In this document: piece after piece, positions 1-64,000 of the stretch
Layout of the letters: every line of letters starts with the position of its first letter
Numbering within the stretch: position 1 is the stretch's first letter
Assembly: GCA_018902385.1 (NCBI GenBank)
Contig: JABSSW010000018.1
Coordinates: 682,001-746,000 of the forward strand
Direction: 5' to 3'
Source of the DNA: Physcia stellaris
Lineage: Eukaryota > Ascomycota > Lecanoromycetes > Caliciales > Physciaceae
Length of the DNA stretch: 64,000 nt
Made by a program: the position numbers and the translations under genes
Notes under the pieces: generated by a model
Told to the model about the DNA's origin: nothing
What the model saw: the letters and a program-made list of their open reading frames with translations, nothing else
Database searches by the model: none

Positions 1-677
1 TGCAAGCGTTCAACCAGCACGGCTCCAATGTTCTCTTCCTCAAATACCCACAGACCTGTCATGACGATGTCTGCTGTGACCCCGAAAACTGTTGGCTTGA
101 TGTCTCTCCCATGCTCGCAAAGCTCCTCATTGCCAAGATACGCCCAGTCGTCATGAAGTATGGCCAGATGCTTGTCAACACGAGTTGCTTGTTGGACCCT
201 CCATCGTGTCGATCCGTCTGCGCTCGCAAACTCGTAGATGCGACGGTCTTTGAAAGAAAGGATATTGTCTCCATGCGCCTTTGGGTCTCTGAAGTGCTCC
301 TCACTGAGGATCCTAACGGAGATCTTGACACCATCTCGAGAATGACCACTGACCCTTACTCCGTCAAAAAGCTCCCAGTATGGGCTGCTGGGGGATGGGC
401 ATACTAGGCCTGAAAATTCTTCGACATCAATGCCGACGACGCTCAATAGCTTTGATCGCTTTTCAGAGATGTTGATTAGCTCGAGAATATCCGCCTTACT
501 CTTCACCACCATCACTCCGTCCCAGTCGCGGGCTTGATCAGTTGTTCCATGCTCAATATGCTGATACACAATACTCCCTCCCACAAGGAGACCAGTTATG
601 TCCAGATTGGATCCACAGCGACGGCCAAAAGCCTTCAAGTCATCAATCGTTCGGTCGACGCTTCGTAAGCTGGTCAT
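1..677 (-). CDS. Nucleotidyltransferase-like protein, 3' end beyond window
   Basis: An uninterrupted minus-strand frame runs from 803 to the left edge, so the C-terminus is outside the window. The first Met is at 677; the frame stays open upstream to a stop at 804-806, so an upstream exon or a different start is possible. Near residue 30 a Gly-Gly-Ser stretch (LLVGGSIVYQ) is followed about 20 residues later by DWDGVMVV. This is the GS...[DE]x[DE] arrangement of the nucleotidyltransferase fold (seen). Substrate is unknown: this superfamily includes RNA-tailing, tRNA CCA-adding and small-molecule-modifying enzymes. The gene is divergent from a kinase-like gene at 1751. The fold call rests on this short motif only; a generic hypothetical protein is the alternative. 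Confidence 0.6.
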   Translation of the reverse strand, partial: MTSLRSVDRTIDDLKAFGRRCGSNLDITGLLVGGSIVYQHIEHGTTDQARDWDGVMVVKSKADILELINISEKRSKLLSVVGIDVEEFSGLVCPSPSSPYWELFDGVRVSGHSRDGVKISVRILSEEHFRDPKAHGDNILSFKDRRIYEFASADGSTRWRVQQATRVDKHLAILHDDWAYLGNEELCEHGRDIKPTVFGVTADIVMTGLWVFEEENIGAVLVERL

Positions 678-1150
678 CGGATTGGCAAGGACAACTTGTC
701 TTGGAGTCTGGTCTGAAGAAACTGATTCGATTCGAGTCCTCGTACTCTTGAAGCAGGCCAGCTTTGTCCTAGCGAGCCTAAGCCGAAAAAAAAAGCGTTC
801 AGATCAGATTGTGAGAATATGCCTGAAGTGTTGTAAAGTGGGGAACCTCGGAATGGCTAAATTCCGCAGCGTGAACACACTCAGCATCGTCAGGGGAATG
901 ACCAAAATCTCGAGAAATCCCGTGCCAAGACCCACATATGCTTAGATAAAGGACTTGGACATTTTTCATCATTTGTTCCCACCATTCGAAGCTTCGACCT
1001 GTTATCTTCTGTTAGCATAGGAAAAGAACCCACCAAGCTGTTGTCAATATCATGGTGAATACATCAAAGACTTCATTAACTTCATCATCCTACAAATTCA
1101 TTGCAGCTGACTGTTCTGTTCAAATCACGTCTTTACTTCTTAGAAACGAT

Positions 1151-1613
1151 GTTCCTTCTTAAAAGAACTGTTTCGACCTACAGTCCTTGTTTGATGTCAA
1201 CACGATTCTACAAATTCCATATACTGAGTCAAGAGTCTTGGTATCGGCTTCATCATAAAAATCCTCTGCGGTGATGAAATCTACAGCCTGTTGACAGATA
1301 CGATGTTTCACCATTGCACAAGGATGCAGATAGTGAGCCATCGGAACCCACGCCGCCTATATATAAAACAAGCTTTGGTAAGCCGCTGCCTCCAAGAAAC
1401 AAAAAGCAGACACCGACAACATCTACCAACCAAGTGGACCTGGCGGTACGTAGTGTCGAATTCCTCACATCCCCTAGCATGAAGTATTTCGAGCTACAGG
1501 ACATCTTTGGGTTCTATTTCCTCGGAACATGTGCCGTAGCTCAACGGTTGCTCGATAGTGGGGATATTGAGCTCGGAATCTCCATGTCGAAGTCATCCAT
1601 AGCTCCCTTCTGA
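1151..1613 (+). other. Possible small coding region, unrecognised
   Basis: A frame beginning with ATG at 1151 gives a basic, mitochondrial-presequence-like start (MFLLKRTVSTYS). It meets two consecutive TGA codons at 1271-1276, then stays open to 1613, ending with MKYFELQDIFGFYFLGTCAV and a short tail. No convincing intron removes the two stops; the only GT..AG pair there is about 27 nt. It may be a decayed gene, an unrecognised two-exon gene or chance. No family recognised. Confidence 0.2.
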
Positions 1614-1750
1614 TGCTGATATAGTTCTAGAACTTTCTTTGCCCCTAGATCTAGCATCAGCGCTATAGTCTGTCGATATTACAATCACTCGGAGAAGTAA
1701 CACAAACATACGATCCCTTCCAAACTTTCCGGAAGGGCCAGTCCATAATC

Positions 1751-2980
1751 ATGGCATCTCCGCTTATCGTCTCGATAAACGGGTCAGACAATGTTGACAA
1801 AACAACACAGATCGCATTACTACCTCCTCATTACAGCATTCGGTTTTTTTGAAGTCTGCACAATTTCGAGGAGAAGCTGACCAACCTTGTCCGATCTGGG
1901 GGCCTCAAAAGCTGGTGGTGGACAAGTTCTGACGAAGACTTTATAGCGACTATATTCACAGCTGTACAGGCACGTCATGAGCTTGCCCAGACGTGTGGCG
2001 CCGATCTGTCGATTCTGGATCGCGGTACATACATGTTCGAAGCTGTCAGTATTGCAACGATAGCAGTCAAGAACAATATCGTCCACCTGAAAGACGCTAG
2101 GCAGCGATTTGAAGGGTTGCTCGCAGCGATGGGCTTGACAGTGCAATCGGAACAAGTTAGTATATTGTTGAAATTTGATTGTCCAGTAGGAGAAGGTGTC
2201 ATACGAACGCTAGAGAGGGAGTCCGATCCGGTGGATGATCGGTATCGTGAGTACCAAAGATTTCTGCACGCACAGATAGTGCATCAGGTTACAAATGGTC
2301 GCTACCAGCATGTTGTTGAAGCAGACGGGTCTCGATTAGAGGTGCAAAACAGGATTCGGAAAATCCTCTCCTCGCTTACTTTCGCGCATTTGCAGAGAGC
2401 TTTTACACCACTGCTGTCTTCTTTGGATCAAGTTTATTTATTGGGCGGTCTCTCGGAATCGGGAAAAAGCACGCTCGCAAAGGCTCTACAATCTGCAAAG
2501 GTCAGCTTGCTTTCATGGGTGAGGACTCATCCATCTTGAATCCCCGGCTGACGATTGGGGTAGGCGCCAGGCTTGGTATTCAGATTGAAGATAGGTTATC
2601 TTTGCGACAGAGCAAGTGCCAGACTTGGCCAAAGCGTCTACGACCTGCCGGAAAAGGAACAAGCCCTCCAAGTTGTGCATGAGCTTCATGCATTTACTAG
2701 TAGTCATTATTGGTTGACGACTGTGACGCTCGAAAGCGCCCACCGGAAAGATGTCACGCAGTGGATGAAAGTCTTTCTAGGGGACAAATTGAAAGTCATC
2801 TACGTAGATGTAACTCTCGTGAACCGCACAGCACGATCTTTGGTACCTTTGGAAGAACTGAAGGGTAACGACCTTATCAAGTGTAGTCGCGGAGCCGACA
2901 AGATTAAAGATATCGCCGACGTTGTGCTGGATAATAATGGCGCATTTGAGGATACTCTTCGCCAACTCAGTGTATTGTAG
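1751..2980 (+). CDS. Tandem P-loop kinase (thymidylate-kinase-like plus second kinase domain), one in-frame TGA
   Basis: Two exons, 1751-2500 and 2564-2980 (63-nt phase-0 intron). The N-terminal domain opens MASPLIVSINGSDNVDKTTQ, recalling the thymidylate kinase start with GxDxxGKTTQ, but the Walker A glycine before Lys is Asp. It continues with a likely lid/base region (LSILDRGTYMFEA). A second P-loop (YLLGGLSESGKSTLAKAL, near residue 235) begins another kinase-like domain. A TGA at 1850-1852 interrupts the frame at codon 34, with the same frame clearly conserved on both sides (RFF, then SLHNFEEKL). This is either a nonsense mutation or a base error; a shorter product from the Met at 2033 is possible. 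The kinase fold is well supported, the substrate is inferred. Neighbours are a nucleotidyltransferase-like gene and a Nudix gene. Confidence 0.65.
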
Positions 2981-3061
2981 TTTAGCTAGTCACTCCTGAT
3001 CTGTACTTGTCACAGATCTCCGCATCCTCGAACTCTGAGTCGAGAAACACATCCCCACAAG

Positions 3062-3592
3062 TCAGTTGCCCATCGCATCCACGATTTGAATAGCCCTCTC
3101 CACGATATCGCGATCCTCGAGAAACGTCAACTTTTCGAGTGCTTCCTCGTATCCCACCAAAACCCTATCGTATCCTTCCTCGCAGGGTTTCTTTTCCTCA
3201 TCCTCGTTGATTGCAGCGATGAACCACCAAATCAATTTCAGATTCTTTTCTCCCATCACCCTCGATGTGAGGTAGAACGGCTCTATACTCCCTTCATAGA
3301 TTCGAGGCTCATCAGGCGTTGTAACATCTTCGATCACTGGAGTTGCTCGTGTTTCGAATTTGACTGGCAAAAGGCGGCAAGAGTAGCCTGTTTCTTCGCT
3401 GACTTCTCGAATGGCGGCGTCAGCCCTGGACTCAGTGCAGTTGCGTCGACCTTTTGCGAGAAGCCATTCTTCCCGCTTTTTCAGATGCAGGAGACATATC
3501 TGGCGGGTGGAAAGATGGAATAGAATGGCGCCGGCGCTTTCGAGGAATTCGCTGGAGGTATACTGCGTAGTGGGGAAACGTGAGGTGGACAT
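3062..3592 (-). CDS. Nudix hydrolase
   Basis: Single-exon, 176 residues. The Nudix box GX5EX7REUXEEXGU is complete: G-RRNCT-E, seven residues, then REVSEETGY, about residues 48-70, supplying the metal-binding glutamates. The family hydrolyses nucleoside diphosphates linked to another group (nucleotide sugars, diphosphoinositol polyphosphates, oxidised or capped nucleotides). The short length and basic GRR beginning resemble small diphosphoinositol/diadenosine polyphosphate phosphohydrolases, but specificity cannot be read from this. No signal peptide or membrane segment, so cytosolic or nuclear. It is convergent with the tandem P-loop kinase gene, 81 bp away. Confidence 0.88.
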   Translation of the reverse strand: MSTSRFPTTQYTSSEFLESAGAILFHLSTRQICLLHLKKREEWLLAKGRRNCTESRADAAIREVSEETGYSCRLLPVKFETRATPVIEDVTTPDEPRIYEGSIEPFYLTSRVMGEKNLKLIWWFIAAINEDEEKKPCEEGYDRVLVGYEEALEKLTFLEDRDIVERAIQIVDAMGN

Positions 3593-4594
3593 GTTGATCT
3601 GAGATTTAGTCTTGGGCGAGCGAGGTTGATGATACAGTGAAAAATTCTTTGTACTGTCGATACGCCGAGGAACGCAGTCGTTGTTTGTGAGTAGATTAGA
3701 GGTGACTGGGAATGGTCAAAGGCCTCAACTCAGACAAGTATTGTACCCAGCTGCCAAACATCTGTGGTGATGACTGAAAGGTCAGTAAAATCGACTACTG
3801 CTGTCTTGAATGAGGAGGCTCTTAGATGCCGTGTCTTTTCGTTATTGTACGCGCAGGAGGGTCCTCACCTTCGCCTAATTGGCAAGTGAAGCAAACACAG
3901 CATTTGGTTGTTGGCGTGGCTTGGCATTGAAAATAGTGACACCATGTGCTACCGAGAGATATCTACCTATCGCTCAACAATGGATCCCGGCTCTCTTTTA
4001 CGTATGTACTGTGCAGTTATTGGCATTCCCAATTCTGCATCCTAATTAAGCAGTAGTTACTCCTTTGACCATAAGGCCCTTTGGGTGAACGTGGCATTGC
4101 ATCACTGAGCGTCATTAATCTCAGTGAAGCAGCGAATCGAGCTTATGGCTATCTTCTTTTATACGGCTGAGCTCGATTGCGTTGCAATGTGTCGCTCTCA
4201 ACACCTTGCATCTTCTTTTCAGCAATGCAAAACCCTGGGATGCGCAACACTTTACATCAAAACGTCGACCCTTTCTTCTATTCTTTGAGAATCCTTGCCT
4301 CAGTCTACCAATCTTAAGATGGAGTATTGAATCATCACTACCTATAGAAAGGACGCCATGAGCATGTCGTCTACTGGTTGAAAGAGACTTTCAACAATGT
4401 CTTTGTGCTAGCGACCTTTGTCGCTTGATTATAGCTTATCTTTGGCATTAAACTTCTGAACAAAGAATCTCGAAACGTCCAGCAAGATGAAAGCGAACGT
4501 CCATGGACGATCCCTCATAAGAAGGTGACCGCTCAATCCCCCAACGGTGAGATTTGAAGCATAACATACTAATCAACGACTGCAGCTATACGCA
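3593..4594. other. Intergenic, with possible 5' UTR intron
   Basis: No coding frame with family features. Just upstream of the RING gene, a GT at 4525 and an AG at 4585 enclose a strong branch site, TACTAATC (4567-4574). Splicing here does not bring an upstream ATG into frame, so it would be an intron in the 5' untranslated leader. Confidence 0.4.
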
Positions 4595-5643
4595 ATGGAA
4601 AAAGAATCCATCGACCGAATCATTGAACGTCTTGATGCGCGCTTTGGGCAAGAGCCCGAGGAAATTGAAATACCTCCGAGTAGTGGACGTAACTACATCA
4701 AGAAGTATATCGATCAACTACCAAGACCATCGATAACCTCTACTCACCCAGAAGACCACATGTGTCTCATATGTCGTGCCGAGTACGAGACCGATACAGA
4801 AGAAGAGGACGATAAAGACGTAGCGGTTCAATTACCTTGCGGCCACATCCTAGGATCAAGCTGTATAGCAATGTGGGCTTCGTCCAAGCTATCAGTAACG
4901 GTGAGTATATCTTGAGCGCTTCATTAAGTCTACGCTCAGTCGATTATGGATCTGCTGACATGATTTATTCATAGTGTCCCTTTTGCACAATGCCATTCCT
5001 TCCGCCAGATTTGTTCGGTCGAAAAAACGACGTTCGACGTTATTTGTTCTGGATGTTGAGAACCTACGGATACCCTGTAGCTGGTCTCCTTCTGCACAAA
5101 CTGGATTCTTGGAACGGTGAGCGGTTTCCCATCAACAAAATACAAGAATACCTCGACCGTGCCATGAAGTATAACGTCGACGGCTGTCTGGCAGGAGAAG
5201 TTGCCATGATTTCAGAATCACTTGAAGAACACAAAGAACGGAAGCGAAGACTCGAATATCGGGCAAGTCCGGAGTATCGACAGAAATTCAACTCGAAGAT
5301 CGCTCGTAGAGCCAAGAGAGACGGGATGGATATTCAGGCTTATGTGCATGCGTCCGTCATACGAGTTGCTGCTGGATGTATCATGCATAAGCTGGATGAA
5401 GAGCAGCTGGAGAACGTTGTCCCTGGCTTTGCAGACGCTGACTTTATCGACGCGTACATCAAGGATGTGGAGTATGGGCCTGATGGTACAAGCGCAGAAT
5501 ACTGGCTGATACCGGGCCTCAAGCTCGAACACGTTGGTTCTATTGGGCACGAGAAGCGTTGCTTCACAAACGACTGGCTAGACTGCGCTCATTGGAAGTG
5601 GAACTACCCTCCTCACTTTTATTTCGCTAAGATGCAGAGGTAG
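4595..5643 (+). CDS. RING-finger protein, probable E3 ubiquitin ligase
   Basis: Two exons, 4595-4900 and 4975-5643 (74-nt phase-0 intron), 324 residues. Splicing joins the two halves of a RING: CLIC, an acidic insert (DTEEEDDKD), LPCGH, SSCIAMW, and CPFC in exon 2. The zinc-ligand position usually His or Cys in CGHxxH is Gly here (CGHILGSSC), a variant common in fungal RING proteins, so metal binding may be atypical. The C-terminal ~200 residues are basic and helical (repeated RRA/KR segments) with no recognised domain. Such proteins usually act as E3 ubiquitin ligases in cytosol or nucleus; the role here is inferred. Confidence 0.8.
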
Positions 5644-5852
5644 CAGCCATGGATTAAAGATGCTTAGCTGGTTCTAATATGTCACATTGTATGAAAGATT
5701 TTCACTACCTTTCTTGGACACGTGGAGTCTCCTTTGTCAAGTTGAGAGTGTCCCATTGACTGCTTAATCTCGTACACGGTTTGAGGAAGCTGGAATTATT
5801 ATGCACATAAGTCTTGAAGCCTCAAATTTTCACGAATCAGGTTTTTAGTATC

Positions 5853-7420
5853 TCACCCTCTAAGTTTCTTGATAGGGCTTCTACACAATTCTCGATCCTT
5901 CTGTGCCGTCCGAAGCGCGAGGTTGAGTGAAAGAATGAAGAGTGAGTATTCACATAATAGAGGGGGACCCCAAATGATAAGACAAGCTTGTTCACGAATG
6001 ATCAGAATTCCTAATCTTCTCTGGGTGGGTGGACAGCCTGCTAATGTATCTTCATCCTTTTTTAGATTCCATGCCTTTTCATGGCGGGCAGACCCCATTC
6101 TCTCACCCCATTCACACTTGACGAGCTCTTCGGCAGTGGCTCGTTTCAATGGATCATACTCAAGCATCGAACGTAGCATCTTGGTTAAACTTTCTATTTC
6201 GGCATCAGTAAACTCGGGGTCTTTCTGTCTTCCATTCTGCTGGACTCTTAGAAGTAGGGGTCGTGACTTAGCGTCGTAATGGCGTTTCATATCCGTTTTC
6301 CAAGTTCCGTCCTCGTTGAAGAACTCCTCTCTCGCCGACCAAGTATCCCACCAGTGCCGAGGGAGGAGACCCAGAGTACTGACCATCTCCGAGATGATAT
6401 CGTCTCGATCAGGAAAAAGTCCCTCAAAGAGAGGCCGCTCCCCCATAATCTCGTAGATCGAACAGGCTAAGCTCCATATATCCGCTGGGAAACCGAGAAG
6501 ATCTTTCGCGAAGGTGGTTTCGGGAGGGAGAAAAATCACCGGAGCTCGAAGATCTTCTTTAGGTTGAGCATCCTCTTTGAGCCAGGCTTCCCCAAAATCC
6601 GAGATTCGTATTTGTGGATCGGTGACTTTGTCGCTCGCAATGTAGAGCATCATTGGCCAAACTGAGGAAGGTGGGGCTTCGGGTCCAAGGCATGTACCGT
6701 CTATCCTTTCAATTGGTGTTTCATGCGGTTTGCCAAAGAGTTCATAGAGTTCTTCAACAGATAGGGAATGTAGTTGTGGTAATGTAAAAAGTATGTTTAT
6801 GGTATGTAGATCTGCAGAGTTATTAGTCTTTGACCGAGACTGCGAAGCATCAGCTTACCACCGTGTACAACACCACTGCTGTGAATAGTTTGTAAAATCA
6901 AGATTGCCTGCGCAGCAATCGCTCGAGCTATGTCCACCGGAAACATGAACCGGTTGCTAGCTTCCTTGGAGTCTGCAATGCTACAGCCAGCAGGCTCGCT
7001 CGACAGACATAAGTGCTGACCATTGGGACCACTTATGATAAATTCATCCAAAAGACAGCTCACAGATTGCTTTTCGTAAAGAGATCCCTCCAGGTGTTGC
7101 CCCAAGTGTCGCAGTATTCGACTTTCTGAGCTAGTTTTTGATGCTTCGGCTACAACGATCTTCAGGGCCACGTAACGATTGAGTTGCAAGTCGCGTGCAA
7201 GCCAAACCGTGGAGTATGAGCCCCAACCAAGCTTGTGAACAATATGGTATCGACCTTGAGAGTATTCGTCACCGATTCGCACGGGATGGTATCCTCCTAC
7301 GCGGTAACGTTCGAGGTTCTCAACGTCTTCCTGCCACTGATACACTGGGCTTCTATGAGAGCTAAGGTCCTTGACTGATGAACATGGACTAAAGGTTCGA
7401 GACGATTGTGGTGATGACAT
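5853..7420 (-). CDS. SRPK-like serine/threonine protein kinase
   Basis: Two exons, 7420-6859 and 6811-5853, joined by a 47-nt intron; 506 residues. Motifs in order: N-terminal VGGYHPVRIGDEY typical of SR-protein kinases; glycine loop LGWGSYSTVW; VALKIV with the ATP-binding lysine; catalytic loop VHGDLHTINILF (HGD in place of HRD, split by the intron); ISDFGEAW (DFG); LPPE in place of APE; and DIWSLACSIYEIMGERPLF in the C-lobe. SRPKs phosphorylate Arg/Ser-rich splicing factors, but fungi carry many expanded SRPK-like copies of unknown targets. The last ~45 residues are hydrophobic (LLCEYSLFILSLNLAL) and unlike the family, so an unrecognised 3' intron or a different stop is possible. Confidence 0.88.
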
Positions 7421-8231
7421 GGACTGAACAGAGAATGTCTGTACATGAAAGTCTTAGATAGGGCTATATCGTCATAGGATTTGAACTTTACATTTGTTGG
7501 CCTTAGACGAGCTCTGCGAGAGCTCGCAAATAGAGAGCGCATGACAGTGCCTTTTGCCTAGGTTTTCCTACTCCTCCAGATTCACAATCAAGGTGTTGAA
7601 AAGTATGACTTGTCAGCCAGACTTTAGCTATCAAGTGAATCTATCTTAACGTTCAAGAGGACCCCATGGAGCTGCATACTATGACTCGCGACTTTCCATC
7701 TTTTCAAAGTCCGAAATCGATGAAATGAATTCACGCATCTGGAGATAAAGGCTCGTTGCGAGGACATCCCTCGGAGGGCGTGATAATGCCGACGGGACTA
7801 AGCTGCTGCAATCTCGGATCAAGCACCAGAGTCCGGCCGCCCGGCGAGAACAGATCTTCGGATGTCGATGCCATGATTATACTAGTTCGTCAAGACTGAA
7901 GTTCCAAGGCCGAATCTCAGTAGTCTTCCATCGCGCGCGGTTAGCCTTTCCAGTAGCTCGGGCAGGCTACAGGAGGCCGGTGCCCAAAATTGAAAACACC
8001 AAGGTTTTTGTACCTAGCGATGCAGAAGTACGCAGCATTAGCTCAAGGATTATGTTTCCGTTCAGCAGAGATGATTTTAGTAGAGCTTGCTTTCTAGAAC
8101 TCAGAAGACACTATTCAACGTGAACCACCCGTTGTGGAAAGATAATTGCACCTGCCTTTTTCCCCACAATAATTGCTAGAGTTCTATTGAGGCTCAAAGT
8201 GCGGGGCATGAGAAAGCAGGGGTTCCCAGTC
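7421..8231. other. Intergenic
   Basis: No credible gene seen. The interval contains one copy of a dispersed repeat (7957-8041) and ends at the left inverted repeat of the AT-rich island. Confidence 0.5.
7957..8041 (+). repeat. Dispersed repeat, copy 1
   Basis: This segment resembles 42870-42953. The shared core reads GAGGCCGG, then GCCCAAAA, then GGTTTTTGTAC and AAGTACGCAGCAT, with small indels between. It lies about 190 bp outside the TIR-bounded island. It may be the end of a third, unidentified mobile element. Confidence 0.55.
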
Positions 8232-8233
8232 AT

Positions 8234-8269
8234 CCCCTCCGCATCCAATTAGTGAAATTTAGCGTGTTT
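8234..8269 (+). repeat. Left terminal inverted repeat
   Basis: Thirty-six bases beginning CCCCTCCGCATCC and ending TAGCGTGTTT. They keep CC, CT and AG dinucleotides that are almost absent from the interior, so the repeat itself escaped the mutation affecting the island. Confidence 0.85.
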
Positions 8270-10330
8270 ATTTCGTGATTTTTTTTATTTGCAATCATCA
8301 TTATTTCATCAATAATACGTTTATTTTGATCATTGCGACGTCGTTTGAATCGTTTGAATCGAATTTATTACATCATATAAACAACATGTCATTTGTTGAA
8401 TCAACATCTGAATTAATTATCGTGCAAGAAAAAAAAAACACGCGTCGATGCAAACGTTTTCATTTCGAAATCGAAAAAACGACGTTTCATTGTATTGAAA
8501 CAAAAAAAAATCGTTCAAACGTTTGAATTTGATTATACATTTTTTATTACATTTATTTATCGATTATTTCAATTGAATCACGTTTGTATGACGTTTTGAA
8601 AATTCGTTCAATTGTTTTTGTTTTTTTTGCAATCGATATTTGATTTATTGTTTTATCACATCAATCAAACGATTTACATCAAAAAAATTAATTGAAATTC
8701 ACTCGTTATGATGAAATTACGTCAATAAATTGTTATACGCATTTCATGATTCAACATTTTGCAAAAAACGCAACAATTTCATCATTTCGATGTCAAAATT
8801 TTTTACAATTTATCATTCAATCGCAATCGATATCAAATCGTTGAACGTCGTTTGAACATTAAATTTAATCAACAAATGTCATACAACAATGTATCATGAT
8901 TTTGAAAAATCGAAAACGTTTTAAACGTTTTCAAATTTCAATTATATTTGTTTATTCGTTTTGAAAATTATTTTGCAATTGACGAATTCGCAATCGAATT
9001 TCACGATCGTATAAATAACAAATTTCGTTTGTTATACAAATCAACAAAAAAAAATTTGTTTTATACGTTTTGATCAATGATAAAAACATTTTACACGATT
9101 TCATGATGTGAAAATTTCGCGATAATTTCGAATATCACAAAAACGATATCACGATCGATATATTTTCAAAAACGATTCGAAAACGCAAAAAAAACATTAT
9201 CGAAATCACGATTACGACGATTCATTTTGCATTTACGAAAAAAATAATATATATTTTTTGCGAACGAATTACACGCAATTTACGTTATCAACATTTCGTT
9301 TGTTTTATCGACAATTTTTCACGAATTTTCATTTCGTCAGAATTTTTTTGATTTTCAATATCGATATTTGTGACATTGTACGAAACAACGCATTTGATAT
9401 ATCATTGAAATTGAAAAAAATAATTGTTGCAAACAAATCACAATTGAATTTAAAACAATAAATACATCGAATTGTGAACGAATTGATCAATTGTTTCGTT
9501 TGAAAAAATTTCGAACGTGATCACGTAATTTCATTTGTTATTATTGCATATATTTCACAAACAAACGAACAAATATCACGAAAAATTCGATTTACGATCG
9601 ATATTTTTTTTCGAAACGATTTCAATAAAATCGTCGTCAAACAATTTATTATTGCAATACAATACAATTTTTATATGAATTATGTGAATCGTGCAAATCA
9701 ATTTCGAAATGAATTGACGATATTACGATTCGAACAATTCAAATGAACGAAACGAATAATCGAATATATGATGAATTCGATCAATACGAATGCATATATC
9801 GTTTGAAATCATTATCAATCACAAACGAATTTTGATTATCGAAATCGACGTGTATTTATTCAAAAATTGATTGATAAATTTTTACGAAATTCAAATATCA
9901 TACATCAATCGTCAAAATGTGTCAAATCGATTTATTGTGTGTGAAATGATTGTTCGATCAATTTTCACATCAAATTTCGAAAACGTTAAACATTTATTTT
10001 TAAAAATGTCAACATACAACATTGTTCGATTCGTAAAACGTTTGATTATTGTATAACATGTAAAACGAATTTATGCGTGTTACATGAATGTTTCAAAAAT
10101 TATCATGATTTGAAAAAATGATCATACGAATGCTTTGATCAATAAAAAGATTTGAAAACGTTTCGAGACGTTTGAAAATGATTTAGTGATTTCAAACGAA
10201 TTTCGAATGTAATCATATTTCAATTATTGTATGTTTATATATTATCGAATTTTTTCACTGAATTATACACATATACACGTAAATTTGATGAAATAATGAT
10301 GATTGAAGTGGGAGAGAAAAGATCGCGTGA

Positions 10331-10366
10331 AAACACGCTAAATTTCACTAATTGGATGCGAAGGGG
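10331..10366 (-). repeat. Right terminal inverted repeat
   Basis: Reverse complement begins CCCCTTCGCATCC and ends TAGCGTGTTT, differing from the left repeat at one base (T for C at position 6). The inner flank from about 10300 (GTGGGAGAGAAAAG) is also unmutated. Confidence 0.85.
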
Positions 10367-10368
10367 AT

Positions 10369-11115
10369 CGCTAGCTCTATTTATATTCGCGCTGCACATT
10401 CCGAAGGGCGGGGCTGAGGCGAAACGCGCCGAAGCAGGGGGTCAAAGCTCAGCTGGAGTTTGAAGGCATTGTTTGAAACAATAAGACGTCTGTGTCCCAC
10501 CACAATGCATCAATGCCACTCACACCATCATGTGGGAGGATCCCGAATATACAATGTGAGCCAAACGCTATTATTGTACGTCCACGAGCGTGCACATCAG
10601 GACTCAAAGTGATCAACGAGCCTTCTTGAATGACCAAATGCACAGTTGATGGGTAGGATTTCGAAATCTAATAACGCGATTTACTAGCTTGCAGCTCAAT
10701 TTCTGCAGAATGTTTTTGAGAAGAGGATCGTAAAAAGCTTTAAGCCATTATTGCTTGGGCTCTTTGATTTCAAATGATGGTCGCGAGTTGCTCGTGAACG
10801 AAAAGGCTCACCCAAGGCCGCACTATTCATAGATGCACTTACTGCATCAAAGATGAATGCGCTGCAACTCAAGGCGTGCGTGCATGCTGAAGGGCTCTTG
10901 CAGTCAGTTCCTTAACCAATTGTAATTCCATTCGATCCCGACTCATGCACGATTGTCGCCTTCGTCTTACCTGGGGCTTGGAGGCAAGTGTAGCAGACTG
11001 TGAACACTGACTGCCGACGGAATTTGCAAGACGACAAGGCTGAACGACGAGTATATAAAGTGATGGTTCTCCACGCCTCTTCATGTTCACTCATCGAACC
11101 TTGTCGTAATCAAAG
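10369..11115. other. Intergenic with promoter of the GPI-type gene
   Basis: Normal base composition returns at once after the island. No gene seen. Its right end holds the promoter of the gene at 11116. Confidence 0.5.
11051..11060 (+). promoter_or_regulatory. TATA box of the GPI-type surface protein gene
   Basis: GTATATAAAG lies 56 bp before the ATG at 11116, a plausible core promoter position with a short leader. Confidence 0.55.
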
Positions 11116-12095
11116 ATGTACGCTCTTCTAGCACGCCTGCTGTTCCTCACTCTGTTTCTTAACAGCCTTGTCGATGCAAGGCTATCCCCAAAAGCAATCC
11201 GTGCAATCCGTCATGAAATCCTAGTACAACGTGACGTTAGCACTCTTGGTCCACAACAGGGACCAAGAAGGTATCTGTAAGTCCCCTGATCCTGTCTCCA
11301 GAATTCCAAGCATTGGCTGACAATCCTAGAACGCTACTTCGAGGCCTACTGCGATCCAAGAATTTCCTAGACTACGCAAGCCGAATACCCTGCAATATCA
11401 TCCAAACCCTCGAGAACGATGCGGAGGAAGCGGAGAAATTTGTCACCCAAATACAGCAAGGCAAGGTTCCGGACCTTATCACTGACCTCCCTGACGAGGT
11501 AATCGGAACGTTCAGCGACGTGATCAACATTGCCGTGACTCTTCCAACGGCATTACTTGGTGCCGCCCAATCCGTCGTCACGGATGCCGCCAAACTCTTT
11601 AACGATATCGAAGATGGCACCATCACCGACGATCTTGCCTCAGTTCCAGGGATAGTCGTCTCAGATGTCACCGCAGGTTGGGCTGGCTTCACGAGCGGCT
11701 TGGTTGACGCCTGGGACCATGCTACTGAGGGTATTGGTTGTTTCTTCGGTGACTGCCCTACACCTACCGCTCCAGCTGGAGACTCCTGCGCGGCAGCAAC
11801 GTCCTCAGCTAGCACTCTCACCAGGACCATTGTTCTTACGACCGCAGCCCCAATTCCGCAAAGCAGTCCCACCACCCCTACATCGACACTTAGATCAGAG
11901 CTGCCAGGTCAAAGTGTGCCAACAGAGCATGTTCCAACACCAACAACCACTATCCCGGCTTTGAACACAACTACCTATACTATCGGTTCTCCTACGGCTC
12001 AACCTTTCCCTGGCAACGCGGTTCCCTTGAACAAGGTTCCGATATTCACTTCCGCAGTCTTCTGCTTGCTCATGGTCATATTCTTAATGTTGTGA
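11116..12095 (+). CDS. Secreted, probably GPI-anchored surface protein
   Basis: Two exons, 11116-11276 and 11330-12095 (53-nt phase-2 intron), 308 residues. The N-terminus (MYALLARLLFLTLFLNSLVD followed by A) is a signal peptide. The middle ~150 residues are hydrophobic and alanine-rich helices (ITVALPTALLGA-type) with a Cys pair near CFFGDC. Then comes a Ser/Thr/Pro-rich, probably O-glycosylated stalk (TTPTSTLRS, PTPTTTIPA), and a C-terminal hydrophobic tail (SAVFCLLMVIFLML) without basic stop-transfer residues, as in GPI signals. Such proteins sit at the plasma membrane or cell wall. No named domain recognised; function unknown. A TATA box lies at 11051. Confidence 0.82.
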
Positions 12096-13359
12096 GCTAG
12101 ATTGGGGGTGACGTGTTCGAGAATAATCTGCAGTTTGTTGTTGCGTTCTGACATTTGTTCAATGTATGGCTTAGCGAGTCTAATTTTGAAACTCGCCACT
12201 TCTCGCGTCCTGATCTATGTGGATTATTGCAAACCAGAACAGCTGTTTTCTAGAGGCGAGGGTCGCATCAAGAGGTATAGTCAGTATTTCAGATGGAGTT
12301 TTAGTAAGAATTGTGTCATGCGGACAGATCAGACGGAGTACTGTGGATACCATTTGCTTTTATTATTTTGATTCTGAATAGCAGACATCGTCTTTCCTTA
12401 TTAATATTGATCCTTCACACGGTATCATTTTGCAGTTCATTCAAAGAGAAATTAAAGGGGCGGGGTCAGCAACAGAGTAAAAAGGGAAGAGAATTTTCGA
12501 GAAAATTGATCGCGAACCCTAGGTAAGATGGTTTGGCTCGAGTGGGTCATAGCCATCAGTTTTAGGGCTCAGAGCGACGTGGCAGGAAAAACTTTGGGAA
12601 AGGTAAGCGCCAGGCACAGATACTCCGTACAGCGTCCTCTCGATGTACTTAGTAGATCAGAGTCCACCAAACCTTCCCATGCTATCAATGGCTCCGCTAC
12701 ATTTGCGTCAATGTGAGAGACTGGACATTCTCAGGCTATCCATTCAATGAATGATGGCTTTGATGTGCACGAATTGCTAAAGAAACAGTCCGCCTGGTCA
12801 AAAGTTCTTTTCCTCGACACTATTGGCCTTCAATCACTGTTTGCGGCACTACGACCCTGGAAGAGCACATTTGGGCCCCTAAATTTTAAACAGTGTTTGC
12901 CACCGACATGTCGACTTCTCTACTGGGTCTGGAAGCTTATATGCCAGGCCTGTCTTAACCAAAGATCAGTGATCAGCATTCGACAGCCAAGCATCAGTAT
13001 GTTCTCTTCGTAGCCATCACCAGAGAACGTTATGAGATTGTCAGGGTCTTCTTAAACCAAGAGCTCTGGTAAGAATCTACTAAGCCGAAAGCAAGGCGCT
13101 GATAGCTGCTTCACGGCATGCCCCAACCACGATAGTGAAACAGCCGATTACTTTCTTGGACTGTTAGGGAACGGCTCTAGATGTAGCGTGTCCGACTGGA
13201 GTGCCGGATGTGATCTCTTTGGTTGTCAAAGAAGATTGCTCGGACAGCACAGTCGTACATGTGCGCCTTTACAGACCGCTTGAGGGAAGCGAGACTGTGA
13301 GTGAAAATTGTTGCAATTGGAAGCTGACGAAGAAAGAAGAGGCCATCTGCTAAACCGCT
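12096..13359. other. Intergenic or decayed coding DNA
   Basis: Short open frames (for example from 12528 and 12747) have no recognisable family. They may be the decayed 5' portion of the ankyrin-repeat relic that follows, but no motif proves this. Confidence 0.3.
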
Positions 13360-14095
13360 TCTACACGGCTAGTGAACTTGCTCAGAGAAGGAGCTGGAGT
13401 AAACGCTCAATAGGGCTATTACGGCAGCACCGTCAAGGCGAGTTGAAAATTAAAACGCAATAACGGTACTCTTCAAATACCAGTAGCAGGAGCAAGTGTG
13501 TTAATTCAAACTCCACGGACTGTGTTGACCACTTAGGCGAGAATATTGAAGATGTCACTGCTCTACAGGTTGCTATTGAGAGATACTCTGCTGCTACTGT
13601 CAAAGCACTTTTGGTCGCTGGGCCTGATGTGAAAACGGCAACTAAAATGGAAAAATGGCACTGCACTGCGATCCTGAAAGCTATCAGTCGTCTCAGATAT
13701 CGAGATTGTGATCTTGAGCTTGCCAAACTCAGTAGATCACGATTTTATTCCAAAAAAGCTTCGGACTCCATTCACCCGAATGAGGTCCTCTGGCATGCAG
13801 AGGCTGACGTTCCTTCCTTCGGAGCGTAATCAGTACACCTGAAAGGACTGCATTGCATCACGCTACAGGTTCCGGCAATGCTGAGACTGTTCGATTGCTA
13901 ATAAAGGCAGGTGCAAAAGCCTACGTTAAGAAGCAACTTGGACAAAATGTCTTACAAGAGACACTTAGTCGGGAAGATTTTGGCGAAGAGGTGTGGGCTG
14001 TGCTCCTCGAGAGGAAAAGACGAGAGTATCGCCTGAGACAGGGGCCAGTATTTCAACAATTGATATTGCAGCTCACTTTGAGGCTAGAGATCTAA
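13360..14095 (+). pseudogene. Ankyrin-repeat gene relic
   Basis: Separate pieces of ankyrin repeat are readable in several frames. VNLLREGAGVNAQ is followed by a stop and then GYYGSTVKAS at about 13370-13440; DVTALQVAIERYSAATVKAL lies at about 13551-13612; TALHHATGSGNAETVRLLIK then AGAKAY at about 13847-13924. The order suits the C-terminal ankyrin array of a fungal STAND/NACHT or HET-type protein, in which NAQGGYYG repeats are frequent (family knowledge). At least one in-frame stop and two frame changes separate the pieces, so it is not functional as read. An open frame at 14178-14541 may be a further remnant but has no recognised motif. Confidence 0.65.
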
Positions 14096-14926
14096 TCCAA
14101 TAGAGGTTAAATTCGAGTCTCTTGCGGGTCTCCTGATTTCTTACCCCCAATTTCAAACAGACACGAGATGAGATAAGATGTCTCGAAGCTGCACGGGCTA
14201 ATACCACGCTTTGGGTTCGCTACCTCGGTGTACGGCATCTGGTAGTGCCCAATGCAAGGAGTCGCTCATGTGGACCCCGGTGTAACAGTCTCTGTGAGTC
14301 TGCACTGATCAAAGCTCATCAGGCTGTGCGACGAGCAGTAATCAAACGAGATTCTCTCATCATGGCGATTTTCCGCAGGGAATCTCTCCGGCATCAGAAC
14401 CAAGAAGTGGACCTTCAGCTTTATAAAGACCCACTTGGTCTACAGTCGTTCAATTTTGTTTATCATTGTCTCCAAAATCTCAAAGATACCTGTTACTCGT
14501 TGTTCAAGGCTTCCACAGTTCCCCTTCACACTCATGACTAGACTTGCCCGGATGCGTGATGGGCCCTTAAAAATTACCGATCCTTTGCTGCGGACCTTTT
14601 CAGCCTTCAACTTTCTGGTTGGGGGCTGCTGGAAAAGGTGTGCAACCAAGTCAACATACTAGCCCGTTATGTTCCGCAAAGGATTGCCCATCGAGTATAC
14701 TCTTGCTGAGAAAGCTTCAAACATATTCAGCCACCAAATCGCGACATTACTTTGATGACGTCTCAATGAAGCCCGGCGGTTGGATATCACTCTGGACATT
14801 ATCCCTGGCCTGCTATCGGGCTGCTCTAGGCGAAGGCGGTGTATCTGCCGAGCGAGGAAACTGTCTTGATAGTGGGAACTTTCCAGAATCCTTCCATTCA
14901 CTGCGAGCAACAACTCCCAACAACAA
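14096..14926. other. Intergenic
   Basis: Apart from the open frame at 14178-14541, which may continue the ankyrin relic, nothing recognisable is seen before the 3' end of the DUF1275 gene. Confidence 0.35.
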
Positions 14927-15925
14927 TTACGGATCTATCTTCTTTGGCCACACCACCCACGCCAAGACCACCGCGAACTTCAATACCCCAGCAACCCACA
15001 AGGCCCAGTGGATCTCCCCCGTTTCTGTAACCAGCCATCCACCGGCCACAGCACCGACTAAGATACCAAAGAACGCCAACAACCTTCGATTTCTTGGAAC
15101 ATTACCCGGAAGGCCAACCCATAGCTTAGGATCGCTCACTAGATCACACAACAGACTAGTGACAACCACACTAGGTATCTCACTCAAGCTCAGCGCACGG
15201 CTGGCGACAATCTGACCCGCCGACTGAAAGCTTAGGATAGCTATAGGCAATGCCTGAAGCCAGTCGATGTCGGAGGAAATGTCTGCGATGGTTCCCTCGA
15301 TCCCGGGAGATGGGGCCTTTCCCTGGGTAAGCCCGGCTGCAGTGAAGATGATGATGGTTTGCAGCAGGAAAGAGGTTATGAGGGTGCCGCGACGGCGAGG
15401 CGTCATGATGCGGTGCAAGCGAGAAAAAAAGAATGAGCCTATCACGAAGCACAGGACGGAAACGAGTGATTTGGCCCAGCCGTATGGTTTGTTGGTTGTG
15501 TGGCCTGTGGAACCGCCAAGACCGATGAAAATGGTGTTCCCTGTCTGCATGGACACGAAGGTGCCGTAGGCTGTTTTCGACGAATTAGTCCGATAACGGA
15601 GCAAACGAAGGGTCTGATGACCCCGTCATCAGACTTGCTACTGACCAAAGTAGATCGTGCTATCGATGAATCCAGAGATCAGACAGCACACGAGCATTAA
15701 GGCATCGACTCGGTTCGTAGAGACGTCGGCGCTCAAGTAGCGCTGTATTTGAGCGGTACGTTGCTTCTTGGGCGGAATCTCGAACGCTGAAGCTCGCTGT
15801 GTCGGTAGAGGTACAGGAGGTCCTTGCTCGATGTCCTTTACCGCTCTTGGCAGACCAGCTGAACTGTCCGATGCTGTTCCTTCATCCGCAACCTTTTCGC
15901 CAAGGAATTCGTTGTCTGAAGCCAT
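14927..15925 (-). CDS. DUF1275 (YoaK-type) membrane protein
   Basis: Two exons, 15925-15646 and 15570-14927 (75-nt intron), 307 residues. After an ~80-residue hydrophilic N-terminus come about six hydrophobic segments: ALMLVCCLISGFIDSTIYF, then the family signature SMQTGNTIFIGLG, ALPIAILSFQSAGQIVASRA, and paired C-terminal helices (FFGILVGAVAGGWL, LWVAGVLKFAVVLAWVVW). The layout F(I/V)DS... (F/M)QTGN is diagnostic for DUF1275, a widespread multi-pass membrane family of unknown substrate. The Met at 15925 (MASDNEFL) is preferred over an in-frame Met farther upstream because the latter adds a non-family extension. Probably plasma or organelle membrane. Confidence 0.88.
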
Positions 15926-17950
15926 GCCGAGAGTGATCCTGAGTGAGTCTGGAAAACAAAGCTGACTTGAACAATGGCAGAGAGATTGTGAAATAGATGA
16001 AAGTCTGCTCGAATAGCCAAAGCTGCGAGGAGCGGTGGCAGATGATCGCGTGTGATGTTTGTGAGATCTTCGTCGCACACTATGGGGCGGTGAGGAGGGT
16101 TCATGCACGTCAGAAAGATGCTCAAGTCATGATGCGTCGATCGCGCGATCTCGATATTACTTTCATGTGGGATGTCGAAGCTGACGAGTTCATCTGGACG
16201 AGCCTAGCCGAGGATGAGATGTTCAAAGCGAAAATCCAAATGGGACAGCTCGTAACGAGAAGATGAAGATGAAGCTGCAAATAGACGACGCACGTTCATG
16301 TACTTGTAACAAGGAACTACGAGTCTACGAAGCGTTCGGTGACACGACAGAAGAGGAGGTCATGGGCAAATGGAGAGATAAGGATGCAAAATGAGAGAAT
16401 CTCATCTCTTGGCGTCATCCAATCTCGGTAACCAATCGGACGAGATGCACCGGCTTTGGAGAGATCGGAATCCTTGGCGCCGAGCCGAACCTAGTTGCCG
16501 CGAACAGCTTGCAATTAGGAAAGAGCGACCGTTGCAAGCCTTCAACGCTCCCCTTCCATTGGCTGTACGTCTGTCTTCAATCGAATACGGTCACTTCTTA
16601 AGAAAGACTTGAGGTTAGATGATGACTTGACCCCCGACAGTCTTCCGCTTCGTCTCCATACCTGTAGCAAAGCCCAATGGCCTCTTGCGAGTCTATGCTT
16701 CAACTGTACATCGGAACAGTGGCTTTCCAAGTTGCGTCAGTGGTTTACGAGCTGCCTTAATCTGTCATGCTACACCGGAGGATACGATGCAGGGCCGATC
16801 TAGCGCCGGCACTTTCATTCGAAGGGTGTACTAGTAACGTTGAGAGGCTAAAGTACTTGGCCTCCACAACAAGCGACTTGGCAATTAGAGGCCGAAATTC
16901 GGATGTGCATCAGCCTACCAGGACTTCACATATAACCCGCGAATCGCCAAGCCTGGTGCTGATGCTGAATAGCTTCAGGGACTGCGGTTAGTGTTGACGA
17001 CAACAATCATTAGGCGTGGACGATGTGGTGGAGTGATTGAGTACCTTGGGAATTGATAGAAAGACGACTACCCGTCATCGTGGCGGTGAAAGTAGATCTG
17101 GTGCGATCGCCGTCAGCAGAAGCCGCCAAGCTGCAGATAAGCTTACATCTCACTGCGAACGCCAAGAAGATGAAGGCGCATTGATCTCAATTAATCCCAT
17201 GACTTGCTCGGGGGCCAAAATGGGTCTTCACTCGAGCACGTCGTCGCGAGCATGGACGTATCTGGATCGACAGAGCCTCTTCTCACTGACGGTCTAGGCC
17301 TGTCATCTCTACGAGCTGCTCACCGCGATGCTACCTGTCTGGAATGGAAACATCTCCGCCCGACCGCCGTCCTATCAAAGATGCAGGGGAATCCACAATG
17401 AACCCATCTTTACCCCAAGTCGATCTTCATCCATGCACGTCATGCTCTCTTCATGTTCATGGATGCGAACGCGAGATCTACTGACTACCGGCATACCCAT
17501 AACCCTCCATCATCTACGTCTCTGTAATTGATTTTTCAGCATCAAATAATATGACAGAATCTTTCCATCTGCTGCCACCATCGCGAACCTCTTGTGTCCG
17601 CATTTTTCCGATCTCACGCTTTCTTCGCACACCCTAACGTTGCATTCAAGGCTAAGCCATCATCCACGAAAGAAGAACTGTTGCGCCATTCAATCTAAAT
17701 CCATCAGAAAGTGTGACAACCTTTGACTAGACAGTCAGCTCGATGGCTTCATCAGATGACCTTCTGCGAGCTCGAGCGAGGCACTCGGATGAACTTTCTT
17801 CAAATCGTCTTGATGGGGATCTTAGTGAAGGAGGGCCATCAACCGCAGTACTTAAGCCTCCAGTTTCTGCTCTACAAAAGGACTGGAACTGTTCGATAGC
17901 AATTTTACAAGCCGTCCTAATACCTAAAAACCTATCTTGATCACCGAAGT
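15926..17950. other. Intergenic
   Basis: No recognisable gene. A 65-codon frame at 17743-17940 (MASSDDLLRARARHSDELSS) lies just before the next gene but no splice sites link it convincingly. Confidence 0.4.
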
Positions 17951-19512
17951 ATGGTCCTCCCAATGACGGTAGTAATCACGGCAAGCACAGACAAGAACCA
18001 GAACAGTGTCATCACTGTAAAGGACCAACATGGCCAACGGACGATCGACCTTCCAACTCCGGGCAGCGAAGCGGATCCTTCTGCTGAACAGCGTGAGGAG
18101 CAGCTGATCAATGGCCATCTTACTTCGCCAGGTCCCATGGTTGTTAATGCCGACATCGAAGCTCCCGAGAGGCTAGCTACCTTGGTCAAACATGAGGACA
18201 AGCCATCCGCACTAGCACACCATGAAGCCAAGCTATCTACACCAGTGCAGGAGCAGCTGATCAATGACCATCTCACTTCGCCGGGTCCCATGGTTGTCAG
18301 CGCCGATATCGAAGACCCCGAGACGCCAGCTAACTTTGTTAAACATGAGGATAAGCTATCCGCACCAGTGCAAGAGAAGGACAAGCCATCCGCACTACCA
18401 CACGATGAAGCCAAGCTATCCACACCAGTGCAGGAGCAGGATGAAACCCCTGCACTCGTTCCTATGAGAGTGGATACTGATGATTCCCTTCTGCCTCCAT
18501 CCACAAGGCTACAACGCTATTTGAAGGAGACGGACGAACTCATCGTTTGCCCAGGCGTCTATGACGGGTTCTCTGCCCGGATTGCGATTTCTGTGGGATA
18601 CAAAGCAATGTACATGGTACGCTGTGTCTATAATCCTTCTCAACTTAGAAATGAGCACTGACCTTGATGCAGACAGGCGCTGGCACCACTGCCTCACGAC
18701 TTGGACAGGCCGATCTGGGCATCGCCCAGCTCCACGATATGCGCGAACATGCCGAAATGATTGCCAACCTTGATCCCAGAAAGACAACATTGATTGCAGA
18801 CATGGATACAGGCTATGGTGGTGAGTCTTCCTCACTCTTCTTCCATTTCTCGTCTTGATAAGCTGTGTACCCTGATACGTAAGGTCTAGGTCCTTTGGTT
18901 GTCACCAATGCCGTAAACCAGTATATCCGAGCGGGTGTAGCAGGGTTTCACCTCGAGGACCAAGTTCAAAACAAGCGCTGTGGCCACCTCCAGGGCAAGG
19001 AAGTCGTCGACCTTCAGACTTACCTCCAGCGCATCCGAGCCGCCAAAGCCGCCAAAGACGCAGCCCGCTCAGACATCGTGCTCATCGCTCGCACGGATGC
19101 AAATCAGAAGCTGGGCTACGACGAGTGTATATGGCGTCTCAAAGCTGCCAGAGATGTCGGCGCCGATGTCGGCCTCCTCGAAGGGTTCAAGACGAAAGAA
19201 GAAGCAAAGCAGGCAGTCATTGACCTCGCTCCGTGGCCTTTACTTCTCAACGTCGTAGAAAATGGGACCAGTCCGCGGATTACTGTGGCTGAGGCCAAGG
19301 AAATGGGATTCCGCATTATGATTTTCTCCCTGGCCGCTCTGGCGCCTGCCTACACCGCCATCAGAGATGCCTTCGAGACGTTGAAGAACGAGGGCGTGAC
19401 TAAGACAGACAAGGCATTGACCCCAAAGGTCTTATTCAATGTTTGCGGTTTGCAAGATGCCATGCTGATTGATGCTAATTCCGGGAGCTCGGCTTTTGCT
19501 GGTGGAGTGTGA
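17951..19512 (+). CDS. Isocitrate lyase/PEP mutase superfamily enzyme with duplicated N-terminal extension
   Basis: Three exons, 17951-18616, 18673-18820 and 18890-19512 (introns 56 and 69 nt), 478 residues. The C-terminal ~290 residues form the TIM-barrel enzyme: GVYDGFSARIA, TGAGTTASRLGQADLG, the metal-binding DMDTGYGG, GFHLEDQ, and KRCGH. K[KR]CGH is the lyase signature whose Cys acts in C-C cleavage, favouring a lyase of 2-methylisocitrate or similar acids over a phosphomutase (inference). The N-terminal ~180 residues are not part of the fold. They contain a ~50-residue unit repeated in tandem (QLIN-HLTSPGPMVV-ADIE-PE-VKHED) and acidic/Pro-rich linkers. The start at 17951 keeps this extension; a start nearer the barrel is conceivable. 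Confidence 0.85.
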
Positions 19513-21511
19513 AGGGGGTTAAGCGTGCGGTTAGACCTGCTGGGTCAAATTGATTTGTCCATGGAACACTTTGCTCCTACATAACCATGTCTTGTCATAC
19601 TTTCTTGCCCTAGAACGTGTTTGGTAATAGTTTATGCTCGTTAATAGTTACACAGAATGAACATCTCCTACCGTGGCGCCATCTTTCTTCCACATTCCTC
19701 GGTACGATTCTTTAGCCACCTGACAAATCGAGAGGCAGTCTTGATCCCTGTTAATGATAGACTCCAGATGCTTACTAGACTTTGCCCTAGTCATTCACTT
19801 GGAACTTATAACAGGTAGGCAGTAGAGAGCCTTCTGCCCTGCGCCCCACGCCGCGCCCCCCACAGATCTATATGAGGTCTCACACAGACATTATTACCTC
19901 GGCTGAGATAAGTACAGGCGTTCCTCAATTGCACGTGTGATAGTGATCAAACCTTGCGGAGAAACGCGCGAGCACAGGACTCTGGAATGACATGGACATG
20001 GTTCATTAGATCTTTGGTTTTTTTGGCGACGTGCAGCACTCGATCCGTGGTGAACGAATAGAGAACCATGCTTATTCATCTTAACAGGCTTTCCCATACG
20101 TATTTGCCTAGCAGGACACGGGTCTGACAGGTATTAAAAATGAGGAATGTTAAAGACGGGCTCTCTTCGTCCAGTGTGGCCGTTACAAGTTTCCGCTTCG
20201 AGATCGCATCGTCCGCTCAACTTTTGCCGACTGCCTCTCCAGGATTCATCTAACGCGGCTAGACAGAACCGTCATCAGTAGTCCCATCATTCCCCGCTTG
20301 GCTTTCACTTTACAGAGGACTCCTAAATAGTCGGCAACACTCGAGAAAGAAGTTTTGTCTGGCCTTGGTCGTTGACATGCTTCGTAGCCTTGCAAGTCTC
20401 CGCTGTCCTAGTCACATCCTAAATCGGACTCGGTGAGCGTAGGACCGTCAGCAAGCGAATCAAATTTGCGTCTGGAAAGAGTTGTGCAAGCCAAGAGAAA
20501 GCATGTCTTGTCTATCTGGGTAAGTCGGAGCCCTTCCTCATACTCTTGAGCTCTTGAGCCTACCAGCTTATTTTAGTGATACTGCCAGTCTTCTCCAGTG
20601 CGCCTCGAAGCCGTACCCGTACCGCGTTTCCTACCGTATGTACCGATTTCCATGAGAGGCGGTATGCCTAATAATGCGATGGGCTTTAGAACGGAATGCA
20701 TCTACCTTTGTCATGATGGGTTTCCTATCCTCGATACTACAGCAAACTCAGAATTCTCTCAGACTCGATCCACGATGTTCAAGCCTCCTAAGGATGCACA
20801 TTGCCGAACATCTCCTACATCTGCAGTGTCCGCTATCAGCCGTAAAGTCGTCTAATCTAAACCAATGAGATTAGAGGTTGGCGGAATCGTCGATCGACCG
20901 TGCCGCACACCAGCTTTGCAATGCACTGCCAGCCTTGGCACTCTAGGATATCGGTAGTCTCAGCCTTGCAGAACTCGAAGTCCGAGAAACATCTCGAGCT
21001 CGCTACAGATGACCAACAGCCTTGAAACATGTGTGATTCGGAGAACCTCACGCTTTGTTCCACGCTAAGTCACGCCATTTGAACATTGCTGTGCCGTGAA
21101 TCGCTTCAACACGTTTGGCCATCCAATGGATCACTCTTCCGAAGCAGCATCCCCAGAACGAGAGGGGCAAAATCTGCAAGGCTGAACCTGCGCAGCACTG
21201 ATCGACCGAGTCGACGATCTAGACAGGCCTCAAGTGCGGCTCTGGAAAAGAGCACTTAGCCTGATAGCGACACCGAAATGTATCCCGCCGCTATTTTTCT
21301 CGATCTATGCGTCCTATGGGAGGAGTAGGACAGAGTGTGGGGGAAATGCGGGTAGAGTATTATCAGTGGAGCAGGGTGTGAAAGATGGTTCTATGTCCGG
21401 GACACACTTCAGCTTCAGCCTCATCAATGTTTGAGGGATTAATAGTGGGGATGGACGGGACTTTTCATTCTCAGGTCTTCGATCTCGCTGGTGATTGTAT
21501 TAACAACCAGT
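19513..21511. other. Intergenic
   Basis: About 2 kb of normal composition without recognisable genes, RNAs or repeats. Short frames lack family features. Confidence 0.45.
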
Positions 21512-23560
21512 ATGAAGCTTGCAGTGGGCGTGTCCCTTCCAGCCGTTGGCGTACTTCTTTTCATTACCCTCCTACACAATGTGGCTAGAGCTCACAGTAT
21601 GGATGTGCGCAAAGCTCTGAATGAGCGTAGCGTGTCTGCCCCAGGGCGTGAGCTGAAAGCTTCGTCATTGAGAAAATCTCTAGCCAAACGACATACTGAG
21701 TTCCGGTTGACCAACGAAGTGACCCTGAATTACGCGGAAGGTTAAAGCGCCTTGCATATGGGACTGAGTGAGTTGGCTAACCTCTACTAGGAGAGACTTT
21801 CGAGTCTGAACGCAACTTTGCAGCTTACATACATGCAAAGTCGAGCACGCCAGTCTTACTTCTCGAAGACTACGAACATCTGACAGACTATATTGACTGC
21901 CGTCCTGGCGAAATATATTTGCACCTCCTTCCTGGGCTAGAGCTTCCGGCTTCCAAGACGACCTTACTGAAGCTGAAAGGAGGAACAGTCATAACATCTC
22001 ACTATGGTTGCAACGAGCATGGCGAGCGGGCTGTCTTCAGGTTCGCTAAATCAAGCCTTTGAACCTCTGCTTCTATACTGATCAGTGACAGAATTTGGGA
22101 CGTGCAGATATCCGAAGACGGATCTTCAATTACACTTTCTTCCGAGCAGACCTCATGGGAACAAGCCTTCGGCTCTATCAAAGTCAGCTTGGACCATACT
22201 ATTGAAGGGCACATCCATCGTCCTCACTCCAATCTTCACCGTCGACAATCGGCACTCGCATCCTCAAGCGTCGTCTCACTACCATCCGAGACCGTCACAG
22301 TACCAACCGCAACATCCACTGCCACCGTGAATACTCTGGACGTAAACCATGCACTGGTTGATCAAGATCTTCTACCAGCAAACTCGTCTCTACAAATCAC
22401 TTGTACGAATTGTTCCACCTACGGAAGCTTAGATTTCTCTTTCGTCAACTTCGAGTTCGCCCCAGATCTGGATGAAACCATTCAAGGAGGGTTCATTCTT
22501 GGTGATATATTCAACGGTGGTGAAGCAACAGTTGTCGCTAATGGTCTTGGCGCTCATGTTGAGCTGTACTTGAATATCTCCGAATCGAAAATTCTCGCGA
22601 TACCACTGTTTGAGATACCACTGCTGTTCGCTATCAAGGTAGTCTAAGTTGCAATCAACGATGGCAGAGCACTGACGACCCATTCAGATTGGTGGTATCG
22701 GCTCAGTCGGATTGCTGTATGCACCAACTCTGCACATCGGCTACAACCTTGACAATGGTTCCCTGTGAGTGTAGAGTATTGCAAGAAGCAAAGCGGCGCT
22801 AATCTTTGCCACCAGCGGTTTCGGCTATGGCTTCGAGCTCTCAGTAAGCTCCACCAACCTCAGCACGAAATCTTCAGACACTGACCCCTAGCTTCAGGTT
22901 CCCGACCAATCCCGCCTCTTCATTGACCTGACCGACCCCACAAACTCCACCGTCACTGGCTTCGGCGACTCTGACGTCTCACAACTCCCGTTCCAAGCCA
23001 AGGTTGACGTCGACACCGTCCAGCTAAGTGTAGCGCTACGCCATCGTGTACAGATAGGCTTCAACTTCGACGCTGGGGGCATTGGAACTAATGTTGGAGT
23101 ATACCTCGATCTCCCTGGTCTCGAGGCCAATGTCACTCACCTGTCGGACGTGGACGAGAACTGCGCAAGTCTAGCTTCTAGCCAATCTACGGATAAGGCT
23201 GTCGCACAGCAAGTGTTGACCGATGTCTATGAGATCGCGCCGTCGGTGTTGTGGGGGGTCGGCTTTGATGGGGACGCTCATGTGAGTAGAATGATTGTCT
23301 GGATTGGGCTTTGCTGATGCTTTTCTTGCAAGGTCGGGCTCGTTCATGATAAATTCGATATCCCCATCGCGAATGGGACTATCGCTGACATCCCCTCGGA
23401 ATGTCTGAATTTTGATGCCAAGGCTGGCACGTATGAGCCTGCGGCGGAAGTCGTCGCAAAGGCTAAGAAAGGCTCTAAAGGTGGAGCTGGACAGCTTTGG
23501 ATCCCTGGCGCTGCGTATTGGGTGGCCCTCGTTTGCGGAATGGTTGTGCTGTTCTTTTGA
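21512..23560 (+). CDS. Secreted, probably GPI-anchored protein of fungal DUF7029/DUF7223-like type
   Basis: Seven exons: 21512-21740, 21791-22040, 22092-22638, 22688-22764, 22816-22843, 22898-23281 and 23333-23560. All introns are 49-54 nt, and the spliced frame is open for 580 residues. It begins with a signal peptide (MKLAVGVSLPAVGVLLFITL). One lumenal module is built around LELPASKTTLLKLKGGTVIT with a short Cys-bearing loop, followed by ISEDGSSITLSS. A second long beta-rich module has LQITCTNCSTYGSLDFSF, GIGSVGLLYAPTLHIGYN and a Gly-rich strand pattern. It ends in a hydrophobic tail (AAYWVALVCGMVVLFF) suited to a GPI signal. The layout resembles fungal DUF7029 plus DUF7223 proteins (from memory, not searched). 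Function unknown; likely surface or wall. Confidence 0.8.
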
Positions 23561-23829
23561 TCCTAGTATGGGCCTGTTGGGGAGTAAGCTGGAAATGAAA
23601 ACGTCATCTAGACTTTGAAAAGGTGTGGCATGTAACGACAGGGATATTTCTTTCGAGAACTTCCCTCCTTTCCACAATCCTAAAGAAACCAGAAATCGAC
23701 TGAAAGAGAACAGTAGCTTTGTTGAGCCGTAGGCTATGAGAACTCTTCCCTTGCCGCAACAACTAGATAGAAATCAATAAAACTTTTTACTCATGATCTC
23801 ACTTAGAGTGGCTTCAATTCTGCTCGTAG

Positions 23830-25387
23830 CTAACCCTCCGCATGCTCACTATGTAGCCTCCAATCTCTTGCAACGCCGATGCCACTCTCGGGCGCATTCC
23901 CGCCTGGTCCCCTCCCCACTTGAGCATGTGAGCTCGTCGTTTTGGTCCTCGGATCCAAGCCTGCGAGCGCAGCTTCCTGGCTCCCAGGCATCCCAGCCGG
24001 ATCTCTTGACTCAACCACTGCGCTATGAGGCAGGGGACACGACAAATCCTCCATGTCATACCACTGCCTCCCCTCCTCGAGACGAGAGTGCTTCGAGCGC
24101 AGAGATTTGTTGCTGTTGAGTTGGGTGTGCGAGGATCCGTTCTCGTGACCGTGGATTCCGTGGGTTCGAGGAGTGGGCGTCGATCTTGTGGGCACGCCGG
24201 TGGCTCGCTCCATGCGGGATCGGTTCAGGGCGAGAGTTGGGAGGAGAAGTACACGAAGCCGTGGTGCAGCAGGGGTTGCATGGTTACGAAGCAGGGACAG
24301 AGGATTCCGAGGTCCATTTCGGCGTGCGTCCACCATTGGATTGGCGCGAGGGCGTCTGCAGAATACTTTGTCAGTACTTCGTATTGTCGTGCTGATATAC
24401 AACTGTTTTTATAAGGGTATGATGACCGCTTGAATTGATCTTGGGGCGAAAAGGCTAGATGTGATGAGAAGGCTTAGGCTTACAATTCGGATCCATAGTG
24501 TTATACTGGTAGTATAAAGAAAGGCGGAATATGCTGGCTATGAGTGTAAGGCAGCCCAGGCAAAAAATCAGGCCCAGTCCAATCTTTCGCCATCGTGACA
24601 TTCGTAAGTTCCAGATGGCGGCCAGCGGAAGAAAGAGCAGAATGGCATCCGTTGCAATGTTGAACCCAGTATTGGCCAGGTACAGAGCTTTAAGGTCAAT
24701 GGAATGCGTTCGCTTGACGTTGAGGTCCCAACTTGATTCAATGGGCCAGAACTGGCAAATGTCTGCGACAAATGACCCGATAGCGTAGCCGGTGTAGCAG
24801 AAGACTAGGAACCAACATGTTCCTCTAATCCATGGCTGTAAAAAGATACGGTGGTAAAGCAGGGCCAGGGAAACGCGCGCGATTGGGTAGGAGGTGGTGT
24901 ACATGAGGTTCCAGGCGTACCATTGCTACAAATTCCATTTAACATGCGCGTCACTGCTTGACAGGGACTTGGCGAGAAACGCTTACCTTGCCTCCCAACG
25001 CGAAATCCGCCTTTGTAAGAGTAGACTGGTGGTAGCACCAATGCGCGTTGAAAATGTTGCTCATGGCCATTGACTGGGCGCCAATCGTCAATACCTAGAC
25101 ACGTCATGTCAGTGAACATCCAATGCGCGTATCTCAGCCGCGGCAGAGGGCTAATCCGCGGATCAAATCTAATGAGATCTTACCAACGCGAGGAGCAGAA
25201 GATAGTCATCACTCTTCAAGTTGATCCTTGCCAGCTTCCTCGACCAGAAACGTAGACATACTGCGAAAGTGATGATGACTATGCCGGTGATGGTGAAGGC
25301 ATTCAAACCCGAACAAGAGAACTCGGTCGGGTGAGCCAGTTCATAGTCCCGCTGCCTCTGCTGGGCTGGGGTAAGCTCTTCTGCCAT
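23830..25387 (-). CDS. Rhodopsin-domain (Pth11/SAT4-like) integral membrane protein
   Basis: Five exons: 25387-25184, 25094-24987, 24925-24484, 24391-24255 and 24207-23830. Introns are 89, 61, 92 and 47 nt, and the spliced frame is open for 422 residues. Seven hydrophobic segments are visible, starting ITGIVIITFAVCLRFWSRKL then DDYLLLLAL. These are followed by the family landmarks YTTSYPIARVSLALLYHRIF, WPIESSWD, ANTGFNIATDAILLFLPLAA, and DALAPIQWWTHAEMDLGILC. The C-terminal ~125 residues are hydrophilic and cytosolic. The family is a fungal-specific GPCR-like group that includes Pth11, linked to surface sensing in pathogens; the ligand here is unknown. The last intron was chosen because it removes a stop and joins two frames at the expected end of helix 7. 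Confidence 0.85.
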
Positions 25388-26308
25388 GGCTGACTTCTTT
25401 CAAGCATGAGCTGTATTTCAGCCATGCATTGCGTCTTTCTTTACCAAAAGAACGCATTGAAAGCAAGAAATTGAGCTCTGGAGGGCAGAGGCTCTCTTCA
25501 GGGCGATTTGGAACGATTTGTTACAGCCAGCAATATTGTGGCTGGACGTTAAGTGCTAGTCTAGTGACATGGCGTTCTCCCAAAGTCCACACTGTCATAG
25601 CTCGGTGGTTCCAACAACCAAGACATCGGGGAAATGTGCGCGAATCGCGGAGTCTGTAAGACTAATTGGAAGACGGGATGGTTCTAACTTCTGCTTCTGC
25701 CAAAAATTGAAGCTATTTTTTGGTCCGTTGTACGATTGTCGTAGGTGGCTTGGCTCTAAGACTCTAGGACAGATTAGTGAGGGGTAGTAGCCAATCACCA
25801 AGCGTCGCTTATAGACTCACTTAGTCCCGGCTTGATGAAAGATCTCTCGGAGTCTCCCTCGCCTCCATCCGCCTCCAGTCCCTTCCCATTACCTCCCCAC
25901 ATCGCAACTCCCAATTCCATGACTCGTTGCAGCACTACTCGCAGCGAGGATGACAAGTCTTGATCGGAATCCAAACTGGAAGACGTTTCTGGGTCCTTAA
26001 AATCTCCACTCGGGGCCCAATCCGGATTCTTTCTCGTGACAATGTCCCATATGGACTGCAGACTGTGCAGAGGCTTCAACTGTCATAGCATACCGGACTG
26101 TCATGGTGTGTCGATCCTGCGCCCAAATCCTGAAAACCAACAGTTGCAGAGACACAGCGCAAAGAACATGTTATTTCAGGAAGAAACGATGGCAGAAAAT
26201 TTCTAGATGCAGGAGCCGAGAAGTTGAAAGAAGCCACTCTCTGCAAAATGTTTTACTTCTTCCGTGGACAGAAACTAATATGCGCTCATGTGCCATACTG
26301 TTTTTCTC
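25388..26308. other. Intergenic
   Basis: No recognisable gene. A minus-strand open stretch (25795-26079) is preceded by an acceptor-like sequence but has no ATG and no family features. Confidence 0.35.
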
Positions 26309-27268
26309 CTATTTTTTCTCTTCGGGCGGTGTCGCAATCTTTGACACCCTGTTCAGCTTGAAAAAGGTACCTTTGGCTATTTCGTGCATGCCCACAGCCA
26401 TGGTGAATTCCATTTCTAGGAACCTGCGTTCTGCGAAGAAAACTCTTTTAGCGATCAATAGCAGTCCTTCACGTAATACTTCATTAGTCAACATCGGCGC
26501 TTTGGACGGCCCTTCACTCGTACTGTGTACATTGATGACACAGTCTGCTGCGGACCCAACTCCGTATACATATGAACGGTATGCGTTCGGCCTCTCTGTG
26601 GCGGTACTGATCATCGCGTCCAGAATTGCGGTGAAGACTTCTGGAGCTGGTATAGTGAGGCCGTCAAGATCCCATTGAATAGTCAGTTGACCAAACCTTG
26701 GATTCGGATCCACGACCTTGCCGGTGTCTCGAATTCCTAGGCTACGAGGGGACCTGCCCACGATTGCGGTATGACTGCTATTCATCGACTGATGCATGGA
26801 AATCGTGGATCTGAGGTTATCGGTGATGCGGACTATTCCAACGAGCTGTCCATAATATTCGAGCCCCACTGTAAGCTCCTGATATTTGTTTCTTTCAGTC
26901 ATGGCCACTATTCCGTGATAAAGACCAAGGAGAACATGGCCTAGCCTGAGTGGAGCTGACGATCCTCCTGATGCCATGTCCATGAACATGATACCTACTC
27001 CCAACCTTCTGTTCATGGCACCGCCATCGCCAGTCACGATAGAGTCCCATTCGTCATCACAGAAATTCGCCATGGCCTCGATCGCCATCAGATGTACAAC
27101 CACCGGGTTCAGCCTAGCAAAGCCAAATTGGAGGTCTGCTGTGAATCCCGCAGGATCTCGGGGAGCACCATACCCTGGGAGGGTTGGAATCGTGGAAGCG
27201 ACAGATATATGGACGAAGAAGACTAGATAGGTAAACCATTGTCGCATCGTGTCCATGGCTGTTATCAA
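26309..27268 (-). CDS. Secreted orphan protein (family A, two-unit form)
   Basis: Single exon, up to 319 residues. The mature start is preceded by a signal peptide best read from MRQWFTYLVFFVHISVAS (start 27247), so the two upstream Mets may not be used. After PTLPGYGAPRDP two similarly built segments follow. The first includes LRLGHVLLGLYHGIVAM and LTVGLEYYGQLVGIVRI; the second includes LTIQWDLDGL, VFTAILDAM, ADCVINVHS and EVLREGLLLIAKRVFFAERR. The same pattern recurs at 35481 and 37800, suggesting a local family. No Cys-rich pattern, enzyme motif or GPI signal. Secreted, function unknown; effector-like by context only. Confidence 0.7.
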   Translation of the reverse strand: MITAMDTMRQWFTYLVFFVHISVASTIPTLPGYGAPRDPAGFTADLQFGFARLNPVVVHLMAIEAMANFCDDEWDSIVTGDGGAMNRRLGVGIMFMDMASGGSSAPLRLGHVLLGLYHGIVAMTERNKYQELTVGLEYYGQLVGIVRITDNLRSTISMHQSMNSSHTAIVGRSPRSLGIRDTGKVVDPNPRFGQLTIQWDLDGLTIPAPEVFTAILDAMISTATERPNAYRSYVYGVGSAADCVINVHSTSEGPSKAPMLTNEVLREGLLLIAKRVFFAERRFLEMEFTMAVGMHEIAKGTFFKLNRVSKIATPPEEKK

Positions 27269-28759
27269 AGATTAGTTACTAGTTACAGAAACACTCGTCC
27301 CTGCCAACATTGAGTGCCGAATCACGACTCTCAAGGGAAATTTCCTGGGGGATCGTATGATGTGCACAGAGATGCACTGCCTAGTGTGGAATGAAACAAG
27401 CCCACAGCTGGGCTCTTATAGGATTTCTAATTTTGGCTCTGGACACGTGAATGGGAAAGACGGGAAAGTAGTATTGCAGTGAAGTAATCTGCTGGGCATC
27501 TCGTTGAAGCAGAGGCGAGTGCAGAAATGCAAAGATCTTATCAAAGTGAGAAAAGAGGTGCTGGCTTAGTGCTTACAACGTTGTCAGCGCATATCGCCAA
27601 ACTCGATCGCTGACAAGGCGGTGTGAAGCCCGAGTGAAGCGCAGGATTCAAAGGATCCATAATGCAAAAAGTGTACGGAAGACTTATCGGCAGGATTTTG
27701 CGCTGCCGCGGCGTTCGCAGATCATAGGTACCACGACTAATTGTCTGGACCAACACATCGGCGAATGGGCTTCTTCTCTCAATAAATCCGGGTATAGCTT
27801 CCGTACAAATTCGAAAACAACACCGCTTCACCATTTGGTTTTTGGGGTCATCCATGCTTTTGACCTATCTAGTCTGGTTAATGGGATTTCAGGCAGGTCT
27901 TCCTCATCACGAACTGCTTCGTCGACCTCACTCGGTCCGCTGAGTGCGTTGCCAACTCATCGGCCCCCGCATGATCGTTCATGATATCTCCATCCTTGAT
28001 CAGTGCAAGTCTTTGTACTCCGTATGCACCAGAATATCCTTAGATCGTTTCTTCACGATTGACAAAGATGATTACCGGTTCGTATACTCTTGGCTGCAAA
28101 ATCATCAAAAACATATTCGAGGTTTCCGCCGAGCCTCCACATATTTGGTCACCATTAGGATTGCCATCTCACAAAAACAAAGGTCAAGCTCGGCTCGCGC
28201 ACGTGATCCTGCTTATCCGCATGTCGTAGGACAATTAAAACCATAACTCTTCAGTGTGACGAGGAGATTGATCTATCAGGGTCTGTGCCTGTTCATAATT
28301 TTGAGATACCAAAACAAAAGCGTTAATATGTGACAAGCATGCAGTATCATCAAAGCATTACAGACAAGAGAGAATGTATCTATGAGTGTGTATGCTAACA
28401 ATGAGATCTCAGGCCCTAATATGATTTCATATATGGGGAAGCCGGTTGGTACAGAGAGAAGTATCTTGAACAATGTTCTCAGTTCATCGCTTATACCACC
28501 TTCGCAGCGTTATCAGTTTGAGGTTCCTTCCCTCACGAGTCACATACGTATGCTCAAACAGAGCAAGAGGTCATGCCAATTTTACACAACAATTCTACAG
28601 TCTTAATGGATCAGTCAAGCGATCTGACTACGACCATAACAACCAAAAGTACCTGGTATATTTCATACATAAAGTATGTGTTCTCCCCACAACATCCATC
28701 AACACATCTCCATCATCCCACCCTATGCACTCACTACCAAAGCAAAAAAAATATTAAAC
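27269..28759. other. Intergenic
   Basis: No recognisable gene or repeat across 1.5 kb; short frames on both strands lack family features. Confidence 0.4.
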
Positions 28760-29236
28760 ATGCCTGCAAGCAACGCCCCTCGACTACAGCCTCGCGACTC
28801 CTGCTCTCACCCTCTCACCTCTGCCGAAATAACCTCCGGCAACCTCTGCACGCCGATGAAAACATGCATCCACTGCCAAGCCTGGTTCCAGATCTTCCTC
28901 CCCATCCTGATCATCGTGATCCTACTGCTCAGCTGCTGCTGTGTCAAAGCTATGCGCCCGAAGCATGGCAACAAGAGCAGTTTCTTCGCTAACTGGTTCG
29001 GGTCGCGTGGATTCGATAAGCCCGCTAGGATTGAGAGGAATGAGTTCGTTGGGGGAGGGAGGAGGGGAGGGAGTGGACAAAATGAAAGCCCACCCGCGGA
29101 TAGGGATGTGGAGCTAGGGACAATGCAGCTGCCGCAAACGCCGAGTCCGAGAGGCGGAGGTGGAGGACGAGTGGGAGGAGGGCAGCCGGCTGTGGTCCGG
29201 GGAGAAAGAAGAGAGGGCAATCATTGGGGGAATTAG
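28760..29236 (+). CDS. Small single-pass membrane protein
   Basis: The start at MPASNAPRLQPRD (28760) is preferred because upstream codons translate an A/T-rich leader. 158 residues. A short N-terminal region with Cys residues (CTPMKTCIHC) leads into one membrane segment (IFLPILIIVILLLSCCCVKA), then a basic stretch (KAMRPKHGNK) and a Gly/Arg-rich disordered tail (GGGRRGGSG, RGGGGGRVGGG). The CCC after the helix could be palmitoylated (inference). The pattern of short lumenal Cys region, helix and long basic tail is common in fungal orphan proteins. Function unknown. Confidence 0.55.
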   Translation: MPASNAPRLQPRDSCSHPLTSAEITSGNLCTPMKTCIHCQAWFQIFLPILIIVILLLSCCCVKAMRPKHGNKSSFFANWFGSRGFDKPARIERNEFVGGGRRGGSGQNESPPADRDVELGTMQLPQTPSPRGGGGGRVGGGQPAVVRGERREGNHWGN

Positions 29237-29624
29237 GTATGCCCTGAGATAAAGTCTTTGGACAGACACCGGTTTATATGTACAGTCGTGAGACGGTGAC
29301 AGTAGGAGCTATATGAACACCAATATGAGATTTAGGTCCCAATATTCTGCATAGAACTTCCAGGCACTTTGTTTAATGGATAAAGCTCTGTGGTAGATGA
29401 TGTAGGACCTTCAGAAGAATGGTTCACACCGTGGCTAAAACCTTCATAGACATGGACGTCACTGCGACGAATATCACGCAGAAGCGGACGTGGATCGGTT
29501 GTGTCTGGTTTTTGATGCCATCGTGGTGGTAAGTTTAGCGCACTTCCATACATACATTTACTCTTTAACAAAACCCCACCCGCAAATCAAAATGTGTCCA
29601 GGTACACAGAGACCCCTGTGAATC
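29237..29624. other. Intergenic
   Basis: Convergent 3' regions of two genes; nothing else seen. Confidence 0.5.
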
Positions 29625-30318
29625 CTACTTAACGATTTTTCTAGGTTCCATAGAATGTAGGTCGCCCGGACGTTTGATGCACATATCCTTCGATTGAACA
29701 GTGATATTGTGTTCAACAACCTTATGTGGATCTTCATTATTGTAACAATCTTCTGTAGTATACCAGATAAAGTTGAGACCTCTACTGTCCGGATGTATCA
29801 ATATGTGATCCGCCTTGCTCTGTTTCTTCCATACGGTGTAACATGAACGCTCTGCGTAATTTTCCGAGTCAGAAACGCACTTCAGTATCTTTTGCGATAT
29901 GTGGTCGGAACAAGTCGCATGACCATGATTGAAGAAAAACATGGCCTGAGATGTACTTACCGATCTCTAGCTTAATTTGATCTTTAATCCTCCCATTGTT
30001 TGAGGGGTCGCATTGAGCATTGTTGTAAAATTCGACCCAGGGAACGTCATCAGGCGGGTATATGTACGGATCGGAATCACGTGGTTCAAATGTGGAGTTG
30101 ACTTTCGCTGCCGTCGGTACGACCGCGGTAGGAGTAGCTTGCGAAAGCCCACCGAGCGCTGTGGTGCTCTCAGAGCCAGCACTCAGCGGAAACCCGAGAC
30201 TGTTGGTGCTTTCAGGAACAATCGACGAGGTTGAGCTGCTGGCGGGTAGAGCATCGATTCCTTGAAAATAGCTGATGATGCCCAGGAGGACAGCGAGGAG
30301 ATGAGTCGTGGAAGGCAT
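29625..30318 (-). CDS. Small secreted Cys-bearing protein, candidate effector
   Basis: Two exons, 30318-29961 and 29851-29625. The 109-nt intron has donor GTAAGT and branch site CTGAC 14 nt before the acceptor. 194 residues. Signal peptide MPSTTHLLAVLLGIISYFQG, Ser/Thr-rich propeptide-like segment, then a compact domain starting VEFYNNAQCDPSNNG. It contains four Cys (QC, SC, DC, MC) able to form two disulfides and one N-glycosylation site (EHNIT). An alternative acceptor would retain an extra Cys-containing stretch, so Cys number is tied to the splice choice. Size, secretion and Cys content fit fungal small secreted proteins; activity unknown. Confidence 0.65.
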
Positions 30319-32206
30319 ACTGAGTGCTTGGATTGTAAAGGGTGTTGATATGAGACTAGGTTTGGGAAAAATTAATGACAGCTTCGCACGAACCTCCAGG
30401 GTATCGATCGAATTCTTGATGAGAAAAGAAGAAGGAGAAGATGCTCCGAAGAAGGTATTTATAGGTAAGATAGTTGCTGGCAAGCACGCTTGTGAGTGAT
30501 GCTTGTGTTCATGCGGTACCGTGAACAAGGCATGCTTCTCATACACTCTTCACGAAGTTTGTGACAAATTGTCGATGACAAGATCAAGGGCTGATCATAT
30601 GACGCGATGACGCTCTCAAGTCCGAGAAATTGTATAGGATAGAGTATCGAAATTGATTCACGACTTGATGATGGATCACGACAATCTGGTCGCAGCATGT
30701 AATCTACTTTGTAATGAATATTATAATTAATATTCGATCCGCTGGGGCTCGGACTGGTTCCAAATGACATTCACAAAGCAGTGTGACCAGTGTGACATGA
30801 GGAATGCGACATAAGTCTCAGGATCGATTTTGGCTTTGGCAGTCTAGATTAGCAATATGGCGTTGGGTTATTTGCTCCTTGCGATAATGAAAGACAGAAA
30901 TCCAAGACTTCTTTCGATCTGTGTGTGCAAAGGTCGTAGTCCCGAGGTTTTTGTGTCACCAAGAGACAGGATCCTTAGGGTTGAAGCTTTTTCGAGGCTT
31001 GAACATTTTTTTAGTTGCAATCTGGCTGTTGAATCTTTCCGGAGCGAAAAACAGTGCTCACCAAGTCGTGACTGTAGAAGCGGCTTTCCGAGAGAATTGA
31101 TGCAGGTAAAGATCATGATAGTGGCTTTCAGGCAAACGTCTTCCACTGCTACGGTGGTTATTTGCACAGTTGAGCTTCAGGATCCAAGATCTTAGAAGAA
31201 GAAAGGAGGGTTCTTAATGCAGTGGCAGGACGGTTTTATCACGATGTAAAAGTAGTACAGCCCAATTGGAGTAGGTTGGGTTCCTCACTTTTCCCTAATT
31301 TACAAAGGGCCCAATGCCAAGCCCGTGGGTTATTTACAAGTACGCTCTGATTGGCTCTTTTGTCATTTCCATGTACCCCTACCTTAGCGCTGGCGGGGAA
31401 GTTGTGGGCGGGGTCTGCAGTGCAACACCCTGCAGCCCCAGCAAAATGGTCGGTAGCCAGTCTCTCCTCTCTGTCCCGACCACTGAAGCCACTACTACGA
31501 GAGTACGAAAGGGAATTCCGGAGATACTTTTGCAGTGTTGCCTTTACTTCTTCTTATCAGTGAGTAATGGCTGCTATGGTCTATTTTCGGCGAACGGACT
31601 ACGAATTCTGAGTTCGTACTCGTACACAGAGACGCCAAGTTACCTTGTACATAGGCTGCATCACGCACAATCACGAGTCGGGTGATATCGCAAACGAGCA
31701 GGATCCGTATTGACGATAAATGATTGCGGGTCCTGCATGTTCACCAAGCGATCCAGTCACTTCCCAGGAGGTGTCGTGTGATCACCAGCCGAGTCAAGAA
31801 CCAGTTTTCAGGCAGCTGTGCACTTCTCAAGCGACATCCCAGACCGAGACTGTAATCGTGGGTCAGGACCACCACTGAATGTCGGAGACTCCCTTCATCG
31901 GATCTGGTTACCACAATTGGTAAGAATTGGAGATGCGGGACAGCTGGTGCTCGATGCTACTCTGTGGCGCATGTTACATGCCCACGATGACTGCAGACAC
32001 GATGTGGATGCTACAACTACCGCCACGGGATTAGTTTCTCTTCCTTCACGATGTACACTCAGAACTTAAATACTTATGTGAGTCTCGATGTCTCGATGTT
32101 TCACTCGTCAGAGAGTTTGCTGTGAATAGATTGAAACAGTTTCACGTGTTTACCGTTACATTGCCACTCAAACGCTATCAAGAATTGAACCATAGAAAGT
32201 CACGAG
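30319..32206. other. Intergenic
   Basis: About 1.9 kb between divergent genes. No recognisable coding region, RNA or repeat apart from the TATA-like site. Confidence 0.4.
30456..30465 (-). promoter_or_regulatory. TATA-like element of the small secreted protein gene
   Basis: The reverse complement reads CCTATAAATACC, about 140 bp before the ATG at 30318. Confidence 0.35.
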
Positions 32207-33406
32207 ATGGCAACAACGACAACTCTTCCTATCATGAATATCACAACTGACAAGCCAGTCCCGGAAGATAAAAGCTGGGTCACTGGCAAAGGGTCACTTA
32301 TGGATGGCTCCAAGCGCATCTTCGATGGCACACTTCAAATCAAAGGTCACGGTAATTATACTTGGACCCTTCCAAAGAAGCCATATAACATCAAGCTCGA
32401 CAAAAAACAGCGACTTTTCGACATGTCGGAGGACAAGGACTGGGCTCTAATGGCCAATTTCCTGGACAAGACCCTTATCAGCACGGCTTTGGCTATGCGT
32501 GTTGGCCAAGCGTCGACATCATCCTACGCCCTAACTTGGACACCAAAGTCAAAATTTGTTGACCTTACCCTCAATGGTAAATATGTTGGAGTATACCAAC
32601 TGATGGAGACCATCGAATTGAGTGCCGAGCGAGTGAATGCTACAGAGGTCAAAGGTGACACTGGACTTTCTTCAACCGGAACCTACCTCATGGAGATAAA
32701 TCACCAAGGTCATCCTCACGATATCACGACGAATCAAGGTGTCACCATCGATTTCACAAAGCCGGACAACAAAGATATCACCCTTTCTCAAGCAGCATAT
32801 ATTAAAGGCTACATCCAGGATTTCGAGAATCTTCTTTACAGTAATGACAAAGCTTTCCCATACCGAGCCAAGGTTGACCTTCAGTCTTTTGCTACATGGT
32901 ACATCATCGAGGAATTAGCTTCGAACCAGGATTCCACATTCAATGGATCTTGCAAGTGTTACAAGTCGCCAGACACTGCAACTGCAAAAGGCGTGCTACA
33001 TATGGGACCACTGTGGGATTTTGACATCTCCTTTGGGAACACCGTCAATGAAGATCATAAACCAGATCAGTTCTATGTGAGGAACACAGCCGGTCCCCTT
33101 GGCCAGACTGCCAAATGGATCATCAAGATGTTTGATGACCCCATGTTTGTCGATGCCGTAAGGGGCGCATGGCACGATCTTAAGGCGCATTTCATCACCC
33201 ACGAGGGTGCAGGACTGATTGCTGCTTTGAATGATTTGACGACTAGTTTGGGTGAGTCGGCTGCGAGAGACAAGAGGCTCTGGCAGAGTGACTTCCAAGG
33301 CGCTACATCGACATGGTCTTGGGCCGACACTTCGCCCTCATACGCGACAAAAGCGGATTGGATCAAGGCTCGAGTCATATTCCTGAATGGTCATTACGGC
33401 CACTGA
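32207..33406 (+). CDS. CotH-type kinase family protein
   Basis: Intronless, 399 residues. It opens LPIMNITTDKPVP and follows the CotH fold: FDGTLQIKGHGNYTWTLPKK with YNIKLDKK, DKDWALMANFLDKTLI, KFVDLTLNGKYVGVYQLMET, then the catalytic segment GPLWDFDISFGN. These match family landmarks such as RGNSTW, KKPYRIKL, LNGEYLGVY and GPxWDFD. Bacterial spore-coat CotH phosphorylates Ser of coat proteins, and fungal CotH proteins include Mucorales surface proteins. No signal peptide is visible, so either an upstream exon is missed or the protein is cytosolic. Single-exon structure and close similarity to bacterial motifs suggest ancient transfer from bacteria (inference). The gene looks intact. Confidence 0.85.
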   Translation: MATTTTLPIMNITTDKPVPEDKSWVTGKGSLMDGSKRIFDGTLQIKGHGNYTWTLPKKPYNIKLDKKQRLFDMSEDKDWALMANFLDKTLISTALAMRVGQASTSSYALTWTPKSKFVDLTLNGKYVGVYQLMETIELSAERVNATEVKGDTGLSSTGTYLMEINHQGHPHDITTNQGVTIDFTKPDNKDITLSQAAYIKGYIQDFENLLYSNDKAFPYRAKVDLQSFATWYIIEELASNQDSTFNGSCKCYKSPDTATAKGVLHMGPLWDFDISFGNTVNEDHKPDQFYVRNTAGPLGQTAKWIIKMFDDPMFVDAVRGAWHDLKAHFITHEGAGLIAALNDLTTSLGESAARDKRLWQSDFQGATSTWSWADTSPSYATKADWIKARVIFLNGHYGH

Positions 33407-33949
33407 TCTGCGTCAATGAATGATGAATACACCTGCTATTATTCGGAACAGACATTCTCAGCTTGGTATTCCTTGAAAATGGCTGTAGAGACTCCTAAGG
33501 ACAGTTTTGAATGGAAAACATGAGCGCAACTCAAACAGGTAGTGAGAATATAGCAAAGTCTAGGTTTTGATTCCTCTGACTGATTGCATTGTGATAAGCA
33601 CAGACATGGTTCTGCTCAAACCTAGAATTCTGGAATTTATCACGTTTGTCTTCTGATATTAGAGACTCCTTCGAAGATGCTACAAGACTAGGACTGAGCA
33701 GCGGGTCTTCAATGCTTTTTCTACGCACGCTCTCCTAGAACAGCAAATTGATTGCTTTTTACACGGGGTAAGTCATAGATGGATCTCTCAACCCTCACGC
33801 TTATGAGTAATTCATCCGGATCGCTAGTGAGACTCACTCTGTAATAGTATAGCAAGGCGCTGATTTTGCTGGCTATTTATCGTTGAGTTTAAAAAAATCT
33901 GTTTCATGATTGCGCGATGTTTTATTGTTTTTGATCGAGACAGAAAGTC
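33407..33949. other. Intergenic
   Basis: Nothing recognisable between the CotH gene and the aspartic protease relic. Confidence 0.45.
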
Positions 33950-34990
33950 ACAATCTGGTCGCCAAAGCCTTCATCTACAGTTCTACTGGCAGCATAATTT
34001 CGCTCTGGTTGATACTAATTCTGGCAACGTGGTATCTCCAGAGAGACCTCCGCCTTCCATGCCTTCGTCTACAACCGATGTTGGTCACCAGTGTTGTCTT
34101 GACAGACGAAAAGTATTTACTAGCTACAGGTCCTCCGGTAGTCCACGGAAGAACACTACCCGGGAGAGCAGTTGTCTGTCCATAGGGAAAATTTGAAGTC
34201 AGGCAGCGTGGCACCACAAGGATACTCCTAGCCACTCCCATCCTCGAATGCATCATGGGCGCCATCAATTTGAGCGCAATATGCGGAAAGAATGGATGTA
34301 TCAGCCGCGGTAGTAACAGCACCAGTATCTGTAGCACAACTCAGCTTAGCTCAGACTGCCGTATGATGAACGGTAAGCAGCTAGCTCTAAGGACATAGCG
34401 AAAGATATCGGCATGCTAAATCCATCCTCAAAATCGAACATAACCCCATCCACAATCCACGAGCTCGTACTACCATCAAAAGGCAAACTCATTAACTTGC
34501 CCTGATACGCTGAATTGTCTACCGCCCCTAGCTCAATCGTCCCACTCCCATCTGCATGCAAATTGAGCGCAAAAATTTGTGATCCAGATCGCTTTGCGCA
34601 TCCTCAAAGAAAGTAAGCATTTCATCCGGCATGATGCTATTCTGGCCTTGGAACCCAAAGCCAATGATGCCGTCTGCCACGATACTGGCGAATCGTGGCC
34701 TAGGCTGGTGGCAACACCGAGAGGCATGCGTGGGACCTGAAAACCGGCGACGGCGACGCTGCCGAAAGCGACCTGGCTGGAAATAAGTAATACAATGAGC
34801 GAGCATCTGAGAAATGAGGATTTGAAATATTTTTCGAATAAGTGGTATGTAGAAGAATAGAGACGAAGAGCCCAATGTCGAATCATCTTTTGAATACATG
34901 TCCACAAGTTTGCCCGGAATTTTTTTTAAAAAAATCCTCTCAGTGCCATTCCAGGTTCCCTCAACTGACGGCTTGACACAAATCTGACAA
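33950..34990 (-). pseudogene. Pepsin-like aspartic protease (A1) relic
   Basis: Readable pieces from 5' to 3' on the minus strand: FGSVAVAGFQVPRMPLGVA; VADGIIGFGFQGQNSIMPDE; LTFFEDAQSDLDHK; ALNLHADGSGTIELGAVDNS; AYQGKLMSLPFDGSTSSWIV; ATDTGAVTTAADTSILSAYC with the second catalytic DTG; and EYPCGATLPDFKFSLWTDNC. This is the order of a fungal pepsin-type protease from mid N-lobe to C-lobe. The N-terminal active site is not found. One frame change sits in a run of five A (34571-34575). A TAG stands where Trp is expected before EYPC, and further stops follow. Probably a dead secreted protease gene; neighbours are also secreted proteins. Confidence 0.75.
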
Positions 34991-35480
34991 TAACGGAGTC
35001 TTCGAAGCCTCAAAACATTTGCGAAAATGTGCCGATTTCTGTCACTTTTGCAACGTTAAAATGCGTTCAATCTGCTCTACAAATTTGATTAAATAAATCA
35101 AAATCATATGTGATTGTTGATTAGTGTGCAAAATGCGCAACAATTGCACAAAAGTTTTGATGTTTTTCGTCAAGATTGATCTAATCTAATGAGATAGTAA
35201 GATTTTTAAAGAGGGAACGATATACTTTTTTTATAATATGTGTTCTATTGAAACACTCTTAGAAAGTCCTGTGCGTGAAGCCATCTACCATTAAATCTGA
35301 GAATGTCTGTTACACCATGGTTAAATCTTTCTGTAATCATCAAAAAGCTGGACTGAGCGGCATCTCCACCATCGTAGAGACTCACAAGGACCTACTAAAG
35401 ATACAGATAAGAAAGTATTCAATGACTGACGAAATATTATCCGTGGGTCTTTGAATCTCGTCAATTCCAGGAACGCAATT
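34991..35480. other. Intergenic
   Basis: A+T-richer than its surroundings but without the CpC/CpT-depleted signature of the islands. No gene seen. Confidence 0.4.
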
Positions 35481-36197
35481 TTAGCCGTGGACATTAAAAG
35501 TCGGATCCAAGCCCACAGGAATACCACCCCCACCCCCACCCCCGTCCCCAAAATACCACATATCATGCCCTGCCTGCCCCACGAGAAAAAAAATGAAATA
35601 TATCGATCCAATCGCTACATTATGATACACAACGTATCTGAAATCTGCGAATCCCCTTTTAACTTCATCTGTAAACTGTCTCAAAAGCTCCTCGCAGAAG
35701 TTCCAAGGTACAGCAGTCGTTGGTGAATGGACGATAATTTGTATGGAGCCAGAGGTGATGATGAAAGTCTTGACAGGAGGTTGCCGGGACCAGCTAGATT
35801 TCAAGATCAGGTGGATCTTCACTAGGGTGGTCAAGAGGTTACGCAATCCGTTGGAAAATGCTGCGAAGGCGACGGAGCGCAATATCAATTGTCGGTCTAT
35901 GACCCTTAGGTCGAATGCCTGGCGGGGTCGGACAGCTGGACTGTTGGAGCTGTGAACTACAAGGACATCGGTGGAGCGTTCCGGCGTTGAGCCGAAAACC
36001 CTCTTTCCATTTCGTAAATCGCTTCCCGTCGGGATGTCTCTGACGAGAGCTGGTCGAGTAGTGCCCCCGACGGCATAAGTGAAGTCTCGTCTTATATTTG
36101 CATCCGTAGTCGGCTGGGTCAGATATGAGAGTTGTAGTGGCATCGAAAAGGTGAAGCTACTGAACAATCCCAGGTAGATAATCTTCATGATGAGCAT
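35481..36197 (-). CDS. Secreted orphan protein (family A, one-unit form)
   Basis: Single exon, 238 residues (235 if started at the Met at 36188). Signal peptide MKIIYLGLFSSFTFSMPLQL. After a ~75-residue variable region comes one copy of the pattern seen in the proteins at 26309 and 37800: LRVIDRQLILRS, GLRNLLTTLVKIHL, SGSIQIIVHSP, CEELLRQFTDEVKRGFADF, YHNVAIGSIYFIFF. It ends with a run of seven glycines from a (CCA/CCC)n-like tract at 35522-35545. No known domain. The repeated pattern in three nearby secreted proteins supports a real gene. A TATA-like element is at 36291. Confidence 0.65.
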   Translation of the reverse strand: MLIMKIIYLGLFSSFTFSMPLQLSYLTQPTTDANIRRDFTYAVGGTTRPALVRDIPTGSDLRNGKRVFGSTPERSTDVLVVHSSNSPAVRPRQAFDLRVIDRQLILRSVAFAAFSNGLRNLLTTLVKIHLILKSSWSRQPPVKTFIITSGSIQIIVHSPTTAVPWNFCEELLRQFTDEVKRGFADFRYVVYHNVAIGSIYFIFFLVGQAGHDMWYFGDGGGGGGGIPVGLDPTFNVHG

Positions 36198-37799
36198 GCC
36201 GGGCGTATGCAGCCTGCATGTATGCAGGATGACCTGGACAAACCCTGTAGTTTCGAAAGTAGAAAATGGTCGACTACGCAGGACGATCTGCTTTTATATG
36301 CAGTACGGCGGCTCGCACGGGTATCGGCAGTACAGCCGCTCTCGTATATTATTAGCAATAACCCTATCCTCGACTCTTTTAGAGGATACGCTAAGTCTGA
36401 TGAGACTTGGCACTGGGCTTGGCGCGTTGCGATGTCAGCACTCCCACCAACGAACCAAGCAATGAGACAATGATGCAACCATATGATGTTTCAACCCACA
36501 CAAAGAACTGTCCATCAGCGCTTTACATTAATGACTACCATGAATCGCGCATGTATCGTGTGTGGCTCCGCCACATCTCGTGGAAAATTAAACACTCTCC
36601 CAACAGAATCGAATTACTTGTGCGCCTGCAAATGTTTGTTGGCTGCGATAACTGCACCGATAATGTATCTTTTCTTTTTTTTTAAAAGGCCGGAGATGGG
36701 CTCGATGCTGCAATACGAATCTGGCCTGTTGCCGATTACGGAGTATGTTTACGAGACTACTTATCCCTTACACCACCAGACACTGGTATGGCACCTTTTT
36801 TTCAGTTAAGGGTCCAGGTGAGACGTGGCCCGAGACCAGCTCCGAGACGCGATCCCAGTGCACTGAACCTCGATGGGCGGTAACCAATCTCTAGGCGGCC
36901 TCCGGGCGCCAAAAAACACCAGTGCAAGGGATACCCGACAGCACGAGTGGCGGGAGATTGTAGTAAGAAAAACAAAAGGAATAAAACAAAAATATGCTGC
37001 TGACAGATTGGGGCTGTGAGAGTCCCGAGCCATGAGACTATGGCGATTGAATTCCCTGTTCTATTACATCAGATCATTAGTCCACGATCACAGGCGAGCT
37101 GTCCGGCATGCTAGGCCATGAACTGCCAATTCTCGTGGCAATTAATCGATAAAGAAGAGATGCTGACAAGTCGTTATTTCTATTGTATTGCCGTTCTTTT
37201 CACGATCTTTTGTCCTCAATCTTGAACGTTCCAAATGCTTGATAGAAGATACATCAACAGCTCATTAGCTCGGCTTGAAAGAAATGCTGTCGCCGCCGTG
37301 TATCAACAGGATAAGTGCTGCGAGAACAGTGTTTGCATTAGATCACCGTGGTCAGGTGCAGTCTGGCCAGCCGCCAAATTTTCGCATGAAGGACGATGAC
37401 AGAAGTTAGCTAGCGATTGAAAGGAGAAGGCCGAGAACATTGCTTTTGCCTTTATAGCATGAATTAAACTGCCCCCAAGAGCCTCCAACAAGTCCCGTGA
37501 TGGATTGGAATGGACACTAGAAGTCAATACGTATCCAAGAACCCGATAGAAATATACAAAATAGTCTTTTCCAGCAATCATCCCGTTGCGTCAGACACCA
37601 TTATGCGTCTCCGCGGATGATATTATTATATTTCCGCAATGCCGAGAAGACTTCCATTGGCGATCGCGCCAGAAGTTTTATACGCGGACCATAGAACATG
37701 CACGTCGATGGCAGACAGTGATGCATATGCACCATTGCTCATTGAACTTGTTTCAAAGATAATTGAACGAATAAATCAGAAAACATTATCGCCGCAGTA
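36198..37799. other. Intergenic
   Basis: 1.6 kb between divergent secreted-protein genes. No recognisable gene or repeat apart from the TATA-like site. Confidence 0.45.
36291..36300 (-). promoter_or_regulatory. TATA-like element
   Basis: Reverse complement CATATAAAAG lies about 95-105 bp before the start codon(s) of the secreted orphan gene ending at 35481. Confidence 0.4.
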
Positions 37800-38804
37800 A
37801 TGCAGTCCATATACCTCAACTTCGTAGTATGGGTAACAGCAAGTTTATTCTTCACGGCAGCAAAGCCTCTCACCCTCTCGCACCCCAAACACCTAACAGC
37901 AAGAATCCCCGTGCACCAACCGCAAGACATCGATGTCCAAATAGGCGGAGCTCCCGCCTACACCCTTCCGCAAAAAAACACAATCCTTTTCTTTCACATA
38001 ATTCAGCTAGAGATCTACAGAGACACACTCACGCGCGGCGGTGACGCCGTCCTCACAGAATCAGTATGGAAACGTAAATGGGGCGGCCTGACACTGCGAG
38101 TCCAACCTGCTCTCCCATCCACCACGACTTGGGCGGATGTGCTGTTCGGACTACAGAAGATTCTTCAGCATATGATAGACCCTGACGAACCGGAGGGATT
38201 CCGGGAGTCGAATTGGCGAGTTGGTCGTCGAGAGCCGGGAGCGCCTTATGAAAGCATGGTGACGGTCGCAATGGTGGACCTGTATCGTGATTTACCCGAA
38301 TCTTCGCTGCAAACCCCGGCTCCGTTGACCAACACTTCTTTCAATAATTCAGGACCGTTATCTGCACCTTTTGTTGTCCCGACAACAAAATTAACCCTCT
38401 TGATAGGGCCCCACGGCGCCGACCTGAAGCGCTCACCCGTCGTTCAGTCCCTGGATGGCTTGATCAGCGATGCTTGGCGCAGAGTAGCCATCAATGGGCG
38501 AGCAGCCAAACTCGTGTCAATAACCTTTGGGAGTCGGCATCCGGATGAGATGTTCTGGGGGATCATACGGCCGCGGAGGAACGAAGCTGGTTCGCTATTT
38601 ACCGAGTCAGATCTCGTGGAGACGACTGTTGGGATTGTTTATTACATGGTGCAGCATGGGTTTTATGCAACGAAAGTTACCGTGGCGAGATCGGATGAGA
38701 GGGGAAGAAGAACTGTGATTGGGGAGGTTGAGATAACGGCTGGGCAGATGCCGAGGACTGAACCGATGGATTCTATGAACGCTTCGTTGATGAAGATCAG
38801 TTAA
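37800..38804 (+). CDS. Secreted orphan protein (family A, two-unit form)
   Basis: Single exon, 334 residues. Signal peptide MQSIYLNFVVWVTASLFFTA. Two similarly built segments follow: LTLRVQPALP with ADVLFGLQKILQHMID and YESMVTVAMVDLYRDL, then TKLTLLIGPHGADL, SLDGLISDAW, and ESDLVETTVGIVYYMVQHGF with TVIGEVEIT. The segment order and hydrophobic spacing match the proteins at 26309 and 35481. There are no conserved Cys pairs and no enzyme motif. Probably extracellular, function unknown. Confidence 0.68.
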   Translation: MQSIYLNFVVWVTASLFFTAAKPLTLSHPKHLTARIPVHQPQDIDVQIGGAPAYTLPQKNTILFFHIIQLEIYRDTLTRGGDAVLTESVWKRKWGGLTLRVQPALPSTTTWADVLFGLQKILQHMIDPDEPEGFRESNWRVGRREPGAPYESMVTVAMVDLYRDLPESSLQTPAPLTNTSFNNSGPLSAPFVVPTTKLTLLIGPHGADLKRSPVVQSLDGLISDAWRRVAINGRAAKLVSITFGSRHPDEMFWGIIRPRRNEAGSLFTESDLVETTVGIVYYMVQHGFYATKVTVARSDERGRRTVIGEVEITAGQMPRTEPMDSMNASLMKIS

Positions 38805-39353
38805 CGATATGATTTGCAGAGACAGGCATTCAGCGTGGAAAACTTACTTACGAATTCATAGCATCATCCTATACTCTCGAGGTACCAAGGCGGGACTCAG
38901 GGCCCCCATCATTGCAATGAGATAAGGGTGACGGCCCTAAGAGTCCAACACATCTGGTGCAAGCTCGTCACAGTCGAAGATTTTTCCGTCCTAAGCAGTA
39001 ACAGGATTGAATAAGGCATGAATGAATTATCCCATCGTTTCACCTAGCTGTTGAGTTATAATGCAAGCAGCTCTCAGCCAGAAATAGGGAAATATTCAGA
39101 CACTCCCTGCCAGCATGGCTTTAAGGGACGCTCCACCAAAGCAATTCGAAGTGAGAATCAGGTGCAATGGCTTAGATCTCGACCATTGCATTACAATTTG
39201 GAGGGGAAGTCTAAGTCTAGATTGATTACAACCACGGACTGGACGCCAATGAAGGCTATCCTTTTTCCGATAATTCAAGCATGCTTCATCGTCAGCTCTC
39301 GCCCTCGTCTCTAACCCCCTCGACGTCTTGACTTGACAGTGATTCAAATCTGC
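38805..39353. other. Intergenic
   Basis: Convergent 3' ends; nothing recognisable. Confidence 0.5.
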
Positions 39354-41673
39354 TCACGATGTCCCTTTTTTGGTATTCCCATTAATATGCTTGGGCACGA
39401 ACTTCTTCTGCCGAAACGGTCTAATCACTCTGATTGAACACTTCTCATCTTTGCTAAACACCCGTAGCCCGACAACGCAGACTGCATTCCATGGATTATG
39501 CGCAAGCTCATCATCTTGGCGTTCCAATTCCCCTTGGGGCGTTTTTTCCTTGCCAGATTCATCGTCAGAAGCAGAATCAGAATCTGAGGTGTCCTTCTTA
39601 TCAGATTCATTGTCCTCCTCTACAGCACCTCTCGCCTCAGCCGATGATGAAGCATTGGCTGCGCCCGGGGTTTCGGCATCTGCAGGCGAATGGATTGCTA
39701 TCGCTTCGTTCGTCGTCGATTCTTTCGAAGCGTCAGGTGTGACTCCGACGGCAGAATCGTATGCTGGACTCTTTGCTCTTGAGACTATATTCATGTCCCC
39801 ACCGTCATGGGCCAAATCTGCCTCCTCGTCGTCCTCTTCTGTACCGGTGACCCTGCCTTTGGCATGTGCATAATCGTACGCGCGTCCTTGCTGTAAGACC
39901 TTCTCTGGTCGTTTTTTGTAATGGAGGCGTAGCACCCTCTCCGGGATCCCCTCTGCCTTCATCTCTTCTAAATCCTTGGTTTCTTCCCAGCGGCGGCGTG
40001 TGGCAGTGACCTTTATGCGTACCGAGTATTTGCCAGGAACGAGGCTTGGTAGATCGATATTAGCCGACAGCAGCTCCTTATCGGGTCTAATGCTACGTGA
40101 AATGTACTCTTCCTCGCCCTCGCTATACAAAAAGAGTTGTAGTGAGAAACCATATTCACCTCGCATGCTTTGAAAGTATCGGTCGTCGAGCCGGGACAAG
40201 ACAAGGATGACCGGGCTTTCCTGGTGAATCGTCACCCTGAATTCGGTCTGATTGATCTCCCCGGTAAAGGGCACATTTATTGTGGTCCATCGCTGTGTGA
40301 TTGTCCAACTGTCATCGAACAAGCGCGTTCGCCAAATTTCATCGAACTTATCGAGCATATCCTCATAGGACATCCAGAAGGCACCTTTATCATCGCTAAA
40401 TTGGTATTGGAGGTCCTTCATCATTTGAGGTGTCCATTGTTTGCTACCGTCACTCCATTCACCTTTGAATTCACCCATTTCGGACTGAGATGGATTCCAA
40501 GGATTTCGGAGCTTGACAAGCTTTTGTCCATTCTTTTCAACGGCGTCCAGAATGGCATACGTATGAAAACTAAGAATGCCACTTCTATCAGAAGGTGAAT
40601 CCACCTTAAGGAGTTCCTTATCCTGCCAGTTATCCCTAGACCCCGTGGTGCAGCTGAGTAGGACGTCCTTTTTGACATGACAAATGTCATCGTGCCAGCA
40701 TTTCTCCTTATCCAAGATGTCGCAGATAACAAGTCGGGAGGGAGCACCACCAGTAAGATCTTCGATACCTTCATGGGGATTACCGGTGTGAAGGGCCCTG
40801 TAGTCTCCATGCGCCTTGGCATAGGCTTTCTCGAGCAATGGCAGCCAAGTCTCGTTATCTTCCCGGCACTTTGCAAAATAAAGAGCCCGACTGCCTCGTT
40901 GCAGAGCGTCTCTGAACTTGCATTCACCGTCTCTGGAATTGTATATCTGGGCGAAGGTGTTTTTCTGGGTCCAAGTTGCCTCGTACCAGTCTGGTACAGC
41001 AATATAGAGCTTGTCGTCAATAATTGTGTGAAACCATTCACCATCTCTGTGAAAGACAAAGCCATAGACCCCTGTGACCTCATCGCGGGCAACGCACACC
41101 CTCTCTATAAGCCCTTCTATGTTGCTGATGCAGGTTATGGCAGTCATCAACCAACAGTCACCAAGAGGGCCCTGTGTAACAGCACTAGGAGAAGCACCGT
41201 TGACATAGAACTGAGGATTGGTGAATATATCCTACCCAATTAATACTTCCAGTCAGCACTCGGAATGATGAGACACAAGAATGAAAAGAACTTACAGGAA
41301 CACGCTTAGTCGATAGAGGATCCGCTTTATCTTCGGATTTGATGTCTATAGCGTCGAGACAGTCTCTCTTCTTGTCTTTCAAGTCGCTTTCAATGTCAAA
41401 ATCTTGATCCCGATACTTCTGATTGAGGCGACGGCACTCCATAGCGATCTTTTCCACCGCTTTCTTGCACGCGAGGGCGGCTTCATCATAGGAGACCGGT
41501 GCGCGTTTGATATTGTCCTTCTCGGCTAAGGCTTTGGTGGGTAATACGTTGTAGACTGTTCCAGGATGTTTCGTGTAAAAGCTTGCCCAGAAGCTATCCA
41601 CATTTGCTTGTCGTGGTTTGACCTCTGGCTTGGAAGCCTTGCGTTTGGTTTTCAGCTCTTCTTTTAAGGTCAT
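39354..41673 (-). CDS. Calpain-type cysteine protease
   Basis: Two exons, 41673-41296 and 41231-39354 (64-nt phase-0 intron), 751 residues. The catalytic triad is complete: Cys in QGPLGDCWLM, His in GILSFHTYAI, Asn in LVKLRNPWNP. Calpain landmarks include EKAYAKAHGDYRAL, LTGG, and QYQFSDDKGAFWMSYEDM. A C2-like domain III follows (SWTITQRWTTINVPF ... FRVTIHQESPVILVLSRLDD), then a long acidic, Ser-rich disordered region, and a short C-terminal domain ending with basic residues. No MIT domain precedes the protease, unlike PalB/Rim13 of the pH pathway, so this is a different fungal calpain. Intracellular, calcium dependence unproven. TATA-like sequence at 41782. Confidence 0.9.
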
Positions 41674-41781
41674 CGTACTTTGTGCTACGGGATGTGTAGT
41701 TCACCCTTTTTTCTCGTGGAAGTTTAGTAAGAAAAAGCTGATGGCTATAGGTTTATGAGGAGCTGGTGGGGTAGGCACCGC

Positions 41782-41791
41782 ATATTTATAG
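41782..41791 (-). promoter_or_regulatory. TATA-like element of the calpain gene
   Basis: Reverse complement CTATAAATAT about 110 bp before the ATG at 41673. Confidence 0.45.
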
Positions 41792-42869
41792 AGAAAAACA
41801 GCTCTTGGTTGTTCGATAGCCCTGTCAAGCTGTCAGTAACATTGCTGATGACACTCGCTATAACACAAATGTGACACGATACTTCACATGGGTGTAACAT
41901 AATACATGATGTGGCTGTGTTACTTGTATTATGATGATTCACAACCTGCCTGACAGTTATTACGCTTGGGGCTAGAAACAGACCTTGGATAGAAATCTGT
42001 CTCTGAAAAGCCATTAGCCGTCCTGATCTTCCCTACAAACTCCATATCTGTTTGCTTTCCTTGATGCATTACAAGGCCTAGAACTATATTGAGACTTTAG
42101 CTCAAAGACCCACTCTCAGCCGAGGGAATATTCTGAGTAGGCAGCGAGTACCACAGCTAAGAGTCAGGTCATCTACACACTAATACAGAAGGCAGTGGTT
42201 AAGCGCTGAGGTGACTCAATCACCAAACGTCAAATAAGTGACTTCACATATATGAATTGATTTCACTGTCTGTCAAGATCACAGCTTTCGATGAGTCAGG
42301 TTTCGCGATCGGTGATGTGGAGAGATTTAAGGTCGGCGTCGAAGGAAAGCTGCTTGGATGTGCCTGGTCCAGTAACGGCATGGAGCTTATGATCTGGGAA
42401 AGGTCTTGACCCATGTATAGTCGGGACCCGATTCATATCCGCTTAGATGGCGCAACAAATTATGTCAGACATTGTGAGGCCACAACTCCTGCACAGGCAC
42501 ACAGTTAGATGCCGACAAACATAAATCAGCTGTTCTATGAGCGGAACTGTCAAAAATGATCCAAGAAGAGCAGCTGGAATGGAAACCGAAAAGGGAATAA
42601 ATCGTCCAGGCCAGACATGGGTGCTGATGCAGGCATGACGAAATGAAAGGGGCTTGGAGGGGCCGACCTCCTGGTTAATAGGAGGTCAATATCCCATTCA
42701 TTCCATTTCCCATCTTTCGTCTCTTCTTTTCCCGCCCACTCATGCCTTGTCATTTGGCCTCCTTCGGCGTTTTCACCTCCTTTGGAGGCCTTTTCTTCGC
42801 TCCATAACCCAGTCGCAGAAGCAGAGATAGTAGCTAGGCTCTGAAAGCTACTTTGCTGAGCCACTATGC

Positions 42870-42953
42870 TCAGCAGGGGCCGCCTAGAGGCCGGCCATGC
42901 CCAAAAGGACTAGGGTTTTTGTACATAGCAACGAAAGAAGTACGCAGCATCAG
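42870..42953 (+). repeat. Dispersed repeat, copy 2
   Basis: Resembles 7957-8041: GAGGCCGG, GCCCAAAA, GGTTTTTGTACATAGCAACG and AAGTACGCAGCATCAG. Both copies are in the same orientation relative to the window. Downstream sequences diverge at once, so this may mark the end of an element. Confidence 0.55.
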
Positions 42954-43488
42954 GACGTGCATTTCAGTATGGCGCAACTTCATGCAATACGTTGCTCATC
43001 CTTATACCAAGCAGCACGCTGTTTGATTTATGAATCATATTGCGTGTTTGTTAATAAATTCTAAATCTGTTCTCGAAACGAATAGTCTTCGATCAAGTTT
43101 GAGTTTGCTGTCGAAGTAAGATGTTACAGCAAATTTATATAGAATAGTCATCAAAATTTGTCGCGCAAATTTCAGTAATTTCAACAGCAACTACAAAAAA
43201 GATCAATTTCGAAGATATGAAATCTCTTCTAACGAGATTTGGCAAAAGAATAGACACAAATTTTCTATTCTCATGTCATAATCATCTATCTGCATACTGA
43301 TATTGCAATTCGGACTCGTCATAACTGAAATCGCCAGCTTCATCAATATTTGTTTCTCCTATTTGAAACATTACTCGTCGATCACAGAATTCAACCATTC
43401 AGAAAATTTAACTATGTCTCTTCGTCCGCTGTGACGGAGTCATTGAAGATGTACCATAAATGAGAACTGGAACGAACTTACCCACTGT

Positions 43489-44915
43489 TCATTTTTTGTC
43501 CTGCTTACGCCTCTTTGACTCTGGTGCCTTCTTTCCCTGCCCCGTAGAATGAGCCCCTGACGTCTGCCTGGAACCACGTTCAGTTGATTTGGACGCATTC
43601 TCCGGATAGTTTTTTGAGACCTGTGGAGGACTGGAGGATCTAGACAGAGACACAGACGCAGACTTGGAGGTTGAGTCTCTATCATGCTTGCGGCCTGCGA
43701 GGGGGGCTAGAATATTGTCCCTTGTCTCTGGCGTCCATGGAGGAGGACCGCTCGATAATTCCCGACGTCTGCTTAAGCCTGAAGCTGCAGTGCTAGATCT
43801 AGAAGCAGACTGATAGCCCATAAAGGGATCATCACTCCCTATAGTCATCATTCTCGTAGGCTCTGGCTTCCTTGAAGCAGAGCGGCTGCGTTCCTGTCGC
43901 CTTGTCGGCTCTTCTGGAACTTCTGGTGGCTCCTCAGGTGCAAGGCTACTGTATCTAGATGACGGCGTAGAATTGATCAATAAGCTGCCCGATGAGGCTC
44001 TGTCTTCTCTTTGATGTTGGGCGAGTGATCCGCTTAGGTTCCTATACTGCTCGCTGCTTCGCTCGTTCTGAGAATTCAGGTTTTCCCGGGCAGTTATGTT
44101 CAAGCTGCGCAAACTTTCTTCTGTTGTTGTCACAGGATCGGTTGTAGTGGTATATGGATGATAGCCTTGTTGCCCTTGGCCGAGATATTGGGATTGCTGA
44201 GGATATTGAGGTTGCGAAGGATAGTGAGATTGCTGACGATACCCGGGCTGTTGAGAATTATGGCGATGTGTTGAGACTGCAGGATGTACGTCCTGGTGTG
44301 TCTGGTATGGTTGGTCTTGCTCAGGATAATGGGGATGTGGAGGAAGATGAGGTTGCTGACGATACCCGGATTGTTGAGGATTCTGACGATGTGTTGAGAC
44401 TGTGGGATGCACGTTCTGGTACGTCTGGTCTTGCTCGGTGGGTCCGACTTGTAGTTGATTTGTGCTCTGTCGCGGGTGTGTGGACCGGGATGTGGGATTT
44501 CTTATTAGGTGTGGATTCTCGGGCAATCCAGGCATCTGTAATCGGAATATCCGATGGAATGTGTCAAAAGAGGTGACAAAGCGTTCCCATTGATCTTCAC
44601 GGGATCCCACCATGGCCCAATGCCAAGACTCGGCATCCGAGCGATTTCTCCTTTTTCACTCTTGATGTAACGAGGTACCGCAGCAATCTTTGTACGAGGC
44701 CATGTCCTGGAACGAGCCCCGTGGAATAATTCGAAAGCATCAACGATCTCATTTGGAGTCCACCTAAGGTATTCAAACGCGTAATATATAAATTTTTGAT
44801 CTCGGAATGTCAGATCAGTACCCGTTGGATGCGTTATTAGATATTCAGTTCTGCCTCTATTGAATTTGTGTCCGAGCTTGCTGTAATGATCATCAGTACT
44901 TAGTTCCCGGGGCAT
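43489..44915 (-). CDS. SANT/Myb-like Gln/Pro-rich nuclear protein, frame change at a homopolymer
   Basis: The start MPRELSTDDHYSKLGHKFNR leads to a helix-rich segment (FRDQKFIYYAFEYLRWTPNE, then IVDAFELFHGARSRTWPRTK) resembling fungal SANT/Myb-like helix-turn-helix domains. The frame then shifts by one base at a run of five T on the plus strand (44652-44656). One extra base joins YIKSEK to a continuation RRNRSDAESWHWAMVGSRED. The rest (~370 residues) is disordered: a Gln/Pro/His-rich part with a ~40-residue tandem repeat (HPTVSTHRQNPQQSGYRQQ / HPAVSTHRHNSQQPGYRQQ), Ser-rich stretches, and a basic tail (KAPESKRRKQDKK) like a nuclear signal. A DNA-binding regulator is inferred from composition only. 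Confidence 0.55.
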
Positions 44916-45855
44916 TTTGATACTTCGAATTATGTTTTGCTGCTTTCTGGAGAGGAGCAGAGAAGGAGAGAAATATAGCAGATATTTATACATGATGGAT
45001 TGTTCGAAGCACAGGATATGAATAGATCATGATCGTGTTACTCACTTTCACGGTTATCGTGACGATGGGTTGGATGGCTTCTTTCGAGCGGATAATTTCT
45101 TCCACACAGACATGAATCGTGAATGGTAAGGATAATGATTACATAAAGATGAAGCTGTTCTCTGCTGCTCATTGCCCGCGGGTACCTGTATCGAGAGTAG
45201 ACTAGTGAAAATGAGTTGAGATGCACTGACCTTATTGTAGGATACGTTTGCCGCGTCTAAATCAGGGAGCATTCATTCTAATGAGGACTCTTTGAAATGA
45301 AGATGTACTAAGTCAGGACTGAGAAGTGTTCTTGAGTGATCGAGAGAGTTCTTCAGATGTATCTATAATAAATGATATCTTGAATTGACTTGTGTTCTGT
45401 GAACTGACGATGTGAAGAAAGTGAATTGTATATTGAAAGAATTGAGTGATTATCATCGCTATCATCGCATTAGTATGAATGACGATATTCTAGAAATAAA
45501 ACAGAAGTAAAAAGTGAGACAAATCTGTGTTCGAGTGTCAAGGCGCTCATTTCAAATAGTTGATTCATGCAACTGAATTCTGACGACAGTATTCGCGAAG
45601 ACTATACTTTTCGACATTCATTCACAGCACTCGCTTATGCGTTTTGCTCAATATTTCAACGACTTTGATTTGAAGTTTTCGTACAAGCTTTCTCAACGAT
45701 ATAGATACCAGCTCCCACAAAGCGACTAGTCTCAAACCTTTTTCCATCTCCATCGAAGTTGCTTGACACGGGCCAACTATGGTGACGAATTGCGCTAGCG
45801 CCTTTGATTTGTAATATCTCTGTAGCCATTATGCATGATCGTTCATCATCTAATC
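44916..45855. other. Intergenic
   Basis: Nothing recognisable. Confidence 0.45.
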
Positions 45856-46730
45856 TCAGCACATCTCTGCGATCCGTGTATCGTGCCGTTCCGGCATTTC
45901 CACCCGAGCGTCAGAGTCAAGTTCGCGATCAGGTTGTTCAAGTTCTACAGGCGGAGGGATATCTGCCACTTCTTCGTGAAAAGAATTTGTCTTCTCTTTC
46001 GAGTCAGGATTATTGGATCTGGCCATGGCCTCTAGCATTCGCTGCTGCTCTAAGCGAGCCTTTGCATTCCTTCTCCAGAGCAGGAAGACGACCAGCGCGA
46101 TTAGAAATGTCACTGCAAGTGCAGCGCCGGCGCCTATACCTGCCTTTACACCTGTTGAGAGACCGTTGCTAGGCTTGAGTGTTGAAGTGGGCGAAGCAGC
46201 GGTTGCCGCGGTTGGCGCAACTGCTGTCGACGAGGGTTGAGCGCTGGTCGTCAGCCGAGCTGTTGTTGAGGGAGTCGATGTGATAGTGACAATTGTGTAA
46301 AGTGGGAGATCCCGTTTTTGAAAAGCAACCTGAATAGGCTGACCAAACATAGGGATTGGACCCGATACAACTTCTTGTGTCAAGATAGCACCACTGCCTC
46401 GAGCAATTACTGTGGTCGGACCACTGGATTTTGGGTAGGTACTGAGGCAGCCCGCAAAAATCGTTGTGGTTATTGGCGTGATTTGTCGATTGTTTGTGAG
46501 TTTGGTTAAGTAAGTAAAATTACTGCCTATTGATCAGCAACATGTCGTGTTGTGTCGGTACAAGCGACCGAGCTCTGAGAACACTCACGACAAGCAGCAC
46601 ACATCCGTGGTCGTCGCGCCATTGACGACTTGAGCCGTTGTGCTGTAGCCGCGTGGACAGTGCCCCAGGCTAATGATCTGTGAGATGCTATGCCGGCCAT
46701 GGTTGCTAAAGCCAGATAGTAAGACGATAG
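45856..46730 (-). CDS. Single-pass surface protein with Ser/Thr-rich stalk
   Basis: 3' exon 46522-45856 and an upstream exon ending at 46589 (66-nt intron). The upstream exon encodes CPRGYSTTAQVVNGATTTDV then CC, which joins SNFTYLTKLTNNRQ. The 5' start is not resolved; the frame is open to about 46730. After the Cys-bearing ectodomain come a Ser/Thr/Pro stalk (SAQPSSTAVAPTAAT), one helix (GIGAGAALAVTFLIALVVFL) with LLWRRN stop-transfer, and an ~80-residue acidic cytosolic tail. The CPxGY...CC pattern and layout recall fungal surface sensors with Cys-bearing ectodomains, but no named domain is certain. A start upstream under the GT61 relic would make the two overlap. Confidence 0.65.
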
Positions 46731-46759
46731 TCAACTATTGCACTAATGCCTCATCTTTT

Positions 46760-47922
46760 CTACTCAACTGCTCTCACACCTGGGCAATGGCCGAAAAGAT
46801 TATCTCATTCTGTATTGGTTCTCCCTCCTTTCTTGAAAATAAAGAGAAGAAATTCAAGCTAGGCTGCAAGATCCGTAACTTGACACAGCAGCAGCTTGCT
46901 AAGTGTATCCCAGAGTTCTCGAAATTCCTATCTTATTGGTATGAAATAGGGCCTGAGATGAGCTTTGCGAGACATGTGAAGCTGGACCCCCATAAGATCA
47001 TCCAGAGCCATCAAGAGAAAGGACCAAAGAGTTACACTATACTTGCTCGCAGGGAGGGACCCTAGCCCATCAACAATCCTTTCCACCATCTCATGCAGGT
47101 TTTCTCGGTCTTCCTCATCCTGAACGTTATGCAGGCGACCATTGATCCAGCGACGGGTAATTCATTCTATCGCGACGAAGACTATCAGATTACCCGAGTC
47201 GTCATCTTTGATGAGTTCGTAGAAGAACTCTTGTTCGATCAGTGAACACTTTTCGCCAAAAGACCGGTGACCAGAATTAAGATACTTAAGAGAGCTCCCT
47301 CAGACACCGTGGAAATTATTATTGTTCCTCCGACTGGGCCTGCCAATGTATTCTGGAAGATAAAATGATCCTATACAGCTGTCACGACTCTAAACTATTG
47401 CATTCTTTTCCCAGCGTATGCTGAATTTCTATGGAGTCAATGACCCGCCGGGAGCTCCCGACAGACCACTCGTTCTTACCTTATCGACCGCACAGAGAAA
47501 CGTTTGAGAGCCAACAAAGAAACTTTCATCAACGACCTGAATGGCACCCATACCGACATGAAGACCAATCTTGTTGATTTCGTGTCTCTGTCGTTCGCCG
47601 ACCAGCTCAAGATTATCCAGAGCACCGATACTATCGTTGATGTACATGGCGCAAGTCTGACACATTGTCTTTTCCTCAGGTCTCCATCTGCGTTGGTAGA
47701 GATATTGCCTCCTGATTCAATCACAAAGGTTTCCGAGATATGGCCAGCGCCCTTGGGCATCGATACTTTACTACCCATGCTATTGAACATGCCAATTTAA
47801 ACGACTCCAAATGGCTGGCAACGGATGATGTTTCTATTGAGCGAGACCGCTTCAAAGGCTTGATAGATATGGCAATCGCGAGCATATACCAGCGGGGTTT
47901 GCTCAATAAACATGTCAATTAA
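46760..47922 (+). pseudogene. GT61 (EOGT/DUF563-like) glycosyltransferase relic
   Basis: The pieces follow family order: KLGCKIRNLTQQQLAKCIPE and SYWYEIGPEMSFARHVKL; NPFHHLMQVFSVFLILNVMQ; TRVVIFDEFVEELLFDQ then a TGA then TLFAKRPVTRIKIL; EKRLRANKETFINDLNGTH; and the hallmark FADQLKIIQSTDTIVDVHGA then SLTHCLFLRSPSALVEI; lastly GHRYFTTHAIEHANLNDSKW. Two stops (TAG at about 47064, TGA near 47243, probably from a Trp codon) and two single-base frame changes (near 47480 and 47740) separate them. A functional family member is a Golgi/ER glycosyltransferase. With four lesions, only partly explained by homopolymer error, it is probably dead. Confidence 0.75.
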
Positions 47923-49817
47923 TCAAGATCCTTTCTTATTACGTACCCACCGTTTGACGAGTGTCACCCGGAAGGGGCATCATGGAAATGTCGAATGCGC
48001 TCTACCCGCTCATCGGCTGTATGAAGGCGGCGGTCTTGTGTAATACCACAATCTTGGTATCCTCTCTAGGATCCGAAGGTCCTTCGCGAAGACTCAATCA
48101 ATAGGGAGGAGCGGTTCGTAAATACCAAAAGCGTTGAGTATACCGTTTAGCCCGAGGTAGTGAGCCCTCTCCATATGCCAGGACTTTAGAACAAAGCAGG
48201 CGTATCTTGGAGGAATACAGTCAACGCGACGAGTTGACCGAATTGAGGTCAGCCATTGACCTGAACGGCGACGGGATACCCAGGAAAGAGGGAGTAGCCT
48301 TCTCCTCCATGTACACTTGCAGATGCATACGATGCTCGAAATTCCAATACCTCCTCCCCGTACTGCCAGGCTAGCTATAATGTTCAGCCTATTGAGACTC
48401 CACAAGATAATTCTTGGCACAGTGCCCTGATGAAGTATTTCGAGTCGCCCAAGATTCATCAGAGACACGCTCGAACGGGTAAGCTTGGTGGAGAGTGGAA
48501 GGCACATGATGATGAGATACTGATGCGTGGCGGTGAAAGTAGTGGCTTATCGATGGAAGAGAATTGTAGGAAACCTAGAGGAATTTGTATGTAGTTTGAG
48601 CGAAAGGGAATTTAGAAATCCACTGCTTTCGAAAAGATGGATAATATTGGGTTTCTTCTATAGCTCGTAAGATGCTATGCAGAGTCTCTGCAGCGAGACA
48701 GATCAATGGAGACCGGTTGCTTGATAACTTGGTCATCAGTCTGTGAAGCTGTGTGTGCTGAAGCTGCGAAGCCTTGCCAGCTTTACTGTGCTCAAGTCAA
48801 GTGTCCGATTGATTCGCCAAGCATTCCCTACGACACAAGTCGGGAGCATCGAAACTCGCTCACGGCAACCCATGTTGTTGTAATGCTTTACTCTACTTTT
48901 GTCTGTCATCGCGGACCTCGAAAGCACATATTCATCTCACGCGATTCCAGGCTGTAAAAAATGTTGAACGTCGTTAGAAAAACGAGCTGAATGTCAAATT
49001 CACGACCCCACCAGCCCCGCTTCTTACGCGCTTTCTCAATTTCTCGGGCTCTCGGCCGTTTCAGATTTCTGGCGGCTCGAAAGTCAGAACCTGTCTTCAT
49101 TGGCTCTGTCTACAGCGTCCAGCACTTAAGCGAAGGCCAGCATGTGCCACAATTTTGTCTAGACTAGTCTAATTATAGTAGAGCAATTTATTGAAATGTT
49201 CACGCGGCTCGAAAATCAGGCGTTACAAGGATTTCTAGTGAAAAGCCATCAAGTTTCATGTACCCTGCTACCTCTCAGCCTCTAACAATGCCCCGAAGCC
49301 TGTCGCGAATCTCGCCCCGAAATTTGCCCACGAAAAGAAATTTGAACTTCGTCTCTTCCAGCGTCTTTCAATCTCAAGCTTTGCGACAACGAGGCAATAT
49401 TGATCAATAAAAAAGACTGCAAAGAGATGCGAGAGAATTGTACACCCATCTCACAACATTGTCAAGAACGACCTTTTGAGGAGAGGGGGCTTCGAGGTAT
49501 TATGAGAGGCTGAGAGGTGGAAGGATACACGGATCAGTGGCGTTACAAAAGCCTGCCGGCGATATGTTGTTTCAGTAAATACGAATCGTGCTGCACCAAT
49601 CGCGGAGCTCTTATAACGCTGACAGTGACAATTCAGTTTCGTCTCCGCTTTTGCGGCGCTTGCGGCGCTGACACGGCCCCCCGACAGGCTTGCACATCTC
49701 ACAGTTTTTGCAATGTCTTCATTCGCGAACCTGCTGCTCTATTATGGTTGAGCATATTCGTCATGTATTGAACTTTGATGTCGTTATCGATGAGGACATG
49801 ATACTCGCTCATAGAAG
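47923..49817. other. Intergenic
   Basis: About 1.9 kb without a recognisable gene. A short plus-strand stretch near 48180-48365 (LEQSRRILEEYSQRDELTEL) looks protein-like but is too short to place. Confidence 0.4.
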
Positions 49818-51332
49818 ATGAACGGCTCACTTCTATCTCCATCGGAATCAGGTCATGGATACAATACCACATCGTTCTTCTCAAGTCGTTCTATTTCCAG
49901 ACGACTAAAGAAATCGTCTTTCATAATCGCTATTACTGTCTTCATATTCCTCTGTGTTCCAATTATCACCAATTCGTCATCGATAGAATCTACTCTTGTA
50001 GCGTCGCTACCGAAGAGCAGCTCATCGTCAGAAACATGGTCACTGAGTCCGATACCAGACTCTCCATTGAAGGCTGGTAACTCGACGTTGACTGCCATCG
50101 GAGATTCTTACGTCAAAGCCATCTTGTCACCAAACAACACCGACTTCCCAAGGCTGGAGTGCTCGAGTCCCAGTGGTGACCGCTATCTCTATTTGCAGGA
50201 TCAGTCAGCACAAGGACTTAAGTACAATCAGAAACCCACTTATTTCTTCGCTCTCAATCTCTACCAATGTCTCGATATTCTTCCGAGATTGATGGGATCT
50301 ATAATCGAGGCCATACGTTTCCTTGGCCCGGAAAATTGTGTCCTCTCAATCGTCGAAGGCCGATCCAATGACGGCACATACGAGGTTCTAAAGCTTTTGA
50401 AGGATGAGGTTGATGAATGGATCGGGACTAGACTATTCTTAAACACAAGTGACATTGATCCTGGGAACTTCAACGATCGGCGGAGAATTATAGCGCTTGC
50501 CGAGCTTCGCAATCTAGCATTGCAGCCGCTTGTCGAGCATGCAGAACAGTACGATCCGAACGTCACAGTAATATTCATCAATGATGTGGCTATCTGCGTG
50601 GAAGATATATTAGAGTTAATACATCAACGACGGTTTCAACAAGCCGACATGACTTGTGCTATGGACTGGACTTTCGTCGGAGGCAAGGCCATGTTTTACG
50701 ATTCGTGGTTGGCTCGAGGTATGAACGGCGATTCGTTCTACAATATTCCAGCGGACGGTAAGTAAATCTGCGAGTTTTTAATATTATTCTGGGATGTTCC
50801 GATCCGAAAGACATGTCTCGCGACCCAACGCTTATGCGTGTTTGGCAACGCTGACTCCGAAAATTTCCTTAGGTACTTGGAATAATGCATGGACTCTTCT
50901 CTGGAACAATCCGACGGCCCAAGATCGGCAAAGCAAAGGTCAGCCCTTCCAGGTGTTCGCCTGCTGGAACGGCGCCGTCACGTTTACGCCCAATCTTTTA
51001 ATAGAGAGGAAAATCGAGTTCCGCGCTCCTCGTGAATCCGAGTGCTTTCAAGGGGAGCCAGAAATATTTGCCAAAGAGATGTGGTATCATGGGTATGGAA
51101 AGATCGCTGTGATCCCGAGTGTGAATCTTGAATACAGTAACGAAAACGCGAAAAAATCAAAGCTGAGAAAGGCTACGTCTCCAAGTGGACCGGAGAGAAG
51201 CGGGATGATGAAGAAGGCTTGCGAATCAAATGGAAACCAGAGCCGCCTGAAAAAGTGCGGTGCATTCCATTACCACGATCCAATCAACAGAGTTGGGTAC
51301 CATGGGATGAGGACCTACAAGGACCTGCATGA
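49818..51332 (+). CDS. CAP59-type alpha-1,3-mannosyltransferase (GT69), frame change at a homopolymer
   Basis: Two exons, 49818-50757 and 50873-51332 (115-nt intron). Type II membrane protein: short cytosolic N-terminus, helix SSFIIAITVFIFLCVPIITN, Ser-rich stem, then the GT69 domain. That domain has PTYFFALNLYQCLDILPRLM, ENCVLSIVEGRSNDGTYEVL, VIFINDVAICVEDILELI (DxD-like site), CAMDWTFVGGKAMFYDSWLA, GQPFQVFACWNGAVTF, SECFQGEPEIFAKEMW and YGKIAVIPSVNLEY. At 51151-51156 a run of six A must be seven to continue into the conserved end KGYVSKWTGEKR ... PEKVRCIP ... SWVPWDE (stop 51330-51332). As read, the frame instead runs on with an unrelated tail. Golgi mannosylation of glycans or capsule-like polysaccharide is the family role. 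Confidence 0.85.
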
Positions 51333-51805
51333 TCTCGGCTGTCTTCGACCCGCGTGTCTATCTGCAATATTCTATCCAGTACAACGACAGTCTTGACGAT
51401 TACAACAACTATCTGTATATGGCAGCCTAGTGGCAGCTTCCGCGAAGTATGGCATCAACGATGGTAATGTCAGTCTTACTTGAGTCTTTGCCGCGTTTTC
51501 CAATCACAAGAGGATTTGATCTATCGTCTCTGTGTACGAGTTCAAGATCAACAATCATGATCGCATTTTAATTTTTAAAGAATTCAATTTTCATAAAACA
51601 CTTAATATAAAAAATTATTCAATAAATTTGCTTAATTGCGAATGAACGCTTTTTACCAGCTCACTACTTTACTTTCCTATTCTGTCACTTAGACGAATGG
51701 GAGTAATTGATCATAGATAGCCGCATATGGAGATCCCCTAGCATTTCTTTGGCTTATAGACTAACGAGGTATCGATGTAGTTGGTCCAGCTAAGGCAAGT
51801 CCGCC
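51333..51805. other. Intergenic
   Basis: Moderately AT-rich. Nothing recognisable. Confidence 0.45.
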
Positions 51806-54800
51806 TCAAGTCATTTCGAGATGCTGAAGCAAGCGACTTTTGCCAACAACAGTCTTACTCAGTTGCAGCAAGGTAGTGATTTTCATGAATTCAAGAAGCG
51901 AAAGGTTCACGCCAAGCTCACTGGTCATCCAATTCCGAACTTCAACGGCCACCAAGCTGTCCAATCCATACGTATCCATGTTCTTGTGTATGTCGAGGTC
52001 CTCCTTGGGCGTGAGCGAAATCGCCGAGAGCTTATCTACAAGAGCGTCACAAATAATTCGAACAGCTTCGTCGCGGGAGGTACAATGCCTGAGCGCGTTC
52101 CGAATTGGCGCCGCTTCGTCGCCGTCGTTGGTCTCGATGTTTTCCCTTACCGCAGGAAGGACCATTGACATTTTCGAATCTTTGGCCCAGAAAGGAAGTG
52201 GTTTTGTGGGATCTATCCTAACACCAGTGATGGTCTGCGCATAATTACAATCGGGGTTCCTATCGGCGATGGCGGCCTTGACCAGTGCATGCAGCTCTTG
52301 TTCTGTTATCTTGTCGTGTACAAGAGCTTCATGACTCATATTCTTGGGCATGTTATTGGCGACATAGCCAACCCCTTCGACCAAACCAAGATCGATTGAC
52401 GAAGCTGGTAGCTGGAGATTGCGCCTATATTGGGTGAAGGCGTCAAGAAAACAATTAGTGGCAGTGTAAGCGGATTGTCCTGCGTTCCCAAGAATACCAG
52501 TAGCAGAAGAAAGTACAACGAAGAAATCGAGTTCAATTTCTTCGGCTAGCAGTGCATTGTGGATATTCCAAGCACCTTGTACGCGTGGCTCGACGACTTT
52601 GCGATAGTCCTCGATGGAGGACTTTTCAAACAGAGTATCCTGTGTGGTGGTGAGTAGCAGTCATCTAGGGAGAAGGCTCTACGTACTTGAAGCACCATCG
52701 CGCCATGCACGACACCGGCTATGGGAGGCAATGCTTGGGACACGAGGTCTCTGATCAGATGCTGTGTATCGGTCTCCGACCCAATGTCGCATTTGGTTAC
52801 TACGACACGTACGCCAATACTTTCCATTTGTTGCACTAGCATCCCAACTTCATCAGCAGCTCCACCACTCCGAGATACGAGGATGATGTGTTTTGCGCCT
52901 TCTGTCCCCATCCATCGAGCCAACGACATACCGATACCGCCGGTACCACCTGTGATCAGGTAGCTCACATCAGCGCGCAGAATTGGGGGTTCTAGTGGCA
53001 GGTCTGCCTATAAAAAAATTTCATAAGTCACAGCCATAGTTCCGGACGAACAGCAACTTACCAGCACTAGATCATCATTCTTCGCTTCAATAACGATTTT
53101 TCCCATGTGCTTGCCGGCCTGCATCGTGCGCATTGCGCCCTCGATTTGAGACATTGGGAAGGTTGTAATAGGTGTCACCGGTTTAATTTTTTCGGAATAG
53201 TTGTTGAGAGCATCAAAGACACTTCTCAGGATTCTTTGGATTGTGGGAGGATGCTCCCTTGCGAGGATCTCTAGGTCAACGGCAGCAAAAGTCAAAGCCC
53301 TCGTGAAGTTGCTCGTCTCTAAGCGGACATTCAGCGCCAGGTCTCGCTTACCGATCTCAACAAGACGTCCTAACGGTGCCAACACGTTCAACGAGAGTCT
53401 TCGCATTTCAGCAGACACAGAGCTGAGAACCAAGGCGACCCCTCGACCTTCAGTTGCATCGAGGATTCCCGTCTCAAAATTTGTCGCCCGGCTGAAGAAT
53501 ATGCGATCTCGGGGGATCCCATACTTCTCCATTAACAGACCCTTCTTTTCCTCGGAGCCCACGGTGGCATAGACTCTCGCCCCTGCGTGTTGGGCAAGCA
53601 TTATTGCTGCCTGTCCAACACCTCCTGCAGCCGAATGGATGAGTACAGTCTCCCCCTCGCTTAACCTGCCGACATCGAATAGAGCATGATAAGCTGTGCA
53701 GTAGACAATCGGTATTGAAGCCGCAACCGCGAAACTCATTTCATCCGGGATTTTGATCGTGCCCTCATAAGAAGCACGCGTGCGGTGAGAGTAACATGTA
53801 TCACTAATGGCGCATACTCGATCGCCCGTCTTGAGACCAGATCTTTGGCCGTCAATTCCAACTCTTGTGATTATCCCGCTACACTCGAAACCGAGCTCCT
53901 GATGCTGGATCTGGCCAAGTCCGATCATGATGTCTTTAAAGTTCATCCCCGTGGCATACACCTCAATCTCGACTTCGTCGTCGCCCAAAGATTTGGAGGT
54001 GATGGCACTATCGACGAATCTTATCGACTGGAGAAGTCCAGGTCTGCTTATTTGGACTTTAAACTCTCGACTTGCTTGTTTATACGGCTGCAGAGCTTGA
54101 GATCTGCCAGATAACTGCTGCATAATGTATTGATCCTTGTCGGCGTCGTGGAGGAGGCGCGGCACTGTCAATACTCCATCTATCTCCGCAAATTCCTTGT
54201 CAGCATATAAGGGAAATTCTTGGAGCAAGCCGTCTTGGAGAACTGCGCATATCATGCCTGCAGCCTTCTCATACGTCGTCATAATCTGAGCGCTGATATC
54301 CAAAGTGACAACCTTAACATTCGCCATCTCACGTCGAAGAGACCGGGTCCAACCGACGCTCATACTGACTTTTGAGCATCCAACATCAGCCCTTGCTCCG
54401 CAAGTCACCCAGAGAATACCTGCAGCCTTGGCCATAAGTTTTTGTAATGTTACTAGTCGCTGAGAATCAAGATCTGGCAGGATAGGTTGTACATGGTCAA
54501 GGAAGACGTAGTACTCGTACGTGTCGTCTAGGGCGATGCTTTCAAGGGCGATGAACAATGGTTTCTCTTTGGAGCCATTAAACCTCTGGTATATGCTTTG
54601 GATTAAGTCATCTCCAGGGGGCAGCTATAAGTGAAGGTCACAGCTCTAGAGCTCATACCATTGATAGGACTGTTAGGGCTATTGTCGCCTAAGGTACGGG
54701 ATATCTGCGAGCTTCCAGTCACCTCAGCGAGAGGCTTCCATTCTAGTCTGAAGCATAAATCTCGCTTCAGCGTTTGGCGATTCAAAGCATCCTGGAGTAT

Positions 54801-56668
54801 TGCAGCTCCGGTGAACCCCTCGAGCTCAAGAAAGGGCGTCTGGTCCGCTTGATTTTGGTCAAAGACTTTTAGCGAGGTGTTCAATAACAGACCTGAGGCT
54901 CCAACCTTGTTTGTACAATAACATATATAATCTTCTGGAGGTGTTTCACTGTTGACGCTTGATATAGACATGGACTTGATAAAATTCGAAATTCGCAAAT
55001 TCTTGATCTCTAGAAACTCGCCTGCTAAAGAAATCAGAAGAGAATGAAAAAAAACATTTAAAAGAGCTGAATGCATCATCAAATCGATTTTGTGTCCATG
55101 GGGCATGATTTCAACTATGTTGAGTCGTTTCACATGATCTACGCACATAGTAGGCGCAGCTCGAGCTTCACAAAGGTTCTGATACGAAGACCCGTACTCC
55201 AATCCGGCCTTTCCAACCGTCTGATAGAACCCTTTGCAGTCCACAGACCTCTGACAAGACTTTTCTAAGGCTTTGATAGCCTTTTCGTTGACTTCGCCTG
55301 CATGAAGTATATAGTCCTCATCAAAGCGATTGAAGTCCGCATTCTTGTTTACCAAACAAATCATTCCCTTACAATGCTCGGTCCAGCCATGATCCTGGGT
55401 CCAGGAGCTAATTGTGAACTCATTCCAGGGAGATACTGAGGACCTTGTGCCTTCCGTCAAAGCTCGCAAAACGACCGAGGTTTCTATATCAGTGGTCCTT
55501 GGAATCACCATAGGCCGGCTTACCAACAGTTCCCGGAGTTTATATCGCGAGGGTGAATCGAAATTGGTAAAGGTCATCAGAGTCCATTGCCGTAGAGCTT
55601 CGAGGGCCATCCCAATGAAGCCAGCGAAAGGAAACACTACAATACCCTGTATCTTATGATGTAGTAGCCAGGGAAGGTCCTTAGTACGAAGAATATTCCT
55701 CCAACGTGGCTCTATGTCATTGTAGTCATCCACCAACGAGCCAAGTAAGTCATTGCGGGGAAGAGCCTGAGCCGATAATTACGGCTGAGCCGTGATTCAT
55801 GCCAATAAGATTTCTCGTGATTCCAAGCATACGGAGGGAGATCCCCAAGAGGTTTGAATCCCAAGCTACCTTGTGGAAAATTCACAGCCTCCAGATCGAT
55901 CGGCTGACCCTTCGCGAAAAGCTGCGAGACGAGTTGAAGCATCTGTCCGGTTGCATGTTTCCCTGTCACCAGAGATGATAGATACGTCACGTCATGAGCC
56001 CACTGAGTCGCTCTAAGGATATCGCTTACTGCAGTTTTCAAACTCGAGTGGAGCCCAATCTCGATGAGAATCATTTGAGCGTCCTCCTCTTTCCCACGAA
56101 AATCGTAGCACATATCCTCAACAGCAGACGAAAATTGGACGGGACTGATCAGATGGTCCACCCAGTACATCCAGTTCAACGATTTTTGATCGACTCTTTG
56201 ACCTCGAAGTGACGAGTAAAAGACGCTTCTCGGTCCAGAACATGCTCTAATCCCTTTAAGACATTCTAGGTACTCATCCGCGATAGCTTCCATGTGATGA
56301 GAATGATAAGCTACTTCGACATGTAGCCTCTGAACAAACAAACTGTCGAACTCCGCATGTTTTTTTATGATCTGTATGACCAATTCGTCACCGGACACCA
56401 CCACAAGAGATGGCCCATTGATACATGCAACTGATGCCTTACCACAATTCACCTTCTTGAGCATAACGTTGACTCTCGCGAATGACGCGCCTACAACCAA
56501 CATGACCTCACCACAGCCATTTTCGCTCTCTCTGAGCTTCGATGCCAGCCGCCCTCGATGATATGCGATAGACAAACATGACTCGAGTGATAGCGCGCCT
56601 ATGATGTACGCAGCCGCGTACTCGCCGAAGAAATGTCCAGCAACCTTCGCTGAGACAATGTTTCATTG
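51806..56668 (-). pseudogene. Truncated highly reducing polyketide synthase (AT-DH-ER-KR-ACP)
   Basis: Coding segments 56668-53062, 53007-52687 and 52639-51806 (introns 54 and 47 nt). The AT segment begins mid-domain; its active-site motif reads GHFFGEYAAA where GHSxGE is expected, so the serine is Phe. DH: HHKIQGIVVFP keeps HxxxGxxxxP. ER: SAAGGVGQAAIMLAQ. KR: LITGGTGGIG, and VVLSSATGILGNAGQSAYTA then TN keeps Ser, Tyr and Asn. ACP: YGLDSLVAVEVRNW with its serine. No methyltransferase is seen between DH and ER. Frames change at G runs 55757-55760 and 54617-54621; one added base in each restores continuity. The ketosynthase and the first part of AT are missing, and the AT-rich block begins there, so the gene cannot make a complete synthase. 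Confidence 0.85.
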
Positions 56669-56756
56669 TCGGAGTCTGAATTGTAATTGTATGTGTGTAG
56701 ATTCTAGTTACATGCGATCGTGACTTATTTGATCTATTGCTCTAACATTCACTCTA
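56669..56756. other. Junction between PKS remnant and AT-rich block
   Basis: Unassigned sequence of mixed composition. PKS similarity stops at about 56668 and the palindrome cluster starts at 56757. Confidence 0.5.
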
Positions 56757-56780
56757 TCGGTACCGAAGCTTCGGTACCGA
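56757..56780. repeat. Perfect 24-bp palindrome
   Basis: TCGGTACCGAAG followed by its exact reverse complement. It shares the TCGGTACCGAAGC motif with the hairpin at 56812-56852. Confidence 0.9.
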
Positions 56781-56811
56781 TTATTTTGGTGGGTGGGGTT
56801 AGGGTTCGTTA

Positions 56812-56852
56812 GCTTCGGTACCGATGTTCGGTGGCAACATCGGTACCGAAGC
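56812..56852. repeat. Inverted repeat with 17-bp stems and 7-base loop
   Basis: GCTTCGGTACCGATGTT, loop CGGTGGC, then AACATCGGTACCGAAGC. The right arm also forms the start of the first satellite unit. Confidence 0.9.
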
Positions 56853-57760
56853 GATTAATTTACGAATACTTATGCTATCAAAAATCTGAGACCAGATTTG
56901 GAATCAGCGAAAAAAACTGCATCATTTTCACATACATTACGTCCCGATCGGGTTAGCGGCTGATTTTATACGAATTTTTCAATTTTTATATCTCGAAAAT
57001 TCGATTAAGTTTCGATAAAACATCGGTATCGAAACCGTTTCTCGACGAATATTTGACATATTGAAAATGTAAAATCAATTTTGAAATTTACGAAAAAAAT
57101 GAAAATAAAAAGTGATAAGATTGAATTCGATCGAATTAACGACTGATTTTTTACAAATTTTTGAAATTTTGTATCTCGAAAATTCGATTAAGTTTCGATA
57201 AAACATCGATATCGAAATCGTTTCTCGATGAATATTTGACGTATTGAAAATGTAAAATCAATTTTGAAATCTACGAAAAAAACAGAAATAAAAAGTGATA
57301 AAATTGAGTTCGATCGAGTTAACGACTGATTTTTTAGAAATTTTTGAAATTTTGTATCTCGAAAATTCGATTAAATTTCGAGAAATTTGTTCTAATGAAG
57401 TCGTTTTTCGACGAATAATTGATGTATCAAAAATGTAAAATCAATTTTGAAATCTATGTAAAAAATGAAAATAAAAAATGACAAAATTGAATCGAATCGA
57501 ATAAATAATTGATTTTTTTATTTCGAAAATTTGATTAAATTTCCAAAATTCTGCTATATCGATATTTTTGTTCGATGAAAAATTGACGTAACGAAAATCT
57601 GAAATCGATGTTGAAATATTCGTAAAATTTGAAAATAAAAATTGACAAAGTTGAGTCGAATCGAATAAAAAATTAAATTTTTACGAATTTTTCGATTTAT
57701 TGTGTTTCGAAAATTCGATTAAATTTCGAAAATTTTGCGATATCGAAATGAATTTTAAAT
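56836..57760 (+). repeat. ~183-bp AT-rich satellite, about five tandem units
   Basis: A recurring anchor (TCTCGAAAAT or its mutated form TTTCGAAAAT) occurs at 56991, 57174, 57357, 57521 and 57705, giving spacings of 183, 183, 164 and 184. Each unit also carries a form of AACATCGGTA(C/T)CGAA and of CCCGATCGGGTTAGCGGCTG, increasingly AT-rich from left to right. No coding potential. The array starts at the hairpin and merges on the right into unstructured AT-rich DNA. Confidence 0.85.
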
Positions 57761-57849
57761 CTGTATATAAACGTTAATTGAATAAAATAATAAAACAACA
57801 AAAACATTAATATCAATTCAACAAAATTCACATTGTTTTGATAAATTTG

Positions 57850-58233
57850 TTAAAAATTAACATTTTGTCGAAATGTTTGCAAAAACATATTGCGAACAAT
57901 TGTACATATTTCGTCGAATGTAAACGTGTTTTGTTTCGATAATAATGACAAAATATCGAAAATTGTTGTTAAAATGTGATTGAAATTAGAGTCGAGAAAA
58001 TATTCGAATTGATTTCGTAAATTTTCGTCTGTTATTGTTGATACAATCGAATCGAAATTGTTGTCAAGAATATATTCTAAATATTCAACAAAATCTGTGT
58101 TTGACATTGTAGACATAATGTGAATTTGTTTTGAAATATTTTCAAAAAAATGTTGATATTTCAAAACAAAAATTGAAATTAACGAGAATATATAAATTGA
58201 ATAAACAATATGAACAAAATTAAAAATATTCAT
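57850..58233 (-). other. 127-codon open frame in AT-rich DNA, unrecognised
   Basis: Methionine-initiated frame (MNIFNFVHIVYSIYIFSLIS), hydrophobic start and then a helical acidic segment with a loose internal repeat (YLEYILDNNFDSIVS / FEYFLDSNFNHILTT). Frames of this length are unusual in DNA this AT-rich but can occur where CpY loss removes few codons needed for stops. No family recognised and no promoter or intron evidence. Confidence 0.25.
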
Positions 58234-59250
58234 GCACGAATAAATTTAATAATAAAAATATTAAACATTAATACATGCACAAATAAATAAATATTCATGC
58301 ACGAATAAAATTATATTCATGCACGAATAAAATTATATTCATGCACGAATAAATAAATATTCATGCACGAATAAATTTAACGATAAATATAATAAACATT
58401 ATTACATGCACGAATAAATAAATATTCATGCATGAATAAATTTATATTCATGCACGAATAAATTTAATATTAAATATAATAAACATTAATACATGCACGA
58501 ATAAATTTATATTCATGCACGAATAAATAAATATTCATGCATGAATAAATTTATATTCATGCACGAATAAATTTAATATTAAATATAATAAACATTAATA
58601 CATGCACGAATAAATTTATATTTATGCACGAATAAATTTATATTCATGCACGAATAAATTTATATTCATGCACGAATAAATTTAATATTAAATTTAATAA
58701 ACATTAATACATGCACGAATAAATTTATATTCATGCACGAATAAATAAATATTCATGCACGAATAAATTTAATAATTTTAACAATACAAATTAATTTTTA
58801 CACGAATCAATTTAATTCACGCACGAATAAATAAATATTCGTGCATGAATAAATAAATATTCGTGCATGAATAAATAAATATTCGTGCATGAATAAATAA
58901 ATATTCATGCACGAATAAATTTAATAATTTTAACAATACAAATTAATGTTTACACGAATCAATTTAATTCACGTATCAATAAATAAATATTCGTGCATGA
59001 ATAAATAAATATTCATGCATGAATAAATAAATATTCATGCACGAATAAATTTAATAATTTTAACAATACAAATTAACTTTTACACGAATCAATTTAATTC
59101 ACGCACGAATAAATAAATATTCGTGCATAAATAAATAAATATTCGTGCATGAATAAATAAATATTCGTGCATGAATAAATAAATATTCGTGCATGAATAA
59201 ATAAATATTCGTGCATGAATAAATAAATATTCATGCACGAATAAATTTAA
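58225..59250. repeat. Minisatellite of ~20-24 bp units in two orientations
   Basis: Dozens of copies of ATTCATGCACGAATAAAT, spaced by TTAT or AATA, run from about 58225. From about 58830 the reverse-oriented form ATTCGTGCATGAATAAATA dominates. The core ATTCATGCACGAAT is a near-palindrome. Longer blocks recur too, for example one including TTTAATAATTTTAACAATAC near 58760, 58920 and 59050, so a higher-order repeat is present. All core cytosines precede A or G. Confidence 0.88.
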
Positions 59251-60589
59251 TAAATTCAATAATAGAATTTTATTTTTTTTGCAATATATAAACAACGAAA
59301 TTTTCTTTGTAATTTTTTTTCAATCATTCACACTTTTTACATTTTCACACATTTACACACGAAACATACACACGATACACATATTCGCAACAAATATACA
59401 AAATATACACACGAAACACACATACGACATACATATTCAAATCACATATACAAAACACAAACACGAAACACACGTACGAAATATATATACGCAACATATA
59501 TTCAACACATATACACGTACAACGTTTACATGTATTACATACGCGAAATATAATAAAACATTTTTTATAAAAAAATGTTCAGTATATTCGTTTGACGCGA
59601 ATGATCGATCGAAAAAATTCTGATCAATTTTGCGTTCGTATTTTTTAAAATCGATAAATTCAATCAATATTTAATTCAAATTTTCAATCGAAACATATGT
59701 TAAGATCACATGAAATGTTTTTCAATTTTTGCAATTGTTGTTTTCGTTGCATCGTCAACAAGAACAACGTTTTTTTTTTGTATGTTGATTGAAATTTTGA
59801 AATTCGTTATGCGTTTTTCAACGTCGTTGAAATAACGCGTTTTGATCAAATGATTGTAAAATTATCACGTTTTTCATTTTTTTGATTTGTTAAATTCGTC
59901 ACATGTTTGTTTGTCAAGTTTTCATAACGTGTTCGTGTTTTGATATTGCATTTCATTTTTTTTCAATTTATATTTTCAATTCAAATTTTTCATTTGCAGT
60001 CAGAATGACTTTTTTCGATCGTTTTATTTTTTTGTTCAAGATCGTTTCAATCATGTTATCAATCGAATCAACAATCAAATTCGCGAACAACAATTCGTCG
60101 TGTGAATGAATTTTTATGAAATCATCATTTTGTTTTTTCATTTTGCAAATTCAACGAAAACAACGTTTAAACGATTTCTCAATGATGTTATCAATATTGT
60201 TAACAATGTGTCTTTCAAAAAACGCGATAGAAAAACAAAATATCGAAAAAACGTCACGTTTGCATCACAATCACTCAAAGTTTTTTACAATTTTATTTTT
60301 TTTGAATTTGTTGTTGTACGTTTTCGTCAAGAAATTCGACGATTTGCGCGTTTCGCGAATCGTGTTTTTCGTTTTTTCAATTTTTGTTTCAAAAAAAAAA
60401 CGATGATCACGATTTCGACGATTTTTTTCATACATGAATAGCGAGTTCGGATTAGAGTTACGAGACGAGCAGACGAGAAATTTAGAAATTTTCAATTCGA
60501 TTTGCTTGTTCTGAATCAATCAAATCGTTAATTTCAATCATTCGCTTTAATCGACGTCAAAATAAAGTCAATCAAATCGATTGTTTAAG
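59251..60589. other. AT-rich DNA without recognisable gene
   Basis: Cytosines are mostly in CpA and CpG. Open frames exist (for example 59279-59623 and 60106-60441) but consist of low-complexity Phe/Ile/Asn/Lys/Thr sequence with no family features. Any element that once lay here is too decayed to name. Confidence 0.6.
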
Positions 60590-61430
60590 TCATTCGTTTG
60601 AACGACGTTTCATCAAAATTTGAAGTAACAAATGATAAACATGTGAAATCTGATATCTGTAACGCTCGATGAAAAAAATTCAATGTTGCAAAAATGAAAA
60701 TGATGTGACAAGTGAATGAATTGCTATTCAACTGCGAAAATTTCGTTTCATACAAATTCATGACAATTCGATTTTTCAATTTGCGTTCATTCAAAATTTT
60801 CAACTCAACAATCATGATATCATTTCATAATACATTTGCAATTGATACTTAATGATAACATGATATGTGTAGCGCTCGATGAGAAAAATTCAACTTCGCA
60901 AAAATGAAAATGATGTGACAATTGCGTAAAAAATGATTCAATTGCGAAACTTTGATTTCATACAAATTTTTGAACATTTAGCAGCAAAAATCGTGCGTTT
61001 GCTTTTAATTCAATTTACAGTTCAGCGATCATCATTCGAAAATGTAAACGCAAATAATCATCATCGAAAATTTGATGTTTGACGCTTTGAACGAACGCAA
61101 TTCAACGTCGTAAAAATCAAATTCGTGTGATCAATGTGTGAATAATCAATGCGATGTGAAATTTTGATTTCATACAAAATAACGATAGTCGATTTTTTCA
61201 ACTTGTTCGCGATCACATATCGCTCAACAATCATTTCAAATGAAATAATCAAATAATCGCTATCGAAATTCTTTTGTAGCATTCGAAAAGCGAAATTCAA
61301 CGTCGTCGACACGAAGTTGATTTAACGACTATGTGCAAAATCATTCAATTGCGAAAATTTCACATCATTCAAAATTATGAACGTTCAACAGCAAAGCTTG
61401 CGATCAATCAAATCACGTTTAAAAATCACT
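60590..61430 (+). repeat. ~210-bp tandem array, about four diverged units
   Basis: A unit beginning with a GCTCGATGA-like start, then AAAATTCAA, GCAAAAATGAAAATGATGTG, and a later TTTCATACAAATT, recurs at about 60661, 60871, 61081 and 61278 (spacings 210, 210, 197). Units have diverged strongly. It is distinct in sequence and period from the 183-bp satellite. Confidence 0.7.
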
Positions 61431-64000
61431 CGTTTTGACTCAATCATTTCGTTTTACTTTATCGAGCACTAACGCTGAATGTCTTAGATATTTCATTTTT
61501 AGAACATGTGTTTATTTCTGCAATGCACATCAAACGTTTATCACAGTCAAACGCGATTTTCAATCGTCAATTTACAACATCAATAATCGCATTTGCATTC
61601 ATCATTGTCGAGCATGATTTCGAAACAAAAAATCAAAAATGTAATTTATAAACAACATTTTTCGCTGATTACATTTATTCATTGTTTTCAATTCAAAGTT
61701 CGACAACGAGTTCGCATTATTATGAATTCGATTCGATCATCGCGCACGTTGACATTCATCGCGATCAAAACGCAATATTGCAATCAACATGCATTTCAAT
61801 TTAAAAATCGACGCGATCAAACATTTTTATCAATTGTTGATCATAATTTTTTTAAACATCAAGTCGTTCATATTGTTTTCATCAATCATGTCATTGATTT
61901 GCTTTTTATTTTTTCAAATATTTGTTTTTTTTTCTTTTCGATAGATATTTTGTTTGCGAACAACACGATCAATTTTTTGCTCATTTGTCATTTGTTCACA
62001 GTGAAATTTATTGCATTGTTGTGACAATGAATCGCTCAATCAAATATCATACTGCGAAAAAGAAAAAAACAGCGAGAAAAGTTGACATTCAAAAATATAA
62101 AACAAACAAGAAAGCGAGCATCGACATCAATGAATCAATGAACGAATTCAATACAAATACATCAATTTTTTTCATCAACACAACTTTTTCGAAAATCACA
62201 AAATTCACGTTTTTTGTCATTTTGTTGAAATTTATCAAAATCGACATCTTTATTCACGCGACGAATTTTCAAAAGATTGCTCTTTTTCATGTGAAACGAC
62301 GACATGAATCACATTTTTTGACGACGATTGTGTCATCATCATCGACGATATTTCAAAAATTCGAGTTTGCAACACGTTCAACATCACGACAATCTCGCTC
62401 TTCTCTTCAAACGTATGTAGAGAATTCAGAAATCGCTTCGCTTTCGATTCAGACTTTATCGTTGACGTTTTCTAAAAAATCTAAAGCGAGCAGACAATCT
62501 TTCATCATCATTGATAACAGACAGCATGATGTCGAGAGCAATTTCGTTTCAACAGATTTTTCTGATTCTCGAAATCGTATTAGCATTGCAAATAAAAGCA
62601 TTACAGCATTTTTTTGAAAGCGATGTCTTTTCATGTTTCAAATGTTAACACGTCGACAATTAATTTTTCAAAAACGTTTACAATGATCGATGCGTTTATT
62701 TTCGTCGAAATCGCGTTTTTATTCAACGTTGCGATTTCGCAGCGAATTTCTTTGTCATTTCGTCGTCAAAGTGCGTCGACGCAATTGATGATGTCGTTTT
62801 CTCGTGTCAAAAATCAATTTTTTTTATCGTTATCGTCATTTACAGCTCGTTCGCGATTCGAATCATCGACGATACAAAATTCATCGATACAATTTTCAAA
62901 ACAATCTGAACAATTTTCATTTTCGTTCATTTACATCGATTTCGATTTTTTCTTTTTTTTTCAAACTTTTTTCAGTTTCTCGAGCGAGTCGAGAAAAAAC
63001 GCAAAATCAAAGCATTTTGATCATTTCAACAATGACGTGCAAAAAGACAATAGCAATCATTTGTCAAATGACAATTTTATTGTCAATCAATCAACAGCAG
63101 ACATTTTGCATGAGATTTCGCGATTTTTTTGCGTTTGTGATGAGTTTATTCACGATCGTCGTGCAAATCAGAACGATCGTTAATGAAATCGTTCAAATAA
63201 CATCATTTCAGAAAAGAACATCATTTCAGAAAAGAAAAAAACAAATGCTTTCGCGATCATGATGAATTTTGCGCAATATTGACGTATGATGCAAAACAAT
63301 CGTTCAAAATCGTTTTTCAACATCGATGTTTTTTTACATTTTTCGACAATGTTACAACGCGACGACGCGCTTCGAAACTATAAAAACATAAATTGAAACA
63401 ATTTATTTAGCGATAAATTCTTTTTGTATCGTTTCGATATCGTCGTTTTCGAAACATTTTTCGAGCAAACACAAATCAATTTTCGTTGAAAATTGCGTCG
63501 ACGTTTCGATGTCGACGATTTCGTTGCTCATTTCAAAACGCTAAAAAATTTGAAAAACGATTTGAATTTGTCGTACGTTTCATTTTATTTTCAACGTGTG
63601 ATGAACGATTCAAAAATGTTCATCGACGAACACAAATCGCATGAAATCATGAATTTTCGTCTAAAAATCGATTTCAATGATCGAAATTGAAATTACAATA
63701 TTCACGTTTTCTTTTTTCACATGAAATTCTCGAAATCTCGTCATTTGAAAAATGCAATTCAAAAAATCTGAATAAATCAAATTGTACTATTTGCGATTCG
63801 CGCAAGCGTGTCGATCAATATTCGAACGCGACATTTTTTCAACTTTGAAATCGTCAAAGTTCAGACGCACAATAAAGAGAAAATTCACATGTACAGTGCT
63901 GATCATTTCATGAACAATTTTCGATTCATTTTCGTCGACAATCTTGTCGTTTTTTGAATTTAAGTTGTCATTTTGATCAACGAATTTGCGAAATTCAAAG
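61431..64000. other. AT-rich DNA, partly less mutated (about 62000-63200)
   Basis: Two longish plus-strand frames (61922-62617 and 62614-63183) lie where CpT and ApG are still fairly common but CpC and GpG are absent. Their translations are Ser/Thr/Lys-rich (MNRSIKYHTAKKKKTARK near 62027; DVQKDNSNHLSNDNFIVNQS near 63030) with no recognised motif. They may be a decayed repeat element, but no family, ends or repeats can be named. The window ends inside this block. Confidence 0.5.

Follow-up and report, generated by a model that had tools for sequence, protein, structure and literature searches.

The best-described relatives of the pattern reported here are the RIP systems of filamentous ascomycetes. 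In Neurospora crassa cytosines are altered in the order CpA > CpT > CpG > CpC, and in Trichoderma reesei CpA and CpG are about equal, with CpT above CpC (PMC5496416). A screen of 1,239 fungi described CpA preference as common to RIP-like defences (PMC12543289); no class of Lecanoromycetes is mentioned among the 130 strong cases in the text of that article available to us, and the word Physcia does not occur in it, the species list apart. Prominent CpT changes have also been reported: they exceed those at CpA in the N. crassa Tad1 element and are high in some repeats of S. nodorum (PMC2621366), and CpT>TpT changes dominated control alignments in another study (PMC7882544), so that CpT targeting has precedents. 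In the lichen-forming Endocarpon pusillum, repeats show a TA/AT ratio of 1.47 (PMC3897900), and CpA-type indices gave RIP values of 5-9% for Cladonia metacorallifera and Gyalolechia flavorubescens (PMC7882544); in Cladonia rangiformis, GC falls to ~16% (PMC12542154). Outside these systems, RIP-like mutation in Basidiomycota targets CpG or TpCpG (PMC4014442), and in Zymoseptoria tritici a Dim2-dependent, mitotic process converts CpA to TpA (PMC8016269). The lichen-forming ascomycete Physcia stellaris bears apothecia in abundance, and its genome was obtained from an ascospore culture; in the accessible portion of the article concerned (PMC7513301), we found no treatment of RIP in this species.

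The window analysed here is a stretch of 64,000 nucleotides of the P. stellaris genome (contig JABSSW010000018.1, positions 682,001 to 746,000). Its features are as follows, in window positions:

8234..10366, plus strand: piggyBac-type DNA transposon of ~2.13 kb with AT at each flank (genome matches; ends from 12 copies and the window)
8234..8325, unstranded: left terminal inverted repeat of ~95 bases, with CC kept in the outer bases (reverse-strand match and sequence)
about 8283..10300, unstranded: core almost devoid of CpC and CpT on either strand (200-base scan; CC 0 and CT 9 at 8400-10300)
9265..9810, plus strand: transposase DDE stretch, approximate (position inferred from the match in copy L012)
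10273..10366, unstranded: right terminal inverted repeat, with GG kept in the outer bases (genome match and sequence)
11000..57000, unstranded: unique gene-bearing DNA without the bias, the internal control (dinucleotide counts)
57000..64000, unstranded: second AT-rich block, continuing beyond the window, with CpC nearly gone and CpT reduced (scan and dinucleotide counts)
60434..63999, unstranded: second repeat family, with no Pfam match in six frames, of which 10 copies were aligned (genome matches, alignment)

The left terminal inverted repeat was recognized by the reverse-strand match of query positions 1974-2069 to C18:690232-690324. In the genome as searched (44 Mb in 147 contigs), at least 72 stretches match the transposon at 8234-10366, and many of these are fragments or short ends. 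One relative, L012, matches DDE_Tnp_1_7 (piggyBac-type, E 2.8e-10), and a copy on contig C22, with a GC content of 0.454, shares 77% identity with the window copy over almost the full length.

According to the original prediction, cytosines in the AT-rich DNA survive only before a purine, an impression gained from 39 cytosines in two 120-base blocks (8821-8940 and 9181-9300). Our recount was identical (20 CpA, 19 CpG, and no CpC, CpT, ApG or GpG), and the scarcity of TpA, also claimed, was evident in observed/expected ratios of 0.38 and 0.64 in the respective blocks. With both strands counted, positions 8400-10300 contain 250 CA, 0 CC, 226 CG, 9 CT and 258 TA, compared to means of 181, 61.5, 62, 180 and 526, respectively, in 1000 shuffles, none of which gave fewer than 39 CC or 145 CT. 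Relative to unique DNA, the per-base densities in the transposon block are 0.93 for CpA, 1.16 for CpG, 0 for CpC and 0.036 for CpT. In the unique DNA at 11000-57000, the 3' neighbour of C is A in 29%, C in 22%, G in 21% and T in 27% of cases; the same bias in unmutated DNA, which the original prediction had named as evidence against itself, is thus absent there. The purine rule stands, with the refinement that CpC and CpT are depleted unequally, CpC being lost before CpT: at 60001-64000, within the second AT-rich block, a single CpC is left, and the 172 CpT amount to about one third of the unique-DNA density. The TpA/ApT ratio is 0.31-0.62 in the AT-rich blocks of the window. By simple arithmetic, DNA of 48% GC that lost every CpY cytosine would have a GC content of ~24.4%, close to the 25.5% of the transposon block, which indicates that its AT-richness reflects CpY loss and little else.

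The gene-bearing DNA includes a short AT-rich patch at 35090-35180, which is CpY-poor without being CpY-free (17 in 35001-35200) and is perhaps an old short remnant. Elsewhere in this region, a plus-strand frame of 405 aa (32189-33406) matches CotH kinase (E 9.2e-38), and two long minus-strand frames (53008-55778), adjoining the second AT-rich block, match parts of a polyketide synthase (dehydratase, zinc-binding dehydrogenase and an sdrA-like Rossmann domain).

The direction of change was determined with the little-mutated C22 copy as a near-ancestor reference, against which 20 copies, a subset of the 72 matches that includes the window's own copy, were polarised. In sum, C was changed to T at 3211 of 3473 CpC (92.5%) and 2974 of 3742 CpT sites (79.5%), as against 462 of 5530 CpA (8.4%) and 151 of 4295 CpG sites (3.5%), while 19913 A/T sites were the same and 533 changed. 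Alignment by 3' neighbour, as had been proposed, therefore concentrates C>T at CpC and CpT; CpA>TpA, the alternative outcome, is not the main change. The contrast between contexts is cleanest in the copies otherwise least diverged from the reference. In L015, 171 of 193 CpC and 126 of 204 CpT sites were changed (297/397 combined), compared to 3 of 306 CpA, none of 234 CpG and 3 of 1133 A/T sites; the corresponding counts in L024 are 123/141 and 102/145 (225/286 combined), 1/206, 1/178 and 1/793. Change before a purine is thus ~0.5% in these fresh copies. Expressed as -ln(unchanged), the L015 values are ~2.2 for CpC, 0.96 for CpT, 0.01 for CpA and 0 for CpG, a hundredfold difference between CpT and CpA. 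L010 is similar (CpC 186/190, CpT 175/205, CpA 5/306, CpG 3/234). In the old copy L007, 73 of 306 CpA sites carry T, so that CpA too changes, slowly, in old copies and CpY is not the sole target over time.

Where CC precedes a purine, the copies read TC in 530 cells, TT in 37 and unchanged CC in 11 (74 gapped cells were set aside); mutation of the first C with retention of the second is a direct sign of the 3' rule. The 5' base has little effect at CpT, the T fraction being.68-.82 for A, G and T at -1, and among the copies CpA is influenced to some extent by the base at +2. Mutation affects all of the 20 copies and both strands, and by per-strand counts plus- and minus-strand sites are equally affected. 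Changes at CpT are only weakly correlated between copies (phi 0.11-0.41 in the 45 pairs formed by 10 copies chosen out of the 20), as expected of largely independent events with a degree of site preference. For P. stellaris, the one species from which the DNA-level evidence comes, it is near certain that the target order is CpC > CpT >> CpA > CpG and that it is set by the 3' base.

CpY loss stops at or near the repeat borders. In 12 full-length copies, CpY density is 0.00-0.07 per base at 200-1000 bases inside, whereas it is at least 0.18 in the first 50 outside bases of 14 of the 24 flanks; 7 flanks lie within DNA that is itself mutated, and in 3 the change reaches beyond the repeat, by 100 to a few hundred bases. 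Within the transposon, the loss weakens in the 50-200 bases nearest each end, and in several of the 12 copies CpC runs are kept in the outermost 40-100 bases while the interior is stripped, as if the process fades toward the repeat edges. The C:G to T:A transitions are accordingly concentrated in repeats, the unique DNA being unbiased.

The bias recurs across many places and repeat families. In the second family, for which the Pfam search of six frames gave no match, 10 of 30 loci were aligned, and the fraction of C/T differences is.963 for CpC (135 cells),.842 for CpT,.119 for CpA and.060 for CpG. A stretch of rDNA on contig C41 (3' SSU, ITS, 5.8S and 5' LSU) is itself CpY-mutated. The 5.8S search gave a single match (L055, C41 45899-46052), and a common 5.8S primer site was absent from the assembly; functional rDNA thus seems to be missing from it, and the conserved letters of the Rfam models were used as the ancestor. 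At these letters, C>T was found at 27 of 30 CpC, 17 of 33 CpT, none of 27 CpA and none of 38 CpG sites (34 CpG kept, 4 otherwise changed). With all consensus letters, the counts are CpC 113/170, CpT 62/100, CpA 12/96 and CpG 26/138, a contrast that is weaker but in the same direction; non-conserved consensus letters are unsafe ancestors. The counts cover LSU to model position 726 and exclude LSU 454-635, SSU 1348-1490 and SSU 1762-1831. In practical terms, barcode work on the group of P. stellaris could pick up CpY-mutated rDNA copies.

In a genome sample of 20 places of 2 kb, hand-picked at round coordinates, 13 of 80 half-kb windows are below 35% GC, with C preceding A, C, G and T in 766, 11, 756 and 199 cases, respectively. 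The classical RIP indices (TpA/ApT > 0.89 with (CpA+TpG)/(ApC+GpT) < 1.03), whose use on the AT-rich blocks had been suggested, were calculated for 683 index windows, which partly overlap (L005 and L025 lie in the 64,000-nucleotide window, and L003 and L004 overlap). Of these, 381 are below 35% GC, and none of the 381 passes; the four that do are GC-normal. Because CpA is nearly spared, standard RIP tests miss the defence in P. stellaris.

Under the CpY rule, stops should arise chiefly by TGG>TGA and seldom by change of CAA or CAG to TAA or TAG, and CCN and GGN codons should disappear. In L012, none of the 180 codons of the DDE stretch specifies Pro, Gly or Trp; the four stops are all TGA, and 8 CAA and one CAG are left. 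The stops in 137 matches to Copia reverse transcriptase are TGA 401, TAA 101 and TAG 3, and those in 25 piggyBac-type matches are TGA 95, TAA 6 and TAG 0. The 101 TAA are more than the CpY rule can account for by itself and agree with the slow change at CpA. Four of the 137 and two of the 25 matches are stop-free; some Copia elements thus seem to have been spared or to be late arrivals, and most of the remaining Copia matches carry several stops. The effect on genes hence differs from that of CpA-directed RIP: stops are mostly TGA, CAA and CAG codons persist, and Pro, Gly and Trp have vanished from the stretch examined.

As to the enzymes, inspection of the genome for RID- and DIM-2-type cytosine methyltransferases had also been advised. 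A search with the PF00145 profile yielded four stretches, which belong to three genes. One of these is DIM-2-like and two are RID-like, and the catalytic domain is complete in each. L002 has an ENV triad and is, by reading, DIM-2-like. EQT and EET triads mark the Masc1/RID group (PMC6709928), and the RID-type genes expected of RIP are represented by P0001 (L003/L004; 932 aa, EQT) and L001 (~515 aa as spliced by eye, EET). In quick trees of 167 columns, P0001 belongs to an EQT group of 39 rows (support 94) that also contains Usnea, Pseudocyphellaria and Teloschistales rows, and L001 to a 15-row clade (support 99, on a long stem of 0.58) with Heterodermia, also of the Physciaceae. The position of the latter clade is uncertain: placement with the other Lecanoromycete EET group was not rejected (p 0.27), and placement with the EQT group was borderline (p 0.05). 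Before motif IX, L001 and four near relatives, P0125, P0128, P0132 and P0138 (of which the tree includes P0125 and P0128), read LIAxGGGxDNY, in contrast to the (I/V)T(T/C)xGG of many other RIDs; the loose form of the latter pattern, sought anywhere in the protein, occurs in 24 of 237 proteins, many of which are without this part. Against the uniqueness of the L001 stretch, Geopyxis P0201 reads ILAGGG at the same place, and L001 is for this reason a candidate only. On the protein sequences, this divergent RID-like gene may be tentatively favoured as the CpY enzyme, with P0001 and L002 sharing most of the remaining probability. A bolder proposal, somewhat more doubtful, is that a fast-evolved second RID of the Physciaceae, with an altered recognition stretch, acts as a CpY-specific mutator, so that it is the RID protein itself that encodes the 3' specificity of RIP. 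If true, RID would be the direct mutator and its specificity would be open to swap experiments.

Several other explanations were weighed against a repeat-directed process. Classical RIP with CpA as its chief target would account for C>T change in repeats on both strands and for the slow CpA change in old copies, and yet it retains practically no probability and is refuted for this genome by the polarised counts, in which CpA changes (3/306 in L015, 1/206 in L024) stand against 297/397 and 225/286 at CpY; nor is there a rise of TpA, as both the low TpA/ApT of the window's AT-rich blocks and the failure of all 381 AT-rich windows on the index pair attest. Deamination governed by the 5' neighbour, whether by APOBEC-type deaminases or by ultraviolet light at dipyrimidines, whose contexts are set in this manner, would also entail CpC loss. 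It is refuted by the copy-context counts and deserves next to no credence, since in CC before a purine it is the first C that was changed (TC, 530), with no CT class above 3 among those listed, CpT depends on the T at +1 and hardly on the base at -1, and TpC is enriched, not lost. The thought that the blocks were AT-rich by origin, as unmutated foreign DNA, satellite or assembly error, draws on the AT-richness itself and on nothing else; a homologue of GC 0.454 exists from which the other copies depart as the CpY rule prescribes while A/T sites have hardly changed, and the bias is seen at many places and in several families, such that polarised alignment refutes this explanation, which is exceedingly improbable. 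Methyl-CpG deamination would remove CpG first, and the reverse was found: CpG retention, which the original prediction had held against it, is confirmed by C>T at only 151 of 4295 sites and a density 1.16 times that of unique DNA. Methylation without mutation, as in the MIP of Ascobolus, does not describe repeats whose sequence is mutated.

The most serious rival, itself unlikely, is a DIM-2/heterochromatin arm, in which CpC and CpT would be methylated by the DIM-2-like enzyme and then deaminated, perhaps also vegetatively. The gene for such an enzyme exists (L002, with its ENV triad); in N. crassa, DIM-2 is reported to favour CT for methylation, and a vegetative, Dim2-dependent C>T mutator, albeit at CpA, is described from Zymoseptoria (PMC8016269). 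CpC rather than CpT ranks first in P. stellaris, however, and the edges are sharp at the repeat border in 14 of 24 flanks, a feature more readily reconciled with a repeat-homology process than with the spreading of chromatin.

In our assessment, the AT-rich blocks are in all probability repeats damaged by a RIP-like genome defence with the order CpC > CpT >> CpA > CpG. A RIP-like mechanism is very likely; we use the term because the change is confined to repeats, has sharp edges and affects both strands equally, and because the genome carries genes of RID and DIM-2 type. The original prediction of such a process with a different 3' context is supported jointly by the copy alignments, the second family and the rDNA copy, with unique DNA unbiased. 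The process would act before meiosis, as in RIP, an enzyme of the RID/DIM-2 set would carry out the C>T change, and recognition would have shifted from CpA to C before a pyrimidine in the P. stellaris lineage.

CpC-first targeting with near-sparing of CpA was not found in the open-access library searched, among the matches listed, and it is this combination that appears to be new, as published orders place CpA first and CpC last. CpY targeting thereby breaks the claimed shared CpA preference and offers a natural specificity variant for asking whether RID itself selects and alters the base. The other lichen-forming ascomycetes with RIP (Endocarpon, C. metacorallifera and G. flavorubescens, the last two of the same class as P. 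stellaris) were detected by TpA-based indices, unlike the repeats described here; these indices score P. stellaris as RIP-free, and similar fungi may have been overlooked. Like P. stellaris, Z. tritici exhibits C>T change in repeats with a fixed 3' base, linked there to a methyltransferase, but its target is CpA and its setting mitosis. The Basidiomycota share C>T hypermutation away from CpA, although their target, CpG, is the dinucleotide most spared in P. stellaris. In T. reesei the change is likewise repeat-directed C>T, whereas in P. stellaris CpG and CpA are spared instead. The N. crassa system resembles that of P. stellaris in its repeat-directed C>T change on both strands and its RID- and DIM-2-type genes, yet it places CpA first and CpC last, where P. 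stellaris begins with CpC, followed by CpT and, far behind, by CpA and CpG.
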